NCBI GenBank assembly: GCA_016214895.1
Contig: JACRMR010000020.1
Coordinates: 353,812-417,811, forward strand
Direction of reading: 5' to 3'
DNA: 64,000 bases
Source: a candidate division KSB1 bacterium
GTDB lineage: Bacteria; Electryoneota; RPQS01
Below the pieces are notes generated by a model, which was not told the origin of the DNA, searched no databases, and worked only from the letters and a program-made list of their open reading frames with translations. Shown in pieces: positions 1 to 64,000 of the stretch. How positions within the stretch are numbered: position 1 is the stretch's first letter; every line of letters begins with the position of its first letter. The translations under genes and the position numbers were made by a program.

Positions 1-204
1 GGTGTAAGCTTCGAGCAGCGTGGCGCGCTCGCCGTCGATGCTCAGAAACGATTCGTGCGTCCAGCCGCTGCGGCCATCGGCGGCGGTGGTCCAGATCCAG
101 CCGGGGTATTCGTCGTCACGCTGACCGAGCCTGAACACGTCGCCGCGAACGCTGCTGATCGGGTTCTTGTACTGCGGGGAATAGGAAGTGAGGGCGGTGG
201 GCAT
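1..204 (-). CDS. SH3-like domain protein, 5' part only
   Basis: The reading frame starts with ATG at 204 and runs open through the left edge, giving the first 68 residues. The protein begins MPTALTSYSPQYKNPI and continues with a stretch holding GDVFRLGQRDDEYPGW and GWTHESFL. This pattern of a Gly-Asp-x-Val strand, a Trp-x-Trp pair and a Gly-Trp near the end is that of the bacterial variant SH3 fold in small ligand-binding proteins. What it binds is unknown. It is divergent from nothing: the next gene to the right (the symporter) is also on the minus strand, 126 bp upstream, separated by a C-rich hairpin repeat, so it may have its own promoter. No strong ribosome site is seen before the ATG. 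Confidence 0.6.
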   Translation of the reverse strand, partial: MPTALTSYSPQYKNPISSVRGDVFRLGQRDDEYPGWIWTTAADGRSGWTHESFLSIDGERATLLEAYT

Positions 205-245
205 CGACGGAAAAGTATTAGAAATGAGATCTGAGAATGCCAAAT

Positions 246-287
246 TCCCCCCCCTGCCCCCCCGCTGAAGCGGAGGGGGTGGAAGAG
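246..287. repeat. C-rich hairpin repeat, copy A
   Basis: A C-tract is followed by a hairpin CCGCT-GA-AGCGG (262-273) and a matching G-run, so that the outer C and G runs can also pair. The core is the same as at 8514-8553, including the sequence CCCCTGCCCCCCCGCTGAAG. It lies between two minus-strand genes and could act as a transcription or mRNA-end structure, but is best described as a dispersed intergenic repeat. Confidence 0.7.
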
Positions 288-330
288 CGCGAAGCCAGGC
301 GACGCAGTCGGCCCCTACGAGTGGTGTACC

Positions 331-2070
331 TTACGTCGTCCTCAAGTATCCCTCTTTCAAGAGGCCGAAGGAGCCGATGGCGGCGAGGATGAAGTAGATG
401 ACGGCGGGCGTGGGGTCGAGTAGCAGCGCGTAGCCGCCGCCGAGCGTGAGGCCGAAGACGCAAAGCATGCCCCAGGCAAACCCGCGCAGGGGTTTGGCCA
501 CGGGCGCGGCGGCGGGGACGATGCGGCCATGTTCGCGGCCCCAGCGGCGGACGTTGGTCCAAAGGCCTACGGGTGCGGTGCGGCGATAGAACTCGGCGAG
601 CGTTTCCAGCGGCACGGGCTTGGTGAGCAGGGTGACCGTGATCCAGATCGCGGCGGAGCCGAAGGTGATGATGAGCAATTTCGCGCCGTAGCCGGACGTG
701 TAGATCAGCGGCAGGCCGAGCGTGATCACACTCGAGGCAATCATGGCGGAGATTTCGGTCCACGCATTGACACGCCACCAGAACCAGCGGAGAATATAGA
801 CGGGGCCGGTGCCCGCGCCGAAGGCGATCACGAATTTGAAGGCATCGGTGACGGACTCGGTGAAGTAGGCGGCGAGTCCGGCGGCGATCAGCACGATCGT
901 GGTGGCGACTTTGCTGGAGAAGATGTAGTGCTTGTCGGTGCGACCCGGCGCGAGATGCACCTTGTAAACATCGCTGACGAGGTAGCTCGCGCCCCAGTTC
1001 AACTGTGTGGAAATCGTACTCATGAACGCGGCCAGCAGCGAAGCCACCAGCAGGCCCTTGAGACCGGAAGGCAGAATCTCCATCATGAGCTTGGGATAGG
1101 CCATCTCGGGATCAGCGATGGTCGGATAGATCAGCAGTGAGGCGAGCGCGGTGAGAATCCACGGCCAGCTGCGGCCCGCGACATTGGTGAAGCTGTACCA
1201 GAGCGTGGCGAGCAGCGCGTGCTGTTCGTTCTTGCAGGAGTTCTGCTTTTGAATCACCTTGCCGCCGCCGTCGGAATTGACATTGGCCCACCAGGTGACG
1301 CCGATGTAGGTCACGAAGCCGACGAACGCGGGCTGCCAGAACGAGGCGGAGAAGAAATCGCCGGGACCGGGCTGCGGCGCCATGGCGAGGACGTCGGGCT
1401 TGAGCATCGTGGACTCGATGCCGGTTTTGAGGGCCGCGAGACCGCCGACTTCTTCGACCGCGTACCAGGCGAAAATAATGGCGCCGCCCTGCATGATGAC
1501 ATATTGGACGAGATCGGTGAGCGCGACGCCCCACTGACCGGAGAGCAGCGTGTAGAAATAGGCGAGGCCGGTGAAGATGACGATGGCGTCAATCTTCTCC
1601 AAACCGACGGCCTGATGCATGATCTTGTACATCGCGAGGATCACCCAGCCCATGGCGATCACGTTGATCGGCAGCGCGAGCCACAGCGCGCGGAAGACCC
1701 TGAGGGTCTGCGACGCTTTTCCTGCTCCGTAACGCAGTGTTGTGAGTTCGACGTCGGTCAGAACTTTCGCGCGGCGCCAGAGTGGAGCGAGAAAGAAAGT
1801 GGCGAACAGCGAGCCGATGCCGAAGCACCACCACTGCCAGTTTTCATAGATTCCGGCGGTGCGCACGAGCTTGGTCACGTAGAGCGGCGTATCGCACGAA
1901 AACGAGGTCGCGACCATCGTCGTTCCGGCAATCCACCACGGCAGCGCGCGACCGGCGAGAAAGTACTCTTCCGTCGATTGGTGCGCGCGTTTGGTCATCA
2001 GCAGTCCGACGACGAGGCTGAGGACGTTGTAGACGATGATGATGGACCAGTCGAGGGAGGAGAGACTCAT
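331..2070 (-). CDS. sodium:solute symporter (SSS family)
   Basis: A 579-residue inner-membrane protein with about 13-14 hydrophobic segments, the usual size for the SSS (SLC5-like) family, which couples Na+ entry to uptake of sugars, amino acids or other small solutes. The N-terminal helix leads into EEYFLAGRALPWW, the family's typical first loop, and the stretch FMSTISTQLNWGASYLVSDVYK at about residues 350-370 matches the TM8 region whose Ser/Thr residues form the Na2 site. The substrate cannot be read from sequence. The ATG at 2070 is preceded by an array of TGAAAC heptamers rather than a Shine-Dalgarno site. It is not in an operon with any recognisable catabolic gene. A second, distinct SSS protein lies at 37313-39250. 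Confidence 0.85.
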   Translation of the reverse strand: MSLSSLDWSIIIVYNVLSLVVGLLMTKRAHQSTEEYFLAGRALPWWIAGTTMVATSFSCDTPLYVTKLVRTAGIYENWQWWCFGIGSLFATFFLAPLWRRAKVLTDVELTTLRYGAGKASQTLRVFRALWLALPINVIAMGWVILAMYKIMHQAVGLEKIDAIVIFTGLAYFYTLLSGQWGVALTDLVQYVIMQGGAIIFAWYAVEEVGGLAALKTGIESTMLKPDVLAMAPQPGPGDFFSASFWQPAFVGFVTYIGVTWWANVNSDGGGKVIQKQNSCKNEQHALLATLWYSFTNVAGRSWPWILTALASLLIYPTIADPEMAYPKLMMEILPSGLKGLLVASLLAAFMSTISTQLNWGASYLVSDVYKVHLAPGRTDKHYIFSSKVATTIVLIAAGLAAYFTESVTDAFKFVIAFGAGTGPVYILRWFWWRVNAWTEISAMIASSVITLGLPLIYTSGYGAKLLIITFGSAAIWITVTLLTKPVPLETLAEFYRRTAPVGLWTNVRRWGREHGRIVPAAAPVAKPLRGFAWGMLCVFGLTLGGGYALLLDPTPAVIYFILAAIGSFGLLKEGYLRTT

Positions 2071-2079
2071 TTAGAAAAC

Positions 2080-2107
2080 TTGAAACTTGAAATTTGAAAT
2101 GTGAAAG
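2080..2107 (+). repeat. TGAAAC heptamer array, four units
   Basis: Four phased 7-base units read TTGAAAC, TTGAAAT, TTGAAAT, GTGAAAG. The array sits within 10 bp of the symporter start codon, where a ribosome site would be expected on the minus strand. Confidence 0.7.
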
Positions 2108-2153
2108 AAGAGAGAGGAGCGGGGCACGTCAGCGGCACAGGATGTTGCTTTCC

Positions 2154-2193
2154 GATTCCGGCCGGGTTGCGGCAGACCTTAACCCGGCTCGGC
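2154..2193. repeat. GCCGGGTT/AACCCGGC hairpin repeat, copy 1
   Basis: GATTCCG leads into GCCGGGTT (2161-2168), a 12-nt loop, AACCCGGC (2181-2188) and TCGGCG. The arms pair perfectly over 8 bp. Two further copies with the same flanks lie at 11897 and 18273. Confidence 0.75.
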
Positions 2194-2363
2194 GGTTCGC
2201 GTTCTTGTGGAGCGTTATTCCGAATGCATGTCCATGCGGCGCTACGGCGGAGGGGGCGGCCCGCGTGTTTTCGGGTTGGCACGGCGAGATTCCGGCAGGG
2301 ACGCAGTCAATGCTCGGCGGAGCAGAGCGAGCGCCCGCAGTGCGCGGCTGCGAAGCGGAGCAC

Positions 2364-2391
2364 GTTTCAAGTTTGAAGTTTCAAGTTTGGA
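2364..2391 (-). repeat. TGAAAC heptamer array, inverted copy
   Basis: On the plus strand the units read GTTTCAA, GTTTGAA, GTTTCAA, GTTTGGA. This is the reverse complement of the arrays at 2080, 3714 and 22983. Confidence 0.65.
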
Positions 2392-2451
2392 CGTGTCCGT
2401 TAGCCTTAGTAAAGATAGACATTTCGCTGTAAGAGGCAAGGGATCGGCACC

Positions 2452-2480
2452 TTGCATTTCGAGTGGGAAAGTCGTACATT
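2452..2480 (+). promoter_or_regulatory. promoter candidate for the class V aminotransferase
   Basis: TTGCAT (2452-2457), a 17-base spacer and TACATT (2475-2480). The spacing and the TAnnTT form of the -10 box match the other promoter candidates in this window. It would give a leader of roughly 75 nt. Confidence 0.4.
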
Positions 2481-2561
2481 TATGGTTGGGGTTAGGGGGG
2501 GTTGCGTGAAAATTCACAAGGCGCGGCAAGCGCTGAAAATACAGGACATTACGAGGCATCC

Positions 2562-3650
2562 ATGCACGACAAGTTGTTTATTCCGGGGCCGGTTGAAGTA
2601 CGGCCCGAACTGCTTCAGGAACTCGCCCGTCCGCAGGTCGGCCACCGTACGCAGGCGTACCGCGACGTTCATCAGGCAGCGGTCGAGATGACCAAGAAGA
2701 TTCTCTACACGGAACAGGAAGTGCTGCTGTTTTCCTGTTCGGCGACGGGGGTGATGGAAGGATCGGTGCGGAATCTGGTGCAGAAGAAGGTGCTGCACGG
2801 AGTCAACGGCGCGTTTTCGCAGCGTTGGTACAATATCTCCTCCAAGTACAACGGGCTGCCGGCGGACAAGATTGAAGTCCCGTGGGGACAGGCGATCAAG
2901 CCGGAAATGGTCGATGCCAAGCTGCGCACCGGCGAGTTCGACTGTTTTTGTCTGGTGTTCAACGAGACCTCGACGGGCGTGCGGGCGCCGATCGAAGCGA
3001 TTGCCGAGTTGATGAAGAAGTACCCCGACGTGATGTTCTGTGTAGATGCGGTGTCGGCGATGTGCGGCGACAAGATCGAATGCGACAAGCTCGGACTCGA
3101 TGTGTGTCTGGCCGGGACGCAGAAATGCTGGGGGCTGCCGGCGGGGTTGTGCGTGACGATGATCTCGAACAAAGCGATGAAGCGCGCGGAGACGGCGAAA
3201 AATCCGGGCTACTATGTGAACTTCATCGATGCGAAGAAATATAACGACAAGCACGAAGTGCCGCATACTCCGGCGGTGCCGCTGATCTTCGGCTTGCGCG
3301 CGCAGGCGGACTACATCCTGAACAAGGAGGGTCTGGAAAATCGCTGGAACCGGCATAAGGAGCTGGCGAAGCTGGTGCGCGGCTGGGCGGTGGAACGTGG
3401 CTTTGAGATGTTCCCGGAAAAGGGCTATGAGTCGGTGACGCTCTCGACGATCACGAACACGCGGGGGATCAGTATCTCGCAGCTCAACAAGGATTTGTCG
3501 AAGACGCATCATGCGATCATCTCCAACGGCTACGGCGATTTGAAAGAGAAGACGTTCCGCATCGCACACATGGCCGACTGGCAAGTGAAAGACATCAAGG
3601 AGTTGCTGGGTTGGCTGGACGAACTGATCGCGGTGCCGGCGACGGCATAG
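2562..3650 (+). CDS. class V pyridoxal-phosphate aminotransferase
   Basis: A 362-residue cytoplasmic enzyme of the serine-pyruvate/alanine-glyoxylate/phosphoserine group of fold-type I aminotransferases. It opens with LFIPGPVEVRPEL and GHRTQAYRD, typical of the group. The cofactor-binding Asp is in VDAVSA (about residue 162) and the Schiff-base lysine is K188 in GTQKCWGLPAGL. ATG 2562 is chosen over the upstream TTG at 2502 because GAGG lies 6 bases before it and the family begins at this point. A hairpin terminator follows directly. The exact amino donor and acceptor cannot be assigned. Given a 3-phosphoglycerate dehydrogenase gene 7 kb downstream, a role as the phosphoserine aminotransferase is a reasonable inference, since no SerC-type gene is seen. 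Confidence 0.88.
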   Translation: MHDKLFIPGPVEVRPELLQELARPQVGHRTQAYRDVHQAAVEMTKKILYTEQEVLLFSCSATGVMEGSVRNLVQKKVLHGVNGAFSQRWYNISSKYNGLPADKIEVPWGQAIKPEMVDAKLRTGEFDCFCLVFNETSTGVRAPIEAIAELMKKYPDVMFCVDAVSAMCGDKIECDKLGLDVCLAGTQKCWGLPAGLCVTMISNKAMKRAETAKNPGYYVNFIDAKKYNDKHEVPHTPAVPLIFGLRAQADYILNKEGLENRWNRHKELAKLVRGWAVERGFEMFPEKGYESVTLSTITNTRGISISQLNKDLSKTHHAIISNGYGDLKEKTFRIAHMADWQVKDIKELLGWLDELIAVPATA

Positions 3651-3666
3651 AACCGGGCTGAAGACG

Positions 3667-3700
3667 GAGGGACGAGGGCTGAGAACCTTGTCCCTCTTTT
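3667..3700 (+). terminator. intrinsic terminator after the aminotransferase
   Basis: GAGGGAC (3667-3673) pairs with GTCCCTC (3690-3696), with an inner AGG/CCT pairing, followed by TTTTG. It starts 17 bases after the stop codon. Confidence 0.75.
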
Positions 3701-3713
3701 GTTTCAAGAAAAC

Positions 3714-3748
3714 CTGAAACGTGAAACGTGAAACTTGAAACTTGAAAG
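3714..3748 (+). repeat. TGAAAC heptamer array, five units
   Basis: Five consecutive units: CTGAAAC, GTGAAAC, GTGAAAC, TTGAAAC, TTGAAAG. This is the longest and cleanest array of the family in the window. Confidence 0.8.
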
Positions 3749-3763
3749 TCGATTCCGGAACTC

Positions 3764-3797
3764 GACCCCCCGGCCCCCCCACAAAGTGGAGGGAGAC
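3764..3797. repeat. C-rich hairpin repeat, variant
   Basis: A C-rich run, then CCAC-AAA-GTGG (3779-3789), then AGGGAG. The layout is the same as at 246 and 8514 but the stem sequence differs, with compensating changes. Confidence 0.55.
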
Positions 3798-3829
3798 CCG
3801 AGGGACGAAAGCACGAAACGGAGGTTGCA

Positions 3830-5314
3830 ATGATTTGCTTACTGGGCTTGTTGCTCCTTTCGAGTGTTTGTATTGCTCAGCCGGCGGAGGGGCCATGGAC
3901 GGTGGTGGTGGCGGCCACCGGCGAAGTCTTCACGGATTTGTGCATCGGCCCGGCGGGCCCGGACCGCAGCGTGATGTTCGTCGTACAGGATCGCGATACC
4001 ACCCTCGCGACCTGTCGCTTTGGGGTCTTTGACTGGATCCAGCACGGAATCTTGTCCGACAGTTTCCCGCCCGTTTGGTCGGCAGCGGGCCGGCGGCTGA
4101 CCATCGGCGATGGCCTTTCGCTGTCGCGCGATTCGTGGGCTGCTGTAGTGTATGAAGAGGATTATCGGTTCGCCAATAACGTCAAGCGCAACCGGACCCT
4201 CCTCATCAGCTCCCTCGCTGGCGCATGGAATGGCCGCGAGCTGGATACCGGAATCGTCCATCACTCCGGCGGTCCATTCGCTGGCGACCACTGGAATGAC
4301 GACTTCCGTTTGCTGAAGCGGATGGGCGCCTCCGGCACGTTTGTTTCGTGGCTGCAGCACGGTAACCATCCGTATTTCCCGGAGCCGCTGAACCTGATCG
4401 CGCTTCGTACGCTGGATGCTAACCTCAATCCGGTCGCTGAGCATCTGGCGGGAGACGACGCGGTGTATGGACCGCATTCGAGCTATCCCATCGTCATCCA
4501 TGCGGATTCGGTGGTGGTCCTCGGTACCATCCGTGTCGAGACCCAATCCGGCCTCTGCTGGTTTCCGCCCGAGCCCTACGGCGATCCGTGGCGAGTGACG
4601 ATGTGCGACGATGAATGGAGCGACTTTCAGATGACCCGCTCCGGCCGCTGGATCGCGCTCGAAACGGGCATGAGCGATGGTGTCGGTTCTGCTACTGAGA
4701 TCTCGCCAAGCGGCGCTTGCCTCACGCTCTCGGAGTTCTCCAACGTTGAAACCTGGTCTGAATCCGCCTGGAATCCCGACCTCGGCTGGGTTCTGGCGCG
4801 AAGCACCGACGGCTACATCGAGCTCATGCGCCTCGACACTTCGGGCAATCCGCACCTGTCCCGGGGACTTGTTTACGAAACGGACCTCCTGCATCGCATC
4901 TTCACCACGGATATCGCCATCGATGAGTTCGGTCAGATCGTCATCGCCTGGACGGAAGGGCTGGCCAACGATAGTGCCGCGGCCTCGCTATCGATCGCGC
5001 GCTGCTCGTGGAATACACCACTGACCGTTGGCAGACCGCTCTTCACACCGACGCCGGCATCGCTTTCGCTGTCGGCCTTTCCGAATCCGTTTAACAGCGA
5101 ATTGCGGATTGAGTACGAACTCGGTCAGGCGGAGCGCGTGCAGCTTGCGGTTTACAATACGGTGGGGCAGCGCGTGGATGTGCTTGCGGATGAACAGCTG
5201 GCGGCGGGGAAGCACGTGGTGAATTGGCGGCCGGGCGGCGCGACGGGGATTTACTTTGTGCAGTTGCGGGCGGGGGCGGACGTGCGGACGGTGAAGGTGA
5301 TGAGTCTCAAGTGA
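3830..5314 (+). CDS. secreted protein with C-terminal sorting domain (paralog 1)
   Basis: A 494-residue exported protein. Residues 1-16 or so (MICLLGLLLLSSVCIA) form a signal peptide cleaved before QPAEGPW. The middle part has no family I recognise; it holds many short beta-strand-like stretches. The last 85 residues begin LSAFPNPFNSELRIEYEL and end with VKVMSLK, the FlgD-Ig-like/type IX-type sorting domain that tethers or exports cargo at the outer membrane in FCB bacteria. GGAGG lies 6 bases before the ATG. The gene is the twin of the one at 7009-8481: the ribosome site, signal peptide and sorting domain are nearly the same while the middle has diverged. Function unknown. Confidence 0.85.
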   Translation: MICLLGLLLLSSVCIAQPAEGPWTVVVAATGEVFTDLCIGPAGPDRSVMFVVQDRDTTLATCRFGVFDWIQHGILSDSFPPVWSAAGRRLTIGDGLSLSRDSWAAVVYEEDYRFANNVKRNRTLLISSLAGAWNGRELDTGIVHHSGGPFAGDHWNDDFRLLKRMGASGTFVSWLQHGNHPYFPEPLNLIALRTLDANLNPVAEHLAGDDAVYGPHSSYPIVIHADSVVVLGTIRVETQSGLCWFPPEPYGDPWRVTMCDDEWSDFQMTRSGRWIALETGMSDGVGSATEISPSGACLTLSEFSNVETWSESAWNPDLGWVLARSTDGYIELMRLDTSGNPHLSRGLVYETDLLHRIFTTDIAIDEFGQIVIAWTEGLANDSAAASLSIARCSWNTPLTVGRPLFTPTPASLSLSAFPNPFNSELRIEYELGQAERVQLAVYNTVGQRVDVLADEQLAAGKHVVNWRPGGATGIYFVQLRAGADVRTVKVMSLK

Positions 5315-5342
5315 GCTGAGCGGAAATCCGAGTTCCGAACGG

Positions 5343-5369
5343 GGCACGTCCCGACTCAAGAGACGTGCC
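5343..5369. repeat. inverted repeat GGCACGTC...GACGTGCC
   Basis: A perfect 8-bp inverted repeat with an 11-nt loop, 29 bases after the stop codon of the secreted protein gene. No T-tract follows, so it is not a standard terminator. Confidence 0.5.
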
Positions 5370-5404
5370 GCCGCAAGAGAATAGAATTCCGACACCCCCC
5401 TATG

Positions 5405-5426
5405 ATCCCCCCTTGAAAGGGGGGAT
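5405..5426. repeat. ATCCCCCC/GGGGGGAT hairpin
   Basis: ATCCCCCC-TTGAAA-GGGGGGAT, a perfect 8-bp stem that extends inward by TT/AA. It belongs to the same C-rich/G-rich intergenic class as the copies at 246, 3764 and 8514. Confidence 0.6.
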
Positions 5427-5569
5427 GGGGCTCTGGACGAAAACGCCAAAACGCTTGAGCACAGGGGTGCTTTAGAACAGAGCGGGGCGCATATTTGTAT
5501 GGCGCTACGGGGAGTCCGGGCGCTTAGAATTCCGGCGGGGACACGGTTCCCGCTTGGCGAAAGTCGAAC

Positions 5570-6907
5570 ATGACACGCACGTTGATCGCACTGATTTTCG
5601 TCCTTCTGAGTGTCGGCGAGTCGCCGGCGGCGGAGCGGCAGGTGGCGTTCGACAGCGAGGGCAAGCTGCGCACGATTTCGGCCGAGCTTGCGCAGCAGTT
5701 GCGGATGTTTCGCGACGTGGCGGATTTCCGCGAGGCGCGGTTGTATGTCGAGCAGGACACGCTGTTCACGCTGGAGCTTCTGTCAGGCCCGGCGGACAGC
5801 GTGGAGCGCGAGCGGCGGCCGTTGACCGCTCTGGAAGTTGCGCAGTTGCGGCAGGAGATCGACGGGCGGATTCAGACGTCGGCGCCGGAGCTCTACCTCG
5901 ACCAGACGGGCCGCACGAAGCTGTTGTTGAACTCGACGGTGCTGGGGATCTTCGGCTACGGACCGGTGCTACCGTACATCCTCAGCATCGAGGACGGCGC
6001 GGCGGCGACGGGCCTCTATCTGCTGGCGGCGGGCGGGAGCTTTTTTGTGCCGTGGGCGGCGACGGAGCGCTCGAATGTGACGCGAGCTTCGGCCTCACTG
6101 GCGACGTATGGGCTCACGCGGGGCGCATTATTTACCTACCAATTGGCGTCGGTGTTTCGCGGCGATCAGACCGAGGACCGGGGAGTCGTCGGCCTGACTT
6201 TCGCCGGGGGTGTCGCCGCGGGATTCGGCGGTTTCGCGCTGGGCGCGAGGCGGAACATGACGGACGGACGCGCGGGGATGATCGGGACGGGCGGCGATTT
6301 CGGTGATGCGCTGGGGATGGGTATCGGCGCGCTGACGGACCGGGGCGAAGATGACGAAGAAGAATGGCGGAAGCTGGCGGGCTGGGGTCTGCTCGGTGCG
6401 GCTGGCGGTATGGTACTGGAAAACGGCCTCGCGCTGAAGTACCCGTACACGCGCGGCGATTCGTATGTGATTCGCGGCGCGGGGTATTTGGGGATCGGCA
6501 TTCCGCTGGCGATCATGGGGACGGCGGATGTGAATGACGAGGATGTTTTGCTGACTGGCGGGATTCTCGGCGGCGTGGCGGGTTTGGTAGCGGGACACGT
6601 GCTGGTGCGCGGGCAGTCGTACACCGTGGCGGCGGGGCAGCAGTCGATCATCGCGGGGCTGGCGGGTGGGCTGGCCGGGTTGGGCATTGGAACGATCATC
6701 AACAGCGGTCGAGACGACAATGCTCCGCTGTACCTGGGTACGATGCTGGGCGCGGTGGGCGGATATGGGATTGCGGTCTATCAGCATCGGCGCATCGCGA
6801 GTTTGCTTGGTGAGCGGGTTGATTTCGCGGCGGTTGAACCGACGATATTGACGGGAAGCGAGGGACATGCGGTAATCGGCGTGCATGTGCGAATATTGGG
6901 AAACTAA
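5570..6907 (+). CDS. Gly-rich envelope protein of unknown function
   Basis: 445 residues. A signal peptide (about 1-21, ending SPAAE) is followed by a polar region (about 22-115) and then by many Gly/Ala-rich hydrophobic segments such as GGILGGVAGLVAGHVLV and GLAGGLAGLGIGTII. Their spacing, with short acidic or Asn/Asp turns between them, could be small membrane helices or the strands of an outer-membrane barrel; the alternating small residues resemble glycine-zipper proteins. I do not recognise a family. The gene lies between the two copies of a duplicated secreted-protein gene and has no clear Shine-Dalgarno site before its ATG. No sorting domain is present at the C-terminus, which ends in a short hydrophobic strand (VHVRILGN). 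Confidence 0.75.
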   Translation: MTRTLIALIFVLLSVGESPAAERQVAFDSEGKLRTISAELAQQLRMFRDVADFREARLYVEQDTLFTLELLSGPADSVERERRPLTALEVAQLRQEIDGRIQTSAPELYLDQTGRTKLLLNSTVLGIFGYGPVLPYILSIEDGAAATGLYLLAAGGSFFVPWAATERSNVTRASASLATYGLTRGALFTYQLASVFRGDQTEDRGVVGLTFAGGVAAGFGGFALGARRNMTDGRAGMIGTGGDFGDALGMGIGALTDRGEDDEEEWRKLAGWGLLGAAGGMVLENGLALKYPYTRGDSYVIRGAGYLGIGIPLAIMGTADVNDEDVLLTGGILGGVAGLVAGHVLVRGQSYTVAAGQQSIIAGLAGGLAGLGIGTIINSGRDDNAPLYLGTMLGAVGGYGIAVYQHRRIASLLGERVDFAAVEPTILTGSEGHAVIGVHVRILGN

Positions 6908-7008
6908 GATTGCGGATGTCAATTCCGGGTTATTGGGGGAGATCCGACTCCCCGATACCGGCCATGCGGGGACGCACGGCTCGGCGAAAACACAAGCAGG
7001 AGGTTGCC

Positions 7009-8481
7009 ATGATTTGCTTACTGGGTTTGTTACTCCTTTCGACGATTTGTGTGGCGCAGCCTGTAGAAGGGCCGTGGGTGGTGATGGAGGTGGATACGAC
7101 GGAATCTATTGGCTGGCCGCGCGCGGCGATGGTGGACCATTCGACAGTGCGTTTGTTCTGGGTGCACCTCCCGGGGCAGGGAAGCGAGGTCCGCACGCAG
7201 CTCTATGACTTGGCGATGCGCGAGCTCGTCGGGACGTTCGAAGTCGTGCGGACGGATTCGCTCGCCCAGAAGATTCACGATTGCGTGGCGGAAGGCACGG
7301 ATCGATGGGCGGTGACGGTCTCGAATCAGCCCACCGTTCACTCCACGCGGCTCCTCTGTATCATCGGACGCGCCGGCGGCATACTGTCACAGCAAATCGA
7401 CAGCAGCCATGAATCGCAGGTGCCGTGGCTATCGAGCTACGGGTATTTCCTTCCGCACATCGCGCCGCGCCTGGGCGGTGGTTGGCTGATGTCGTGGATC
7501 CATTACACATGTGGCGGTCCGTACGGCGAATGCAGCAACGAGGTTTATCTGAGCGCAATGGGCGATTCGATCGAGTATCGAAGACAGGTGCTACCGCCCG
7601 AGTACCAGTTGTTCGGACCGGAGGATTGCATACCTTACTCTCGCACGACGGACACGAGCTGGGTCTTTATACCCATCATCAGCCACTTTGTCGAGACCAC
7701 GGCCTTGTTGCGATCATATCCTGCGGCTGACAGCACGGTATTGGACACGGTCTGCACGTTTGACTGCCCGATTGCCTGGTTCTCCGCCGCTTCGGGATTC
7801 GGAGTGATGCACGATGGCCAGATGATGTTGTACTCCGACGGCCACGGCTCCGGCAATGTGCTTTATCGATTGGACACGGAGCGGAATTGCGATCTCCTGG
7901 CGGACTTGAACCACCCCGAGGCTCCTCATCGCGCTATCCTCCAACCGTCATTCGGGTTCGTCGGCAGCTGGACTCGTCCGTCATACGTGGAACTCGCACG
8001 CTTGAGTCCGTATGGCGACAGTCGGGCGCCGGGCGTGTTCTATTGGCGCGATTCCGTTCATGTGATCACGGAATCAGATCCGGTGGTATTGAACGACGGG
8101 CGGATCTTCGTAGTGTGGACCGAGCGGGAAGAAACGCACGAGAATTCGACGCGGTTGTTGATCGCGGGAATCAATTGGGACACGCCGCTCTCCGCGGGCG
8201 CGAGTCGTCCGGTTCCGGTTCCGGTATCACCGAGATTGTCTGCTTACCCCAATCCTTTCAACAGCGAACCGCGGATTGAGTATGAACTCGCTCACGCGGC
8301 GGAGGTGGAATTAGAGGTGCACAATACGGTTGGGCAGCGTGTAGCCACGTTGGTGGATGGTCGGGTTGACGCGGGGCGGCGGGCGGTGACGTGGACGCCT
8401 ACCGTGGCGACAGGCATCTATTTTGTGATGCTACGGAGCGGTGGAAGCATGGAAACGCGGAAAGTGTTATATTTGAGATAA
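7009..8481 (+). CDS. secreted protein with C-terminal sorting domain (paralog 2)
   Basis: 490 residues, starting at ATG 7009 (GGAGG 6 bases upstream) rather than at an earlier in-frame start, because the signal peptide MICLLGLLLLSTICVA begins there, exactly as in the twin gene at 3830. The centre has no recognised domain. The C-terminal sorting domain starts LSAYPNPFNSEPRIEYEL and carries VHNTVGQRVATL, the same blocks as in paralog 1. Both proteins also share GPW just after the cleavage site. The central region shows aromatic and Asp/Gly-rich repeats that would suit a beta-propeller, but this is only a guess. It is probably exported to the cell surface. Substrate or partner unknown. Confidence 0.85.
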   Translation: MICLLGLLLLSTICVAQPVEGPWVVMEVDTTESIGWPRAAMVDHSTVRLFWVHLPGQGSEVRTQLYDLAMRELVGTFEVVRTDSLAQKIHDCVAEGTDRWAVTVSNQPTVHSTRLLCIIGRAGGILSQQIDSSHESQVPWLSSYGYFLPHIAPRLGGGWLMSWIHYTCGGPYGECSNEVYLSAMGDSIEYRRQVLPPEYQLFGPEDCIPYSRTTDTSWVFIPIISHFVETTALLRSYPAADSTVLDTVCTFDCPIAWFSAASGFGVMHDGQMMLYSDGHGSGNVLYRLDTERNCDLLADLNHPEAPHRAILQPSFGFVGSWTRPSYVELARLSPYGDSRAPGVFYWRDSVHVITESDPVVLNDGRIFVVWTEREETHENSTRLLIAGINWDTPLSAGASRPVPVPVSPRLSAYPNPFNSEPRIEYELAHAAEVELEVHNTVGQRVATLVDGRVDAGRRAVTWTPTVATGIYFVMLRSGGSMETRKVLYLR

Positions 8482-8513
8482 CCGCTGAGAGACTGAAACG
8501 CTGAAATGCCGAT

Positions 8514-8553
8514 TCCCTCCCCCCTGCCCCCCCGCTGAAGCGGAGGGGTGGAA
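8514..8553. repeat. C-rich hairpin repeat, copy B
   Basis: Same core as copy A at 246-287: a C-run, CCGCT-GA-AGCGG (8532-8543) and a G-run. It lies in the gap between the secreted protein gene and the TonB receptor gene. Confidence 0.7.
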
Positions 8554-8671
8554 GCGGCGGATTCCGGCAGGGCTTGGAGACCTCGCTCGGGGTTGGGCTG
8601 GCGGCACGGAGGTTGCGGCAGTTCTACAGGTTGAGTCGAAGATCGGATCAAAGAAGCGTGAGGAGCGACGG

Positions 8672-10861
8672 TTGCGGATTCTCCTGTTGATGCTGTTGCA
8701 CGCGGCGATCGTGTATGCGGAAGACGTCCGGCCGGACAGTTTGCGTTATGTCTTGCCGGAGCAGACAATCATGGGTCTGCGCTGGCAGACGCAGAGCGGG
8801 GCGATTCCCCAGAGTGTGACGAGCATTACGCAGCGGGAGTTGGAGTTCGCGAATCCGCAAACGGCGGCGGATGCGATCGGCCACACGGGGCAGGTCTTTG
8901 TCCAGAAGAGTCAGTTGGGCGGCGGCTCGCCGCTGCTGCGGGGGTTTGCGGCCAATTCGGTGCTGCTCGTGATGGACAACGTGCGGCTGAACAACGCGAT
9001 CTATCGCGGCGGCAATTTGCAGAATATTATTCAGCTCGATGCGAGCACGCTGGAGCATGCGGAGGTGCTGTTCGGGCCGGGCTCGGTGATGTACGGCAGC
9101 GATGCGCTGGGGGGGGTCATGATCTTCAACACGCCGACGCCGCGGCCGTCGTTCTCGAATGCAGCGGCGGTGCGGGGCGGCGGGTTCACGCGCTACTCGT
9201 CGGCGAATTTCGAGCAGACCGGTCACGCTCACATTGAACTCGGCTACCGCAGATGGGGATTTCTGACGGGGCTGACCTACTCCGACTTTGATGATCTGCG
9301 AGCGGGTTCGGTGCGTCCGGACGGTTATCCGGATTACGGGAAACGGCCGGAGTATGTGGTGCGCGTCGGTGAAACGGACGTGATCGTGGCGAATGACGAC
9401 GAGAACCTGCAGAAGCCGTCGGGCTACAGCCAGTTCAATTTGCTGCAGAAGGTCAGCTATTTTGGCTCGCCGCGCTGGCAGGCGCACTACGCTTTCTACT
9501 ACAGCACGAGTTCGAATATCCCGCGCTACGACCGCTTGCTGGAATACCGCAAAGGCCGGCCGCGCGCGGCGCAATGGTATTACGGACCGCAGGACTGGCT
9601 GATGAACCGGATCCAGCTGCGACTAACCGACGGTGGCGGGCTGTACGACGAGGCGAGCATCATCGCGGCACAGCAGTATGCTCAGGAGAGCCGCCACGAC
9701 CGCGGCTTCGCGAGTGAAAGTCTCGCGCATCGCACGGAAGCTATCGATGTGTATTCGCTGAACGCGGATCTCGGGAAGCGGATCGCCGCGGGGCAGCAGC
9801 TGCTATACGGATTGGAACTCACGCACAACGACGTGATTTCGGAAGCAGTGCGCGAGAATCTCATGACGGGCGAGCTTGGCCCCGAATCCACGCGCTATCC
9901 GGACGGCGGGAGCACGCTGTCGTCCGTTGCCGCGTATGTCGGGCATGACTGGGCGACGAGCCGCACGACCGCGCTCGAAACCGGCTTGCGCTACACGCAC
10001 ACGTTATTGAATTCCAAGTTTGCGGACAAGCGGTTCTACGCGTTTCCCTTTGACGAGATCGACGTGCGCACGGGCGCTCTGACCGGCAGCGTGGGCCTCA
10101 GCTATCATCCCGTACTGAACACGCGTCTCTTCGGCTCCCTGTCGTCGGGCTTTCGCGCGCCCAACGTGGACGATGTGGGCAAGGTCTTCGATTCCGAGCC
10201 GGGGAGTGTGGTGGTGCCGAATCCTGAGCTGGGTCCTGAGTACTCCTACAACGGCGAGCTCGGGCTGGAGCAGCGCTGGGGAGATCGCTGGACGGCGCGC
10301 GGGGCGGTTTATTACTCGCAATTGGTGAACGCGATGGTGCGCCGCGCTTTCCAGTTCAACGGGCAGGATTCGATCGAGTATGAAGGTACGCTGTCCGAAG
10401 TCCAGGCGATCGTGAACGCGGGGCGCGCATACGTGACGGGCTTTGATCTGGCGCTGAGCTGGGATGCAAGCCGGAAGTGGCATGCGCGGACAATGCTGAC
10501 CTATACCGCGGGACGCGATACGGAGGCGGATGTGCCGCTGCGACATATTCCGCCGCTGTTTGGGGAGACGCGGTTGAAGTACGAGCGGTCGCGGTGGTCG
10601 GGCGAGTTTTTTGCGCGGTATAACTTTGACAAGCAGTTCGGCGATCTCGCGCCGGAAGAGCAGAGCAAGACGCAGCTCTATACCGTGGACGGCACGCCGG
10701 GCTGGTACACGCTGAATCTGCGCGGACTGGTGAAGGCGCATTCGCGACTTGACGTCAGTCTGGGTTGCGAAAACATGATGGACATTCACTACCGGCCGAT
10801 GTCCTCGGGGATCAGCGCGCCGGGGCGAAATATCATCGTGGCGTTGCGCACGCGGTTTTGA
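8672..10861 (+). CDS. TonB-dependent receptor, hemoglobin/transferrin receptor type
   Basis: 729 residues. Translation most likely starts at TTG 8672: AGGAG lies 6 bases before it and it gives a full signal peptide (MRILLLMLLHAAIVYA). The plug domain (about 45-160) has SPLLRGFAANSVLLVMDNVRLNNAIYRGGN and VLFGPGSVMYGSDALGGV, the form found in the TonB hemoglobin/transferrin/lactoferrin receptor group. A 22-strand barrel follows, ending in an aromatic residue (TRF). The FRAP box is at about 494-497 and NPEL at about 517-520, but no histidine lies between them, whereas heme receptors usually have one. There is no carboxypeptidase-like N-terminal extension. The ligand may be an iron complex but could be something else. 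No TonB, ExbB or heme-handling gene is nearby. Confidence 0.88.
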   Translation: MRILLLMLLHAAIVYAEDVRPDSLRYVLPEQTIMGLRWQTQSGAIPQSVTSITQRELEFANPQTAADAIGHTGQVFVQKSQLGGGSPLLRGFAANSVLLVMDNVRLNNAIYRGGNLQNIIQLDASTLEHAEVLFGPGSVMYGSDALGGVMIFNTPTPRPSFSNAAAVRGGGFTRYSSANFEQTGHAHIELGYRRWGFLTGLTYSDFDDLRAGSVRPDGYPDYGKRPEYVVRVGETDVIVANDDENLQKPSGYSQFNLLQKVSYFGSPRWQAHYAFYYSTSSNIPRYDRLLEYRKGRPRAAQWYYGPQDWLMNRIQLRLTDGGGLYDEASIIAAQQYAQESRHDRGFASESLAHRTEAIDVYSLNADLGKRIAAGQQLLYGLELTHNDVISEAVRENLMTGELGPESTRYPDGGSTLSSVAAYVGHDWATSRTTALETGLRYTHTLLNSKFADKRFYAFPFDEIDVRTGALTGSVGLSYHPVLNTRLFGSLSSGFRAPNVDDVGKVFDSEPGSVVVPNPELGPEYSYNGELGLEQRWGDRWTARGAVYYSQLVNAMVRRAFQFNGQDSIEYEGTLSEVQAIVNAGRAYVTGFDLALSWDASRKWHARTMLTYTAGRDTEADVPLRHIPPLFGETRLKYERSRWSGEFFARYNFDKQFGDLAPEEQSKTQLYTVDGTPGWYTLNLRGLVKAHSRLDVSLGCENMMDIHYRPMSSGISAPGRNIIVALRTRF

Positions 10862-10958
10862 GGCGGGGCGCAGGGCGACCGGTGCCGCCGCGGACTTCTC
10901 TTGATTCATTCTGGTTGTTTCATTTCGTTCCTCTTCATTTCCGATTTTCGAAGGACTC

Positions 10959-11867
10959 ATGGCTCACATTTTGATTTCGGACGAGATCGATGCCAAATCC
11001 GTGGACGCGATTCGCGGACTTGGCTATACGGTTGACGTCAAGCACTACGCACCGGACGAGCTGGTGCAGCAGATTGGGCCGTATCACGCGATCGTGGTGC
11101 GGTCGGCGACGAAGGTTACGGCCCCGGTGATCGACGCGGGCAGGAATTTGAAATTGATCGTGCGCGGCGGCGTGGGCGTCGATAACATCGACGTCGCGCA
11201 CGCGGAGCGGCAGGGCGTGAAAGTGATGAACACGCCGGGGGCGTCGAGCGATTCGGTGGCGGAGTTGGCGCTGGGTCTGATGTTCGCGGTGGCGCGGGAG
11301 CTTCCGGCGGCGACGGCGAGCATGAAGGCGGGCGTGTTTGACAAGAAGGCGTTTTCGAAGGGGATGGAAGTCGGCGGCAAGGTGCTGGGGATCATTGGCA
11401 TGGGCCGGATCGGGACGAAGCTGGCGCAGAAGGCGGCCTCGCTGGGCATGCGCGTGATCGTGGCCTATGATAAATTCCCGGAGGTGGCGAAGTCGCACGG
11501 CGTGCCGCTGCTGACGAAGCGCGAGGTGATTGAGCAGGCGGATTTTCTGTCCTTGCATGTGCCGTACGACAAGACGGCGGGACCGGACATTACGGCGACG
11601 GAGATTGGCTGGATGAAGCAGGGCGCGGTGTTGATTAACTGCGCGCGCGGCGGGGTGGTCGATGAGCAGGCATTGCTCGATGCGCTGAACGCGGGCAAGT
11701 TGCGCGGCGCGGGGATTGATGTGTGGGTCGGCGAGCCGAGTCCGCGCAAGGATTTGGTTGAGCATCCGAAGGTGGTCGCGGCTCCGCACATCGGTGCGGC
11801 GACGGTGGAGGCACAGGCGCGGGTGGGCGGCGAGGTAGTGCAGATCTTGAAGGAGTTTTTCGGGTAG
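10959..11867 (+). CDS. serA: D-3-phosphoglycerate dehydrogenase, short form
   Basis: 302 residues. Oxidises 3-phosphoglycerate to 3-phosphohydroxypyruvate with NAD+, the first step of serine synthesis in the cytoplasm. The Rossmann motif GMGRIG is at about 147-152. The catalytic triad of the D-2-hydroxyacid dehydrogenases is present: R230 in NCARGG, E259 in VWVGEP and H277 in APHIGAAT. It lacks the C-terminal ACT and ASB domains of the long forms, so feedback by serine through ACT is not expected. ATG 10959 is preceded by GAAGGA 4 bases away. No operon partner is adjacent; the class V aminotransferase at 2562 and the DUF1015 gene at 27748 are candidate pathway partners. Confidence 0.9.
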   Translation: MAHILISDEIDAKSVDAIRGLGYTVDVKHYAPDELVQQIGPYHAIVVRSATKVTAPVIDAGRNLKLIVRGGVGVDNIDVAHAERQGVKVMNTPGASSDSVAELALGLMFAVARELPAATASMKAGVFDKKAFSKGMEVGGKVLGIIGMGRIGTKLAQKAASLGMRVIVAYDKFPEVAKSHGVPLLTKREVIEQADFLSLHVPYDKTAGPDITATEIGWMKQGAVLINCARGGVVDEQALLDALNAGKLRGAGIDVWVGEPSPRKDLVEHPKVVAAPHIGAATVEAQARVGGEVVQILKEFFG

Positions 11868-11896
11868 AAGAATTGCGAGACGGAGAAGCTGAGCCG

Positions 11897-11935
11897 GATT
11901 CCGGCCGGGTTGCGAAGACTTAACCCGGCTCGGCG
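11897..11935. repeat. GCCGGGTT/AACCCGGC hairpin repeat, copy 2
   Basis: GATTCCG, then GCCGGGTT (11904-11911), GCGAAGACTT loop, AACCCGGC (11922-11929) and TCGGCG. Same flanks as copies 1 and 3. Confidence 0.75.
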
Positions 11936-12007
11936 TAGCTGGGGCGCAGTCCCGGCTCGGCGGCAAACTTGGATCGACGTGCGGGGGCACATGATCGGAA
12001 TAGTCAT

Positions 12008-12066
12008 CACAGAGCTTGTCATACTTGCGAGAGTTTTTTCGCGGGCGGCAGGCTCTGTGTTTTTTT
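12008..12066 (+). terminator. terminator-like hairpin in the gap before the FG-GAP gene
   Basis: CACAGAGC (12008-12015) pairs with GCTCTGTG (12052-12059), followed by seven T residues. Inside, CTTGCGA (12024-12030) can pair with TCGCGGG (12039-12045). The structure lies 140 bp after serA and 35 bp before the next start codon, so it is either a distal serA terminator or an attenuator in the leader of the next gene. Confidence 0.6.
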
Positions 12067-12100
12067 CTACTGTTATTCAAAGCTATGGAAGGAGTTCACG

Positions 12101-14068
12101 ATGCGCGGTTTGACATTGATCATCATGCTGCTGGTGCTTTCCGCAATCGGAAATGCGCAGCCGTGGCAGTGGGAGTTGCTGGCGGAGGATTATTTTCATC
12201 CGACGGGATTTCCGGAGCAGGTGAGCGAACAGCTTGCGGTGGTCGGTGATTTTGACGGGGATGGGTGGGGCGAGTTTTGTGAGATCGTGGGCCCGAATGT
12301 CGTGTTGGCGCGCCGCGTGCAACCTGCGGAGCCGGTGCGCTGGACTGGGACGATGACCGATTGGCACGGACTAATCGGAGAGTCGTATCCGCTCGGGCTT
12401 GCGGCCTACGATCTTGACGGGAATGGCGCGGACGAACTGATCACGTTCACCTTTGATACGGATACGACGCTGGTTCGTTGCTTCAGTTGGATCAACGATA
12501 CGGCCTGGACGGAGCGCACGGAATTCGCGGCGCTGTTCCAATTTGAATTTCCGATTTGGCGGGCGGATTTCGCGGATCTTGATGGGGACGGTCGCTTGGA
12601 CATGGTGGCGGAGCTGGCGACGCTGTGCATGTATCCGTGCGTGGGCATCTTTGAGCGGAATGATGCGGGGGTGTGGGAAGAGCGCTTTGGGGAGATGCTG
12701 GAATACGCGTCGGTGTTATCCATCTATCACGGTGATGTTGACGGGGACGGTGATCTCGATGCGGCGATTGCAAATGACAATTCGTTCGGCGATCCGCCGC
12801 TTCGATCCGTAAGAGTGTATGCAAATACGGACGGCGTGCTGGCGCCGGCTCCGGCCGCCGCGTCACTTGCACCGCTGTGCGGTGGTGATCTGAACGGCGA
12901 TGGTGATTGGGAGGCCCTGGCCCGAGATCGGACGTTCAGCGGATGGCAGCACACCGAGTTGATGCCGGGCGAGTTGCTGTCACCGCGAGTGCATCGCAGT
13001 TGGGGACGGTTTGACGGGACGGTGGCGGCCAACTTCCGGGTTGCCGGTCAGCAGACGGTCATCGGGTATCGCAATTACGATTGGGAGGTAGTTCCGAGCG
13101 TCTGGGCGCATGCCTTCAGTGCGCAATATCGCACGGGGGACGGCTGGGATACGCTGGCCACAAATTGCATAAACATCCAGGACAATCATGGCTTAGAGTG
13201 CCTGGAGTTGAGCCGGGGCGACATTAACGGAGACGACTTGAGTGATCTGCTTCGCGTGATCCGGATGCCTGACCGGACGCGCCACTGGGACTTTCTGCTC
13301 AATCGCGGAAATCCGAATCACGATTCCCTGTGTGCGGTGGACGGGCAGTCGCTTGAATTCGCGGAGGACACGCTTTCCGGCGCGCCGCTGCTGGGCGATA
13401 TCACCGGTGACGGGCGAGCGGAAATCGCGTACCTTGCCTGGATCTGGGACGCGCCGCGAGTGGTAAATTTCTATGAAATCGTCGGGGACATTTCCGATGT
13501 CAACTTCGTGCATCATCCCGAGTGGACCGACGGGCTGATAACGGAGTTCGACCTGATCCGCCTCGCCGATCTCGACGGCGACGGCTTGGCCGAGCTGATC
13601 GGTCACGGGCAGGACGGCTGGGAGAGTTGGTTCCGGCGCGGAGGAAGTTGGGTGCGGTATGAGAACATCCTTCCGGCGCAGATCGGTGATTACGAGGTGA
13701 GTTTTGCCGACGCGGATAACGACGGCGACCTCGATGCGTTCGCGGGCGGGCAGGTCTGGCTCAGCTTGAGTCCTTCGATCATGGATGAAAGTGGCCATGT
13801 AGTAGTGGCATCGTTCGAGCTGACGGCGTACCCGAACCCGTTCAATCCGAGCACGACGCTTGCCTTTATCATAGAGGCGGCAGCGCACGTTTCGCTGAAA
13901 GTACTGGACTTGAACGGGCGGACCGTGAAGAGTTTGCACGATGGCGTGCTGAGCGCGGGCGAACATCGGGTCAGTTTTGATGGCACGGGCTTGCCCTCGG
14001 GAATCTACTTCGCTAATTTGAGCACGCCACGCACCACTTTGACCCGCAAGCTGCTGTTGGTCAGATAG
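12101..14068 (+). CDS. secreted FG-GAP/VCBS-repeat protein with sorting domain
   Basis: 655 residues from ATG 12101, preceded by GGAAGGAG. An upstream in-frame start is rejected because the signal peptide (MRGLTLIIMLLVLSAIGNAQ) starts here. At least nine Asp-rich loops of the form D-x-D-G-D-G occur through the protein, among them DFDGDGWGE, DLDGNGADE, DLDGDGRLD, DVDGDGDLD, DITGDGRAE, DLDGDGLAE and DADNDGDLD. These are the calcium-binding loops of FG-GAP/VCBS repeats, which fold as beta-propeller blades. The C-terminal sorting domain begins LTAYPNPFNPSTTLAF. The protein is expected at the cell surface and needs Ca2+ for folding. A terminator-like hairpin lies in its leader. Confidence 0.88.
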   Translation: MRGLTLIIMLLVLSAIGNAQPWQWELLAEDYFHPTGFPEQVSEQLAVVGDFDGDGWGEFCEIVGPNVVLARRVQPAEPVRWTGTMTDWHGLIGESYPLGLAAYDLDGNGADELITFTFDTDTTLVRCFSWINDTAWTERTEFAALFQFEFPIWRADFADLDGDGRLDMVAELATLCMYPCVGIFERNDAGVWEERFGEMLEYASVLSIYHGDVDGDGDLDAAIANDNSFGDPPLRSVRVYANTDGVLAPAPAAASLAPLCGGDLNGDGDWEALARDRTFSGWQHTELMPGELLSPRVHRSWGRFDGTVAANFRVAGQQTVIGYRNYDWEVVPSVWAHAFSAQYRTGDGWDTLATNCINIQDNHGLECLELSRGDINGDDLSDLLRVIRMPDRTRHWDFLLNRGNPNHDSLCAVDGQSLEFAEDTLSGAPLLGDITGDGRAEIAYLAWIWDAPRVVNFYEIVGDISDVNFVHHPEWTDGLITEFDLIRLADLDGDGLAELIGHGQDGWESWFRRGGSWVRYENILPAQIGDYEVSFADADNDGDLDAFAGGQVWLSLSPSIMDESGHVVVASFELTAYPNPFNPSTTLAFIIEAAAHVSLKVLDLNGRTVKSLHDGVLSAGEHRVSFDGTGLPSGIYFANLSTPRTTLTRKLLLVR

Positions 14069-14097
14069 TCAACTCAAATGGGGGAAGGGAGACAATC

Positions 14098-15678
14098 ATG
14101 GGAGCCACGGCAAAGCGGTTACTGTTTGCGGTGCTATTTCTCGCGATGGCGAGTGCGCCGTACGCGCTGAATTATATGTACTTCAGCGACACGGAACTTA
14201 CGGTGTTCAACGGCCGGATCAGGTCGTGGCATCTGGATACCCTCGGCGGCCCGATTCGCACAAATGACATGTTCATGATGATGACGGGCGTGCCCTCCGC
14301 TCCGTGTGAGTACGTGATTCAGTCATCGGACAGTGTGTGGTGGGACTCGACCTACGGACACGAATGCTGGCAGTATGTCCACGGTGCACCGCCGCTCCCC
14401 TGGCCTGACAACGCGCAGTGGCACCGCGAGCAGGCGATTGCGCAGGGGCACTACTTCGATGAAGGCGACACGATGCGCGCGCGGGTGCGGTTGTTCGGAG
14501 ATTGGCTGCGCGTCTGGTTTGCCGGATTCAACCAGCCGTTCGACTCCGTGGACTTTGTGGACCATTTCATTGAAGACTCCGCTATCGTGTGGTTTGAAGC
14601 GCCGCTCAGCGTATGGGGTGTGGTCACCACGAATCTGATTCTGTGTTCCAGCGCGGATGTCGGTCTTGAGGATAACATCCGCTACGGCAGTTCCGATCCA
14701 GTCCGCGGCGAGATCGTGCCGGGACACGAGGAGAAATTCGCGCTGATCGCCGAGGGCAGCATCGTCGTGCTCAACACGTGGGCTAATGGCCGCGAGAACT
14801 CCGGCGGTGATGGCAACAACCAGCCCGATCCCGACTCGACGGACATTGCGCTGAACGGACTTTACTATTCGCTGCACGGGAGTTTCACCTTTGCGCAACA
14901 GAATGATCCCGACAGCGGCTATGTGTGTACGTGTATGCCGGATGACCGTGGGGTGATCTATCTTTGGGGTAGTATTGGCCAGCAACAACGCGGCTACGTT
15001 CATCGCTCGACCCGCCAGAGCACGGGATACCTGAAGGGGTACAGGTACGACCCCGACTTGAAATTCTGGAACACCGGGTTGTTCGCGAACGTCGTGGAGA
15101 ACGAGATCGTTCCGGCATCGCTGGAGTTCGACACGATCACCGTGGGCGAGTTCGCCTTCGCGAGCACGCAGTTTACGAATGAGTTCGTTCCGTTGCGGCT
15201 GACGGAGCTTTCGACGACGACGCCGTTTGCGGCGGATGATTCGGTGTTTGACGAGGCTTGGACGCACGAGCTGCAAGTCATATTCTTGCCCCAAGCCCCC
15301 GGCGAGTACAACGGCACACTCAGCTTCCGCAGCGACTATTACAACCGGACCTTCACGGTCCCGCTGCACGGCGTGGCGGTCGGCCTGGGCGCGGAGTCGC
15401 CCGGGTCTCCGTTGCCGGATCGGTTGACGCTCGGCGTCTATCCGAATCCGTTCAACTGCATGGCGACGATCTCGTTTGGGTTGCCGGAAGCGGGCGTGGT
15501 GAAGCTCGTGCTGTTTGATCTGCTGGGCCGCGAAGTGCGAACACTTGCGAATTCCGCTTACCACGCGGGCGAGCACAAGCTGAGTGTGAATGGGGCCGGA
15601 CTCGAATCGGGGCTTTACTTTGCGCGGCTCGAACTCGCCGAAAGCTCGATCACGGAGAAACTTCTGCTTATCAAGTAA
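14098..15678 (+). CDS. secreted protein with ASH-like and sorting domains (tandem paralog 1)
   Basis: 526 residues, 29 bp after the FG-GAP gene, with a GAAGGGAG ribosome site. Signal peptide about 1-23 (ending SAPYA). The first 330 residues start LNYMYFSDTELTVFNGRI and hold GPIRTND, AEGSIVVLNTWANGREN and LYYSLHGSFTF; this resembles the DUF4900/PilX-like surface proteins of FCB genomes, but I call that with caution. Residues about 340-435 (PASLEFDTITVG to LHGVAVGL) look like an ASH/choice-of-anchor Ig domain. The last 85 residues are the sorting domain (LGVYPNPFNCMATISFGL). It is 50 percent or more alike its neighbour at 15709. Surface-exposed and of unknown function. Confidence 0.85.
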   Translation: MGATAKRLLFAVLFLAMASAPYALNYMYFSDTELTVFNGRIRSWHLDTLGGPIRTNDMFMMMTGVPSAPCEYVIQSSDSVWWDSTYGHECWQYVHGAPPLPWPDNAQWHREQAIAQGHYFDEGDTMRARVRLFGDWLRVWFAGFNQPFDSVDFVDHFIEDSAIVWFEAPLSVWGVVTTNLILCSSADVGLEDNIRYGSSDPVRGEIVPGHEEKFALIAEGSIVVLNTWANGRENSGGDGNNQPDPDSTDIALNGLYYSLHGSFTFAQQNDPDSGYVCTCMPDDRGVIYLWGSIGQQQRGYVHRSTRQSTGYLKGYRYDPDLKFWNTGLFANVVENEIVPASLEFDTITVGEFAFASTQFTNEFVPLRLTELSTTTPFAADDSVFDEAWTHELQVIFLPQAPGEYNGTLSFRSDYYNRTFTVPLHGVAVGLGAESPGSPLPDRLTLGVYPNPFNCMATISFGLPEAGVVKLVLFDLLGREVRTLANSAYHAGEHKLSVNGAGLESGLYFARLELAESSITEKLLLIK

Positions 15679-15708
15679 CCAACACATTCCTAAGGGGGGA
15701 ATGGAACG

Positions 15709-17262
15709 ATGAACATCACAGCCAAACAATTACTGTTGGCAATCCTGTTGTTGTCGATGGCGAGTGCGCCGTACGCGCTGAATTACATGTACTTCAGCGA
15801 CACGGAAGTGACCGTGCTCAACCAGCGAATTCCATTCGAGACTGGCGACACGCTTGACGGTCCGATCCGCACCAACGAGCAATTCACACTTGCGCACTAC
15901 CCGGTGTTCTATGGCTACGTGATTCAGTCCGCGGATAGCTTCCTGACGGAGGGCTGGACTAATCCGCATTTTGGCAATCCGGATCTGCTGGTCTTCGGCG
16001 CGCCGACGCTCCCGTGGCCGGAGAATGCTAACTGGCACCGCGAGCAAGCCATCGCCGCCGATCACTATCTCGATCAAGGCGATACCATGCGCGCTCGCGT
16101 GCGCTTGAACGGCGATTCGATGCGCGTCTGGTTCGCCGGACCCAATCAGGTCTTTGATTCAGTCAGCTACAGCGACTATCCGCTCGGAGACTCCTCGCTG
16201 TATTGGATTCAAGCGCCCATCGAGGTCTCGGGGACCGTATCTGGTACGCTCATCCTCTGCACCAGTCTTGATGCCGGATTGGCCGATAACACCCTGTACA
16301 CCAGTTCGGATCCCGTAAATGGCCGGCCCGACTACCTCCACCCGGAGAAGTTCGCCCTCATCACCGAAGGCAGCATCGTCATTCTTAACACACCAGCCAA
16401 CGGTCGCGAGAATTCCAGTCACGGCTCCCACATCGCTCTGAACGGCCTCTACGTCGCCCTCGGTGGCAGCTTCACCTTCGCTGAACAAAACGATCTCGAC
16501 AGCGGTTATGTCTGCGAGTGCGCGCCTGATAACCGGGGCTACATCTTCCTCTGGGGCGGAATTGCTCAACGACAAGCCGGCTACACCCACCGCTCCAATC
16601 GCACGAGCACGGGCTACCGGAAGTATTATCGTGGTGATCGCAATCTCACCTACTGGTCCACCGGGCTGTTTTCCGACGTCGCCGAGAACGTCATCGAACC
16701 GGCCACACTCGAATTCGATACCATTTCCATCGGTCAACACGATACGCTGGCCGTTCGCTTCACCAACGCGTTTGTCCCGCTGCGGTTGACGGACATCACG
16801 GTCAACCAACCATTCCTTGTTGATAGCGGCGAACTCTCCGAGGCGTGGACACACGACATCCGCGTCGTCTTTGCGCCGACCACGGAGGGAACTTACACAG
16901 GGACTCTGTCCTTCCGTGCGGTCTTTCGCCAATTCACTTTCACGGTCCCGCTGCACGGAGTTGCCGTCGGGCTGGGCGCGGAGCGACCCGCGTCTCCCTT
17001 GCCGGATCGGTTGACGTTGTCGGTCTATCCGAATCCGTTCAACAGCGTAACCACGCTTCGCTATTCGCTGAGCAGAGCTGAACACGCGGAACTCCTGATC
17101 GTGGATGTCAATGGCCGCCAAGTCGAGCGGTTTGGGCTGGCTGCCGTCGCCGGGGAGCATTCGCTGACGTGGGATGCGCGGGCGGTCGGGACCGGGATCT
17201 ATTTTGCGCGGCTGACGGCGGGCGCTGGCATGCGGACGGAGAAGTTGTTGCTGCTGAAGTAG
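15709..17262 (+). CDS. secreted protein with ASH-like and sorting domains (tandem paralog 2)
   Basis: 517 residues, 30 bp after its paralog, with GGGGGAATGGA before the ATG. It has the same layout: a signal peptide ending SAPYA, LNYMYFSDTEVTVLNQRI, GPIRTNE, TEGSIVILNTPANGREN, an ASH-like Ig domain (about 330-425) and the sorting domain LSVYPNPFNSVTTLRYSL. The start of the two genes is nearly identical at DNA level over the signal-peptide end. An insert of about 10 residues in paralog 1 (a Gly/Asn/Asp-rich loop near residue 240) is missing here. The two are likely exported together as a surface pair, perhaps forming one structure. Their biochemical role is unknown. Confidence 0.85.
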   Translation: MNITAKQLLLAILLLSMASAPYALNYMYFSDTEVTVLNQRIPFETGDTLDGPIRTNEQFTLAHYPVFYGYVIQSADSFLTEGWTNPHFGNPDLLVFGAPTLPWPENANWHREQAIAADHYLDQGDTMRARVRLNGDSMRVWFAGPNQVFDSVSYSDYPLGDSSLYWIQAPIEVSGTVSGTLILCTSLDAGLADNTLYTSSDPVNGRPDYLHPEKFALITEGSIVILNTPANGRENSSHGSHIALNGLYVALGGSFTFAEQNDLDSGYVCECAPDNRGYIFLWGGIAQRQAGYTHRSNRTSTGYRKYYRGDRNLTYWSTGLFSDVAENVIEPATLEFDTISIGQHDTLAVRFTNAFVPLRLTDITVNQPFLVDSGELSEAWTHDIRVVFAPTTEGTYTGTLSFRAVFRQFTFTVPLHGVAVGLGAERPASPLPDRLTLSVYPNPFNSVTTLRYSLSRAEHAELLIVDVNGRQVERFGLAAVAGEHSLTWDARAVGTGIYFARLTAGAGMRTEKLLLLK

Positions 17263-17392
17263 GCCGGATTACCGCGCGTACGCAGCGGGCCGCTGCGAAG
17301 GCGCAAGATCCAGCCCCCCAGGGTCCCGCCACAGGGTGCGGGGAACCTCGAAGCGGTTGCGGGATTGAGCGGAATTTCGTATCTTGGGCGGC

Positions 17393-18298
17393 ATGACCGC
17401 GGCGCATGGCTATCTGCTATTTCTCTGTTTGATCTGGGGACTGACGTTTCCGCTGGTGCAGATCGCGCTCGCGGATGCGTCGCCGTTCGCGTTTCTGGCG
17501 GCCCGGTTTGCGATTGCGGTGTTGATCTTTCCGGCCCTGGCCTGGAAACGGGTGTTCCGCCTGAACGGCGATCTGTTGCAGAAGGGGCTCGGCCTGGGCC
17601 TGCTGTTGTTCGCGGGCTTCGCCTTTCAGACGTTCGGGCTGGCCTGTACGACGGCGGATCGCGCGGCGTTCATCACCGGGCTGTTCGTACCGTTCACGCC
17701 GCTGTTCGCGTGGCTGCTGTTTCGCGAGCGGATCGGCGGGCGATTGTGGCTGGCCGTAGCGTTGGCGTTCACCGGCCTCTTGATCATGTCGTGGCCGGAG
17801 TCCGGCGGCGTGGTGAATTTCGGCGATGTGCTGGTGTTCGGTTGCGCGGTCGTGTTTGCGTTGCAGGTGGTGATGGTGGATCGCTGGGTCCATCACGACA
17901 ATGAGGACCAACTCACCTGGCTCGGCTTCGCCTTCACCCTGGCGGCGGCGCTGCTCTTTCTGCCCTTTGTGCCGTTGCATTTTCACGTGACGGCATCGCT
18001 GATCTGGATTCTGCTGTATTGCGCGATTCCCGGACTCGCCTTCGCGATCTGGATGCAGCTCCGCTATCAGCCGAAGATCTCGTCAACGGCGGCGGCCGTG
18101 ATCTACGCGACGGAGCCGATCTTTGCCGCGCTGGCGGCGTGGGCGATTCAGGATCACATCCCGCAGCGCCGGACTCTGATCGGAGCAGTGTTTATTGTGA
18201 GTGCCATGCTGCTCTCGGTGCCGGTGCAGAAGGTGCTCAACACCATGCGCACTACGGCAGCGGATCCGGAAGAATCCGGCCGGGTTGCGAGGACTTAA
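17393..18298 (+). CDS. EamA-family (DMT) transporter
   Basis: 301 residues from ATG 17393 with ten hydrophobic segments in two EamA repeats, as usual for the drug/metabolite transporter superfamily in the inner membrane. The first repeat opens LLFLCLIWGLTFPLVQ and the second ends near AAAVIYATEPIFAALAAW, a typical EamA closing motif. Substrates of this family are mostly amino acids or metabolites for export; none can be named here. The start is uncertain: TTG 17384 is in frame 9 bases upstream and neither has a strong ribosome site. The C-terminal residues EESGRVART and the stop codon are encoded by copy 3 of the GCCGGGTT hairpin repeat, so a repeat has become part of the gene end. Confidence 0.85.
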   Translation: MTAAHGYLLFLCLIWGLTFPLVQIALADASPFAFLAARFAIAVLIFPALAWKRVFRLNGDLLQKGLGLGLLLFAGFAFQTFGLACTTADRAAFITGLFVPFTPLFAWLLFRERIGGRLWLAVALAFTGLLIMSWPESGGVVNFGDVLVFGCAVVFALQVVMVDRWVHHDNEDQLTWLGFAFTLAAALLFLPFVPLHFHVTASLIWILLYCAIPGLAFAIWMQLRYQPKISSTAAAVIYATEPIFAALAAWAIQDHIPQRRTLIGAVFIVSAMLLSVPVQKVLNTMRTTAADPEESGRVART

Positions 18299-18309
18299 CC
18301 CGGCTCGGC
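18273..18309. repeat. GCCGGGTT/AACCCGGC hairpin repeat, copy 3
   Basis: AATCCG, then GCCGGGTT (18279-18286), GCGAGGACTT loop, AACCCGGC (18297-18304) and TCGGC. The first 26 bases are translated as the C-terminus of the EamA gene, whose TAA stop (18296-18298) lies in the hairpin. Confidence 0.75.
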
Positions 18310-18325
18310 ATACAAGGAATCAGCG

Positions 18326-18853
18326 ATGCTGCGAATAAGTGTAATCTGTCTGTGGAGTATCCTGTTGGCGATTCCGCTCCTGGCCGAACCGCGGCGGATC
18401 GTGGTGGAGCGGCCGGCGGCGGTGCAGCCGGACAGTATCGGCGCGCCGTACCGTTATGAGGCGGCGACGGATTCGACGCCGGGCCGGGTCGTGATCGATC
18501 CGGGCGCGATGATCTTTCAGATGAAGGTCGATTCGGTGAACCGCATTGCCGAGGAGAAGATTCGCGACCTGATCAAGAAATTGGAGCGGCATTTCGAGGA
18601 TCCGCAAGTCGAGGAAGAGGTGGGCCGCTGGATCGGCGAAGCGGTGATGCAGCAGCAGATGTCGCTGTTGGACCTGCAGATCGATCGCGCGCTCGAAATG
18701 AAGGATACGCTGCTGCTGAAAGGACTCGAAACCACGCTGCGCGAATTGATCGCGAATAGTGACGTGGTGCGCGCAGAACTGCGCAAGCAGCTCAATTTGC
18801 TGGAACATCGCTTCGACCAGATCGAGGGGGTATTCGAAGAGTCCCGGCGGTAG
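18326..18853 (+). CDS. small helical periplasmic protein, unknown
   Basis: 175 residues, ATG with AAGGAA 7 bases before it. Residues 1-20 (MLRISVICLWSILLAIPLLA) form a signal peptide. After a Pro-rich linker to about residue 60, the rest is strongly charged and heptad-like (VNRIAEEKIRDLIKKLERHF, MSLLDLQIDRALEMKDTLLL), suggesting long alpha-helices or a coiled coil. No cysteine for lipid attachment and no known domain. It follows the EamA gene by 27 bp across the hairpin repeat and may be co-transcribed. A strong terminator follows. Function unknown. Confidence 0.7.
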   Translation: MLRISVICLWSILLAIPLLAEPRRIVVERPAAVQPDSIGAPYRYEAATDSTPGRVVIDPGAMIFQMKVDSVNRIAEEKIRDLIKKLERHFEDPQVEEEVGRWIGEAVMQQQMSLLDLQIDRALEMKDTLLLKGLETTLRELIANSDVVRAELRKQLNLLEHRFDQIEGVFEESRR

Positions 18854-18890
18854 CGTCCCCCCCGAGCGTAACCCCGACCACGAAACAAGA

Positions 18891-18924
18891 AACGAGCGCA
18901 GCCCCGGCTGCGCTCGTTTGTTTT
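18891..18924. terminator. bidirectional intrinsic terminator
   Basis: AACGAGCGCAGCC (18891-18903) pairs perfectly with GGCTGCGCTCGTT (18906-18918), 13 bp, followed by TGTTTT on the plus strand and TTCTTGTTTC on the minus strand. It lies between two convergent genes and can serve both. Confidence 0.88.
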
Positions 18925-18944
18925 ACTCCGGTGACACCGCGTGG

Positions 18945-20336
18945 CTAACGCAGGATGCGGATCGTGGCCACGGAGTTCGTGGGCGCGCCGTTCGCCCGCA
19001 GGAAATAGACCCCGGCGGCGAGACTGCGCGTGTCAATCCCCTGAAGGCCGCGACCGGAGATCGGTGCCATGAGCACTCTCCGGCCGAGTAGATTATAGAG
19101 GCTCAGTTCGCGGGGCGCACCGCTTGATCCGCTGACAAACAGCACACTCCCCGCGTGGAGCGGATTCGGCCAGACCAGCAGTGCGACGTCTGCTTTTGCG
19201 CGACGCGGCTGCCCGCCGACGGCGTCGTGCATCAACTCCAGCACCGGCAGCGGATGTCCGGCGAAGTCGAAGCACGCCAGATTCTCCCACGGCGAGCCGA
19301 AGGAATCGTTCGCGAGCCACGTGGGTTCCCAGTAGAACACCGGCGTTTCCACCCCCTGATTGGCCGCGCGTGCGATCTCCATGACGTCGCGGATGAATGC
19401 GGCCTGACCATCGGGCGTGGCACCGTACGCGGTATCGAGTTGCGCGGAATCGCCGACGATATTGTGCTCATCGTCGTTCCCCTCGAGCGTGAACGGATAG
19501 GCGGTCTCGACAACCCAGACCGGCTTGTGATACACGCTCACCAGGTCCGTCAGGTTCTCGCTCAAATCGTTCAGCGAACCCTGCCACCAGCGGTAGTAGG
19601 ACTGGCCGATCACGTCAAACGGCACGTGCCGTTCTTGCAGGTGATCGAACCACCAGCGTGACGTGAGGTTGTCGCCGCCGCGGTCGAGCTGCAGGACGAT
19701 CAGCGGCCACTCGTCCGGCGGCAGCGCGGCGTGGATGCCGCCGATCGCGGAGAGCACCAGGGCGGCGAGTTGGTTCCACTGCTGGGGCGTATCGAACTCA
19801 CCGCCCACCCGGCCGTCATCCCACAACATCCCATTCGTAATTTCGTTGCCGATTTGAACCGCGGCGGGCGTGGCCCCGGCCTCCTGAAATCGGCGCAGCA
19901 CGCTCGCGGTGTATTGATACACGGAATCCGTCAGTGCCGCGAAATGGAGGGCCTGCCACGCGGCGGGCTTGCGCTGGTTCGCCGGATCGGCCCAGGTGTC
20001 GGAGCAGTGCAGGTCAAGCAGCAGTTGCTGACCCGTCTCGCGGATGCGCTGCGCGAATGCAATGGTCGAATCGAGACCGTGCCACGGCTCCACCGGTGTG
20101 TGCCAGAGCCGCAGCCGGACGAACCGCAGGCCGCTCTGCTGCAAGTAGTCCAGTGCGTCACGCGGCTGCCCCTCCTGATCATAGAAGATTGCGCCGCCGT
20201 GTTCCGCGCGCGGCAGGATCGAAAGATCGGCGGCCAGCTGCGCCATCGAGGGCTGGCCGCACGCGAACAGGACGCAGAGCACGAACGCGCCCGCGCGGGC
20301 GCGTCTCAACTCCGGACGGCGGGAACTCGCGGGCAT
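18945..20336 (-). CDS. GH53 endo-beta-1,4-galactanase with sorting domain
   Basis: 463 residues. Glycoside hydrolase family 53 cleaves beta-1,4-galactan, the side chain of pectin. Signature blocks: GGAIFYDQEGQPRDALDYL, FVRLRLWHTP, LHCSDTWADPANQRKPAAW and VQIGNEITNGMLW. The acid/base Glu is E165 in GNE and the nucleophile E277 in VWVVETAYPF, both present. A signal peptide ends near SMAQ (residue 33) and the last 80 residues form a degenerate sorting domain (VWPNPLHAGSVLF to ATIRILR), so the enzyme is exported and probably surface-bound. ATG 20336 is chosen because it overlaps the stop of the transporter gene by one base (TAATG) and gives a signal peptide; a longer frame upstream would lie inside that gene. 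Translation is probably coupled to it. Confidence 0.88.
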   Translation of the reverse strand: MPASSRRPELRRARAGAFVLCVLFACGQPSMAQLAADLSILPRAEHGGAIFYDQEGQPRDALDYLQQSGLRFVRLRLWHTPVEPWHGLDSTIAFAQRIRETGQQLLLDLHCSDTWADPANQRKPAAWQALHFAALTDSVYQYTASVLRRFQEAGATPAAVQIGNEITNGMLWDDGRVGGEFDTPQQWNQLAALVLSAIGGIHAALPPDEWPLIVLQLDRGGDNLTSRWWFDHLQERHVPFDVIGQSYYRWWQGSLNDLSENLTDLVSVYHKPVWVVETAYPFTLEGNDDEHNIVGDSAQLDTAYGATPDGQAAFIRDVMEIARAANQGVETPVFYWEPTWLANDSFGSPWENLACFDFAGHPLPVLELMHDAVGGQPRRAKADVALLVWPNPLHAGSVLFVSGSSGAPRELSLYNLLGRRVLMAPISGRGLQGIDTRSLAAGVYFLRANGAPTNSVATIRILR

Positions 20337-21583
20337 TAGTCCGTCCCGCTCACTTGCAGCAGAATCCAGCCGGTGCTCATGCTCGAAATCACGATCACGA
20401 ACGTCCAGCAAATGATGTTGTAGAAGCGGCTGTTGACATACTCTCCCATCAGGCGGCGATTGTTGATCATCAGCAGGATCGGAATCAGCGTGAACGGCAA
20501 CATGATGCCGTTGATGACCTGCGAATAGAACATCACCTGAATCAGCGGCAGGTTCGGGAGCAAGGCGATAAACGCGCCGAGCGCGATCAACGACGTATAG
20601 AGCACGTAGAACTGGCGGGCTTCGCCGAATTTCCGGTCCACGCCCGATTCCCACCCCAGCGCTTCACAGATCGTGTAAGAGGTCGAAATGGGCAGAATCG
20701 ACGCCGCAAACAGGCTGGCGTTGAGCAGGCCGATCGCGAACAGGAGCGCGCTGAACTGTCCGGCCAGCGGGGCCAGCGCCTGCGCGGCGTCGGCGGCGGT
20801 GTCGATGCGGACGGCATGTACAAATAGCGTCTCCGCGCAGACTACGACGATGAACAGCGCCACGATCGCTACGGTGATCCCGCCGAAGATCGTGTCGGCG
20901 CGGGACAGATTGTAATTGCGGATCGAGATGTTCTTCTCCACAACCGACGCTTGCTGGTAGAATTGCATCCACGGGGCAATGGTCGTGCCCACCAGCCCGA
21001 TCATCGCGAGCAGATAGCTGCGCTCGTAGGTCACGTGCGGAATCACCAGCGCGCGCCCCACCGCCGACCAGTCGGGTCGCAACATATAGCCGGTGAAAAT
21101 GTAACAGAGATAGAACAGCGTCGCGAACAGGAAGATGCGCTCGACGGTCGCGTAAGTGCCCGCCACGATCAACGCCCACACCAGAAACGCGGCGACGGGC
21201 ACGCTGACGAGTCGCGGGATGCCGATCAACTCGCCCGCCGCGGCGATTCCCGAGAATTCGGCCAGCACGTTTCCGAAGTTGGTCAGGAGCAGCGCGGCCA
21301 TCAGGTAGAACGTCCACTTGACGCCGAACTGCTCGCGGATCAGATCGGACAACCCTTTGCCGGTGACCACGCCCATACGGTTGCACATTTCCTGAATCAG
21401 GATCAGCGAGACCGTCAGGGGGATGAAGATCCAGAGCAGGGTCAGTCCGTAGCTGGCCCCGGCTTGCGAATAGGTGGTGATTCCGCCTGCGTCATTATCG
21501 ACGTTGGCAGTGATGATCCCCGGCCCCATCACGGCCAGAAACAACAAAGCCCGTGCGTACACGGGTGAGATTCTGGCGCGCAT
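20336..21583 (-). CDS. NRAMP-like divalent cation transporter with altered metal site
   Basis: 415 residues with about 11 hydrophobic helices and the NRAMP (COG1914) layout. In classical NRAMPs, TM1 carries D-P-G-N and TM6 carries M-P-H, and the Asp, Asn and Met bind Mn2+ or Fe2+. Aligned by the shared QAGA..YG..LLW block, this protein has D-A-G-G (residues 31-34) and A-P-W (203-205). So the Asp stays, but Asn becomes Gly and Met becomes Ala. Loss of the soft sulfur ligand is the hallmark reported for NRAMP-related Mg2+ transporters, so Mg2+ is a plausible substrate. The gene is in one minus-strand run with a soluble MgtE-N/CBS protein, which fits. GTG at 21604 is an alternative start adding seven residues; neither has a clear ribosome site. 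Confidence 0.85.
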   Translation of the reverse strand: MRARISPVYARALLFLAVMGPGIITANVDNDAGGITTYSQAGASYGLTLLWIFIPLTVSLILIQEMCNRMGVVTGKGLSDLIREQFGVKWTFYLMAALLLTNFGNVLAEFSGIAAAGELIGIPRLVSVPVAAFLVWALIVAGTYATVERIFLFATLFYLCYIFTGYMLRPDWSAVGRALVIPHVTYERSYLLAMIGLVGTTIAPWMQFYQQASVVEKNISIRNYNLSRADTIFGGITVAIVALFIVVVCAETLFVHAVRIDTAADAAQALAPLAGQFSALLFAIGLLNASLFAASILPISTSYTICEALGWESGVDRKFGEARQFYVLYTSLIALGAFIALLPNLPLIQVMFYSQVINGIMLPFTLIPILLMINNRRLMGEYVNSRFYNIICWTFVIVISSMSTGWILLQVSGTD

Positions 21584-21653
21584 CGACCTGAGGAGACGGA
21601 ACACGAACGAGGGCTTAGGGCTGCGGGATCGAGTCGATCAGGGCTGCGCCGGC

Positions 21654-21680
21654 CAGGGACAACCACCCTGCTTGTCCCTG
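21654..21680. repeat. inverted repeat between helicase and NRAMP genes
   Basis: CAGGGACAA (21654-21662) pairs perfectly with TTGTCCCTG (21672-21680) over 9 bp. No T-tract follows on either strand, so it could be an mRNA processing or stability element in the operon. Confidence 0.5.
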
Positions 21681-21723
21681 CGCCCGGCCTCAAACAACTT
21701 GATCACCTTGTGGTCTTCGCCGG

Positions 21724-22962
21724 CTACCGTTTGCGGCGGAGCTTGGGCCGCCGCGAGGTAAAGGACGTGCGGGCCGGACCGGTAGTATTCACGCTGGCGC
21801 GCTGCAATCCGGTCTGCCGCTCCGGTGGCGGCGCTTCGTAGTTGAAATCGCGCAAGGCGACGCGCGGCAGCACTTGTCCGAGGTGTCGTTCGATGGCGCG
21901 CATGGACATCTCTTCTTCCGGCGAGACGATGGTGAAGGCGTCGCCCCGCCGTTCGGCGCGGGCCGTGCGGCCGATGCGATGCACGTAGTCCTCGGGCGTC
22001 CCCGGCACGTCGAAGTTGATGACATGCGAGATGTTCTCGACGTCCAGCCCGCGCGCGGCGATATCGGTCGCGACGAGCACCTCGAACTGCCCGCGCTTGA
22101 AGCCCTCGAGGGCGGCAATGCGTTGCTTTTGCGTACGGTCACCGTGCAGCACCGCGTTGCGGATGACGGCTTTGCTGAGCAGCTTGCCGACCCGGTCGGC
22201 GCGGCGTTTGGTGCGCGTGAAGATCAGTACTTGACGCGTGCCGAGTTCTTTCATGATCGCCGGCAGAATCTCGGGTTTCAGGTGCGCAGCGCAGGGATAG
22301 ATCGCGTGCGTAATCCCGACCGCGGCGGACGAGCGCACCCCGACTTGCACTTCGATGGGGTCCTTCAGCATGCCGCGCGCCAGCGACGCGATCTCCGGTG
22401 GAATCGTCGCGGAGAACAGCATGGTTTGCCGTTTCGTGGGCAGGTAATGCAGCACACGCCGGATATCGGGCAGGAAGCCCATGTCGAGCATGCGGTCGGC
22501 CTCGTCCAGCACGAACACTTCGACGTCATTAAGCGTGACGGTGTGATGATCGAGGTGATCGAGCAGGCGGCCCGGCGTCGCGACCAGAATGTCCACGCCG
22601 GTTCTCAGCTTTTCCCGCTGGGGTACGATGGAGACGCCGCCGAACACGGCGAGCACGCGTTGTCGCGTGTGGCAGGCATAGGAGCGCAGCGATTCCTCGA
22701 TTTGCGCGGCGAGTTCGCGGGTGGGTGAGAGCACCAGTGCGCGCACGGAGTGTTTTTTATGATGCTCATCGAGCAGCCGTTGCAGGATCGGCAAACCGAA
22801 GGCGGCGGTCTTGCCGGTTCCGGTCTGGGCCGAGCCCATGATATCATTGCCGGCCATGACCGAGGGAATGGCGGCATCCTGAATCGGCGTGGGGCGTTCG
22901 TAGCCCAGTTCATTGACGGCTTTCAGCAGCCGTGGATCGAGACCGAATTTTTCGAAGGACAT
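21724..22962 (-). CDS. rhlE: DEAD-box ATP-dependent RNA helicase, RhlE type
   Basis: 412 residues, two RecA-like domains. Motifs in order: Q motif (GYERPTPIQ, about residue 20-28), I (AQTGTGKT), Ia (PTRELAAQI), II (VLDEADRM), III (FSATIPP), IV (VLIFTRT), V (ATDIAARGLDVE) and VI (HRIGRTARA). The C-terminal tail is short and basic (ending RRPKLRRKR), as in RhlE proteins, which remodel rRNA and mRNA structures. It sits between the soluble MgtE-N/CBS gene and the NRAMP-like gene on the same strand, with gaps of 53 and 140 bp, so it may or may not share their transcript. No ribosome site is obvious before ATG 22962. Confidence 0.92.
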   Translation of the reverse strand: MSFEKFGLDPRLLKAVNELGYERPTPIQDAAIPSVMAGNDIMGSAQTGTGKTAAFGLPILQRLLDEHHKKHSVRALVLSPTRELAAQIEESLRSYACHTRQRVLAVFGGVSIVPQREKLRTGVDILVATPGRLLDHLDHHTVTLNDVEVFVLDEADRMLDMGFLPDIRRVLHYLPTKRQTMLFSATIPPEIASLARGMLKDPIEVQVGVRSSAAVGITHAIYPCAAHLKPEILPAIMKELGTRQVLIFTRTKRRADRVGKLLSKAVIRNAVLHGDRTQKQRIAALEGFKRGQFEVLVATDIAARGLDVENISHVINFDVPGTPEDYVHRIGRTARAERRGDAFTIVSPEEEMSMRAIERHLGQVLPRVALRDFNYEAPPPERQTGLQRASVNTTGPARTSFTSRRPKLRRKR

Positions 22963-22982
22963 GAGAATGGGTTAGGATAAAC

Positions 22983-23003
22983 GTGAAACTTGAAACTTGA
23001 TAG
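22983..23003 (+). repeat. TGAAAC heptamer array, short copy
   Basis: GTGAAAC, TTGAAAC, TTGATAG: three units, the last degenerate, in the gap before the helicase start. Confidence 0.55.
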
Positions 23004-23015
23004 GCAGACGGAGGT

Positions 23016-24296
23016 CTAATCCGCCTTCCACGCCCGGTAAAGATGCGGGAGCAGTTGGTCGAAGGAATGTTTGAAGCTGATGACTCCGCGCAGCACGCCG
23101 CTCTCGTCGCTCACGGGCAGGCAAAGGAAGTTGTAGCGGAGGAATGCCGTCACGATTTCGACGATGTCGCTGGTGAGTTCGAGACTGACCAGTCGCTGCT
23201 GCACGACATTGCCGCATTGCAGCGCGGGATCGGTTTGCAGCAGGTGCCGCAGCGAGAGCGCGCCGACGAGTTTGCCGTCGTCGTCGTGCACGTACACATA
23301 GTAAAACGCTTCGATTTCGCCGGCCGCTTCGCGCACGATTTCCAGTGCTTCGCCGACCGTACGGTCGCCGTTGATTTCGAGATAATCGGTGGACATCAGC
23401 GCGCCGGCGGTGTTGTCTTCGTAGGTGAGCAGTTCCTGCAGGTCGGCTTTTTCTTCTTCACCTTCGAAGGCTTCGATGATCGCGGAGGAGGCTTCCTCGT
23501 CGAGATTCGCCAGCACGTCGGCGGCCTTGGCGGGCTCCATCTCTTCGAGAATATCCGCGGCGAGTTCGGTGTTCATGCCCTCGAAGATCGCGCGCTGCAC
23601 GTCTTCGTCGGTCTCCTGAATCGCTTCGGCGGCGATCTCCGTGTCGAGCGATTCCAGAATCACCTGTCGCTGCGACGAGTCAAGATCTTCGAGAATATCC
23701 GCCAGTTCACCGGGGTGCAATTCGTTGAGCTTGCGCGCACCGACGGTCAGGCGTACGGGGTCGAGCGCCGAGGCTTCGGCGGACAGCGGCTGCACGAATT
23801 TCCAGGAAATCAGTTCATCTAACAGCGGCTTGCCGACGGACTTGGCGGCGCCGCGCGCGAGGCCTTCGAAGCCGAGCCGCCGCATCAAGCCGGACAGTCC
23901 GACATCGACGTGCACGACCCATTGCCGTTCGCTGACGAGCAATTGCACATCGTTGACGCGCACGACTTTCGCGCCATCGACATCGACGATTTGCTTGTCC
24001 CACAGCAGTTCGCGCAGGCTGAAGTCGCGGTCGCCGAGTTCCAGCGACGCGATGCGGCTCTCATCCACGATCAGCACGCCGGAATGGTGGAAGTCGAAAT
24101 ATTCCTGCGCGGTGGCGGGATAGAGCACGCGCGTGTCCTTGTGCTGGAGCACGAAGCCGCGCAGTTGCGGATAGAGTTCGGTCAGCGTGGCGACCACGTC
24201 ATGCACGCGTCCCATCGACGTGCCGAGCTTTTTGCTCTTGGCGCGCCGACCGAGCAACGCGGACAGGAAGATGAGTTCTTCGGGATGCTTCGCCAC
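23016..24296 (-). CDS. soluble MgtE N-domain/CBS protein with PRC-barrel-like region
   Basis: 426 residues, no membrane helix. Residues about 1-150 hold two PRC-barrel-like blocks (RVHDVVATL and ELLWDKQIVDVDGAKVVRVNDVQLL). Residues about 190-290 form the helical MgtE N-domain (LNELHPGELADILEDLDSSQRQVILESLD and three more similar helical repeats), rich in Asp and Glu. Residues about 298-420 are a CBS pair starting AGALMSTDYLEINGDRTVGEAL. In the Mg2+ channel MgtE these two domains sense cytoplasmic Mg2+ and gate the pore; here the pore is missing. The likely role is a Mg2+ sensor acting on another protein, and the NRAMP-like transporter 1.4 kb downstream in the same direction is the obvious partner. 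Starts at GTG 24296. Confidence 0.85.
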   Translation of the reverse strand: MAKHPEELIFLSALLGRRAKSKKLGTSMGRVHDVVATLTELYPQLRGFVLQHKDTRVLYPATAQEYFDFHHSGVLIVDESRIASLELGDRDFSLRELLWDKQIVDVDGAKVVRVNDVQLLVSERQWVVHVDVGLSGLMRRLGFEGLARGAAKSVGKPLLDELISWKFVQPLSAEASALDPVRLTVGARKLNELHPGELADILEDLDSSQRQVILESLDTEIAAEAIQETDEDVQRAIFEGMNTELAADILEEMEPAKAADVLANLDEEASSAIIEAFEGEEEKADLQELLTYEDNTAGALMSTDYLEINGDRTVGEALEIVREAAGEIEAFYYVYVHDDDGKLVGALSLRHLLQTDPALQCGNVVQQRLVSLELTSDIVEIVTAFLRYNFLCLPVSDESGVLRGVISFKHSFDQLLPHLYRAWKAD

Positions 24297-24431
24297 GGCG
24301 AAATTATGAGGTATGAACTATGAATGATGAAGCCGGGTCACCGTCGCCGAGGCGCGTGCCCTCACCCGCCCGGAATCTGCTCGGGTCTCCCTCCGTTCAC
24401 GGGGGGACTAAGGGGGGTTCAATTCGGAGCT

Positions 24432-24454
24432 TTCCCCCACTTCCTGTGGGGGAA
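24432..24454. repeat. TTCCCCCAC/GTGGGGGAA hairpin
   Basis: Perfect 9-bp stem with a TTCCT loop, in a gap (24297-24469) full of C- and G-runs such as GGGGGGACTAAGGGGGG. Same class as the other C-rich hairpin repeats. Confidence 0.6.
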
Positions 24455-24469
24455 CGGGAAGGGGGAAAA

Positions 24470-24988
24470 CTACCCGATCATCTTCTCGAGCGTGTTCCAG
24501 TTGCGTGTGGTGGCGGGAATCTTGAACAGTTTCTCGAGAAACGGATTGGGGTAGTCGCCGTTGGGAATCGTGGTGGACAGGCTGCACGCATCCGCGCCGG
24601 AGATCTCGATCACGCGCACATTTTTCTTGGGCGAAACGAGTGGCAGTTTGGTGGCCGGCGGCACGTCGGTAAAGAAAGTGACGTAGCGCGTCGCGGCTTT
24701 GGTGTTCACAGGTTGGAACGGATCGCGCGCGAGGAGCGCGGCGAGTTCGGCGTGCGTGCGCACGATGACGGTGACCTCGTAGCCGAGGCCGTCAGCCAAC
24801 GCGCGTTCCAGCTTGGTGCGGACGGCGCGCGCGGATTTCTGTGTCCCATCGAGCGCGACGTTGCCGCTCTGCAGATAGGTCTTGACGTTCTTAAAGCCTG
24901 CGTCCTCACACAGCCGCACGAGTTCGCTCATCTTGATGAGCTTCTGCCCGGAGACGTTGATGCCGCGGAGGAAGGAGAAAAAGGTCAC
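24470..24988 (-). CDS. DUF1697 family protein
   Basis: 172 residues. It begins MTFFSFLRGINVSGQKLIKMSELVRLCEDAGFKNVKTYLQSGNVALD, a close match to the DUF1697 pattern (LLRGINVGG..KVKM..L...GF.NV.TYIQSGNV). The central part (EVTVIVRTHAEL) and the C-terminal RNWNTLEKM block also fit, and the length is normal. The function of the family is not known; the fold is ferredoxin-like. The gene stands alone between a C-rich intergenic repeat and the AT-rich island on its right. Confidence 0.88.
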   Translation of the reverse strand: MTFFSFLRGINVSGQKLIKMSELVRLCEDAGFKNVKTYLQSGNVALDGTQKSARAVRTKLERALADGLGYEVTVIVRTHAELAALLARDPFQPVNTKAATRYVTFFTDVPPATKLPLVSPKKNVRVIEISGADACSLSTTIPNGDYPNPFLEKLFKIPATTRNWNTLEKMIG

Positions 24989-25089
24989 GGGTTAGCTGTG
25001 TCAGTCACGCCCATCAATACAGGGACGCAAGCGGTTGTTTCACAGACTTCGACAAGCAAAACGGCAAGAAGTCGGGCGCTTGAGTGTAC

Positions 25090-25143
25090 AAGTAGGTCGC
25101 ACCGCCACCTACTTCCACCCCGAGCCCAAGCCAAGACTTGGCT
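25090..25143. repeat. two hairpins after the nuclease-like gene
   Basis: AAGTAGGT (25090-25097) pairs with ACCTACTT (25107-25114), and AGCCAAG-A-CTTGGCT (25129-25143) is a perfect inverted repeat. Both lie just past the stop of the minus-strand gene at 25167, where a terminator would be, but no T-run follows. Confidence 0.5.
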
Positions 25144-25166
25144 CCATACTGTTCGTAAGCTGTGCC

Positions 25167-27257
25167 TCAGCGATACTCAAGCAACTGTGACAACCGTGGC
25201 ATCGGCCCAATCCCGGCTAGACAGGTGATGCCACACTCGGTATCTTTCATAAATAAGTGAGTCGATTTGGGAAGCCCCGTCGCACGGACGTCAGCGAAAA
25301 GTTGTTGCATCTGATCGGCAAAGCTGTCAAGCACTTTGTTGGGAAACCTCAGCAGCGCTAAAGAAAGGTCTAACACACCCGGTTGATTTAGGGACTCGAT
25401 GCTAGCCAAGATCGGTCTAATTCGGTCCGGAACAACACGGCGCGGCTTGTCGATCGAGGCATCGGCTGAAATATCCTTCGCGCGAAAGTATGTGTCAAGT
25501 TCGTCGTCCATTCCCGTCAGTGCAATCCAGTTGGAGTTTCTATATTGAGGATCTACGGGGTCCAAGTGACCCTTCAGGTATGCACCAAACAGGTCCCATT
25601 CATCATGAAAGTAGAATCTCGTGTCGTGCACAGCAGCAATCCTTCGATCCAAGTAATCAAAGAATTGTGCTGGAGACTCCAATATCTCAGCGAAAATTCT
25701 CAAATCCATTAGTGGAATGGCCGACGGAAAACTATGCCTTTCAAACGTCCCGGGCTCAACGTAGTGGCTGATCCTTGCCGGAAGGCTGCCCAGCGCGGAG
25801 CCTTTCCCGGTCACGCATAGGACGTAGGTGGCATTGAAGCGGTCTTTTCGAATCTCGATAAGCTCGCCGTCAGCCGTCCTAAATTCGGCAACATCGTGGC
25901 AGTGTACATGGTCGATTGCTCGCTTAGCCTGCTTATATGCTGCGACAATCGATAGTTGCAGATCATTCTTCGCAGCCTCAACATCGCCGTGCCGGGCCCT
26001 AAGTGTGAGTTGCTTTGATTTTGCCTCGACAAACACTAGTTTATTGTCATAGATTACAAGTCCGTCAAGCTCAAACGGTGGGTTTGTCGGTCCGTATCTT
26101 AGGTTTGCAAAAATGGTGCAGCCAGGCAGGAGCCTCTCAATTTCCTTCAGAGCCGCAGCTTCCAGCCAGTCGCCGCGAACTCTGTCGTATTCGGCTCGGT
26201 ATTTCGTGTCCGCGATCATTGCGTAGTGAGGTGCGTTTAGAACAAACTCACTGAGTATACCGGCGAGAGGTACATAGTAGTTGCCTGAATGAAACCAAAT
26301 TGGTTTTTCATAAAGCGGGCACAGTCCAATCGGGTCAGGCATCCTCGTTTCAGCTCCAAACGATGATGATGCGAAATTCAGAAATTTCTCTGCAGTATCC
26401 TCCGACACGCTCCCCTTGGACTGCGAAGATATGTCCTGCGCCGTGATTTGTATCACGGATTTGCAGTCAGCATACAGATCAAATGTCGCAGCATTACGAA
26501 TGGTTGCAGTGATTCCCCTGTGTTCCACTTCTATAAGTATACGCTTCTCGTCCGTGGTTAGGCGTTCCTGCTTTCTTCTTTTCAGATTTCGCAGGTGTCG
26601 GATAGCCTCGCGAGCTTCTGCCGCAATCTTGTTTGTTCGTCCATTCCAACGATCTGTAATCAGATCGACTATCGCATTAACAATCTTAATCGCTTGGTTA
26701 ACATTGAACCCAAGCTCAGTTTCCATCCACGAGGAATTCGATTGGTAGAGTTCTCTGGAATAGTTTTGCAGGACGTTCCAATGACCTTCCCCTCGCACAG
26801 CGCGTTGTTCCGAAATTAGCGCATTTCTGAGCGAAAGGTCGCGCTCGTTAAGATTGTCACTCCTTGGGCACCAGAACTCTGCAAGTTGCAGTTTTTCGAA
26901 GTACTTGTCAGCGAGCTCTAATACAGCATTCGTAACGCCACCATCGATTTCTTCTGGCTCTCCTGCCCATTCTCTTTGGGTTGATGCAATCCAGCTCAGG
27001 AATTCGAGTCCAACTTGGGTTGCGGCTATTTCGTCCCTCTTCGGCATGTCATTGGGTGCAGACCACTGTCGAAGGAATTGAAGCTTCGCCACTAACTCGA
27101 TCGCATCAACTTTGCGTACGATCTCACGGATAGCATCGACTATTTGCGGTAATTCTGCCGCACTCTCTTCGGACATACGAATTAGTCCATTGAGCAATTC
27201 CTGCGGTGAATCGCCTTCCCGAGGCGTGGGTCCTTCATTCCTTCGCTTGCCTGGCAT
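25167..27257 (-). CDS. large PD-(D/E)XK (NERD-like) nuclease domain protein
   Basis: 696 residues, no signal peptide. The first 300 residues are helical and charged with no family I know. A restriction-endonuclease-like core follows at about 360-450: E366 in WLEAAALKEIERLLPG, D398 in FELDGLVIYD, and E411-x-K413 in LVFVEAKSK, with Q434...Y441 (QLSIVAAY) after it. That is the order of the PD-(D/E)XK catalytic site, as in NERD-type nucleases; all acidic residues and the Lys are present. The last 230 residues are again unassigned. Base composition differs sharply from the neighbours: two 60-base lines I counted (26401, 26641) are 55 and 37 percent GC against more than 60 percent around. It was probably acquired by transfer. 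A role in defence against foreign DNA is possible but unproven. Confidence 0.7.
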   Translation of the reverse strand: MPGKRRNEGPTPREGDSPQELLNGLIRMSEESAAELPQIVDAIREIVRKVDAIELVAKLQFLRQWSAPNDMPKRDEIAATQVGLEFLSWIASTQREWAGEPEEIDGGVTNAVLELADKYFEKLQLAEFWCPRSDNLNERDLSLRNALISEQRAVRGEGHWNVLQNYSRELYQSNSSWMETELGFNVNQAIKIVNAIVDLITDRWNGRTNKIAAEAREAIRHLRNLKRRKQERLTTDEKRILIEVEHRGITATIRNAATFDLYADCKSVIQITAQDISSQSKGSVSEDTAEKFLNFASSSFGAETRMPDPIGLCPLYEKPIWFHSGNYYVPLAGILSEFVLNAPHYAMIADTKYRAEYDRVRGDWLEAAALKEIERLLPGCTIFANLRYGPTNPPFELDGLVIYDNKLVFVEAKSKQLTLRARHGDVEAAKNDLQLSIVAAYKQAKRAIDHVHCHDVAEFRTADGELIEIRKDRFNATYVLCVTGKGSALGSLPARISHYVEPGTFERHSFPSAIPLMDLRIFAEILESPAQFFDYLDRRIAAVHDTRFYFHDEWDLFGAYLKGHLDPVDPQYRNSNWIALTGMDDELDTYFRAKDISADASIDKPRRVVPDRIRPILASIESLNQPGVLDLSLALLRFPNKVLDSFADQMQQLFADVRATGLPKSTHLFMKDTECGITCLAGIGPMPRLSQLLEYR

Positions 27258-27303
27258 TTTGAGTTACTCGCTCACATTAGCTACTGCAGCCTGAAGCGAT
27301 AGC

Positions 27304-27333
27304 AAGCTAACTATTGCTAATAAGATCAGTCAA
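27304..27333 (-). promoter_or_regulatory. promoter candidate for the nuclease-like gene
   Basis: On the minus strand TTGACT (27333-27328), an 18-base spacer and TAGCTT (27309-27304), leaving a leader of about 40 nt. The inverted repeat TAGCAA-N8-TTGCTA overlaps the -10 box and could be an operator. Confidence 0.45.
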
Positions 27334-27357
27334 TTGTAACTTTTATTGAAATTTCTC

Positions 27358-27386
27358 TTGACAATTTGTATTTTATTTCGTACACT
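27358..27386 (+). promoter_or_regulatory. strong promoter candidate at the island edge
   Basis: A consensus -35 box TTGACA (27358-27363), a 17-base spacer and TACACT (27381-27386). Transcription would start near 27393, only a few bases before the ATG of the small reading frame at 27399. Confidence 0.55.
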
Positions 27387-27398
27387 AAGGCATTCGAA

Positions 27399-27518
27399 AT
27401 GATCCATACGATCAAATCCCCCATTCTCTTTTATTCCAATCACACTGACCCGGCTTTGGAGCACGAACTCGCCCATTTTGAGCAAACCGAACTCCGGCTT
27501 TACTGGTTGATATTCTAA
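27399..27518 (+). CDS. possible 39-residue protein
   Basis: A short frame from ATG 27399 to TAA, beginning MIHTIKSPILFYSNHTDPAL and ending with an amphipathic and then hydrophobic tail. It lies directly under the best-scoring promoter in the window, which is the only support. It contains HELAH, the form of a zinc-peptidase motif, but the chain is far too short for a peptidase, so this is likely chance or a remnant. There is no ribosome site; it would have to be translated from a near-leaderless mRNA. Confidence 0.25.
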   Translation: MIHTIKSPILFYSNHTDPALEHELAHFEQTELRLYWLIF

Positions 27519-27671
27519 AGAGTAAGGGAGTTTGTTTGGTCAAAAAACATTTTTCGCGGGCACATCGGTTTTCATCGTTTCGCATGGGGCCGTCCTCCCC
27601 GGAATGCGGAGGCCCAATACACCATCAATCTAAACATACCCAATTCCAGCAACTTAATCAACTGTCCCGGT

Positions 27672-27700
27672 TTGCAATTCAGGCGGCAAATCGCTATTTT
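27672..27700 (+). promoter_or_regulatory. promoter candidate for the DUF1015 gene
   Basis: TTGCAA (27672-27677), a 17-base spacer and TATTTT (27695-27700), 47 bp before the start codon. Confidence 0.45.
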
Positions 27701-27747
27701 CGGAGCTAAATATCGGATTTCGCTGGTTGAATTCTGAAGGGCTTTTC

Positions 27748-29055
27748 ATGGCTTTGATCGCACCTTTTAAGGCGTTGCGCTACCAATCGACGAAGGTGGG
27801 AGACCTGACGGCGGTGGTGACGCAGCCGTATGACAAGATTGAGGCGGAGTTGCAGGCGGACTATTACCGCCGCAGCCCGCTGAACGTGGTCCGGATTATC
27901 CGGTCGGAGGAGTCCCTCGCCGACCCGGAAACCGCCTACCCGCAGGCGGCGGCGACATTTCAGGAGTGGCTGCGGTCGGGGGTGCTGGCTGAAGATGGCG
28001 AGCCGGCGCTGTACATCTACTATCAGTTGTTCCGCTTCGAGGGCCGGGAATTCACCCGCAAAGGGTTCATCGCCTCGGTGAAGCTGGAAGAGGAGGGCGT
28101 GCGCGCGCATGAGCACACGCTGGCCGGACCGAAGGCCGATCGGCTGCGGCTGTTGAAGGCCATCGAGACCTCCGATGAGCTGACGTTCATGCTGTTCTCC
28201 GATGCGCATCACGAAGCCGTGCGGGTCATGGATGATGCCGTGAGCAAGCTCGCGCCGATCATCGACGTGAAGGACGATTACGGCGAAACACACAAGGTGT
28301 GGGCCGTGTCGGACAAGGCGGTGATCGCAAAACTGCAAGCATTGGTGGAGCCGCGCGAACTGCTGATTGCGGACGGCCACCACCGCTACGAAACCGCGAT
28401 CAATTTCAAACACGAGTGCGAAGCCAAGGGCTGGCACCCGGTCGGCGCTCAGGGCTACGATCATCGCATGATGGCGCTGTTTCCCATGGAAGACCCGGGA
28501 CTGGTGATCTTCCCGACGCACCGGCTCGTGAAGAACGTTGAGCATTTCTCCGGCGAGAAGCTGCTGAAAGCGCTCGAGAAGCACTTCGACGTCGCGCCGC
28601 ACTCGGACGAAGCGGAACTCTATCACAAGATCGATGACGCGCGGCGCGGCCAATATATTATTGGCTTGAAAGCGGTCGGCACGCCCTGGCCGCTCTACAG
28701 TTTGCGGCTCTGGAATGACAGCACGCTCGAGCGCGAGTTGCCCAAGACGATGAGCAAAGCGTCGAAGCGGCTCGACGTTACGATCCTGCATTCGCTGATT
28801 CTCGAACGGCATCTCGGCATCGACCAGCAGAAGCTCGAAGCGTTCACGCACGTGGAATACGTCCGACAGCGCGACGAAGCGCTGGCGCAGGTCGGGGAGC
28901 ACGGGATTCAGGCGGCGTTTCTGCTGCGACCGACGACGGTCTCACAGGTGGAAGAAGTTTCCGCGGCCGGCGAACGCATGCCGCAGAAGTCCACGGATTT
29001 CTATCCGAAGCTGCTGGCCGGACTCGTGATGATGAAGCTGGGGATTCAGAAGTAA
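27748..29055 (+). CDS. DUF1015 family protein
   Basis: 435 residues from ATG 27748 (AGGG 6 bases before it; an upstream in-frame start adds seven residues and is less likely). It begins ALIAPFKALRY and has the PYDKI block near residue 27, where the family usually shows a PPYD motif, then LLIADGHHRYETAINF in the middle, a DGHHRY motif that is the most conserved part of DUF1015. The biochemical role of the family is not settled. From memory, DUF1015 genes often sit beside serC and serA in Bacteroidota, which suggests a link to serine metabolism. In this window serA is 16 kb away. The stop codon overlaps the next start (TAATG). Confidence 0.85.
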   Translation: MALIAPFKALRYQSTKVGDLTAVVTQPYDKIEAELQADYYRRSPLNVVRIIRSEESLADPETAYPQAAATFQEWLRSGVLAEDGEPALYIYYQLFRFEGREFTRKGFIASVKLEEEGVRAHEHTLAGPKADRLRLLKAIETSDELTFMLFSDAHHEAVRVMDDAVSKLAPIIDVKDDYGETHKVWAVSDKAVIAKLQALVEPRELLIADGHHRYETAINFKHECEAKGWHPVGAQGYDHRMMALFPMEDPGLVIFPTHRLVKNVEHFSGEKLLKALEKHFDVAPHSDEAELYHKIDDARRGQYIIGLKAVGTPWPLYSLRLWNDSTLERELPKTMSKASKRLDVTILHSLILERHLGIDQQKLEAFTHVEYVRQRDEALAQVGEHGIQAAFLLRPTTVSQVEEVSAAGERMPQKSTDFYPKLLAGLVMMKLGIQK

Positions 29056-29693
29056 TGCGGTTGCGGCACGTCGCCTACTGCTGCTGGTTGATCTCGCTGT
29101 TGGCGGTCTCGTGCAAGCGACGGGAACCGCCGGTCGTCACGCCACCACCGGTGGCCGCGGACCGTATCACGCGGACTGCGGTCGCCGCCGACACTACGGC
29201 AGCGCGCTTGGATAGCACGAAGCTCGAGACGTTTCTCGATCGCCACCCGGTGGCCTACGACAAGGAGTTGCCATCGGCTAAGATCCCGGGTTACCGCGCA
29301 GGCCTCATCGCGTATCAGGCGGGCGATTATGTGACCGCGCAACGCGAACTGAGAACTGCGACGCGCAAGCAGCGGCTGGACTGGGAGATCTGGTTCTACA
29401 CGGCGATGTCGGCATACCTGACCGGGGACACGCGCGAGGCGATCCACGGATTCGAAATGGTGGAGCGTTATTCGGCTCCGGAAGTGCCGCGGATGCAGGC
29501 GCGCTGGTATCAGGCCAACGCGTACCTGCTGGAAGGCAGCATCACCCGCGGGAGCAAGGTGCTCGAATTCATCGCCCGGCAGAACCGGCAATACGCCGCC
29601 GAAGCGCAGGCCTTGCTGGCGAAGATTTCGGAGTTGCGCGTCGCGGATCGCGTGATGGAGCGGTCGGCCCCGGAGGTGGTTCGCGAGCGATAG
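29055..29693 (+). CDS. TPR-like lipoprotein
   Basis: 212 residues. The N-terminus MRLRHVAYCCWLISLLAVSCKR is a lipoprotein signal with the lipobox AVSC, giving a lipidated Cys at position 20. After a Pro/Thr-rich linker, residues about 75-190 form helix pairs with TPR spacing (AGLIAYQAGDYVTAQRELRT, WFYTAMSAYLTGDTREAIHGFEMV, ARWYQANAYLLEGSITRGSKVL). Such proteins act as scaffolds at the inner face of the outer membrane. The start overlaps the stop of the DUF1015 gene by one base, so the two are translationally coupled and probably co-regulated. The partner is unknown. Confidence 0.8.
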   Translation: MRLRHVAYCCWLISLLAVSCKRREPPVVTPPPVAADRITRTAVAADTTAARLDSTKLETFLDRHPVAYDKELPSAKIPGYRAGLIAYQAGDYVTAQRELRTATRKQRLDWEIWFYTAMSAYLTGDTREAIHGFEMVERYSAPEVPRMQARWYQANAYLLEGSITRGSKVLEFIARQNRQYAAEAQALLAKISELRVADRVMERSAPEVVRER

Positions 29694-29804
29694 CGGGAAA
29701 TTTCCGAAATCTTAGAAGCACCTTCACAAATCCCATCGGGCGGCCACCACAGGTCGCTCGTTCAGTCTCGGTCCCTTAGCGAAACACGATCCAGGAGCAG
29801 GAAG

Positions 29805-30641
29805 ATGCTGTTCGGAGCGCACGTATCGGTTAGCGGTGGATTGCACGAAGCGTTTCGCCGGTCGGAAGAGTTCGAATGCGAGAGCATTCAGATTTTCACG
29901 AAGAGCCAGTTGCAGTGGAAAGCCAAGCCGCTGGAGCCGGAGGATATTGAGCGCTGGCTTGACGCGTGGGAAGCGGCGGATTGGCCGCCGTGCTTCGTGC
30001 ATGACTCCTATCTGATCAATCTGTGCAGTCCGGAAGAAGCCCTGCGGCAGAAGTCGGTGGGCGGTCTGGTGGATGAGCTTGAGCGCGCGTCGCTGCTGGC
30101 GATTCCGTGGGTGAATACGCATCCGGGTTCGCACAAGGGCGCCGGCGAACAGGTCGGGCTGAATAACTGCGTGAAGTCGGTGCTCGAAGTGCTGCGCCGG
30201 ACCGAGGGCAGCGGGACGGGGATTCTGCTCGAAACCACCGCCGGACAGGGCAATGACCTCGGGGCGAAGTTTGAGCAACTTGCGTACATTTTGGAGCGGG
30301 TGAATCAACCCGAGCGGATGGGCGTATGCGTGGATACGTGTCATGTTTTTGCGGGGGGATATGATCTCAGAACCGCCGAAGGTTATGCGCGAACGTGGGG
30401 CGAATTCGACCGCATCGTCGGCCTGAGCAATTTGCGGGCGTTCCATTTGAATGACAGCAGGTTTCCGCTCGGCGCGCATCGTGACCGGCATGCCGCGATT
30501 GGCAAAGGTGAGATCGGCGAGTCGGGTTTTCGCTTGTTGGCCCGCGACGCGCGGTTTGCGGGGATGCCCGCGACTACGGAGCTGCCGGACGAGGACACGC
30601 CCGAGAGCATTGGCCTGCTGAAGCGATTGCGGGACGAATGA
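29805..30641 (+). CDS. nfo: deoxyribonuclease IV (AP endonuclease)
   Basis: 278 residues. Endonuclease IV cleaves DNA 5' to abasic sites in base-excision repair, using three Zn2+ ions in a TIM barrel. It begins MLFGAHVSVSGGLHEAF (family start, with the metal-binding His), has QIFTKSQLQW, the block NTHPGSHKG, LLETTAGQG (metal Glu), CVDTCHVFAGGYD (metal Asp and His), HLNDSR and HAAIGKGEIG. All metal ligands expected for the family are in place. The length is normal. It has GGAGCAGGAAG before the ATG and stands 111 bp after the lipoprotein gene. Confidence 0.93.
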   Translation: MLFGAHVSVSGGLHEAFRRSEEFECESIQIFTKSQLQWKAKPLEPEDIERWLDAWEAADWPPCFVHDSYLINLCSPEEALRQKSVGGLVDELERASLLAIPWVNTHPGSHKGAGEQVGLNNCVKSVLEVLRRTEGSGTGILLETTAGQGNDLGAKFEQLAYILERVNQPERMGVCVDTCHVFAGGYDLRTAEGYARTWGEFDRIVGLSNLRAFHLNDSRFPLGAHRDRHAAIGKGEIGESGFRLLARDARFAGMPATTELPDEDTPESIGLLKRLRDE

Positions 30642-30829
30642 CGGATGTCCGCGGCTCGCGACTCGTCAGCCGGCGGCCGGCGGAAACAGCGGAATCACGA
30701 GAGCGGCCAGCGGGGCCGCTCTCCGCGTCTTAGCCATTGGACAACTTTCTTTTGTCAAATGGGTACACACGTTCAACATACAATCTGCTCAGAATGGCCG
30801 ATGCAGGGGACGCTAACACGGTCGGGCGA

Positions 30830-30858
30830 TTGATAAAAGTGTGGGAATTCGGTAAATT
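30830..30858 (+). promoter_or_regulatory. promoter of the mannoside/N-glycan operon
   Basis: TTGATA (30830-30835), a 17-base spacer and TAAATT (30853-30858), about 60 bp before the first gene. It is the only promoter-like site seen before the eight-gene run up to 43890. Confidence 0.55.
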
Positions 30859-30921
30859 GCAGGACACACGTGGTACGCGCGAAAGGACGCGGGGCCTGGC
30901 TCCGCGGTCAAGGAGTCAGCG

Positions 30922-31881
30922 GTGAGCCGACAGGTGGTTGCGGGAATCGATATCGGGGGCACCAATACGGCGATCGGCCTGGTTGACGTGACGGGGCAGT
31001 GCGTCGCGGCAGACCGGATGCGGACGACGGACTTCGATAGTCCGGCGGATTTTGTCGTTGCGGCGCTTCGCGCGTTGGACCGGATGCGGAGCGAGACGCC
31101 GCTGGCCGGGATCGGCGTGGGCGCTCCGAACGGCAACTTCTATCGGGGCTCGATTGAGTTTGCGCCGAATTTGCGGTGGAAGGGTGTAATTCCGCTGGCG
31201 GAGATGTTTCGCGAGCACGTTGCCGTCCCCGTGTTGTTGACGAACGACGCGAATGCCGCGGCGATCGGCGAAGGGATGTTCGGCGCGACGCGCGGTATGC
31301 GGGATTACATCGTGATCACGTTGGGGACCGGCGTGGGGAGCGGGATCGTCGTGAACGGGGAGTTGTTGTACGGACACGACGGCTTCGCCGGCGAAATCGG
31401 TCATACGATTTACGATCCGGCCGGGCGTGATTGCGGCTGCGGCCGGCGCGGATGTCTGGAGACCTATGCGTCGGCGGGCGGCCTCAAGCGCACGGTACTG
31501 GAGCTGCTCGCGACCCGCAACGCGGAGAGTGTCTTCCGCGCGCTGCCACCGACGGAAATCAGCTCGCTTCGCATCGCGGAGGCCGCGGCGAGCGGTGATA
31601 CCATCGCCTGCGAAGCCTTCGAATTTACGGGACGGGTCCTCGGTTTGAAGCTCGCGGATGCCATCGCGCACACGAGTCCGGAGGCGATTGTGCTGTTTGG
31701 CGGACTCGCCCAGGCGGGCGATCTGATTTTTGAGCCGACTCGCCGGTGGATGGAGGAATACACGCTGAATATCTATCAGGGAAAGGTCCGGCTGCTCGCG
31801 TCAGGACTCGCGCAGGAGAATGTCGCGGTGTTGGGGGCGGCGGCGCTGGTCTGGCAACAATTGAACCGGAACGCGCAATGA
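30922..31881 (+). CDS. ROK-family sugar kinase
   Basis: 319 residues, GTG start with AAGGAG 6 bases before it. ROK kinases phosphorylate glucose, mannose, N-acetylglucosamine or N-acetylmannosamine with ATP in the cytoplasm. Seen here: the phosphate loop DIGGTNTAIGLVD (residues 9-21), LTNDANAAAIGE, LGTGVGSGIVVNGEL, the sugar-binding GHDGFAGEIGHT, and the zinc motif CGCGRRGCLETYAS. There is no helix-turn-helix at the N-terminus, so it is a kinase and not a ROK repressor. As first gene of the operon it most likely phosphorylates the GlcNAc or mannose released by the GH130 and GH20 enzymes. The stop overlaps the next start (ATGA). Confidence 0.9.
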   Translation: MSRQVVAGIDIGGTNTAIGLVDVTGQCVAADRMRTTDFDSPADFVVAALRALDRMRSETPLAGIGVGAPNGNFYRGSIEFAPNLRWKGVIPLAEMFREHVAVPVLLTNDANAAAIGEGMFGATRGMRDYIVITLGTGVGSGIVVNGELLYGHDGFAGEIGHTIYDPAGRDCGCGRRGCLETYASAGGLKRTVLELLATRNAESVFRALPPTEISSLRIAEAAASGDTIACEAFEFTGRVLGLKLADAIAHTSPEAIVLFGGLAQAGDLIFEPTRRWMEEYTLNIYQGKVRLLASGLAQENVAVLGAAALVWQQLNRNAQ

Positions 31882-32942
31882 CAAGATTCACGATCGCCAT
31901 GATCGTCTGCTTGGCGGCCTGCGCTGTTGCGCCGGCCTCGCCGCGCAGCTACTTATGCTATCGCGCAACCCCGAATTCACCGCTGCGCATTGACGGTGTG
32001 CTTGATGATGGGGCTTGGCAGTTTGCCGAATGGACCGATTCGTTCGTGGATATTGAGGGAGATCTGAAGCCGCGCCCGCGCTTCCTGACGCGGGTGAAGA
32101 TGTTATGGGACGATTCCTGTTTCTACGTGGGCGCACAGCTTGAGGAGCCTGACATCTGGGCTACGATTCTCAAGCGCGACTCGATCATCTTCTACGACAA
32201 TGACTTTGAGATCTTTCTCGATCCGGACGGTGACAATCACGAATATGGTGAATTTGAGATCAATGCCCTGAATACGGGCTGGGATCTGTTCCTGCCGAAA
32301 CCGTACAAGGATGGCGGGCATGCCGACGACGCCTGGAACATTGACGGCATTCGGACTGCGGTATATGTCGACGGCACGCTCAACGGCTGTGGCGACGAAT
32401 GCCGGGGCTGGTCCGTGGAAATCGCGATGCCGTGGAGTGGTCTCGCACGTTGCAGCCATCGTTCGACGGCACCCAACGAGGGCGAGCAGTGGCGGGTAAA
32501 TTTTTCGCGCGTCGAATGGAAGAAGATTTGCGAAGACGGCCGGTATGTTAAGATCGCAGGGCTGCCGGAGGACAATTGGGTGTGGTCACCGCAGGGGGTG
32601 ATCAACATGCACAGGCCGGAGGCGTGGGGAATCGTGCAATTCACACGGCAGCCGTTTGGGACAGTCCATGTGAAGCCCGATCCGTTCGAGAAAGCCCGTG
32701 GAATACTGCAAGTAGTCTGCGACAGCCAAAAGGAGTTCCTTAGAGTGCATCAAGCATGGGCACCTAAGCTGTCCGCATTGGGCATAGCCAACTGGCTCGA
32801 TGAAGTTGCGCCGACGACAACAATGATGCTAACGAAGGATGGATTTGTGGCAACGCTTCGCGTCGGCGTGGACGATGTTGGGCCGGTCGATGCTCACATC
32901 AATCAGGACTCGCATTTCTGGACCGAACCGGTTTCCAAATAG
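31878..32942 (+). CDS. CBM9-domain secreted lipoprotein-like protein
   Basis: 354 residues from ATG 31878, which overlaps the kinase stop by four bases. The N-terminus MTRFTIAMIVCLAACAVAPAS has a LAAC lipobox (Cys at 15), so it may be lipid-anchored, though a plain signal peptide is also possible. Residues about 35-260 match carbohydrate-binding family 9: LRIDGVLDDGAWQFAEW, VKMLWDDSCFYVGAQLEEP, DNDFEIFLDPDGDNHEYGEFEINALNTGWDLF, and WSVEIAMPW. The last 100 residues are unassigned. In such operons CBM9 proteins usually catch glycans at the cell surface. No catalytic domain is recognised. Confidence 0.82.
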   Translation: MTRFTIAMIVCLAACAVAPASPRSYLCYRATPNSPLRIDGVLDDGAWQFAEWTDSFVDIEGDLKPRPRFLTRVKMLWDDSCFYVGAQLEEPDIWATILKRDSIIFYDNDFEIFLDPDGDNHEYGEFEINALNTGWDLFLPKPYKDGGHADDAWNIDGIRTAVYVDGTLNGCGDECRGWSVEIAMPWSGLARCSHRSTAPNEGEQWRVNFSRVEWKKICEDGRYVKIAGLPEDNWVWSPQGVINMHRPEAWGIVQFTRQPFGTVHVKPDPFEKARGILQVVCDSQKEFLRVHQAWAPKLSALGIANWLDEVAPTTTMMLTKDGFVATLRVGVDDVGPVDAHINQDSHFWTEPVSK

Positions 32943-32964
32943 GAAGCTGCATCACACAGCGTAA

Positions 32965-34245
32965 ATGCCCATGACCACTGATTCCCCGCCCAAAGCTTAC
33001 AGCTACCGGCTGGCGCTTATCATCATCACCGTGCTCTTTTTCATGTGGGGCTTTCTGACGGAGCTGAACGATATTCTCGTTCCCCACCTGAAGGGCGTCT
33101 TCGAGCTGAATTACACCAAGGTGATGTTGATACAGTTTGCATTTTTCGCGGCTTATCTGATCATGTCGATTCCGGCGGGGAAGCTGGTCGCGTGTGTGGG
33201 CTATCAGCGCGGAATTGTCGTGGGGTTGGCGACCGCGGGAGTGGGTGCGTTGTTGTTCTATCCGGCGGCGGCGCTACTATCGTACCCGCTGTTTCTCGGC
33301 GCGCTGTTTGTGTTGGCGACGGGCATCACCGTGCTGCAAGTGACGGCGAATCCGTATGCCGCGGTGCTGGGGAAACCGGAGACGGCCTCGAGTCGCTTGA
33401 ACTTTGCGCAGGCGGTCAACTCGCTGGGTCATACGAGCGCGCCGTTTATCGGCGGCTTGTTGATTCTGAGCACGGTGCCCCTGACTCCCGCTCAACTCGG
33501 CGGGCTACCGGAGGCAGAGCGGTATGCGCACCGGTTGGCCGAAGCTTCGGCCGTGCAGTTGCCGTATGTGGGCCTGGCCGTGACGCTCTTTCTGCTGGCG
33601 GCAATCATGTACGTGCTGCGGCTGCCGGTGATTGATACGGTCGAGGATCATCACGCGAAGTCGGCGAAGCTGCGTGACGCGCTCAAGCACCGGCATCTCA
33701 GGCTGGCGGCGGTAGCGATCTTTCTGTATGTGGGCGCGGAGGTTTCGATCGGCAGTTTTCTTGTGAACTTTTTTGGGCAGCCGGATATTGCGGCGTTGGC
33801 GCCGGCGGTGGCCGCGGGTTTTGTTTCGTACTATTGGGGCAGTGCAATGGTGGGGAGGTTTCTCGCGTCGGCCATTTTGCAGAAGCTGCGGCCGCGGCTG
33901 GTGTTGGCCGTTGCCGCATCATCCGCTGTGGCGCTGGTGCTGATCACGGTTGCCGCGACGGGGCCGATCGCCATGTGGACGATTATCGCCGTGGGGTTCT
34001 TCAATTCGGCCATGTTTCCGATTATTTTCACGCTGGGGATCGAAAATCTCGGCAAGCATACCAGTCAGGGCTCGAGCGTGCTGGTGATGGCGATTGTGGG
34101 GGGTGCGATCATTCCGGTGTTGCAAGGTGCGCTGGCGGACTCCTATGGAATCCACAAGGCGTTTCTGTTGCCGGCGCTCTGCTACTGTTACGTGATCTGG
34201 TATGCACTGAAAGGGTCGCGGCAGGCGGTCACCGCGGGAGGTTAA
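32965..34245 (+). CDS. FucP-type sugar:proton symporter (MFS)
   Basis: 426 residues, 12 hydrophobic segments. It matches the FHS branch of the major facilitator superfamily (L-fucose and glucose/galactose permeases): MWGFLTELNDILVPHLK in TM1, QVTANPYAAVLGKPETASSRLNFAQAVNSLGH in the middle (the NPY...N..Q..NS.G block), and GSFLVNFFG in the second half. The residues that bind sugar and proton in FucP (Asp and Glu in TM1 and TM4) fall where N and Q residues of these motifs lie, so the exact sugar cannot be read. In this operon mannose or a Man-GlcNAc unit are the likely cargo. No clear ribosome site; an in-frame ATG at 32971 is possible. Confidence 0.85.
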   Translation: MPMTTDSPPKAYSYRLALIIITVLFFMWGFLTELNDILVPHLKGVFELNYTKVMLIQFAFFAAYLIMSIPAGKLVACVGYQRGIVVGLATAGVGALLFYPAAALLSYPLFLGALFVLATGITVLQVTANPYAAVLGKPETASSRLNFAQAVNSLGHTSAPFIGGLLILSTVPLTPAQLGGLPEAERYAHRLAEASAVQLPYVGLAVTLFLLAAIMYVLRLPVIDTVEDHHAKSAKLRDALKHRHLRLAAVAIFLYVGAEVSIGSFLVNFFGQPDIAALAPAVAAGFVSYYWGSAMVGRFLASAILQKLRPRLVLAVAASSAVALVLITVAATGPIAMWTIIAVGFFNSAMFPIIFTLGIENLGKHTSQGSSVLVMAIVGGAIIPVLQGALADSYGIHKAFLLPALCYCYVIWYALKGSRQAVTAGG

Positions 34246-34249
34246 GCTC

Positions 34250-37200
34250 ATGAACAGACTTTCCGTTTCGCTCGTGCTGATGCTCTTGATGTCGGCGTCA
34301 GGCTCCGCACAACGCCCTCCGGCTGATTATGTAAACCCACGCCTCGGCACGGGCGGTCATGGGCACACGTATCCCGGGGCCACCGTGCCGTTCGGCATGG
34401 TTCAGCTTTCGCCCGACAATGGCAAGAACGGCTGGGATTGGTGCTCGGGGTATCATTGGTCCTGTGATACGATAGTGGGGTTCAGTCACACGCACTTGAG
34501 CGGTACGGGGTGCGCTGACTTGGGCGATATTCAGTTCACGCCGTGTACACGCACGCCGGTGCTCAGCTCTCCGACCGTAGCGACATTCTCGCATGCCGAT
34601 GAATTTGCGGGACCGGGGTACTATTCGGTGCGTCTTAGTGACAACGTATTCGTGGAGCTGACGGCAACGGAGCGGGTTGGGGTTCATCGCTACCACTTTG
34701 GTGCCGGGGATTCGGCCTTTGTGCGGATTGATCTGGGTTACGGGCAAGAGGATTCGCCGACGGAGTGTGGGCTGACGATTGAAAACGACTCCACCATTTC
34801 CGGCTACCGGTATTCGTCGGGCTGGTCTCCGGAGCAACGACTCTATTTTGTTGCGCGGTTCTCGCGTTCGCTTCGTGCCAGTGTCTTGCAACGCAACGAG
34901 CCGACGGTGACAGGCCTGCGTACGGCAACCGGCAAGGCGGTGCAAGCCGCACTCTATTTCGGCAACTCGCAGCAGCCGCTGCTGGCGAAGGTGGGAATCT
35001 CCGCGGTGTCGGTCGATGGAGCCAGACGGAATCTCGCGGCCGAACTGCCGGGTTGGGATTTCGACGAGTGTAGAGTTCGCGCGCGGGAGCATTGGAATGC
35101 GGCGCTGTCCAGAATCTCGGTGGAATCCGTTGATGAAGCTCAGCGGGTCACGTTCTACACAGCGCTTTACCATTCCTTCCTCGCGCCGACGCTCTTCTGC
35201 GACACGGACTCGACGTATCGGGGCGGCGACGGACTGGCGCATGACGGTGCGTTCCTGAATTACTGCACGTTTTCGCTTTGGGACACGTATCGCGCGGCGC
35301 ATCCGCTGTACACGATTGTGCAGCCCGAACGCGTCAACGATTTTGTGAACTCGCTGTTAGTCTTCCATGATCAGCACGGAAATCTCCCGGTCTGGTCGTT
35401 GGCGGGCGATGAAACGTGGTGCATGATCGGGTATCATGCCGTGCCGGTGATCGCCGACGCTTATCAGAAGGGCTTCACGGGATTTGATGCGCAACGGGCG
35501 TTGGCAGCGATGAAGGCGAGCGCGGGGGATGATCGCCGGGGGCTCGAATACTACAATCGGGTCACACCGCAACCGCTCGATACTTTGCTCGCGAAATTGA
35601 ACTCGCAGGTGATTGAGGTGCCGGAGGATTTCCGGAGGGCCGCGATCTCCGGCGACGCGGTAGTCCCCGGATATGCGGAGAGCATCGCGGGCGAAACGAT
35701 TCATTATCATTCGTCGTATCCGTACGTCAACGACGCTCTGCTCGTACGCGCGACGGACGGGACGATGAGCATCGAGTGGAAGACGGCGCCGCTGCCACGG
35801 AACATCGAACAACACGCGGTGACGTTCATGTGGGTGGCGGGGCATGCCACGTACAAAGGCGGACACCGCTTTGAGCTCTACGGCAACGGCGAGAAGTGGC
35901 TGAGCTTCACCACCGCCACGGATACTTCCCGACTCTGGTGGAGCGAGCAGGGCGCGAACGGGACGCAGTTGATCTTCTGCCCTTCCTACATAGATCAGTT
36001 TGACGATTTGTTTGGCGAATGCTATTTGACGGTGCCGACAAAGCTGCTGAAGAGGGGCGAGCCGCTGACACTGAAGATCGTTGGTGAGAATGGTAACTCA
36101 AGTGACTGGTACATGACGTTCCAGCATGCCAGTCGCGACACTCTCAGTCTCGTTCAGGAATACGCGCTCGCCGATGATGATGGAACCCTGTTTCAGATAT
36201 TTCGTCTGCAATATGAACACCTGACGGCCTCCGCCGCGGTCGCCGAACTCAACTACGGCCGCGGCCTGAGCAGTGTCGAGCATCGAACGCTGCCCGGCCT
36301 GAGTCACTGGGATTTCCCGGTTCAGGCGCTAACCGAACCTACGTCGGGCACGATTCGCATCGTCGGCGCAAACTCGCTGCCGCAGCATGAAGTAACGCTG
36401 CTCCCGGTCGTGCCCGTCAACTACATTCCGGGGGACAAGGAGCGCGAGTCGGTGTCGAAGTCGCTGGAGTACGCGTATGACGACTGGTGCATCGCGCAGC
36501 TGGCGAGTACGCTGGGAAGGACGGAAGACGCGGAGTACTTCCAGCAGCGCGCGGGATACTGGGAGAACTTGTACGACGGTGAAGCAGGCTTCATGCGGGG
36601 GAAGACGTTTGACGGAAAGTGGGTGTCGCCGTTCAATCCGCGGTTTGGCACGGGGAAGCAGCCGGAATACACCGAAGGCAACGCCTGGCAGTATAGCTGG
36701 TATGTGCCGCAGGATGTGCGGGGCCTGATCGAGATCATGGGCGGGAATGACAAGTTCGCGATGAAGCTGGACTGGTTGTTCACGCAGGACTCGGAAGTTG
36801 AAGACGAGGGCGCGACTGCGGACATGACAGGGTTGATCGGCCTCTATGCGCATGGAAATGAGCCCAGTCATCACATCGCGTACCTTTATGATTTCTGCGG
36901 GCAGCCGTGGAAGACACAGGAGTTGACGCGGCGGATCATGCGCGAATTCTACACGGATCAGATCGACGGACTCTGCGGAAACGAGGACTGCGGGCAGATG
37001 TCGGCGTGGTATGTGTTCAGCGCGTTGGGCTTCTATCCGGTGAATCCGGCGGATGGGAAGTATTGGATCGGGAGTCCGCTGGTAAGGCGCGCGGCGATTT
37101 CTGTTGGCGCGGGGCGAACGTTTGAGGTCATTGCCGATCACCAGAGCGAGCAGAACGTGTATATTCAGTCCGCGACGCTGAATGGCAGTGAGTTCGACCG

Positions 37201-37294
37201 CTTGTACATCACCCATGCGGAGCTGATGGGCGGCGGCGAGTTACGCTTTCAGATGGGACCGGAACCGAACCGAAGCTGGGGACATGTTGATTAG
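34250..37294 (+). CDS. GH92 exo-alpha-mannosidase with inserted domain
   Basis: 1014 residues, signal peptide 1-20 (ending SGSA). GH92 enzymes are Ca2+-dependent inverting alpha-mannosidases that trim N-glycans. The family blocks are all found: YVNPRLGTGGHGHTYPGA, GFSHTHLSGTG, FSLWDTYRAAHPL, PVWSLAGDETWCMIGYHAVPVI, ERESVSKSLEYAYDDWC (holding the catalytic Glu), NAWQYSWYVPQD, GNEPSHHIAYLYDF and GNEDCGQMSAWYVFSALGFYP. About 285 residues (437-722) are inserted between GLEYYNR and NYIPGDKERES, where canonical GH92 proteins run straight on. The insert holds beta-rich stretches (AVTFMWVAGHATYKGGHRFELY, LTLKIVGENGNSSDWYMTF) and may be a carbohydrate-binding or sandwich domain. GGGAGG lies before the ATG. 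Confidence 0.9.
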   Translation: MNRLSVSLVLMLLMSASGSAQRPPADYVNPRLGTGGHGHTYPGATVPFGMVQLSPDNGKNGWDWCSGYHWSCDTIVGFSHTHLSGTGCADLGDIQFTPCTRTPVLSSPTVATFSHADEFAGPGYYSVRLSDNVFVELTATERVGVHRYHFGAGDSAFVRIDLGYGQEDSPTECGLTIENDSTISGYRYSSGWSPEQRLYFVARFSRSLRASVLQRNEPTVTGLRTATGKAVQAALYFGNSQQPLLAKVGISAVSVDGARRNLAAELPGWDFDECRVRAREHWNAALSRISVESVDEAQRVTFYTALYHSFLAPTLFCDTDSTYRGGDGLAHDGAFLNYCTFSLWDTYRAAHPLYTIVQPERVNDFVNSLLVFHDQHGNLPVWSLAGDETWCMIGYHAVPVIADAYQKGFTGFDAQRALAAMKASAGDDRRGLEYYNRVTPQPLDTLLAKLNSQVIEVPEDFRRAAISGDAVVPGYAESIAGETIHYHSSYPYVNDALLVRATDGTMSIEWKTAPLPRNIEQHAVTFMWVAGHATYKGGHRFELYGNGEKWLSFTTATDTSRLWWSEQGANGTQLIFCPSYIDQFDDLFGECYLTVPTKLLKRGEPLTLKIVGENGNSSDWYMTFQHASRDTLSLVQEYALADDDGTLFQIFRLQYEHLTASAAVAELNYGRGLSSVEHRTLPGLSHWDFPVQALTEPTSGTIRIVGANSLPQHEVTLLPVVPVNYIPGDKERESVSKSLEYAYDDWCIAQLASTLGRTEDAEYFQQRAGYWENLYDGEAGFMRGKTFDGKWVSPFNPRFGTGKQPEYTEGNAWQYSWYVPQDVRGLIEIMGGNDKFAMKLDWLFTQDSEVEDEGATADMTGLIGLYAHGNEPSHHIAYLYDFCGQPWKTQELTRRIMREFYTDQIDGLCGNEDCGQMSAWYVFSALGFYPVNPADGKYWIGSPLVRRAAISVGAGRTFEVIADHQSEQNVYIQSATLNGSEFDRLYITHAELMGGGELRFQMGPEPNRSWGHVD

Positions 37295-37312
37295 CCACGG
37301 GCGGGCTGCCCC

Positions 37313-39250
37313 ATGACGCTGCGGCTGATTGATTGGCTGATTGTCGTGCTCAGCATGATCGGGCTGGTCGCGTTGGTGCGCTTCAGCCGGCATTTCATGC
37401 GGAGCGTTACGGACTTTCTCTCCGCGGGGCGGTCCGCGGGGCGCTACCTCCTGAGTGTATCGCAGGGGATGTCGGCGCTGGGCTCGATCACGATCGTGGG
37501 CATGTGGGAGATGAATTACGTCGCGGGGTTCTCGCTCCGGTGGTGGGAATTCACGATGGGCGTGGTGCTGCTTGCGATCACGGTTTCGGGTTGGGTGATT
37601 TACCGGTTTCGGCAGACGCGCGCGCTCACGGTAGCGCAGTTTTTCGAGATTCGCTACAGCCGCCGGTTTCGCATATTCGCGGGACTGCTTGCATTTACGT
37701 CAGGCATCGTGAATTTCGGCATTTTCCCCGCGGTGGGCGCGCGGTTTTTCATCTACTTCTGCGGGCTGCCGGAGTCGCTGGTGATGGGGCCCTTCGCGCT
37801 GCCGATGCTGGCGGTGGTGATGGCGATCTTCCTGTCGATCGCGCTCTACTTCTTGTTTGCGGGGGGGCAGATTGCCGTAATGCTCACGGAGTTCGTGCAG
37901 GGGATCTTTGTGAACGCGGTGTTCATCCTGATTGTCATCTACTTCCTCGTGATTGTCGATTGGGCACAGATTCTGGCGGCGGTTTCCACGGCACCGCCGG
38001 ACGCCTCGCTGATCAATCCGTATCACACGAGCCGGGTCAAGGACTTCAATCTCTGGTATTTCCTGATCGGAGTGGTCGGAGTGATCTACGGGAAGATGTC
38101 CTGGCAGGGGACGCAGGCGTACAACTCGTCGGCGCGCACGGCGCACGAGGCGAAGATGGGCGAGGTGCTCGGCAATCTGCGCGACATTCCGAAATGGTTG
38201 ATGCTGGTGTTTGTGCCGGTGATCGCTTACACGGTGCTGCATCATCCAGCGTTCAGCGCGCCGACCGGTGCGGTGGAGTCCGTGCTCAGCGGTGTCGATT
38301 CTGAAGCGCTTCGCAGTCAACTGCGGGTTCCGCTGGTGCTGCGCGAGCTGCTCCCGGTGGGGTTCATGGGCGCGCTGGCGACGGTGATGTTGATGGCGAC
38401 GATCGGGACGCACGACAGCTATTTGCATTCGTGGGGCAGCATTTTCGTGCAGGACGTGGTCATGCCGTTTCGGAAGCGGCCGTTCGCGCCGGAGCAGCAT
38501 CTGCGGGTTTTGCGGGGGTCGATCGTCGGCGTGTGCGTGTTCATTTTCTTGTTCAGTCTGGTATTTCAACAGAGCGAGTATATCTTTCTCTTTTTTGCGA
38601 TTACGGGAGCGATCTTCACGGGCGGCTCGGGGGCGGTGATCATCGGCGGCTTGTACTGGAAGCGCGGCACCACGCCGGCGGCGTGGAGTGCGCTGATCAC
38701 GGGGTCCACCATCGCGGTCGGCGGGATTGTCATTCATCAGTTGGATTCCGATTTTTTCATTAACGGTCAGATGTTCTGGGGGATTGCGATGGCGGTTTCC
38801 TCTCTCGTCTATGTGCTGGTGTCACTGTTCGACAAGCGACCGAGTTTTGACATGGACAGCCTGTTGCATCGCGGCGCGCACGCCATCGCCGGCGAGACCC
38901 GGCTGGTCGACGAGGTCCCGCAACGGGGCTTGCGAATGCTGGGCATGGGGCAGGAGTTTACGCGCGGGGACAAGCTGATTTACCTGATTGCCTATGCCTG
39001 GACTGCCGTCTGGACCATGGCCTTTCTGGCGGGCAGCTACTTCAATCTTACCGGCGAGGTGTCCGACAGCGCTTGGCTGACATTCTGGCGGACGTTTATC
39101 TTGGTAAACGTTGCCGCATCGCTCCTGATTATCGTTTGGTTTACCGTCGGCGGTCTGCGCGATTTGAAGGAGATGTTGCGGCTCTTGAGAACGATGAAAC
39201 GTGATCACGGCGATGACGGATTTGTGCGGAGGGCGGAAGAGCGTGAGTGA
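37313..39250 (+). CDS. sodium:solute symporter (SSS family)
   Basis: 645 residues with about 14-15 hydrophobic segments. It starts 18 bp after the GH92 gene. The family loop DFLSAGRSAGRYLLSVSQGMSALGSITIVGMWEMNY and the TM8 region ATVMLMATIGTHDSYLHSWGSIFVQDVV (Na2-site position) are present. It belongs to a different branch from the SSS protein at 331-2070; the long C-terminal tail (about 60 residues after the last helix) and the internal loop FDKRPSFDMDSLLHRG are distinctive. Placed between alpha-mannosidase and mannoside phosphorylase genes, it is the best candidate for uptake of the GH92 product, perhaps a Man-GlcNAc2 core, but the substrate is inferred from context only. Confidence 0.88.
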   Translation: MTLRLIDWLIVVLSMIGLVALVRFSRHFMRSVTDFLSAGRSAGRYLLSVSQGMSALGSITIVGMWEMNYVAGFSLRWWEFTMGVVLLAITVSGWVIYRFRQTRALTVAQFFEIRYSRRFRIFAGLLAFTSGIVNFGIFPAVGARFFIYFCGLPESLVMGPFALPMLAVVMAIFLSIALYFLFAGGQIAVMLTEFVQGIFVNAVFILIVIYFLVIVDWAQILAAVSTAPPDASLINPYHTSRVKDFNLWYFLIGVVGVIYGKMSWQGTQAYNSSARTAHEAKMGEVLGNLRDIPKWLMLVFVPVIAYTVLHHPAFSAPTGAVESVLSGVDSEALRSQLRVPLVLRELLPVGFMGALATVMLMATIGTHDSYLHSWGSIFVQDVVMPFRKRPFAPEQHLRVLRGSIVGVCVFIFLFSLVFQQSEYIFLFFAITGAIFTGGSGAVIIGGLYWKRGTTPAAWSALITGSTIAVGGIVIHQLDSDFFINGQMFWGIAMAVSSLVYVLVSLFDKRPSFDMDSLLHRGAHAIAGETRLVDEVPQRGLRMLGMGQEFTRGDKLIYLIAYAWTAVWTMAFLAGSYFNLTGEVSDSAWLTFWRTFILVNVAASLLIIVWFTVGGLRDLKEMLRLLRTMKRDHGDDGFVRRAEERE

Positions 39251-40220
39251 CGCCGGCTTGCTGCGGGCCGCGGCCAATCCGATCTTGACGCGAAGGGACA
39301 TCCCGCCGTTGACACCGGACTTGGCGGACGTCAGCGCCGTGTTTAATCCCGGAGCGATCCGGCTCGGAGACGAGACGCTTTTGCTGCTGCGAGTGCAGAA
39401 TCGCGGGCGAGAGACATCGTTCATGATTGCACGCAGTACAGACGGGGAACGCTTTACCGTGGATCGTGAACGGGTGCGGATTATCGGACTGGAGCAGGTT
39501 TCCACACCGATCTACCACGTCTATGACGCGCGGCTGACGCAGATCGACGGCGTGCTGTATGCGATGGTGGCCATCGACATGGAGGACGGCTGCAAGTTAG
39601 GACTGTTGAAATCGAGGACGCCGCATGAGTACGAGTTTGTCGGATTGGTTTCCGCCGACGACAATCGCAACGGCGTACTCTTTCCCGAACGGATTGACGG
39701 CAAGTACTTGCGGCTGGATCGGCCAAACCGGGTGCAACTTGCGGGCGGACCGGTCAGTGGGAACGCAATCTGGCTCAGCGAATCCGCCGACCTCGCGGGC
39801 TGGAAGCCTGTGACATCGTTGATCGCCGGTCGGTTTCACTATTGGGATGAACTGGTCGGCGCAGGTCCGCCACCGATCAGGACGCGGCATGGCTGGCTGT
39901 GCATTTATCACGGCGTGGCCACACATTTTGCGAGCAGCAATATCTATCAGGCAGGTGTGTTCGTGCTGGATCTGGCGGATCCGACGCAAGTCGTAGCGCG
40001 GAGTCGCTGCAACATCCTCGAACCGCGCGAATCGTATGAGTTGACCGGACAAGTTCCGAATGTTGTGTTTCCCAGCGGAGCCGTCGTGCCGGGCGCGCAG
40101 GATGGCGTCGCGGAAGTGGATGATCTTGTGTTTGTCTATTACGGTGCGGCGGACACGGTCGTCGGTTTGGCGACGGCTACCGTCGGTTCGCTATTGCGCG
40201 CGGCGGGACTCGCGCTGTGA
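39243..40220 (+). CDS. GH130 beta-mannoside phosphorylase
   Basis: 325 residues, taken from GTG 39243, which overlaps the symporter stop by eight bases and has GGAGGG 9 bases upstream; an ATG at 39201 would add 14 residues inside that gene. GH130 enzymes split beta-1,4- or beta-1,2-mannosidic bonds with phosphate, giving mannose 1-phosphate; one branch acts on Man-beta-1,4-GlcNAc from N-glycans. Family blocks: FNPGAIRLGDETLLLLRVQNRGRETS, a catalytic-Asp block (VYDARLTQIDGVLYAM, where most members read DPR), RLDRPNRVQ and GWLCIYHGVA. No signal peptide, so it is cytoplasmic. The subfamily cannot be settled by eye. Confidence 0.85.
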   Translation: MSDAGLLRAAANPILTRRDIPPLTPDLADVSAVFNPGAIRLGDETLLLLRVQNRGRETSFMIARSTDGERFTVDRERVRIIGLEQVSTPIYHVYDARLTQIDGVLYAMVAIDMEDGCKLGLLKSRTPHEYEFVGLVSADDNRNGVLFPERIDGKYLRLDRPNRVQLAGGPVSGNAIWLSESADLAGWKPVTSLIAGRFHYWDELVGAGPPPIRTRHGWLCIYHGVATHFASSNIYQAGVFVLDLADPTQVVARSRCNILEPRESYELTGQVPNVVFPSGAVVPGAQDGVAEVDDLVFVYYGAADTVVGLATATVGSLLRAAGLAL

Positions 40221-41842
40221 CTCGCTATCCGATCATACCCCGGCCGGCCTCGTTGCAGGCACAGTCAGGAGAGTTCGTACTCGATCGATCGACGGTGCTT
40301 ACGGTGTTGAGTGCTTCACTACTCAGGTCCTCAGTGATCCAGCGCTTTGCCGATCACGTTCGGCAGCGCTCAGGTTTTCCCTTTCCGGTTGTTCAGGGTA
40401 GCGGATGGCGCGCGGGGTCAATCGGAATCGAGCTCACTGCAAACGCGTCATTGCAGCGCGAGGCGTATAGTCTGGAGATTGGGGAGCAAGCGGTGCAGAT
40501 TCGCGCCGGGGCGGAGGTCGGTATTCAGCATGCCCTGCAGACGCTGTTACAGTTGCTGCCGCCGGAGGTATTCTCAACCACGGCACACGGTGCATTGAAG
40601 TGGACCGTACCGTGCGCGGAGATTCGTGATACGCCGCAATTTCCGTGGCGGGGAGCTCAGCTTGATGTGAGCCGCCACTTCTTCCCCGCTCCGTTCATCG
40701 AGCGCTATCTTGACATCATGGCGATGCACAAGCTGAACATGTTTCACTGGCATCTGACGGACGATCAGGGCTGGCGGATCGAGATCCGGCGGCGACCGGA
40801 GTTGACGCAGATCGGCGCGTGGCGGGCGTCGCGCACGGAGCATTGGAATGACCGTGCGGCGCAGCGCTCGCACGAGTTATCCGACTACGGCGGGTTCTAC
40901 ACGCAGGAGCAGGTTCGCGGAATCGTGGCGTACGCGCAGGAACGCGGAATCACCATCGTGCCCGAGATCGAGATGCCCGGGCACAGCATGGCCGCATTGG
41001 CGACTTACCCGGAGCTGTCCTGCAGCGGCGGTCCGTTCACGGTGCCGACGGGGCAATACTGGCCGATCACGAATTTGCTGTGCGCGGGGAAGGAAACGGT
41101 ATTTGATTTCCTCGACGATGTGCTGACTGAGGTTTGCGCTTTGTTCCCGGGGCCGTACGTTCACATCGGCGGAGACGAGGCCGACAAGCAAGTGTGGGAA
41201 AGTTGTCCACGATGTCAGCAGCGGATTGAGGATGAGGGCTTGCGAAACGAGGCGGAATTGCAGGGTTGGTTTATGGAACGAGTCGCGACGATTTTGAAGA
41301 GTCAGGGCAAGCGCGCGGTGGGCTGGGAAGAGCTGTTGGACGAGTGGGAACTTCCCGACGCCGTCGTGATGTCATGGAAAGGTCCGGAGGCAGGGATGGA
41401 AGCGGCCGGCGCGGGGCATGACGTGGTCATGTGTCCCTTGTCACACTGCTACTTTGATCACTATCAAGGTTCCCCGGAGCGCGAACCACTCGCCTTTGGG
41501 GGGTACACGCCGCTTGAGAAGGTCTTCGAGTTTGAACCAGTGCCGTCCGCGCTTGAGGGGGCGGCGGCCGCGCACATTCTCGGCGCGCAGGCGAACCTGT
41601 GGACCGAGTTCATACCGACAACTGAGCACGCCGAATACATGTTGTTGCCGCGCCTGGCGGCCTTCGCCGAAGTGGTATGGTCACCGGGCGGAAAGCGGGA
41701 CTGGGCCGAGTTTGAGCAGCGGCTCCGGGTGATGCGACGCAGGTATCAGGCGGTTGGTTTGAAGTGCGCGGATGTCGGTGAACGAATTCCGTCGCTGGAA
41801 CGAGTGGCGGCGGAAAACCTAAGCAACGGAGGTGTGGCATGA
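40217..41842 (+). CDS. GH20 beta-N-acetylhexosaminidase, cytoplasmic
   Basis: 541 residues, GTG start overlapping the GH130 stop by four bases. GH20 removes terminal beta-linked GlcNAc or GalNAc by substrate-assisted catalysis. N-terminal GH20b domain about 1-135, then the TIM barrel: RGAQLDVSRHFF, KLNMFHWHLTDDQGWRIEI, VPEIEMPGHSMAAL and the catalytic pair D320-E321 in YVHIGGDEADK; tryptophans VGWEELL, VMSWKG and LWTEFIP line the site as usual. No signal peptide is present, unlike most GH20 enzymes, so the substrate must be brought in first. That fits splitting of a GlcNAc-GlcNAc (chitobiose) core after mannose removal. The stop overlaps the next start (ATGA). Confidence 0.9.
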   Translation: MTRYPIIPRPASLQAQSGEFVLDRSTVLTVLSASLLRSSVIQRFADHVRQRSGFPFPVVQGSGWRAGSIGIELTANASLQREAYSLEIGEQAVQIRAGAEVGIQHALQTLLQLLPPEVFSTTAHGALKWTVPCAEIRDTPQFPWRGAQLDVSRHFFPAPFIERYLDIMAMHKLNMFHWHLTDDQGWRIEIRRRPELTQIGAWRASRTEHWNDRAAQRSHELSDYGGFYTQEQVRGIVAYAQERGITIVPEIEMPGHSMAALATYPELSCSGGPFTVPTGQYWPITNLLCAGKETVFDFLDDVLTEVCALFPGPYVHIGGDEADKQVWESCPRCQQRIEDEGLRNEAELQGWFMERVATILKSQGKRAVGWEELLDEWELPDAVVMSWKGPEAGMEAAGAGHDVVMCPLSHCYFDHYQGSPEREPLAFGGYTPLEKVFEFEPVPSALEGAAAAHILGAQANLWTEFIPTTEHAEYMLLPRLAAFAEVVWSPGGKRDWAEFEQRLRVMRRRYQAVGLKCADVGERIPSLERVAAENLSNGGVA

Positions 41843-43890
41843 GTCACACGATGAAGATTGCCATCGGTCTGCTTGCGGTGCTGACGAGTACTCCGCTGTG
41901 GGCGGCCTGGCCCGGGGCGGCGGATACCAATCTGGTCATTTGCGATCGCACGGGAGAACAGGCGACGCCTAAGGTCATGGCGTTGAGTGACGGGGGCTGT
42001 TATGTCTGTTGGTATGACTGGGCCTCGGGGAATTGGGATGTGTATTTGCAGCGGCTTGGTGCGAATGGCGTTCCGCAGTGGGCGCACAACGGGATTTTGA
42101 TCAGCCACCATCCGCAGGAGAGCTGGATCACGGACTTCGATCTGGCGGTGGATGATCAGGACTATGCGATCGTGGCGATCAACGACATTCGCGCGGGCGG
42201 CGACCGCGACATCTATGCGTATCGCGTCAGTCCGGCGGGCGAGCTGATCTGGGGTGCGGACGGACTTACCCTGTCGGACAACGGGGACTTCGAGCCGGAT
42301 CCCCGGATTTGCGTCACCACGTCCGGCTCGATTGTGTTCGCATGGCAGCAGGCGGCGGACGCGGGGAACATGATCAATCTACGCCGCGTCACACCGAATG
42401 GTCAGGATGAGTGGAGCCCGGCGGTACGCACGCTGACCAGCGCCTACGGTGTTTCGATTCCGCGCGTTGTTTCCGATAGCGGTGACGGCGTGATCGTGCA
42501 GTACCTCGTGCATCGTGGTTCGCAGATTTGGAGTCCGAAGCACATTTTCGCGCAACGCTTTGACGCGCTCGGTGAGGTCTTGTGGGGCGATACCGGTGTC
42601 GTGGTTTCGTCGGCGGGGGGCTTGGGCATGGCGGCCAAGCCGGAGCTTATTCCCGACCTGTTGAACGGCGCCTATTGCTACTGGTATGACTCGCATGATG
42701 CGAATCGGCTGCATGTTTACGCGCAGCACTTGCAGTCGGACGGCTCGCCGGAGTGGGCGCTGAACGGGGTGCAGGCGTCGCTGGCGGCGAACGAGCTGCA
42801 GATGGACCCGGCGGCGGCCTTCGTCGGCGAGACCGGAGATCTGATCCTGTACTACATGACCGCCGACTTGAATCAAAGCACGTGGGGCTTAGGCGGTCAG
42901 GCGATTCGCGCCGGGGCGCGGCAGTGGGGCGACAACGGAATTGCCTTTGAAGCACTCAGTTCACAGCAACGACTCCATGTGCGGGCGGTCGCGCATCCGC
43001 AGGGCACGGTATGTGTCTTTGAGGAGTTTGTGCCGGGGAGCGGACTGCACAGCCTGGTAAAGGCGTTCCGTGCGGATACTCAGGGCGGTCTGACCTGGCC
43101 CGGGTCGCCGCGCACGTTGTGCTCGGTCGTCAGCGAGAAGGGCCGGATGAACGCCGCACTGAACAGTGCGGCGATGACCATCGCGGTGTGGTCGGACAAG
43201 CGCAACGACTCCAGCGGCGATATTTACGTGCAGAATGTGAACGTGGACGGATCGCTGGGTGACGCGAATCCGAATCAACCGCCAGCGAGCTTCAACCTGA
43301 TCGCGCCCGCGGATGACGACACGTTGCAGTCGTATGAGTTCGCTTGTGTCTGGCATGCATCGACGGATCCCGATGGGGATGACGTCCGCTACTCGCTGCA
43401 ATTTCATGTGTACTACGGCGAGGGATTCGACGTTACGTTTGCCGATGTGGCGGATACGATCCGCGCCACCTCCTGGGAGGAGATTACAGGACTTCCCGAG
43501 CACGATTACATCGCGGTGGACTGGTGGGTGTCAGCGATCGCGGGCGGTGACACGGTGCGCTCGACAGAAGTCTGGCGCTTCGTAATTCCGCAGCAGGGGA
43601 CGGCGGAGGATTTGCCGGTCGTTCCACGAGCCATGGACCTGCTGACCGCCTATCCGAATCCGTTTAATCCCTCCACGACCATTCGCTTGTCGCTGGAGGG
43701 GGCAAGCCGGGTTTCGATCGCGGTGTATGATGTGACGGGACGGCGGGTTGCGCAACTGCATGAAGGACTGCTGCCCGCAGGCGAGCAGGAGTTCACGCTC
43801 GACGCAACGGGATTGACGGCGGGTGTGTATTTCTGCCGGATGGCGAGTGACGCAGCGCCGCGGACGGTGAAGTTGTTGCTGCTGAGGTGA
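41839..43890 (+). CDS. secreted beta-propeller-like protein with sorting domain
   Basis: 683 residues, last gene of the operon, overlapping the GH20 stop by four bases. Signal peptide about 1-22 (ending WAA). A repeat of the form D-x-Y-x-Q-R-x5-G-x3-W-x2-N-G occurs at least five times (WDVYLQRLGANGVPQWAHNG, RDIYAYRVSPAGELIWGADG, KHIFAQRFDALGEVLWGDTG, LHVYAQHLQSDGSPEWALNG, GDIYVQNVNVDG), as expected for propeller blades. Residues about 475-590 look like a fibronectin-type domain (FNLIAPADDDTLQSYEFACVWHASTDPDGD). The end is the sorting domain LTAYPNPFNPSTTIRLSL. It is likely a surface protein helping the operon's enzymes, perhaps by binding glycans. No catalytic motif is seen. Confidence 0.82.
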   Translation: MSHTMKIAIGLLAVLTSTPLWAAWPGAADTNLVICDRTGEQATPKVMALSDGGCYVCWYDWASGNWDVYLQRLGANGVPQWAHNGILISHHPQESWITDFDLAVDDQDYAIVAINDIRAGGDRDIYAYRVSPAGELIWGADGLTLSDNGDFEPDPRICVTTSGSIVFAWQQAADAGNMINLRRVTPNGQDEWSPAVRTLTSAYGVSIPRVVSDSGDGVIVQYLVHRGSQIWSPKHIFAQRFDALGEVLWGDTGVVVSSAGGLGMAAKPELIPDLLNGAYCYWYDSHDANRLHVYAQHLQSDGSPEWALNGVQASLAANELQMDPAAAFVGETGDLILYYMTADLNQSTWGLGGQAIRAGARQWGDNGIAFEALSSQQRLHVRAVAHPQGTVCVFEEFVPGSGLHSLVKAFRADTQGGLTWPGSPRTLCSVVSEKGRMNAALNSAAMTIAVWSDKRNDSSGDIYVQNVNVDGSLGDANPNQPPASFNLIAPADDDTLQSYEFACVWHASTDPDGDDVRYSLQFHVYYGEGFDVTFADVADTIRATSWEEITGLPEHDYIAVDWWVSAIAGGDTVRSTEVWRFVIPQQGTAEDLPVVPRAMDLLTAYPNPFNPSTTIRLSLEGASRVSIAVYDVTGRRVAQLHEGLLPAGEQEFTLDATGLTAGVYFCRMASDAAPRTVKLLLLR

Positions 43891-43952
43891 GGCAGAGATG
43901 AGCCCCCCCTGCCTTCCCGAAAGGCGGACACTCGGGAGGGAGACTCGAAATA

Positions 43953-43989
43953 GCAGAGGCGGCCACACCGGGCCGCCTCTGCACGTTTT
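43953..43989. terminator. operon terminator, shared by convergent genes
   Basis: GCAGAGGCGGCC (43953-43964) pairs perfectly with GGCCGCCTCTGC (43971-43982), followed by ACGTTTTG. On the minus strand it lies after the 1430-residue protein gene, with a TATTTC run beyond the stem. Confidence 0.82.
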
Positions 43990-44006
43990 GAGGAAATGAG
44001 ATTCGC

Positions 44007-47000
44007 TTACGGCATGATCGAGCAGTCGCAGATCACGACGTAATTCTTGTAGAGTTCTCCGGTCCAGACCGTTTCCCACTCGACATCGCCGGGGGCGCCG
44101 ACGAGCATCGCGGCCTCTTCGACCCACTCGGGGCTGGGCGGGACGGTCGTGTGATTCGGCAATACCGTGCTGAAGATGCGATACGCTCCGGCCTGCGGCG
44201 CGCGCCAGTAGAGATGAATCTCGCGTTGCAGGGAGAGGTCGTCGTAGCGGTGCAGGGCGGTCAGGTTTGTGACGGCGCTGCAGGGCGGTTGGACGAAGGT
44301 AACGCAGTAGCAGACCGGCTCGATATTCTGATTGGAGTATTCGAACTCGAGCACCATCATGTGGAACGGTGGTTCGTAGTGCACGTCCCAGCGATAGTCC
44401 CACGGGCCGCCCGGTGTGCAGGCATGCGGCTCGCAGTTGTCCACTGCGGGGCCGTAACAGCCGGGGGTGATGATGAACTGCGGGATCGCGGGCGCGTTGT
44501 TGAGCGGAATGTGGTACACATCGTGGCAGACTTCGAAGCACCACGACATGCCCGGATCCATACCGTAGGGCGGGAGATTGGTGTAGGTGCATTCGCCGCC
44601 GGTGTCAACATTTTCGAGATACATGTTCGGGAACTCGCCGACGACCACGACCGGCTCCACGTACCACTGATCGGGCAGCGGCGGATTGACGAAGTCATAG
44701 TGGACAATGAGGTCGAAGGTCTCGCCGGGCATGAAGTCGCCGCTGGCGACCAACACTTCGATGTGGTGCCACTGCTCGTTCACGCCGGAGAACTCGCTGA
44801 CGTACGGGCCGATGAAGGCTCCCGCGGGTGACGAGAAGACGGTGATGAAGCCGCTGGCATTGCAGAGATCACCGGACGGACTGGACACGGCCACGGATGC
44901 ATCGAGGTGCTGATACATTTCATCGAGCGCGGCGAGCACGTGCGGTTCGCAGAGCGGCATCACGCCGTGATAGCTCACGCAGTAGCAGACGGGTTCGATG
45001 AAGGGGTTGGAGTACTCGAATTCGAGCCACCACTGGGCTCCGTCGAAGTAGGTGTGATAGGTGAAGTCCTCGGGACCGCCCGGAGTGCAGGGGATGGGTG
45101 GCGGGCAGATCGGCAAGTCGCAGCCGGGGACCACGCTGATAACGGGCCTTACGGAGGGTGGCGCGTCAAGGGCAATTTGATAGATGCGGTGGCAGACGAC
45201 GAAGCAAGCCGACTGGCCAAGCATCATCATGGGCGGCACCATGTCCCCGCTGCACGGCGCGGGATTCCACCACGGATCGACGCCGCCGGTGACGGCTTGG
45301 GCCATCTCCACGGCGCGCACGGGCCGGATGTCCGGGTGATCGAAGGTTGCCTCGGCGGACATCTCGAAGTTCGCGAAGGGGGGCAGTGTGCCGGGCGAGG
45401 CGGGGATCTCGAAATGACGTGGTTCGGTGGACAGATTGTCGAACGGGACCATCAGTGTCATGTCGGGATCGGCGTGGACATTGAGTACTCCACTCACGAC
45501 GTATGCCGGATTTGAGAGCCGTAACGTCGCATCCAGCGATTGGTGGGTCGGATCAAGCGCGATGAGCAGCCAGGGTTCGACATCGATCCCGGACGAATAT
45601 CCGACTGTCAAGCAGTAGCAGGCCGGTTCATTCAGCGGATTCGAATGTTCGAACTCAAGGATCCATGATCCACCCACGATTAACACGTCCGCGCGATAGC
45701 TCCAGGAGTCACCCGGATTGCACAGGGGATCGTTGCAGGATGTCACCGGTCCGCAACCGGGTTGGACCGACACGGTCGGGATTCCCGGTTCCGGGAATTC
45801 GATTGGGATATGGTAGATGTCGTGACAGGCGATGACACACTCGGGCTGGCCGAAGCGCAAGACCGCGGGGATGGATTCCAGGCCGCCGGCCGCGCATTCG
45901 CCACCGGCATCCACGAGTTGCAAGCCGCCGGTCGGGGTTACCATGACGTCTTCGCTGAGGATGCGGGACGGCAGCGGCGGATCGGTGTAATGGAATTCGG
46001 CGATCAATTGGAACGATTCGCCGGGGGTGAATGATCCGCGCGCGACGGGGGGTCGCACGGTATGCCAATCGTACCACACATCGAAGAAGGACTCGACGTA
46101 GCCACCGACCCAGCCTCCGGGCGGAGCGGTCCGCACGGTGACGAAGCCATCCACCGGAGCCACCGGTCCTCCGAGATCCCACGCGGTCACGCTAAGATCG
46201 AACGTTTGACGTTTTTCGTCAAGCGCTGCGAGTTCGTGAGTCTCGACGGTGGTCTGGTAGCCGACGAAAGTAACACAGTAGCAGACGGGTTCGATGAACT
46301 GATTGGAGTACTCGAAGTGCAGCGTCCAGACACCACCGGCTTCGGTGAACCAGTACATATAGTCCGCCGGACCGCCGGGGATACAGGCGACCGGTGGGAC
46401 ACAGGGCGGTTCACAGCCGGGTACCACGGTGATGATGGGCTGACCGGCACCCGCCGGCGCGTTCATGGTCACTTCGTAGATGTCGTGGCAGACGACGAAG
46501 CAGGCGGCTTCACCCACGTTCATCATCGGTGGCACGAAGTCACCGGTGCACGGCTGATCGGGATCATCGAAGGGGTGGATCATGCCCATGCCGTCCACGA
46601 TCACCCACTCGTTGTAGGTTACGGGCGGGATGATCGGATCATTGAAGGTAATCGTGCTGACGAGCTGGAAGGCCTCGCCGGGCAGGTAGCAGGTCGCGGG
46701 GTAAGGATATTCCCAGTGTCGCGGCGCCATGTAAATATCGAAGAAGCTCTCGACATTCCACCACGGATCATCGCAGAGCGGCTGTTCGCGGATATCGAGG
46801 GTGCCGTTCAGCGGTATCGTCGGGCTGGAGCCCCACAGGGAAACGTGGACAGACTGGGTGGTCTCGTCGAACACCGAGAGCGCGTACGGTTCCACCGGGA
46901 CCATGACGAGGCCGTTGTACGTGACGCAGTAGCAAACGGGTTCGATGGCGGGGTTGGAGTATTCGAAGCGCAAGTACCAATGCGCGCCGATGCGTTCGGT

Positions 47001-48299
47001 CCAATAGACGCAGTTCATGAGATCGCCCGGTGTGCAGGGAAACGGCGGAACACACGGCGGGTAGCAGCCCGGCGCGACGCTGACAGAGGGCGTGCCATTG
47101 ACCGGCGTGTTAAGTTGCACGTAGTACACATCGTGACAGACGACGAAGCACTCGGCTTGCATGAAGTCCATTTCACGCGGGACCGAAACGATCGCCGCAT
47201 CGCATTCGCCGCCGACATCGACGCGCTCAAGGGTTCCATAGGAGTTGACGCGGACACGTTCGACGATCCACTCGGTCTCGGCATCGGCGCAATCGACGCT
47301 GTAATCAAGGTGCGCGGCCAGTGTGAACATGGTGCCGGGCAGCATCATTCCGGGCGCAACCATGATCTGCGCGATCCGCGGATTCATGGGCGAGACATGA
47401 AACGGCAGCGCACCGCCGCCGCCACCGCCGCCGATCGCGGCTCCGGCAGGATAGGAAAACAGCTCATAGGTGCCGCAGGCGTCCATGGCGAGGCCCATGT
47501 TCATCGAGATGGCGACGGTCTGCTCGCGTTCGTCGAGCGCGAGCAGCGGCGTCGTGTCGTAGTTCAGCGGCAGGTTGCCGGTGTAGCTGACACAGTAGCA
47601 GGACGGCTCGAACATGGGATTGGAGTATTCGAATTCGAGCATCCACTGTCCGTTGAACCAGATGACGTCGGCGCGATAATCGTACGGCCCGCCGGGGTTA
47701 CAGACGTACGGATCGAAGCAAGGGTCCGCGGGGGTGCAGCCGGGGCTGACGGAGATGATGGGCATGCCGGCGCCGGGCGGAACGACGAGGGGAATCCGGT
47801 ACACTTTGTGGATCACGAGGAAGCATACGGACTGTCCCGGGGTCATGACCGGAGGAACGTCATCGGGTGGCGTGCCTCCCGGTCGAAAGTACTTAAAGAC
47901 TCCGTCCAGCGGATCGATCCAGACGAGTTCCACAATGACTTGCGGCGGATAGACGGGATCAAAGAAGTTTACCGTGGTGATGACTTCAAACGGTACTCCC
48001 GGCGGATAGTTGATCACACCCTCGCCGTCCATGACCGCGTACTCGGTGAAGACATCGAAGAAGGAGTCGATCGCGTAGTAGAATGTCGCGGCTTCCGGCG
48101 GTTGCACAGACACATTGATCATTCCGCCGGTCATACAATGGAGGTCTTTGGTAGCCACCGAGACGCTGAAGCGGGGCGGCCCGGATTCCTGATTCGCGGA
48201 GACGAGGACGGTCGCTTCGCATTGAGCCGAAGCACTCTGTGGAGCGACGCACAGGAGCGCGATGATCGCACAGAGCAACAGAAGAATAAAGGATTTCAT
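44007..48299 (-). CDS. giant secreted protein with six Cys-rich repeats
   Basis: 1430 residues. Signal peptide 1-25 (ending SASA). Six repeats of about 213-223 residues follow, each ending in W-x-L-E-F-E-Y-S-N-P/Q-x3-E-P-x-C-Y-C-V; the CYC motif lies near residues 234, 456, 673, 894, 1107 and 1330. Earlier in each repeat come a C-F-V-V-C-H-D-x-Y block, a P-x-I-S-V-x-P-G-C block and a C-x-P-G-G-P block, so each unit carries six or more cysteines, probably paired in disulfides. Between them lie FFD and PGExF blocks with beta character. The tail (about 1340-1430) is Fn3-like and lacks the usual YPNPFN sorting domain, ending CDCSIMP. No match to a known family is recognised. AGGAG lies before ATG 48299. 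Likely a surface or extracellular fibre or adhesin. Confidence 0.85.
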   Translation of the reverse strand: MKSFILLLLCAIIALLCVAPQSASAQCEATVLVSANQESGPPRFSVSVATKDLHCMTGGMINVSVQPPEAATFYYAIDSFFDVFTEYAVMDGEGVINYPPGVPFEVITTVNFFDPVYPPQVIVELVWIDPLDGVFKYFRPGGTPPDDVPPVMTPGQSVCFLVIHKVYRIPLVVPPGAGMPIISVSPGCTPADPCFDPYVCNPGGPYDYRADVIWFNGQWMLEFEYSNPMFEPSCYCVSYTGNLPLNYDTTPLLALDEREQTVAISMNMGLAMDACGTYELFSYPAGAAIGGGGGGGALPFHVSPMNPRIAQIMVAPGMMLPGTMFTLAAHLDYSVDCADAETEWIVERVRVNSYGTLERVDVGGECDAAIVSVPREMDFMQAECFVVCHDVYYVQLNTPVNGTPSVSVAPGCYPPCVPPFPCTPGDLMNCVYWTERIGAHWYLRFEYSNPAIEPVCYCVTYNGLVMVPVEPYALSVFDETTQSVHVSLWGSSPTIPLNGTLDIREQPLCDDPWWNVESFFDIYMAPRHWEYPYPATCYLPGEAFQLVSTITFNDPIIPPVTYNEWVIVDGMGMIHPFDDPDQPCTGDFVPPMMNVGEAACFVVCHDIYEVTMNAPAGAGQPIITVVPGCEPPCVPPVACIPGGPADYMYWFTEAGGVWTLHFEYSNQFIEPVCYCVTFVGYQTTVETHELAALDEKRQTFDLSVTAWDLGGPVAPVDGFVTVRTAPPGGWVGGYVESFFDVWYDWHTVRPPVARGSFTPGESFQLIAEFHYTDPPLPSRILSEDVMVTPTGGLQLVDAGGECAAGGLESIPAVLRFGQPECVIACHDIYHIPIEFPEPGIPTVSVQPGCGPVTSCNDPLCNPGDSWSYRADVLIVGGSWILEFEHSNPLNEPACYCLTVGYSSGIDVEPWLLIALDPTHQSLDATLRLSNPAYVVSGVLNVHADPDMTLMVPFDNLSTEPRHFEIPASPGTLPPFANFEMSAEATFDHPDIRPVRAVEMAQAVTGGVDPWWNPAPCSGDMVPPMMMLGQSACFVVCHRIYQIALDAPPSVRPVISVVPGCDLPICPPPIPCTPGGPEDFTYHTYFDGAQWWLEFEYSNPFIEPVCYCVSYHGVMPLCEPHVLAALDEMYQHLDASVAVSSPSGDLCNASGFITVFSSPAGAFIGPYVSEFSGVNEQWHHIEVLVASGDFMPGETFDLIVHYDFVNPPLPDQWYVEPVVVVGEFPNMYLENVDTGGECTYTNLPPYGMDPGMSWCFEVCHDVYHIPLNNAPAIPQFIITPGCYGPAVDNCEPHACTPGGPWDYRWDVHYEPPFHMMVLEFEYSNQNIEPVCYCVTFVQPPCSAVTNLTALHRYDDLSLQREIHLYWRAPQAGAYRIFSTVLPNHTTVPPSPEWVEEAAMLVGAPGDVEWETVWTGELYKNYVVICDCSIMP

Positions 48300-48367
48300 G
48301 ACTCAGCTCTCCTTTTTTTGCGTGGTGACAAGAAGCTGCTGTGCCGGTTAGACAGTATCGCAGTTAG

Positions 48368-48396
48368 AATATGGGTTAGCGCGTCGGCAAAATCAA
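48368..48396 (-). promoter_or_regulatory. promoter candidate for the giant repeat protein
   Basis: On the minus strand TTGATT (48396-48391), a 17-base spacer and CATATT (48373-48368), giving a leader of about 60 nt. Confidence 0.5.
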
Positions 48397-48442
48397 GGCG
48401 GGCGCGGGGGAAAGTGGAGTTCTGAGCTCTCTTTCGCGGTCA

Positions 48443-48640
48443 TCAGGGCGAATGTGCAATCCGCATGAATCTTTGATGATTGAGGTCGATAGCAAGCAGG
48501 CGGGCGAGGGTTTGGTTCAGCGACATGTCCGCGAGGCGGATCAGCGGCCCGTGGCACCGAGAGGCATCGGCGAGATCGATCTGAAGCAGGGTCACGATTG
48601 GTCTGATACACATCTGTTACAGGTGCAACGTCGTGGCATG
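48443..48640 (-). CDS. possible 65-residue protein
   Basis: A frame from ATG 48640 to TGA at 48443. It opens MPRRCTCNRC, with a C-x-C-x2-C cluster, and continues with a helix-prone stretch (MSLNQTLARLLAIDLNHQRF). Of the middle 39 codons, 32 end in G or C, which is the bias of real genes here. Against it: no ribosome site, and other frames on both strands are open here too. It lies just downstream of the efflux-operon terminator. Confidence 0.22.
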
Positions 48641-48655
48641 GGGAGCGGACAACAG

Positions 48656-48685
48656 AAACCCGCGCGGAGATTCGCGCGGGTTTCA
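48656..48685 (-). terminator. terminator of the ArsR/RND operon
   Basis: GAAACCCGCGCG (48656-48667) pairs perfectly with CGCGCGGGTTTC (48674-48685), 12 bp, loop of six. On the minus strand it is followed by TGTTGTCC. It starts 34 bp after the arsR-like stop codon. Confidence 0.7.
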
Positions 48686-48718
48686 TGAGCACACGAGCAA
48701 TCCGTGATTTACAGGCGA

Positions 48719-49063
48719 CTACGATTGGCCATGCAGCTCGCGCGATCTTCGCTCGACGGAGTCACACACCGATGCGCAGACGGAGACAACAATCGGATCG
48801 GAGACGCTGTAGTAATGCGTCGTTCCCGAACTGCTGGAGTCAATCAGTCCGGCGTTACGCAGGATGGCGAGGTGTTTGGAGACATTGGCCTGACTGCAGC
48901 CGAGGCGTTCGACGAGGTCGCCGACACAGACGTCGGACTGCTGCAGTTCATAGAGGATCCGCAAGCGGATCGGCTCCGCCATGGCTTTGAAGACGGTCGC
49001 GATTCGGCGGGTCATCTCGGGCGACGGCATGCCGTTATGACCGGAGTGCTTTGTGGACTTCAC
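48719..49063 (-). CDS. ArsR/SmtB-family repressor
   Basis: 114 residues. A winged helix-turn-helix: ATVFKAMAEPIRLRILYEL (helices 1-2), DVCVGDLVERLGCSQANVSKHLAILRNAGLI (helices 3-4, recognition helix SQANVSKHLAIL) and a beta wing SSSGTTHYYSV. Cysteines are C46 in the helix 3 DVCVGDL position, which binds metal in ArsR/CadC types, C56, and C96/C100 in a C-x3-C near helix 5; thiol or soft-metal sensing is plausible. It is the last gene of the efflux operon and overlaps the PII-like gene by four bases, so it is made with the pump. The 18-bp palindrome at 55333-55350 is its likely operator. Confidence 0.88.
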   Translation of the reverse strand: MKSTKHSGHNGMPSPEMTRRIATVFKAMAEPIRLRILYELQQSDVCVGDLVERLGCSQANVSKHLAILRNAGLIDSSSSGTTHYYSVSDPIVVSVCASVCDSVERRSRELHGQS

Positions 49064-49371
49064 GGCAATTCGTCCATGGTTTCGACGACAATATCCCAGT
49101 GGGCGATACGCAGATGTTCATGGCAGTCGGCGCAGTAGAGGTTGAGTTTCGCCACGATATCAGCAATCCGCTCCGCGGCGACCATTACGAGGATCATGGA
49201 CGAGACGGTCGGCGCGACCAGCGAGCCCATGCGCGGTCCGGTAGTCCCACGTCCGCGCACATCCGGGATTTCGGAGAACCCCTGCAGGCCCTCCTTTTGC
49301 AGGAATATCTCCAGTTCTTCGCGCCGTTCGCTGCGCGCGATCAGCATCAACATCTTCATGGATGTCGTCAT
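49060..49371 (-). CDS. PII-like transporter-associated protein (PG0541 type)
   Basis: 103 residues with the ferredoxin-like PII fold pattern: KMLMLIARSERREELEIFLQKEGLQGFSEIPDVRGRGTTGPRMGS (strand, helix, strand and T-loop) and SSMILVMVAAERIADIVAKL. It resembles the small PII-like proteins encoded beside RND pumps in Bacteroidota (PG0541 family). The end carries YCADCHEHLRIAHW, a C-x2-C-H-x-H cluster that could bind a metal ion. PII relatives usually bind a small ligand and block or release a membrane partner, so this may tune the RND pump. It is 9 bp after the DUF2892 gene and overlaps the ArsR gene. Confidence 0.8.
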   Translation of the reverse strand: MTTSMKMLMLIARSERREELEIFLQKEGLQGFSEIPDVRGRGTTGPRMGSLVAPTVSSMILVMVAAERIADIVAKLNLYCADCHEHLRIAHWDIVVETMDELP

Positions 49372-49380
49372 GATTCACCC

Positions 49381-49569
49381 TCAGGATTTCAGTCCGAGTT
49401 TGCGGAAGCATGTCATCGCCGGACACCACTTGCTGAACGCGGACTGAATCAGGTTTAGCGCCACAAACGTCGATAACAGCAGCCACCACGGGCTGACCCA
49501 GACCGCGAGCGCGACACTGATCAGAATAACGATTCCGGCCATCAAACGCAAGGCCTCTTCGACACGCAC
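49381..49569 (-). CDS. DUF2892 (YgaP-type) small membrane protein
   Basis: 62 residues from GTG 49569, chosen over an earlier frame start because GGAAGGAG lies seven bases before it, inside the last codons of the pump gene. It begins VRVEEALRLMAGIVILISVALAVWVSPWWLLLSTFVALNLIQSAFSKWCPAMTCFRKLGL. Two membrane helices with the family's final block (Q-S-x-F-x2-W-C-P-x2-x-x-L-R-K-L-G) are clear. Cysteines in WCPAMTC face the domain end. The family often accompanies rhodanese or metal-stress genes; its action is unknown. It is the fourth gene of the efflux operon. Confidence 0.85.
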   Translation of the reverse strand: MRVEEALRLMAGIVILISVALAVWVSPWWLLLSTFVALNLIQSAFSKWCPAMTCFRKLGLKS

Positions 49570-49570
49570 G

Positions 49571-52500
49571 TTATGCTCCTTCCTGGTCTTGGACACCGGC
49601 GACCTGCGAGGTTCCGGCAACTTTGAGATACATGTAATAGAGTAGCGGGATCACGACCAGCGTGAGCGCCGTCGAGGCGACCACGCCGAAGATCAGCGAC
49701 ACAGCGAGTCCCTGAAAGATCGGATCGAGGTAGATCACGGAAGCCCCGACGACGAGCGCAAGTGCGGTGAGCACGATCGGACGGAAGCGGACGGCGCCGG
49801 CTTTCAGGACGGCCGATTCGAGCGTCTCCCCCGCTCGCAATTCCTGATTGATGAAGTCCACCAGCAGAATCGAGTTGCGTACGACGATTCCGGAGAGGGC
49901 GATGAATCCGATCATCGAGGTCGCGGTGAAGAACGTGCCGAGCATGCCGTGACCGGGCAGAATGCCGATCAAGGTCAGCGGAATCGGCGCCATGATGATG
50001 AGCGGTGTTATGAACGAACCGAACCAGCCGACCACCAGCACGTAGATGAGCAACACGACGACGGCAAAGGCCGCGCCCATATCGCGAAAGACCTCATAGG
50101 TGATGTGCCATTCGCCATCCCACTTCAGCGCATATTCCTGGCTGTTTTGCGGCAGGTGCGTGGACATGACGGCGAGCGGGCGGCCGGTCGGCGTGTTCAC
50201 CGTGTTCAACCGCTCCCCCATGTTTAGGATTCCATAGACCGGAGACTCCTCGGTTCCCGCGACTTCCCCGATCACGTAGGTAACCGGCTGCAGGTTCTTG
50301 TGGTAGATGAAAGGTTCACGCGCGCGGTGTTGCACGCTGACCAGTTCACCCAGCGGGATCAATCGGCCATTGGCGTCGGCGATGCGCAAGGTCAGCAGAT
50401 CCTCCAATCGCGAACGCTGGTTGCGGTCAAGCTGAAAGACGATGGGAACCGGCGCGCGCGCGCGGTCGTCATGCAGAAGCCCGGCGTCCGTTCCGCTCAC
50501 GGCGATGGCGACGGTGCGGGCGATCTGGTCGGCGGGGATTCCGGCGCGGGCGGCGCGTTCATGATCGATCACCAGCTCAGCGCGCGGCGCGGCGTCCTCG
50601 ACGAGCCAGTCCACATCGGCGATGCCATCCGTGGTCGCGAAGATCTGCTTGACCTGTTGCGCGACCGCGATCCGGCCCGCGAGTTCGGGGCCGTACACTT
50701 CGGCGACCATGGTCGAAAGCACGGGCGGTCCCGGAGGGACTTCGCTGACCTTGATGTTGACACCGTGGCGCGTCGCGATGGGCAGGAGCTTTGTGCGCAC
50801 GGCTTTGGCGATGTCATGACTGGCTTCGTCACGCTTGTGCTTGTTGATCAAGTTGACCTGAATATCGGCGACGTTGGCGCCCGAGCGCAAGAAGTAGTAG
50901 CGCACGAGTCCATTGAAGTTGAACGGCGCGGAGGTCCCGACGTACACTTGATAGTCGGTAACTTCGGGAATATTCGTAAAGACGGATGCGAGGTCGCGGG
51001 CGGCGGCATTGGTGCGCTCGAGGGAATAGTCTTCCGGCGCGTCGATGACAACCTGTAACTCGCTCTTGTTGTCATAGGGCATCATCTTGACGACAACGGC
51101 GCGGGCCGGCAGGAGCAACATCGAGAGCAGCAGCAGGACGACGACTCCGCCGAGGGCGAGATAGCGCCGTTTGGGAGAATCGAGCAGCGGCTGCATGATT
51201 CGCGAATAGAGGCGATGCAGCTTGCCTTCCTCCGCGGTTTCATCGTAGTGCTGATGCGCGGTGGAAGCGTGCAGCTTGCCGAAGAGCCGGTAGGTCAACC
51301 ATGGCGAGATGATGAACGCAACCAGGAGCGAGAAGAACATGGCGGCCGATGCGTTGACCGGAATCGGGCGCATGTAGGGACCCATAAGTCCGGACACAAA
51401 GGCGAGCGGCAGCAGCGCGGCGATGACCGTCAAGGTCGCGAGGATGGTCGGATTGCCGACTTCATCCACGCCGAAGACGGTGGCATGACGAGCGGTGGTC
51501 CAGCGCAATTGGTAATGGCGATGGATGTTCTCGACGACGACGATGGCATCGTCAACCAGAATACCGATGGAGAAGATCAGGGCGAAGAGGGTCACGCGGT
51601 TCAGCGTGTAGCCGAAAAAGTAGCTGGCGGCCAGCGTAAGCGCAAGGGTAACCGGTACGGCGACGAGCACAACCGTGGCTTCGCGTCGGCCGAGCATAAG
51701 CCACATCAGCAGGACTACGGAGATGGTCGCCAGCAGCACGTGAAAGATCAGTTCATCGGATTTTTCCTTGGCGGTAAAGCCGTAGTCGCGGGTCTTGGTA
51801 AGCTCCACGTCCGCCGGGACGACGGTCCGTTTGAGCATTTCAAGTCGCTGATCGAGTTCGGAGACCATGTCAATCGCGTTCGTTCCCGGCTTCTTGGCGA
51901 TCGAGATTGTAACCGCGGTGGCGTCGATTCCCGCCACAGCGATCTGCTTTTCCTGTGCCGCGGGACCGGAGCCCATCCAGACGTACTGATCGGGTTCCTC
52001 CGGTCCGTCTTCGATCGTTGCGACATCGCGCAGGTAAACGGGGCGTCCGTTGTACACACCGACCAGCGTATTCTGCACGTCTTCGACATCGCGGAGCAGA
52101 CCGCCGACGTGCACATCGAGCACTTCATTATCGGCGGTCAACTCGCCGGCCGGGAGCCGCCAATTCGCGCCCGCGAGTGCTCCGTACGCCTGCAGAATCG
52201 AGGCTTGATAGGCGGCCAGCCGATCGCGGTCGAACGTGACGCGCACGACGCGGCGCTGCCCACCGATGATGTTGACCTGCGACACGCGCGGGTGTTTGGT
52301 GAACTCGGATTTCAGCTCTTCGGCGACTTTGCGCAACTCGGTTGAGCTGAGCTGGGTGCTCCAAAGCGTGTAAGCCACGGACGGCACGTCGTCGATGGTC
52401 CGCAACTTGACCAGCGGGGGGGTCGCACCCTGCGGCATTTGATCGGCGGCGGCTTGCAGCTTGGCGTGGATGCGGGTCACGGCCTGATCGGGATCCGTTC

Positions 52501-52915
52501 CGACGTAGAATCGCACGACCACCATGCCGCCGGAAGGGCGTGACGTTGAGTAGATGTACTCAACATTCTCGATCTCGTAGAGGATCTTTTCCAGCGGAGT
52601 GATGACGCGGCGTTCAACTTCCAGCGGGGTGGCCCCGGGGAATCCGACGGTCACATCCACCATCGGGACTTTGATCTGCGGTTCTTCCTCGCGCGGGGTA
52701 ATCAAGAGGGCGAGGCCGCCGATCAGGAGGGCGGCCACGACCAACAGTGGTGTGAGCTTGGACTCTAAGAAGGCGGAGGCGATGGAGCCGGAGATGCCGA
52801 TCTTGCGCCGCGCGAGTTTCTCGCGCTTCGCTTCCTGCCGCGCGGCTTTGATTTCGTCGGCGAGGGACGGAGCAAGCGACTCCTCCGGCTGATTATTCCT
52901 GGAGTTGTCGGTCAT
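49571..52915 (-). CDS. RND efflux pump, inner-membrane subunit
   Basis: 1114 residues of the AcrB/CzcA-type resistance-nodulation-division family: twelve membrane helices and two large periplasmic loops. Signatures: PREEEPQIKVPMVDVTVGFPGATPLEVERRV after TM1, and GILVDDAIVVVENIHRH in TM4, whose two Asp residues carry the proton relay; TM10 region GIVVRNSILLVDFINQEL is also present. It has a longer cytoplasmic N-terminus (about 55 residues, charged and helical) than the usual 10-15. By sequence alone a drug or metal substrate cannot be chosen; the ArsR regulator and Cys-rich partners favour a soft metal or thiol-reactive compound. It overlaps the adaptor gene by four bases. Confidence 0.93.
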   Translation of the reverse strand: MTDNSRNNQPEESLAPSLADEIKAARQEAKREKLARRKIGISGSIASAFLESKLTPLLVVAALLIGGLALLITPREEEPQIKVPMVDVTVGFPGATPLEVERRVITPLEKILYEIENVEYIYSTSRPSGGMVVVRFYVGTDPDQAVTRIHAKLQAAADQMPQGATPPLVKLRTIDDVPSVAYTLWSTQLSSTELRKVAEELKSEFTKHPRVSQVNIIGGQRRVVRVTFDRDRLAAYQASILQAYGALAGANWRLPAGELTADNEVLDVHVGGLLRDVEDVQNTLVGVYNGRPVYLRDVATIEDGPEEPDQYVWMGSGPAAQEKQIAVAGIDATAVTISIAKKPGTNAIDMVSELDQRLEMLKRTVVPADVELTKTRDYGFTAKEKSDELIFHVLLATISVVLLMWLMLGRREATVVLVAVPVTLALTLAASYFFGYTLNRVTLFALIFSIGILVDDAIVVVENIHRHYQLRWTTARHATVFGVDEVGNPTILATLTVIAALLPLAFVSGLMGPYMRPIPVNASAAMFFSLLVAFIISPWLTYRLFGKLHASTAHQHYDETAEEGKLHRLYSRIMQPLLDSPKRRYLALGGVVVLLLLSMLLLPARAVVVKMMPYDNKSELQVVIDAPEDYSLERTNAAARDLASVFTNIPEVTDYQVYVGTSAPFNFNGLVRYYFLRSGANVADIQVNLINKHKRDEASHDIAKAVRTKLLPIATRHGVNIKVSEVPPGPPVLSTMVAEVYGPELAGRIAVAQQVKQIFATTDGIADVDWLVEDAAPRAELVIDHERAARAGIPADQIARTVAIAVSGTDAGLLHDDRARAPVPIVFQLDRNQRSRLEDLLTLRIADANGRLIPLGELVSVQHRAREPFIYHKNLQPVTYVIGEVAGTEESPVYGILNMGERLNTVNTPTGRPLAVMSTHLPQNSQEYALKWDGEWHITYEVFRDMGAAFAVVVLLIYVLVVGWFGSFITPLIIMAPIPLTLIGILPGHGMLGTFFTATSMIGFIALSGIVVRNSILLVDFINQELRAGETLESAVLKAGAVRFRPIVLTALALVVGASVIYLDPIFQGLAVSLIFGVVASTALTLVVIPLLYYMYLKVAGTSQVAGVQDQEGA

Positions 52916-53979
52916 CCATTCACCCGTTCGATTCTCGTTCCTTCGGCAATTGCACCGGTTCGGTTGGCCACGATGCTCTGTCCGGCACCGAGTCCGGAGA
53001 GCACTTCGACCGCATCGCCGTATGACCGGCCGGTGGTGATCGCGAGGTTACGCGCCGCGCCGTCTTCGATCGTCGTCACCAATTGCAGTCCGCCGGTCGC
53101 ATAAACCGCGGTGGCCGGAATGGTGATGACGTCGGCCGTATCGCCGGCGAGGGTCACGGTCACGGTGATTCCGGCGGGCAGCTCGGGACCTTCGATCACG
53201 GCCTTTGCGGAGACGCTATGCGTCACGGGATCCGCCGAGGGCGCGACCTCGGTCACCGTGGCGTAGCGGGGCGTGACTTCATTCGACGCATCGACATAAA
53301 ACGGCAGGCGGTCGCCGCGCTTGACCCATGCGCGGTCTCCGACTCGTACGGAGAAGGCAACTTCACGGCCCACGGCGGATTGCAGATGAATCACCGGACG
53401 TCCGGGGGCGACCAGGTCACCCACGCTGACGAACTTTTCGACGACATAGGCGTCGAACGGTGCGCGGAGGTTGCTATCATCGGCGACGGCGCCGGCGGCG
53501 GCGACCGCCCCGTTCGCCTGCTCGACCGCGCCTTTGGCTTGTTCGTATTGCATGCGGGCCAGATCGAGTTCAAGTTCGGAGCAGGCCTGTTTGGAGAAGA
53601 GGGATTCGAACCGGCGGAAGTTGCGTTCCGCGAGCGCGAGTCCGGCCTGCGCTTGCGCCAAAGCGCCGCGTGCTTGCGCCAGGCCGCCGCCGCTCATCCG
53701 TTCTTCGACTTCGATCAGCGGCTGTCCTTGCTTGACGCGATCGCCGACGGCCACATGCTCGCGAACGACCGGGCCCATGGCGCGGCTGGAGAGGACGGCA
53801 TCTTCGGCAGCGGTAACGGTTCCGCGTAGTTCGCGCACGCGCGGCAGACGAACGGTCGTCACCGTGGCGACGTCCGCCTTCAGGCTCGCGGAAGCGGTGG
53901 ATGCGAGCTTGGCATCATGCGAGCAACCGGCGAACATCAGTACCGACCCGACGGCACAGAGCGTAACGATAGTTTTCAT
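52912..53979 (-). CDS. periplasmic adaptor of the RND pump (lipoprotein)
   Basis: 355 residues. N-terminus MKTIVTLCAVGSVLMFAGCS has a lipobox (FAGC, Cys 19), so the protein is anchored to the inner membrane. Then come the HlyD-type blocks: LRGTVTAAEDAVLSSRAMGPVVREHVAVGDRVKQGQPLIEVEE (lipoyl half), a helical hairpin of about 70 residues (GGLAQARGALAQAQAGLALAERNFRRFESLF), DSNLRAPFDAYVVEKFVSVGDLVAPGRPVIHL (second lipoyl half) and a beta-barrel. It links the RND pump with the TolC channel. The N- and C-terminal ends overlap the neighbouring genes by four bases each. The hairpin is of medium length, as in pumps of this type. Confidence 0.9.
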   Translation of the reverse strand: MKTIVTLCAVGSVLMFAGCSHDAKLASTASASLKADVATVTTVRLPRVRELRGTVTAAEDAVLSSRAMGPVVREHVAVGDRVKQGQPLIEVEERMSGGGLAQARGALAQAQAGLALAERNFRRFESLFSKQACSELELDLARMQYEQAKGAVEQANGAVAAAGAVADDSNLRAPFDAYVVEKFVSVGDLVAPGRPVIHLQSAVGREVAFSVRVGDRAWVKRGDRLPFYVDASNEVTPRYATVTEVAPSADPVTHSVSAKAVIEGPELPAGITVTVTLAGDTADVITIPATAVYATGGLQLVTTIEDGAARNLAITTGRSYGDAVEVLSGLGAGQSIVANRTGAIAEGTRIERVNG

Positions 53980-55322
53980 TGTTCCTCGGCGGATAGATCA
54001 AGCACGGGATCACCCACGGCCAGTCGCAGGTGCAAGACGGCGAGGTGGAGATCATAGCGGGCGTTAAGCGCGCGGACCTCGACTTCGCGCAAGGCGGTTT
54101 GGGCGTCGAGCAGATCAGTCATTTTCGCGACCCCCTGGTTGAACCGTTCTTCGAGAATGCGCAGGTGTTCGCGTCCGGCAGCGAGCGCCGCTGTCGCGGC
54201 GTGGGAGCGCAGTTTGGCCGATGTGACATCGGCCTTGAATTGGCGGACTTCGAGGCGCACGCCCTCTTGGAAGCGTTGCACATCAGCGGCGCCGGACACG
54301 GCCTCGGCGCGCGATTTTTTGACGTTCGCGAAGTCGCTGCCGCCTTTAAAGAGGTTCAGCTTGGCCATGGCCATGAGCGCCCAGGATTCCCCGTGATCGC
54401 CGAAGAGTCTGTCATCATACCATTCATAACGAGCGACGATACCCAGCTCGGGCAGGAAGCCGGCGCGGGCGACGGTTGTTTCTAATTCGCCGGCCCGGAG
54501 CTTCAAGCGCGCGGCTTGCAGGTCGGGCCGCGCGTGAAGTGCGCGTTCGACCAGCGCGTCGAGGGAATCGGCGCTTTCGACAAGTTCGGCGACCGGGTCC
54601 AGACTGACGGTCGTTTGCTGAGGCTCTCCGAGCTGGTAATTCAGCGCCGCGGACGCGAGTTCGGCCCCGGCTTGGGCGCGGGCGAGCCACTCATCCATTT
54701 CGGCGAGATAGACTTCGGCGCGCAGCATGTCGCTGGGGATCAGCATTCCTTCATCAAAGAACGCGCGCGCGCGATCCAGATGTGCGGCGGCGGTGCGGTG
54801 GGCGCGTTGCATGAGGTCGTGGTATTCACGGGCGCGGCTCAGGTTCATCCAGGCCTCGCTGGCCTCGTAGGCGATACGATTCAGCGTGTGGGAATGTTCA
54901 AGCCGCGCGGCGCGCGCCATCAGATGAGCTTGCCGTGTACGCGCATCGAGCATGCCGCCGGTAAACACGGGCAACTTCGCCTCGGCTCGTGTGATGGCGG
55001 AGTTCAGCGGATCCGGGTTGTTGGCGTCGAGCGCAGGGTTGGCGAACTCGGCCATGCTAAAGCGCTCCTGATTCAGCTTGAAGGCGAAGGCTTCGGCAGG
55101 GTTGGTCGTGCGCACGCCGATTTCCAGCAGATCGATGCTTGGCAGCCGATAGCCGATCGCCTGACGCGCGGATTGTTCAGCGGCCATAACGCGGGCGGCG
55201 GAGGCTTTCGCCGCAGGGCTGTTTTGCCGCGCTCGGCGCGCGGCGCTTTCGAGGGTCAGCGGCTGCGCCATGGCGAGTGCGGAGAAGCCGGAGAGGAGAA
55301 AGAGAAGAATCAGTGGTCTCAT
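53976..55322 (-). CDS. TolC-family outer-membrane efflux channel
   Basis: 448 residues, signal peptide 1-19 (MRPLILLFLLSGFSALAMA). Two outer-membrane efflux repeats: long helices such as LTLESAARRARQNSPAAKASAARVMAAEQSARQ and AELVESADSLDALVERALHARPDLQAARLKLRAGELE (the typical NPDL-like RPDL block), each followed by short strands; closing helices EHLRILEERFNQGVAKMTDLLDAQTALREVEVRALNARYDLHLA fit the family's end. It forms the trimeric exit duct of the tripartite pump. It is the first gene of the operon, and the promoter with an 18-bp palindrome is only 11 bp from its ATG. No ribosome site is evident there. Confidence 0.9.
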   Translation of the reverse strand: MRPLILLFLLSGFSALAMAQPLTLESAARRARQNSPAAKASAARVMAAEQSARQAIGYRLPSIDLLEIGVRTTNPAEAFAFKLNQERFSMAEFANPALDANNPDPLNSAITRAEAKLPVFTGGMLDARTRQAHLMARAARLEHSHTLNRIAYEASEAWMNLSRAREYHDLMQRAHRTAAAHLDRARAFFDEGMLIPSDMLRAEVYLAEMDEWLARAQAGAELASAALNYQLGEPQQTTVSLDPVAELVESADSLDALVERALHARPDLQAARLKLRAGELETTVARAGFLPELGIVARYEWYDDRLFGDHGESWALMAMAKLNLFKGGSDFANVKKSRAEAVSGAADVQRFQEGVRLEVRQFKADVTSAKLRSHAATAALAAGREHLRILEERFNQGVAKMTDLLDAQTALREVEVRALNARYDLHLAVLHLRLAVGDPVLDLSAEEQ

Positions 55323-55332
55323 TTAATCGCTT

Positions 55333-55350
55333 TATGGTTATATAACCATA
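55333..55350. promoter_or_regulatory. 18-bp palindrome, likely ArsR-type operator
   Basis: TATGGTTATATAACCATA is a perfect palindrome. It covers the expected transcription start of the tolC-adaptor-RND operon, just after the -10 box, where a bound repressor would block RNA polymerase. Confidence 0.65.
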
Positions 55351-55354
55351 CAGA

Positions 55355-55383
55355 AATATAATCCATAAACGCTTCGAAGTCAG
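55355..55383 (-). promoter_or_regulatory. promoter candidate of the RND operon
   Basis: On the minus strand CTGACT (55383-55378), a 17-base spacer and TATATT (55360-55355), directly followed by the 18-bp palindrome. Confidence 0.55.
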
Positions 55384-55414
55384 GCCGAGTTCCCGGGGCC
55401 GCGCGACGCGGAGT

Positions 55415-55437
55415 TACGCTTTAATTAGCGTATTTTC
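55415..55437 (+). repeat. small hairpin before the TauE gene end
   Basis: TACGCT-TTAATT-AGCGTA followed by TTTTC on the plus strand; a weak terminator form between the TauE gene end and the efflux promoter. Its role is unclear. Confidence 0.35.
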
Positions 55438-55517
55438 AATATCTAACGCAGAAGTTGGGAGCGAGCGCGGTGAAAAGGAGGAGGCGCGGGGGGGTCGGGG
55501 TCCGGAGCGAGAGGGGG

Positions 55518-56261
55518 TCAGAGGCTGGACTGTACGGCCTTGGCGGCAGCGATGAGGAGGACGACGGCGAGAACGCGACGCAAGGTGAGGATGGAGTACT
55601 GCGTGGCGCCGATTCGCGAGCCGACAATTCCGCCGACGACAGCCGCGAAGATCGGCCAAGGCGAATCCATGAGTTCAAGGCGATGGGTAACGATTCGGCC
55701 GACGAGGCCCGCGTTGGAATTCACGAAGATGAAAGCGGCGGCGGTGGCGGCGGATTGTTTCGCGGTTGCCCAACGGGTGAGGATGAGAAGGGGACTCAGG
55801 AAAATTCCGCCGCCGATTCCGATCATTCCGGACAGCAGTCCGATGCCGGCGGATGCCGGCAAGGCGACGGTGAGATTCACGGGCCGTAAGGTTGGTGCCT
55901 GGTCCCCAGCGGCGACATTCATGGCGATCCGGATCGCGGCGACGACGAGGGCGAAAGCGAGCAGCCGTTGATAGAGCGGATCGGGCAGTTGGGCCAGACC
56001 GCCGAGGAAAGCGAGCGGAACCGAGACCGCGATGATCGGCAGAGTCAGGCGGGGATTGAAGTGGCCGGATCGGGCGAAGGCAAACAACGCGAGTGCGGAA
56101 ACGGCGATGTTCAGCACCAGCGCCGTTCCTGCCATCTGCGCAGGGGCAACGGAAAACAGCGCGAGCACAGCGAGATAGCCCGACGCGCCGCCGTGGCCGA
56201 CGGAGGAATAGAGCGCAGCGACGACGAGCACCAGCAGACTGAGCAGGACGGGATCAGGCAT
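55518..56261 (-). CDS. TauE/SafE-family sulfur-compound or anion exporter
   Basis: 247 residues, eight membrane helices in two repeats. Family blocks: LYSSVGHGGASGYLAVLAL near the start and GLLSGMIGIGGGIFLSPLLIL in the middle, the paired G-G motifs of the TauE/SafE group (COG0730). Known members export sulfite, sulfoacetate or similar anions. The gene overlaps the MOSC gene by eight bases and ends the molybdenum-cofactor operon. That context, together with a thiosulfate/polysulfide-reductase-like enzyme 6 kb away, makes sulfite or a related sulfur anion a sensible guess, but molybdate or tungstate cannot be excluded. Confidence 0.85.
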   Translation of the reverse strand: MPDPVLLSLLVLVVAALYSSVGHGGASGYLAVLALFSVAPAQMAGTALVLNIAVSALALFAFARSGHFNPRLTLPIIAVSVPLAFLGGLAQLPDPLYQRLLAFALVVAAIRIAMNVAAGDQAPTLRPVNLTVALPASAGIGLLSGMIGIGGGIFLSPLLILTRWATAKQSAATAAAFIFVNSNAGLVGRIVTHRLELMDSPWPIFAAVVGGIVGSRIGATQYSILTLRRVLAVVLLIAAAKAVQSSL

Positions 56262-56736
56262 CGAACGATCTTGCGGCAGGGACCCCGTTTGACTCGGCCA
56301 AGAGGTTGATCGGATCTCCGGGTCGAATCAGACCTCCGCGCAGGACCTGAGCGAAGATTCCCTCGCGGGGCATGACGCAGTCTCCGACTTGCGCGAAGAT
56401 CGCGCAGTGCGAGTGGCACTCTTTGCCGATTTGGGTAATTTCGAGGATCGAATCGGCGATGGAAATGCGGTCGCCGGGTTTCAGCAGCAGCAGATTAATA
56501 CCGCGGGTGGTAATATTTTCGGCGAAGTCACCGGGATCCGCGTCGGCACCCATCTGCCGCATGACTTCAATGCTCTCGAGGGCCAGCAGACTCACTTGAC
56601 GGTGCCACGGTCCGGCGTGGGCGTCGGTCTCGATGCCGTGATTGGCGATAAGGCTGGCCGCCTCGACATTGTGTTTTTGCGTACCCTTTGCTTCGCTAAT
56701 GGAGACCGCGTGCACACGTCCGGAGAGAATCACCAT
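56254..56736 (-). CDS. MOSC-domain protein
   Basis: 160 residues, one MOSC domain of normal size. Blocks: GRVHAVSISEAKGTQKHNVEAASLIANHGIETDAHAG (start), RQVSLLALESIEVM, DPGDFAENITTRGINLLLLKPGDRISI and IGKECHSHCAIF. The pair of cysteines in C-x2-x-C holds the position of the conserved MOSC Cys, thought to carry sulfur for the molybdenum cofactor. The role is probably sulfuration or late handling of the cofactor. It overlaps MoeA by seven bases and TauE by eight, so all three are made together. Confidence 0.9.
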   Translation of the reverse strand: MVILSGRVHAVSISEAKGTQKHNVEAASLIANHGIETDAHAGPWHRQVSLLALESIEVMRQMGADADPGDFAENITTRGINLLLLKPGDRISIADSILEITQIGKECHSHCAIFAQVGDCVMPREGIFAQVLRGGLIRPGDPINLLAESNGVPAARSFDA

Positions 56737-57953
56737 GACAACAGCTCCACTTCAACATCGGTACCGGCGGCGAGATAAACGGATTCCGCGGGAAAACGCA
56801 GCAGGCCATCGGCTGCGGCAAGTCCGCTCAGCATGTGCGATTCCTGCCCGGAAGTCGGAGCGGCGCTCCATTGCGGCCCCTCCCGGCGAAGTTGCACGCG
56901 GACGAATTCGAGGCGCCCGGGTTTCTTCCTGAGCTCAGTGGACAGCCGGGCCAGCACGGTGATCGGCTCGACGCCGGTTGCGCCCAGCAAGCTGTGGATC
57001 GCCGGACGAATCAGCAGGTGGAAGGACAGCAGCGCGGAAACGGGGTTGCCGGGCAGGCCGAATAGCAGGACGGTTCGTCCGAAATGCTCGACGGTGGCGA
57101 ACAGATTGGGTTTGCCGGGTTTGATGGCGACCGAGGTGTAGAGCAGTCGCGCTGCGAGTTCGCGCAGCGCGGCGCCGACGAAGTCATAGTCGCCGACGGA
57201 CGCACCGCCGACCGTTACCACGATTTCCGAGCTCGCGATCGCCGCGCGGAGTGCGTCAACGGTGGGCTTCAGTTCGTCAGGACAGCGGGCGATCTCGCAC
57301 TGCGCGACCCCCAACCGGGCACACGCGGCAGCGAGCGCGGGACTGTTGGAATCGTAGATCAAGCCGGGGCCAAGTTCAGAACCGGCCGCGCGCAGTTCGT
57401 CACCGGTGATAATGATCGTGACGCGTGGCGACTGAAAGACCGGAACTTGCGTGATGCCGAGATTGGCCAGCAACCCGATCACGGTCGGCGAAATTCGAGT
57501 GCCGCGCGCCAGCACGCTCTGGCCGGCCTGATACTCCTCCCCCGCTCGGCGGATGTTCTCGCCAGGCTTCACGCTTCGACTGATCGAAACGATATTGCGT
57601 TCGACGGTTGCGAATTCTTTCATCACGACGGCCTCGACACTCCCGGGCACCGGCGCACCGGTCAAGACCCGCCAGGCGGCTGCGGGCATGAGCTCGTGCT
57701 CGCAATGCACGCCGGCCCGAATCGTGCGGGTAATGGGCAGACTCACGGGTTTAGCTGAACTCGCAAGTTTCACATCTGACACTCTGACGGCGAAGCCATC
57801 GACGGCGGTGCTGTCGAAGCGCGGCAGGTCAAACGGCGCGCGGATATCCTCGGACAAGCACAAGCCGTCGGCATGGCTCAGCTCGACCGTGCAGGCGGGG
57901 AGTGGCCGGGCCTGTTCCAATACCAATCGGCAGGCGTCCTCAAACGGAATCAC
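56730..57953 (-). CDS. moeA: molybdopterin molybdotransferase
   Basis: 407 residues. MoeA inserts molybdate into adenylated molybdopterin in the cytoplasm. Seen: FDLPRFDSTAVDGFAVRV (domain 1 start), GAPVPGSVEAVVMKEFATVE, ISPTVIGLLANLGITQVPVF, ITGDELRAAGSELGPGLIYDSNSPALAAA (molybdopterin-binding domain), VGGASVGDYDFVGAAL and LLFGLPGNPVSALLSFHLLIRP. All four domains are represented. Translation starts at GTG 57953, overlapping the stop of the MoaC-MoaB gene by four bases. One nearby difference: the usual TTGGxSxGD reads TVGGASVGD. Confidence 0.92.
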   Translation of the reverse strand: MIPFEDACRLVLEQARPLPACTVELSHADGLCLSEDIRAPFDLPRFDSTAVDGFAVRVSDVKLASSAKPVSLPITRTIRAGVHCEHELMPAAAWRVLTGAPVPGSVEAVVMKEFATVERNIVSISRSVKPGENIRRAGEEYQAGQSVLARGTRISPTVIGLLANLGITQVPVFQSPRVTIIITGDELRAAGSELGPGLIYDSNSPALAAACARLGVAQCEIARCPDELKPTVDALRAAIASSEIVVTVGGASVGDYDFVGAALRELAARLLYTSVAIKPGKPNLFATVEHFGRTVLLFGLPGNPVSALLSFHLLIRPAIHSLLGATGVEPITVLARLSTELRKKPGRLEFVRVQLRREGPQWSAAPTSGQESHMLSGLAAADGLLRFPAESVYLAAGTDVEVELLSW

Positions 57954-58891
57954 GAGTGCGAGCTCCGCTTCGCAAGTCCGCCGTCGTGCCCGCCGGCCCG
58001 TAACATGGGGAACGCGTGCAGCAGTCCGGGGAAGAGCGCGTCCAGGGATTCCGCGACGCCGCGTTTGGAACCGGGGAGATTAATGATGATGGTCTGGCCA
58101 CGAATGCCGGCGCGGGCGCGGGAGAGCATGGCGTAGGGCGTGCGTTCGACTCCGTAGGCGCGGATGGCTTCGGGAATACCGGGGATTTCGCGGTCAATGA
58201 TGCGGGCCATGGCTTCGGGCGTGTTATCGCGCGGACTGAAGCCGGTGCCGCCGGTGGTCATCACGAGATCGACCTTCAGGTCATCGCAATAGCGGCGGAC
58301 GGTAAGTTCGATTTCGGGAATGTCATCCGGGATAATCCGGTACTCGTCAACGATCAGTCCTTCGGTTCGCAGCCGCTCGCTGATCAGGCGACCGGACAGA
58401 TCGTCTTTCTTGCCCGCGGCGATGGAATCGGACATGACCAGGACAGCGGCGCGCAGCGGAACGGAGAACGCGGAGCGGAAATCGGATTTGCCGCCGGTTT
58501 TCGACAGCAGCTTGATGCTTGTGATTTCCATGGACTCGTCGAGCATTTTGAGCATATCATAGAGGGTAAGCGCGGCGACGGCGGCGGCGGTCATGGCCTC
58601 CATTTCGACGCCGGTCTTGTAGTTGGCTTTGACGGATGCGGTGACCACGATTTCGACATCGCGCAGTTCGAACTCCACGGCCACATGATCGATGGGCAGC
58701 GGATGACAGAACGGGATGATCTGCGAGGTGTTTTTCGCCGCTTGAATGGCGGCGACGCGGGCAACTTCGAGGGGATCGCCCTTGGGAACGCTGCGTTCGC
58801 GGATGCGGGCAATGGTGCGGGCCGCGAGCGTCAGGCGGGCTTCGGCCGTGGCGGTGCGAAGCGTCTTGACCTTTTTGGAAACATCTAACAC
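57950..58891 (-). CDS. moaCB: MoaC-MoaB fusion protein
   Basis: 313 residues from GTG 58891 (five bases after the MoaA stop); an in-frame start further up would lie inside moaA. Residues about 1-150 are MoaC, which makes cyclic pyranopterin phosphate: DVSKKVKTLRTATAEARL, the active-site block IIPFCHPLPIDH and VEMEAMTAAAVAALTLYDMLK. Residues about 150-313 are MoaB/MogA, which adenylates molybdopterin: RAAVLVMSDSIAAGKKDDLSG, VMTTGGTGFSPRDNTPEA and INLPGSKRGVAESL. Both domains keep their motifs, so the fusion should be bifunctional. It overlaps moeA by four bases. MoaD, MoaE and MoeB are not in the window. Confidence 0.92.
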   Translation of the reverse strand: MLDVSKKVKTLRTATAEARLTLAARTIARIRERSVPKGDPLEVARVAAIQAAKNTSQIIPFCHPLPIDHVAVEFELRDVEIVVTASVKANYKTGVEMEAMTAAAVAALTLYDMLKMLDESMEITSIKLLSKTGGKSDFRSAFSVPLRAAVLVMSDSIAAGKKDDLSGRLISERLRTEGLIVDEYRIIPDDIPEIELTVRRYCDDLKVDLVMTTGGTGFSPRDNTPEAMARIIDREIPGIPEAIRAYGVERTPYAMLSRARAGIRGQTIIINLPGSKRGVAESLDALFPGLLHAFPMLRAGGHDGGLAKRSSHS

Positions 58892-58893
58892 GA

Positions 58894-59874
58894 TTAGCCC
58901 CCGATGTGAGACATGCAGCGGTTTTCGAGCGCAGGCAGCGCACACTCCTGCGGATGCGCGAAGTGTTTTTCGTTCAAGGCGGTTTGGATCAGCTTGAGCA
59001 GGCCTTCATCGCCGACGCCGGCGCGCAGCTGCTCGCGGAGATTCAGTTCGGCGGGATAGAGTAGGCAGGACTTGATCGAACCGTCGGCGGTCAGTCGCAG
59101 ACGGTTGCAGTTCGCGCAGAACTCTTCGGAAAGCGGGGAGATGAAGGAGACGGTCCCGGCATAGCCCGGTATGGCAAAACCGCGTGCGACCGAAGTGTCC
59201 GACGCGTCGGTCGGCATCAGATCGTATCGTGCGGAGAGGCGTTCGAGGAGTTGCCGCCAGGGGAGATACTGATTCCGGCTCCAGTTGTTGCCGGGAAAGG
59301 GCATGAACTCGATGAAGCGAATGTGCAGCGGGCGAGCTCGCACGAATTCAACGAAATCGAAGCACTCGTCGTCATTCAGGCCATTGATGATCACGACATT
59401 GAGCTTGATCAGTTCGAACCCGGCCTTCAAAGCCGCGTCGATTCCGGCAAGTACGCGGTGCAGCCCGTCCCGCATCGTGATGTCTTGAAAGCGCTCGCGG
59501 CGAAGGGTGTCGAGACTGATATTGAGGCGGTGCAGTCCGGCGGCTTTGAGCGCGGCAGCATGTTCGGTCAGGGTGATGCCGTTGGTGGTCATGGCCAGCG
59601 TTTGCAGGCCGTCGAGCTGCGCCAGTTCGCGGATGAGCCAGCACAAGTTGGCGCGCACCGTGGGTTCGCCTCCGGTGAGGCGGATTTTGGAGACCCCTTC
59701 TTCGGTGAGGATTTGCGCGATGCGCAGGATTTCCTCGAGGGTGAGGATCTCCGCGCGCGGCTTCCACTCGATTCCTTGCGCCGGCATGCAATAGACGCAA
59801 CGCAGGTTACAGCGATCGGTTACGGCGATCCGCAGGTAGTTGTGCCGACGGCTGAAGCGATCAACGAGCGGCAC
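58894..59874 (-). CDS. moaA: GTP 3',8-cyclase
   Basis: 326 residues, a radical-SAM enzyme that turns GTP into the first intermediate of molybdopterin synthesis. The SAM cluster is C22-x3-C26-x2-C29 in DRCNLRCVYCMPAQG. The second [4Fe-4S] cluster, which binds GTP, is in FCANCNRLRLTADGSIKSCLLY near residue 250-270. GGEP (LTGGEPTVR) and the essential C-terminal Gly-Gly (SHIGG) are both present. The start is GTG 59874 and it lies inside the end of the mobA gene, overlapping by 14 bases. Order mobA-moaA-moaCB-moeA is a clear cofactor operon. Confidence 0.94.
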   Translation of the reverse strand: MPLVDRFSRRHNYLRIAVTDRCNLRCVYCMPAQGIEWKPRAEILTLEEILRIAQILTEEGVSKIRLTGGEPTVRANLCWLIRELAQLDGLQTLAMTTNGITLTEHAAALKAAGLHRLNISLDTLRRERFQDITMRDGLHRVLAGIDAALKAGFELIKLNVVIINGLNDDECFDFVEFVRARPLHIRFIEFMPFPGNNWSRNQYLPWRQLLERLSARYDLMPTDASDTSVARGFAIPGYAGTVSFISPLSEEFCANCNRLRLTADGSIKSCLLYPAELNLREQLRAGVGDEGLLKLIQTALNEKHFAHPQECALPALENRCMSHIGG

Positions 59875-60460
59875 GATTCGCTCCGTGTTGTTGACAGAGT
59901 TCGGCGAACTCGGCGGGCGTGTTCACGCCGCGCAGCAGGGCGAGTTCACCGGGGCCGAGGTCGATCCACTCCACCGTTGCGGCAGCAATGACTTCTCTCA
60001 TCGAGCGCAACGGCGGGGCAGTCCCGGTCAGCAAGTGCGCGAGCAGAGTCTGCGGATAGTAGCCGGGAAAGGGAAAGAAGGCGTCGGACCCCTGACTTCG
60101 AAACAGATGAGCGAGCTGCGGCGGCCCGGAGCGCAGACGGGACAGCAACGACGGAGTGAGCAAGGGCTGATCGCAGGTTAGTACGAGATACGCATCCGCG
60201 AGAGCCAAGCGCGCGACGGTTGCAAGTCCTCCGGCCGGACCGTGACCGGGTCGATCATCCGGATAATGGATTGAGTTGTCGGATGGGCTCACCGTCGCGG
60301 GAGCGTCGCCGCCCACAATATATAACGGAGCGCAAATCGCTTTCAGTGGAGCTACGGAGTGCTCGAGCATCGTCATGCCATCGGGCAAGCTGAGCGACGC
60401 TTTGGGTTGGCCCATGCGCGAACTATGCCCGCCGTTTAGGATGACTCCCGCGAGTTTCAT
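59861..60460 (-). CDS. mobA: molybdenum cofactor guanylyltransferase
   Basis: 199 residues. MobA links GMP to molybdopterin to give the bis-guanine dinucleotide form used by DMSO-reductase-type enzymes, such as the one at 62625. The nucleotide loop reads GVILNGGHSSRMGQPKASL; the usual LAGG has an Asn in place of Ala. Further on: YPDDRPGHGPAGGLA (typical DxxPGxGPLxGI) and VLTCDQPLL (metal Asp). The gene opens a minus-strand run from 60460 to 55518 and has the promoter candidate at 60517-60545 57 bp before its ATG. Confidence 0.9.
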   Translation of the reverse strand: MKLAGVILNGGHSSRMGQPKASLSLPDGMTMLEHSVAPLKAICAPLYIVGGDAPATVSPSDNSIHYPDDRPGHGPAGGLATVARLALADAYLVLTCDQPLLTPSLLSRLRSGPPQLAHLFRSQGSDAFFPFPGYYPQTLLAHLLTGTAPPLRSMREVIAAATVEWIDLGPGELALLRGVNTPAEFAELCQQHGANRAAR

Positions 60461-60516
60461 ATGGCGACGATCTTGTACGATTCGGGAATTGCGACCGCGT
60501 GATTGGATTGGCCTAC

Positions 60517-60545
60517 AATTTACGACAAGTCGAGCAGAAACTCAA
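60517..60545 (-). promoter_or_regulatory. promoter candidate of the mobA-moaA-moaCB-moeA operon
   Basis: On the minus strand TTGAGT (60545-60540), a 17-base spacer and TAAATT (60522-60517). Confidence 0.55.
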
Positions 60546-60660
60546 ACGGGGGAGCCTTTCTGACCCCCTGCGGGCGGGGGAGGAACGGATCGCTGCCTCT
60601 CGTAATAGCGGATTGGATCTGTCTTAATTCATGATAACATTGAGTTTACCGCCAGCACAC

Positions 60661-60674
60661 GTGAAAAGTTTCAC
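60661..60674. promoter_or_regulatory. inverted repeat GTGAAA-AG-TTTCAC, likely MarR operator
   Basis: A perfect 6-bp inverted repeat directly before the -35 box of the marR gene. A near copy, GCGAAA-TA-TTTCAC, lies before the FadL-like gene at 61251. Confidence 0.6.
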
Positions 60675-60703
60675 TTGACTTTTAACTTCACGCCGGGTAT
60701 ATT
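60675..60703 (+). promoter_or_regulatory. promoter of the MarR gene
   Basis: TTGACT (60675-60680), a 17-base spacer and TATATT (60698-60703). Transcription would start at about 60709-60711, at or next to the ATG, so the mRNA may be leaderless. Confidence 0.65.
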
Positions 60704-60710
60704 ACACTCC

Positions 60711-61199
60711 ATGAATGTTCATCAGCCCAAAGCGAGGAAGATTCGTCGTCCCAGTGGTGCTCAGGCCCGGCAATTGGCCGCGCTCACGCGGGAGCTGTCG
60801 CGGTGCTGCGTTGATAAGGAAGAGCGAATCTGTCGGAGCTTTGGCTTGCATGCGGCGGACGGGCGGGTACTGTCCGCGATCTACGGTGAGAAGCTGAACA
60901 CGGCATCGGAGCTGGCGGAGCGGTTGCGAATCGGGAATAGTCGCTTGACCCCGCTGGTGGATCGTCTCGTGAGGCAGGGGTTAGTGAGCCGGGCGGAAAG
61001 CGGCAATGACCGGCGGGTGCGGCGAATCGAATTAACGGAAGCGGGGCGGACGGTCGCCGTGCAACTTCTGAACTTGGAGACGCAGCTTCATCAGGAACTG
61101 CTTTCGCAGTTTCCGGATTCGGAACGCGCGGCGTTGGTTGAAACCCTGCAGCGGTTAAAATTGGCGATGGACGAGATTCGGCGGTCGATCGAGTTCTAA
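60711..61199 (+). CDS. MarR-family transcription regulator
   Basis: 162 residues from ATG 60711. A TTG in frame 36 bases upstream is rejected since it is the -35 box itself. A winged helix-turn-helix protein: CRSFGLHAADGRVLSAIYGEKLNTASELAERLRIGNSRLTPLVDRLVRQGLVSRAESGNDRRVRRIELTEAG covers helices 2-5 and the wing (NDRRVRRIELT), and the final helices (QLLNLETQLHQELLSQF) are the dimer part. MarR proteins usually repress their own gene and adjacent efflux or stress genes and are released by a small ligand. The two matching palindromes suggest control of itself and the porin gene 88 bp downstream. Confidence 0.88.
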   Translation: MNVHQPKARKIRRPSGAQARQLAALTRELSRCCVDKEERICRSFGLHAADGRVLSAIYGEKLNTASELAERLRIGNSRLTPLVDRLVRQGLVSRAESGNDRRVRRIELTEAGRTVAVQLLNLETQLHQELLSQFPDSERAALVETLQRLKLAMDEIRRSIEF

Positions 61200-61250
61200 A
61201 GAAGTCCGGCGGGTCGCGTCGTCATGAGGTTCCGGGGTGCGGCCCTTCTT

Positions 61251-61264
61251 GCGAAATATTTCAC
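61251..61264. promoter_or_regulatory. inverted repeat GCGAAA-TA-TTTCAC, second likely MarR operator
   Basis: Matches the site at 60661-60674 in 11 of 14 positions, with two of three changes in the spacer. It lies 23 bp before the GTG start of the FadL-like gene. Confidence 0.55.
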
Positions 61265-61286
61265 AATCAACCGAATCGGAGACGCT

Positions 61287-62567
61287 GTGAACTCCTGCCT
61301 CAATTCGATATCTGGAAGGCGATTGCTGTTCTCGACATTGCTCTTTCTGCTGACGGTCAGCGCGCCCGCGTTCGCGACGCTGGGTTATTTTTCGCACGGT
61401 TACGGCACGCAGAGCAAGGCGATGGGCGGCGCCGGCGTTGCGCTTCCGACGAACTCGATCGCGGCGGCGAATAATCCGGCCTCGTTGGTGTTCTTGAACA
61501 GTCGTTACGACCTGGCGGTGTCCTTGTTTAACCCGAATCGTGAATTTTCAGTCACCGGGAATCCATCGGGCTATCCGAATACGTTTCCGCTGACGCCGGG
61601 CACCACGGAATCAGGGTCGAACACATTTGTTATTCCGGCGCTGGGATATAACCGGATCATTGCGGAGCAGAATGCGGTGGGTCTCGCGATCTACGGCAAC
61701 GGCGGGATGAACACGGATTATGATGCCGCCGCTTTCAACGGCAGCAGGCCAACGGGTCAGAATCTCTCGCAGCTCTTTTTCGGCGTTAGCTATGCGCGCA
61801 AGCTCACGGAACGTCATGCGCTGGGCCTCATGCCCGTATTGGCATATCAGATGTTCTCAGCGGAAGGGCTGGAAGCGTTCGGCAACTTCTCGACGGATGG
61901 CACCAAGCTTACCAACCATGACACGGATACCGGCACCGGTTTCGGGCTGCGGCTGGGCTATCTCGGCAAGCTGCACGAGTTGTTCAGCGTGGGTGCATCG
62001 TACCAGACGCAAATGGGGATGAGCGAGTTCAAGGACTACGCCGGATTGTTCGCGGAAGCGGGTGATTTCGACATTCCTTCCACATGGACGGCGGGAGTGG
62101 CGGCAGGTCCGGTGAAGCACTGGACGGTTGCTGTTGATGTACAGCAGATTATGTACAGTGAAGTGAAATCGGTGGGCAATCCGTTTGATCCCGCCGCATT
62201 TCAGCAAGGAATACTGCTCGGCAGCGACAACGGCGCCGGGTTTGGGTGGGAGGACATGACAAACGTGAAGTTCGGCGTCCAGTGGACGGGCATGCCGCAG
62301 TGGGCATGGCGCGCGGGCTGGGCGTTTGGAGCTCAGCCGATCCCGGATTCGGAGGTCATGTTCAACATACTCGCGCCGGGCGTGGTGGAGCAGCACCTCA
62401 CGCTGGGCGGCTCGTACATGATTGGCGGTCAGAAAGAGATCAGTTGTTCGATCATGCGCGCGTTTTCGAATAGCGTGCAGGGAGCGAATCCGATGGAGGC
62501 TCCGGGGCAGCAGCAGATCGAACTCAAGATGGATCAGTGGGAAGTTGAAGTCGGGTTCGGGTTCTGA
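61287..62567 (+). CDS. OmpP1/FadL-family outer-membrane transporter
   Basis: 426 residues from GTG 61287 (GGAG 5-6 bases before it), chosen because the signal peptide (RRLLFSTLLFLLTVSAPAFA) follows about 12 residues in; the ATG at 61224 would put a 34-residue tail before it and would cover the operator. The mature protein starts TLGYFSHGYGTQSKAMGGAGVALP, close to the FadL N-terminal hatch (with GxxxxGMGGA-type spacing and NNPA). Strands with aromatic ends follow to WEVEVGFGF, a classic barrel end. FadL family members let hydrophobic compounds such as fatty acids or aromatics through the outer membrane. Probably under MarR control. Confidence 0.88.
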   Translation: MNSCLNSISGRRLLFSTLLFLLTVSAPAFATLGYFSHGYGTQSKAMGGAGVALPTNSIAAANNPASLVFLNSRYDLAVSLFNPNREFSVTGNPSGYPNTFPLTPGTTESGSNTFVIPALGYNRIIAEQNAVGLAIYGNGGMNTDYDAAAFNGSRPTGQNLSQLFFGVSYARKLTERHALGLMPVLAYQMFSAEGLEAFGNFSTDGTKLTNHDTDTGTGFGLRLGYLGKLHELFSVGASYQTQMGMSEFKDYAGLFAEAGDFDIPSTWTAGVAAGPVKHWTVAVDVQQIMYSEVKSVGNPFDPAAFQQGILLGSDNGAGFGWEDMTNVKFGVQWTGMPQWAWRAGWAFGAQPIPDSEVMFNILAPGVVEQHLTLGGSYMIGGQKEISCSIMRAFSNSVQGANPMEAPGQQQIELKMDQWEVEVGFGF

Positions 62568-62624
62568 TCTGACCGCCGTTGATGTCGATCCGATGACCCG
62601 GTGTTCCCAATTCTGCAAACCACA

Positions 62625-64000
62625 ATGAATAGCCTGACCAGACGCAAATTTCTCAAGATCGGCGCGACCTCCGTCGGCGTAGCAGCGGCGGGACGTTACC
62701 TGTACGATCTGCCGGGCGTGGCGCAGGCTATCGAGCGGGGCGCCGGCGACGAGGACGTGCAGACGATTCCCACGTACTGCGACATCTGTTTCTGGAAGTG
62801 CGGAGTGATTGCGCACGTCGCGGGGGGTAAGCTCTGGAAACTTGAGGGCAATCCGGCCGATCCGCTGAGCAACGGCCGGCTCTGCCCGCGGGGCACGGGC
62901 GGCGTGGGCGCGCACTACGATCCGGATCGTTTGCGCGCGCCGCTGCTGCGCAAGAGCGTGCGCGGGCAGGAGGAATGGATCGAGGTGACCTGGGGCGAGG
63001 CGCTGGACTTTATTGCCGGGAAGATGCAGTCGATCAAGTCGCAGTATGGACCGGAGGCGATGGCGCTGTTCAGTCACGGGATCGGCGGCAATTTTCTGAA
63101 GCACACGCTCAAGGCGTACGGATCGCCGAATATCGCGGCACCGTCGTTCGCGCAGTGCCGGGGTCCGCGCGATGTCGGCTTTCGGCTGACGTTTGGGGAG
63201 GATGTGAGTTCGCCGGAGCGGACGGACATTCGCAATGCGAAGTGCATTGTGTTGATCGGTTCACACCTGGGCGAGAACATGCACAATACGCAGGTGCAGG
63301 AATTCGCCGAAGCCATCGAGCAGGGAGCGACAGTGATCGTGGCCGATCCGCGGTATTCGGTGGCGGCGTCGAAGGCGAAGTACTATCTGCCCGTGAAGCC
63401 GGGAACGGATCTGGCGCTGTTACTGGCGTGGATGAATGTGATCGTCACTGAACAGCTGTACGACGCGGAGTACATCGCGGCGCATGGGTTCGGATTTGAG
63501 CAGTTTGCCGCTGAGATACTGCACAACACACCGGAATGGGCTTATCCGCTGACGGGCGTGGAGCCGGCGCTAATTCGCGAGAGCGCGCGGGACATGGCGC
63601 GGTTCCGGCCGGCGACACTGATTCATCCGGGGCGGCACGTGAATTGGTACGGCGACGACGCGCAACGGAGCCGGGCGATCGCGCTGTTGAACGCGTTGCT
63701 GGGCAGTTGGGGCCGTAAGGGCGGGTTTTATTACCCCGCAAATATGGACCTGCCCGGTTATCCCTATCCGCCCTATCCGAAATCTGACAAGGGTAAGGTG
63801 GACAATCCGGATCACAAGTATCCGTTCGCGCACGAGACGATTACGACGGGGATTCGGGAAGCGACGCTAACCGGCACGCCCTATCCGATCAAGGGATGGA
63901 TGGTCTATGCGACGAATCTGCTTCAGGCGCTACCCAACGAGGCGGAGACGATTCGCGCGATACAGAAGCTGGACCTGCTGGTGGTTGTCGATGTGATTCC
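62625..64000 (+). CDS. TAT-exported molybdopterin oxidoreductase, PsrA/PhsA-like (5' part)
   Basis: First 458 residues; it runs past the right edge. The start MNSLTRRKFLKIG is a twin-arginine signal (R6, R7), so the folded enzyme goes to the periplasm. Residues C52, C55, C59 and C87 (YCDICFWKCG and LCPRG) bind a [4Fe-4S] cluster. CxxCFWKCG is the form seen in thiosulfate and polysulfide reductase catalytic subunits. The molybdenum ligand is probably C178 in SFAQCRGPRDVGF, and the bis-MGD binding blocks (GSHLGENMHNTQ, VVADPRYSVAASKA, LLLAWMNVIV) follow. Substrate is inferred only: polysulfide or thiosulfate is likely, arsenate or another oxyanion possible. The electron-carrier subunits would be to the right. 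Confidence 0.87.
   Translation, partial: MNSLTRRKFLKIGATSVGVAAAGRYLYDLPGVAQAIERGAGDEDVQTIPTYCDICFWKCGVIAHVAGGKLWKLEGNPADPLSNGRLCPRGTGGVGAHYDPDRLRAPLLRKSVRGQEEWIEVTWGEALDFIAGKMQSIKSQYGPEAMALFSHGIGGNFLKHTLKAYGSPNIAAPSFAQCRGPRDVGFRLTFGEDVSSPERTDIRNAKCIVLIGSHLGENMHNTQVQEFAEAIEQGATVIVADPRYSVAASKAKYYLPVKPGTDLALLLAWMNVIVTEQLYDAEYIAAHGFGFEQFAAEILHNTPEWAYPLTGVEPALIRESARDMARFRPATLIHPGRHVNWYGDDAQRSRAIALLNALLGSWGRKGGFYYPANMDLPGYPYPPYPKSDKGKVDNPDHKYPFAHETITTGIREATLTGTPYPIKGWMVYATNLLQALPNEAETIRAIQKLDLLVVVDVI

Follow-up and report, generated by a model that had tools for sequence, protein, structure and literature searches.

Gene content and organization of the locus

The locus was studied in a window of 64,000 nucleotides from the genome of a candidate division KSB1 bacterium (3.2 Mb, 98% complete), a member of an FCB-group phylum that also contains candidate division LCP-89. 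Eight tightly packed open reading frames, all on the + strand, occupy positions 30922-43890, and their families were assigned with Pfam and NCBIfam. The original prediction had described an eight-gene operon with start/stop overlaps; all eight reading frames were recovered where it had placed them, with successive gaps of -4, 22, 4, 18, -50, -4 and -4 nt. The -50 nt overlap, between the SSS and GH130 genes, is smaller with the in-frame ATG 39213 as the GH130 start codon; the start is probably this codon or a later one. GC3 values of 0.71-0.80 (that of the CBM9 gene computed on an over-extended reading frame) support the genes as truly coding. The families named from the sequence were borne out as ROK, CBM9_1, MFS, GH92N with GH92, SSF, GH130, GH20b with GH20 and, in the eighth gene, a T9SS tail detected by Pfam.

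Seven of these genes recur in identical order, ROK-CBM9-MFS-GH92-SSS-GH130-GH20, in genome G007, which belongs to the same family but another genus, and this recurrence argues that the arrangement is not due to chance. The eighth gene (41839-43890) encodes a T9SS-tailed secreted protein (PF18962, 38 bits; TIGR04183, 33 bits, over its cut-off) and is absent from the G007 locus (L033). The surface protein of the original prediction is secreted and joins the transcription unit by overlap, but it is not a conserved part of it.

A single promoter had been proposed upstream. The weak sigma-70-like match TTGATA-17-TAAATT at 30830-30858 (+ strand, 9 of 12 positions) did not exceed regional chance, with 9 sites found and 4.5 expected, and the promoter is not established. 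At the 3' end, fold energy identified a strong hairpin at 43953-43982 (-32.8 kcal/mol, z = -8.0, on the + strand; -27.8 kcal/mol, z -5.2, on the - strand). The structure behind the proposed single terminator is real, but it sits between convergent genes and has a short U run only; it is likely a two-way terminator. The convergent gene, on the opposite strand at 44007-48299, encodes a 1430-aa exported repeat protein.

Glycoside hydrolases of the operon

The GH92 alpha-mannosidase (34250-37294; PF17678 and PF07971, 599 bits) has a signal peptide, a GH92N domain and a GH92 catalytic domain that is split by an extra domain. The closest solved structures are 6f8z and 7zgm, the latter a GH92 structure from work on Bacteroides massiliensis N-glycan use. 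The inserted domain (35612-36364, + strand, residues about 455-705) belongs to no Pfam family. It is predicted, with moderate confidence (pLDDT 73), to be a beta-sandwich, and a fold search returned only low-TM beta-sandwich matches (0.35 or less). GH38-like proteins encoded in related loci begin with the same domain (L041:2944-3651 and L060:445-1212). That alpha-mannosidases of two unrelated families within this gene cluster have one accessory domain in common suggests that they share a ligand.

The GH130 protein (39201-40220; PF04041, 131.5 bits, cut-off 26) is a candidate beta-mannoside phosphorylase. In a small tree its clade was monophyletic with a support of 0.82, the nearest enzymes being the beta-1,4 phosphorylases TM1225, RaMP2 and UhgbMP; no characterised member of the clade was found among solved structures. 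The catalytic Asp is preceded by Tyr in the operon GH130 and in 88 of 92 clade sequences, a residue that marks the GH130_1/2 (beta-1,4) type, Glu being found in the GH130_NC and beta-1,2 types (PMC4599007). GH130 phosphorylases bind phosphate with three bases (PMC4599007). In the operon GH130, equivalents of UhgbMP R150, R168 and H231 are present, the two arginines also in nearly all clade members. The K212 equivalent is Leu, and the position varies across the clade (L, F, R, N); apart from D104, the UhgbMP residue numbers used here are presumed ones. Directly before this position the clade has an invariant W-D-E, and after it the P-x-E-T motif has become P-x-K/R-T (81 K and 7 R of 90 sequences; PPxRT in the operon). 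Two of the three phosphate-binding bases are therefore kept, and an Arg/Lys is newly present near the third. Judged from these residues, GH130 likely acts by phosphorolysis, with one base moved or lost. Its predicted substrate is Man-beta-1,4-GlcNAc.

The GH20 beta-N-acetylhexosaminidase (40217-41842; PF00728, 396 bits) contains the HIGGDE motif and has no clear signal peptide.

Distribution of the GH130 clade and its gene neighbourhoods

A protein search of 147 genomes with the operon GH130 returned 13 genomes, its own included, at 50-65% identity or more, followed by a gap down to 43% and below. The clade was found in 9 of the 39 genomes of the phylum, which indicates an accessory trait. Scanning named genomes with a profile of the clade yielded 364 relatives. 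About 16 phylum-level groups are represented among the best 80 of these, which include Ignavibacteria, Bacteroidota, Aminicenantes, Zixibacteria, KSB1, LCP-89, Calditrichaeota, Acidobacteriota, Gemmatimonadota, Planctomycetota, Kiritimatiellae, Lentisphaerae, Eisenbacteria, Krumholzibacteriota, Cloacimonadota, Neomarinimicrobiota and Caldisericaceae.

In distant relatives GH130, CBM9 and SSS stay together while the remaining genes vary. With confident scores, SSS was present in 58 and CBM9 in 54 of 88 distinct clade loci, and one or both adjoin GH130 in 55 of the 59 clade loci of at least 12 kb. Neither was detected in any of the 18 GH130 loci outside the clade, using the same profiles and the same genome set. 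Families associated with N-glycans were found among the 88 loci as GH38 (25), GH20 (13), GH125 (12), GH92 (9), PNGase F (5) and GH99 (2), and further partners were GH94 (30) and GH3 (12); related loci share ancestry, so these co-occurrence counts are not independent. Among the loci of at least 12 kb, neither an alpha-mannosidase family nor a PNGase family was seen in 27 of 59. GH20 and GH94 never occur together (0 of 88 loci, p = 0.0035), as expected if both perform the same chitobiose step, and GH92 and GH38 never share a locus (p = 0.06); both tests ignore shared ancestry. The GH94 gene lies directly beside GH130 in its 30 loci (within L049-L128), and by profile scores GH94 of these sister loci is closer to cellobiose than to chitobiose phosphorylases. 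Typing of 20 further neighbours by Pfam gave one sialidase-like (BNR_2) protein and, beside one cluster, one mannose-6-phosphate isomerase; GH5, GH26 and GH113 were absent among them.

The use of N-glycan-type mannosides, as originally predicted, is strengthened because PNGase F, GH99, GH125, GH38, GH92 and either GH20 or GH94 adjoin the GH130, SSS and CBM9 genes of the relatives, although the proposed route had to be modified, as described below.

Two other gene types recur in these neighbourhoods. Proteins of the endonuclease/exonuclease/phosphatase family, mostly exported, were observed beside the cluster (L033:18918-19820, L037:7811-8764, L043:15915-16778 and L042:13059-14228). A uroporphyrinogen decarboxylase-like gene, named only from inspection of its sequence, follows GH130 in Aminicenantes and Acidobacteriota (L056, L065, L066, L068, L081, L100 and L106) and might be a mis-named pathway enzyme.

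Localization and transport

Localization was assessed by a simple leader-peptide scan. Leaders were detected in 1 of 88 GH130, 0 of 26 GH38 and 0 of 30 GH94 proteins, indicating a cytoplasmic location, and in 9 of 9 GH92, 2 of 2 GH99, 47 of 54 CBM9 and 4 of 5 PNGase F proteins, indicating export. The scan agrees with the predicted placement of GH92 outside and of GH130, GH20 and the kinase inside. The pattern implies two forms of the cluster: either GH92 trims outside and import follows, or import comes first and GH38 trims inside. The SSS gene is kept in both.

The CBM9-type sugar-binding protein (31878-32942; PF06452, 36 bits) had been placed outside on account of a signal peptide. The leader was found, and it ends in a lipobox-like LAAC, so that the protein is better described as probably a lipoprotein; the CBM9 of several relatives carries a lipobox as well. 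The alignment of 17 members showed 39-59% identity.

The MFS permease (32965-34245) had been described as FucP-type, but it fell below the cut-off of the FucP model (267.3 against 280.4 bits) and passed that of the GluP model (TIGR01272, 331.2 against 202.6 bits), thus being a GluP-type hexose permease; it also scored under the NagP cut-off (188 against 625 bits). The ROK sugar kinase (30922-31881; PF00480, 209 bits; TIGR00744, 220 bits, under its cut-off) has the glucokinases 2qm1 and 3vgk as best PDB matches, and a 65% identical gene stands at the equivalent place in G007. It is glucokinase-like and probably acts on mannose and/or GlcNAc.

The SSS-family symporter (37313-39250; PF00474, 72.3 bits, cut-off 22.8) scored under the cut-off of TIGR00813. 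Homologues 54-78% identical to it adjoin GH130 in most clade loci, and it is a candidate importer of the trimmed core. SSS sugar symporters such as vSGLT (2xq2, 3dh4) share the family PF00474 with it but are very distant (33 bits), and the substrate proposed here would be a di- or trisaccharide. Import of the core by either SSS or MFS had been considered originally. As a GluP-type hexose porter rather than a FucP-type one, the MFS protein more plausibly carries the free mannose released by GH92, which leaves as core carrier the SSS protein, since it stays linked to GH130 where MFS and GH92 are gone. The MFS gene and a closely related ROK kinase accompany secreted GH92 both in the window operon and in G007, and two lanes are accordingly envisaged: MFS and ROK would serve mannose, and SSS, GH130 and GH20 the core.

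Functions encoded elsewhere in the genome

The genome was searched family by family. As predicted, the operon contains neither a SusC/SusD pair nor an endo-glycosidase, and SusD_RagB, GH18 and GH85 were absent from the whole genome. Five TonB receptors are encoded outside the operon, one of them at 8672-10861 of the window, 20 kb upstream, and could provide outer-membrane entry in trans.

The search for a PNGase gave a divided answer. A PNGase F-like protein with a T9SS tail is encoded on another contig of the same genome (L048:9322-10719, G000:C25; PF09113, 57 bits); alignment to 3pms and 1pnf showed the equivalents of the three catalytic acids, D60, E118 and E206, all present, and SprA, a T9SS gene, is also encoded in the genome. 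The PNGase F-like gene is not co-distributed with the operon: of 9 same-family genomes without GH130, 7 have relatives of it, and it is absent from G007, which has the operon. It was accordingly rejected as the established missing first cut and kept as a candidate.

NagA was not found in the genome. A PF01182 match considered as NagB (C20:122676-123326; L146) was rejected, as its context beside opcA, zwf and gnd is that of 6-phosphogluconolactonase. An operon predicted to release GlcNAc thus occurs in a genome in which the usual GlcNAc catabolism was not detected (no NagA and no true NagB).

Alternative explanations

Four other readings were weighed. GH130 could be an inverting hydrolase (beta-mannosidase) rather than a phosphorylase, in which case the pathway would save no ATP. 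In hydrolytic GH130s, acidic residues take the place of the phosphorylase bases (PMC4599007), and the loss of the K212 equivalent just after an invariant W-D-E would fit; the conservation of the R150 and R168 equivalents across nearly the whole clade and the basic residue of the PPxKT motif (K or R in the counts given above) make this unlikely. Use of plant mannan or glucomannan, with GH130 splitting mannosyl-glucose or mannobiose from beta-mannan digestion, is quite unlikely: GH92 and GH20 of the operon would have no role on mannan, relatives carry PNGase F, GH99, GH125 and GH38, and GH5, GH26 and GH113 were all missing from the 20 additional neighbours that were typed. In its favour, such enzymes are known from GH130_1 and GH130_2 (PMC8950772), the nearest PDB entry of GH130 is the beta-1,4-mannooligosaccharide phosphorylase TM1225, cellobiose phosphorylase is the closest match of GH94 in the sister loci, and single loci carry an alpha-galactosidase (L092) or an acetyl xylan esterase (L122).

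The cluster could also recycle envelope glycans of the cell itself or of its neighbours that contain Man-beta-1,4-GlcNAc or a similar unit, instead of eukaryotic N-glycans. Many of the hosts live in sediment and groundwater, the operon has no endo-enzyme and the clade is patchy in the phylum (9/39), but patchiness equally fits an accessory catabolic trait, and the PNGase F-type genes within the cluster in five relatives render recycling very unlikely. Yeast mannan is a substrate of many GH92 enzymes, which raises the use of yeast or fungal mannan and mannoprotein, GH92 removing alpha-mannose side chains and GH130 acting on a beta-mannoside cap. Some GH130 enzymes do act on the beta-1,2-mannose of Candida mannan (PMC4599007), yet in the operon GH130 the catalytic Asp follows a Tyr instead of a Glu, the protein falls outside the beta-1,2 groups, no GH76 was seen, and the linkage to GH20 and PNGase F points to a GlcNAc core, so that this reading is highly improbable.

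Proposed pathway and comparison with known systems

The locus is best explained, with fair though not full confidence, as an operon that breaks down the Man-beta-1,4-GlcNAc core of N-glycans, in which an SSS-CBM9-GH130 trio for uptake and phosphorolysis stands in place of SusC/SusD. GH92, exported by its leader and with the activity expected of its family, would trim released or still-bound high-mannose glycans outside the cytoplasm, and CBM9 may hold the oligosaccharide at the membrane. Free mannose would enter through the GluP-type MFS and be phosphorylated by the ROK kinase. The strict linkage of SSS suggests this symporter as the way in for the beta-mannosyl core (ManGlcNAc or ManGlcNAc2). 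GH130 and GH20, assigned by family and lacking leaders, would then complete the process in the cytoplasm, the former phosphorolysing the core, with mannose-1-phosphate and either GlcNAc or chitobiose as products, and the latter splitting chitobiose.

Phosphorolysis of the N-glycan core by GH130 is already known: BT1033 of Bacteroides thetaiotaomicron and UhgbMP are Man-beta-1,4-GlcNAc/N-glycan core phosphorylases of GH130_2 (PMC8950772). Both resemble the present system in combining a cytoplasmic GH130 with alpha-mannosidase and hexosaminidase steps, and UhgbMP shares with it the Tyr-Asp pair and the equivalents of R150, R168 and H231. They differ in that the operon GH130 forms a separate clade, is about 30-35% identical, has K212 replaced and is linked to SSS and CBM9; the BT1033 cluster presumably has GH92 and a transporter. 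The Bacteroides loci for plant and mammalian N-glycans (PMC9522356, PMC10154615) offer comparable toolkits of PNGase, GH92, GH130, GH20 and GH3 but use SusC/SusD, which the operon lacks, the genome being without SusD. The operon GH92 is close to 7zgm, the B. massiliensis structure mentioned above. The Nix cluster of Xanthomonas campestris, outside Bacteroides, has GH92, GH130 and GH20 types as here; it is based on a TonB receptor, with GH18, GH2 and GH3, and so differs from the SSS-CBM9 trio. An SSS-CBM9-GH130 cluster was not found described in a search of openly available papers, which is weak evidence of novelty.

More tentatively, and with less than even confidence, the SSS-CBM9-GH130 trio may be an undescribed, SusCD-independent means of N-glycan uptake in ~16 phylum-level groups, with SSS importing whole N-glycan fragments, either trimmed cores where GH92 acts outside or still alpha-mannosylated ones where the sole alpha-mannosidase is the cytoplasmic GH38. 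The steps would have two interchangeable finishes each, GH92 outside or GH38 inside, and GH20 or GH94. The data point to a testable transporter, the SSS clade, and to a GH130 clade whose phosphate site is altered. Most of what is known about N-glycan breakdown comes from gut Bacteroides and a small number of pathogens. If the proposal is true, compact and modular N-glycan use would be common in uncultured bacteria of sediments, aquifers and lakes, among them Aminicenantes, Ignavibacteria, Zixibacteria, KSB1, Acidobacteriota, Phycisphaerae and others, and the sugars of glycoproteins would be a widespread carbon source for such bacteria.
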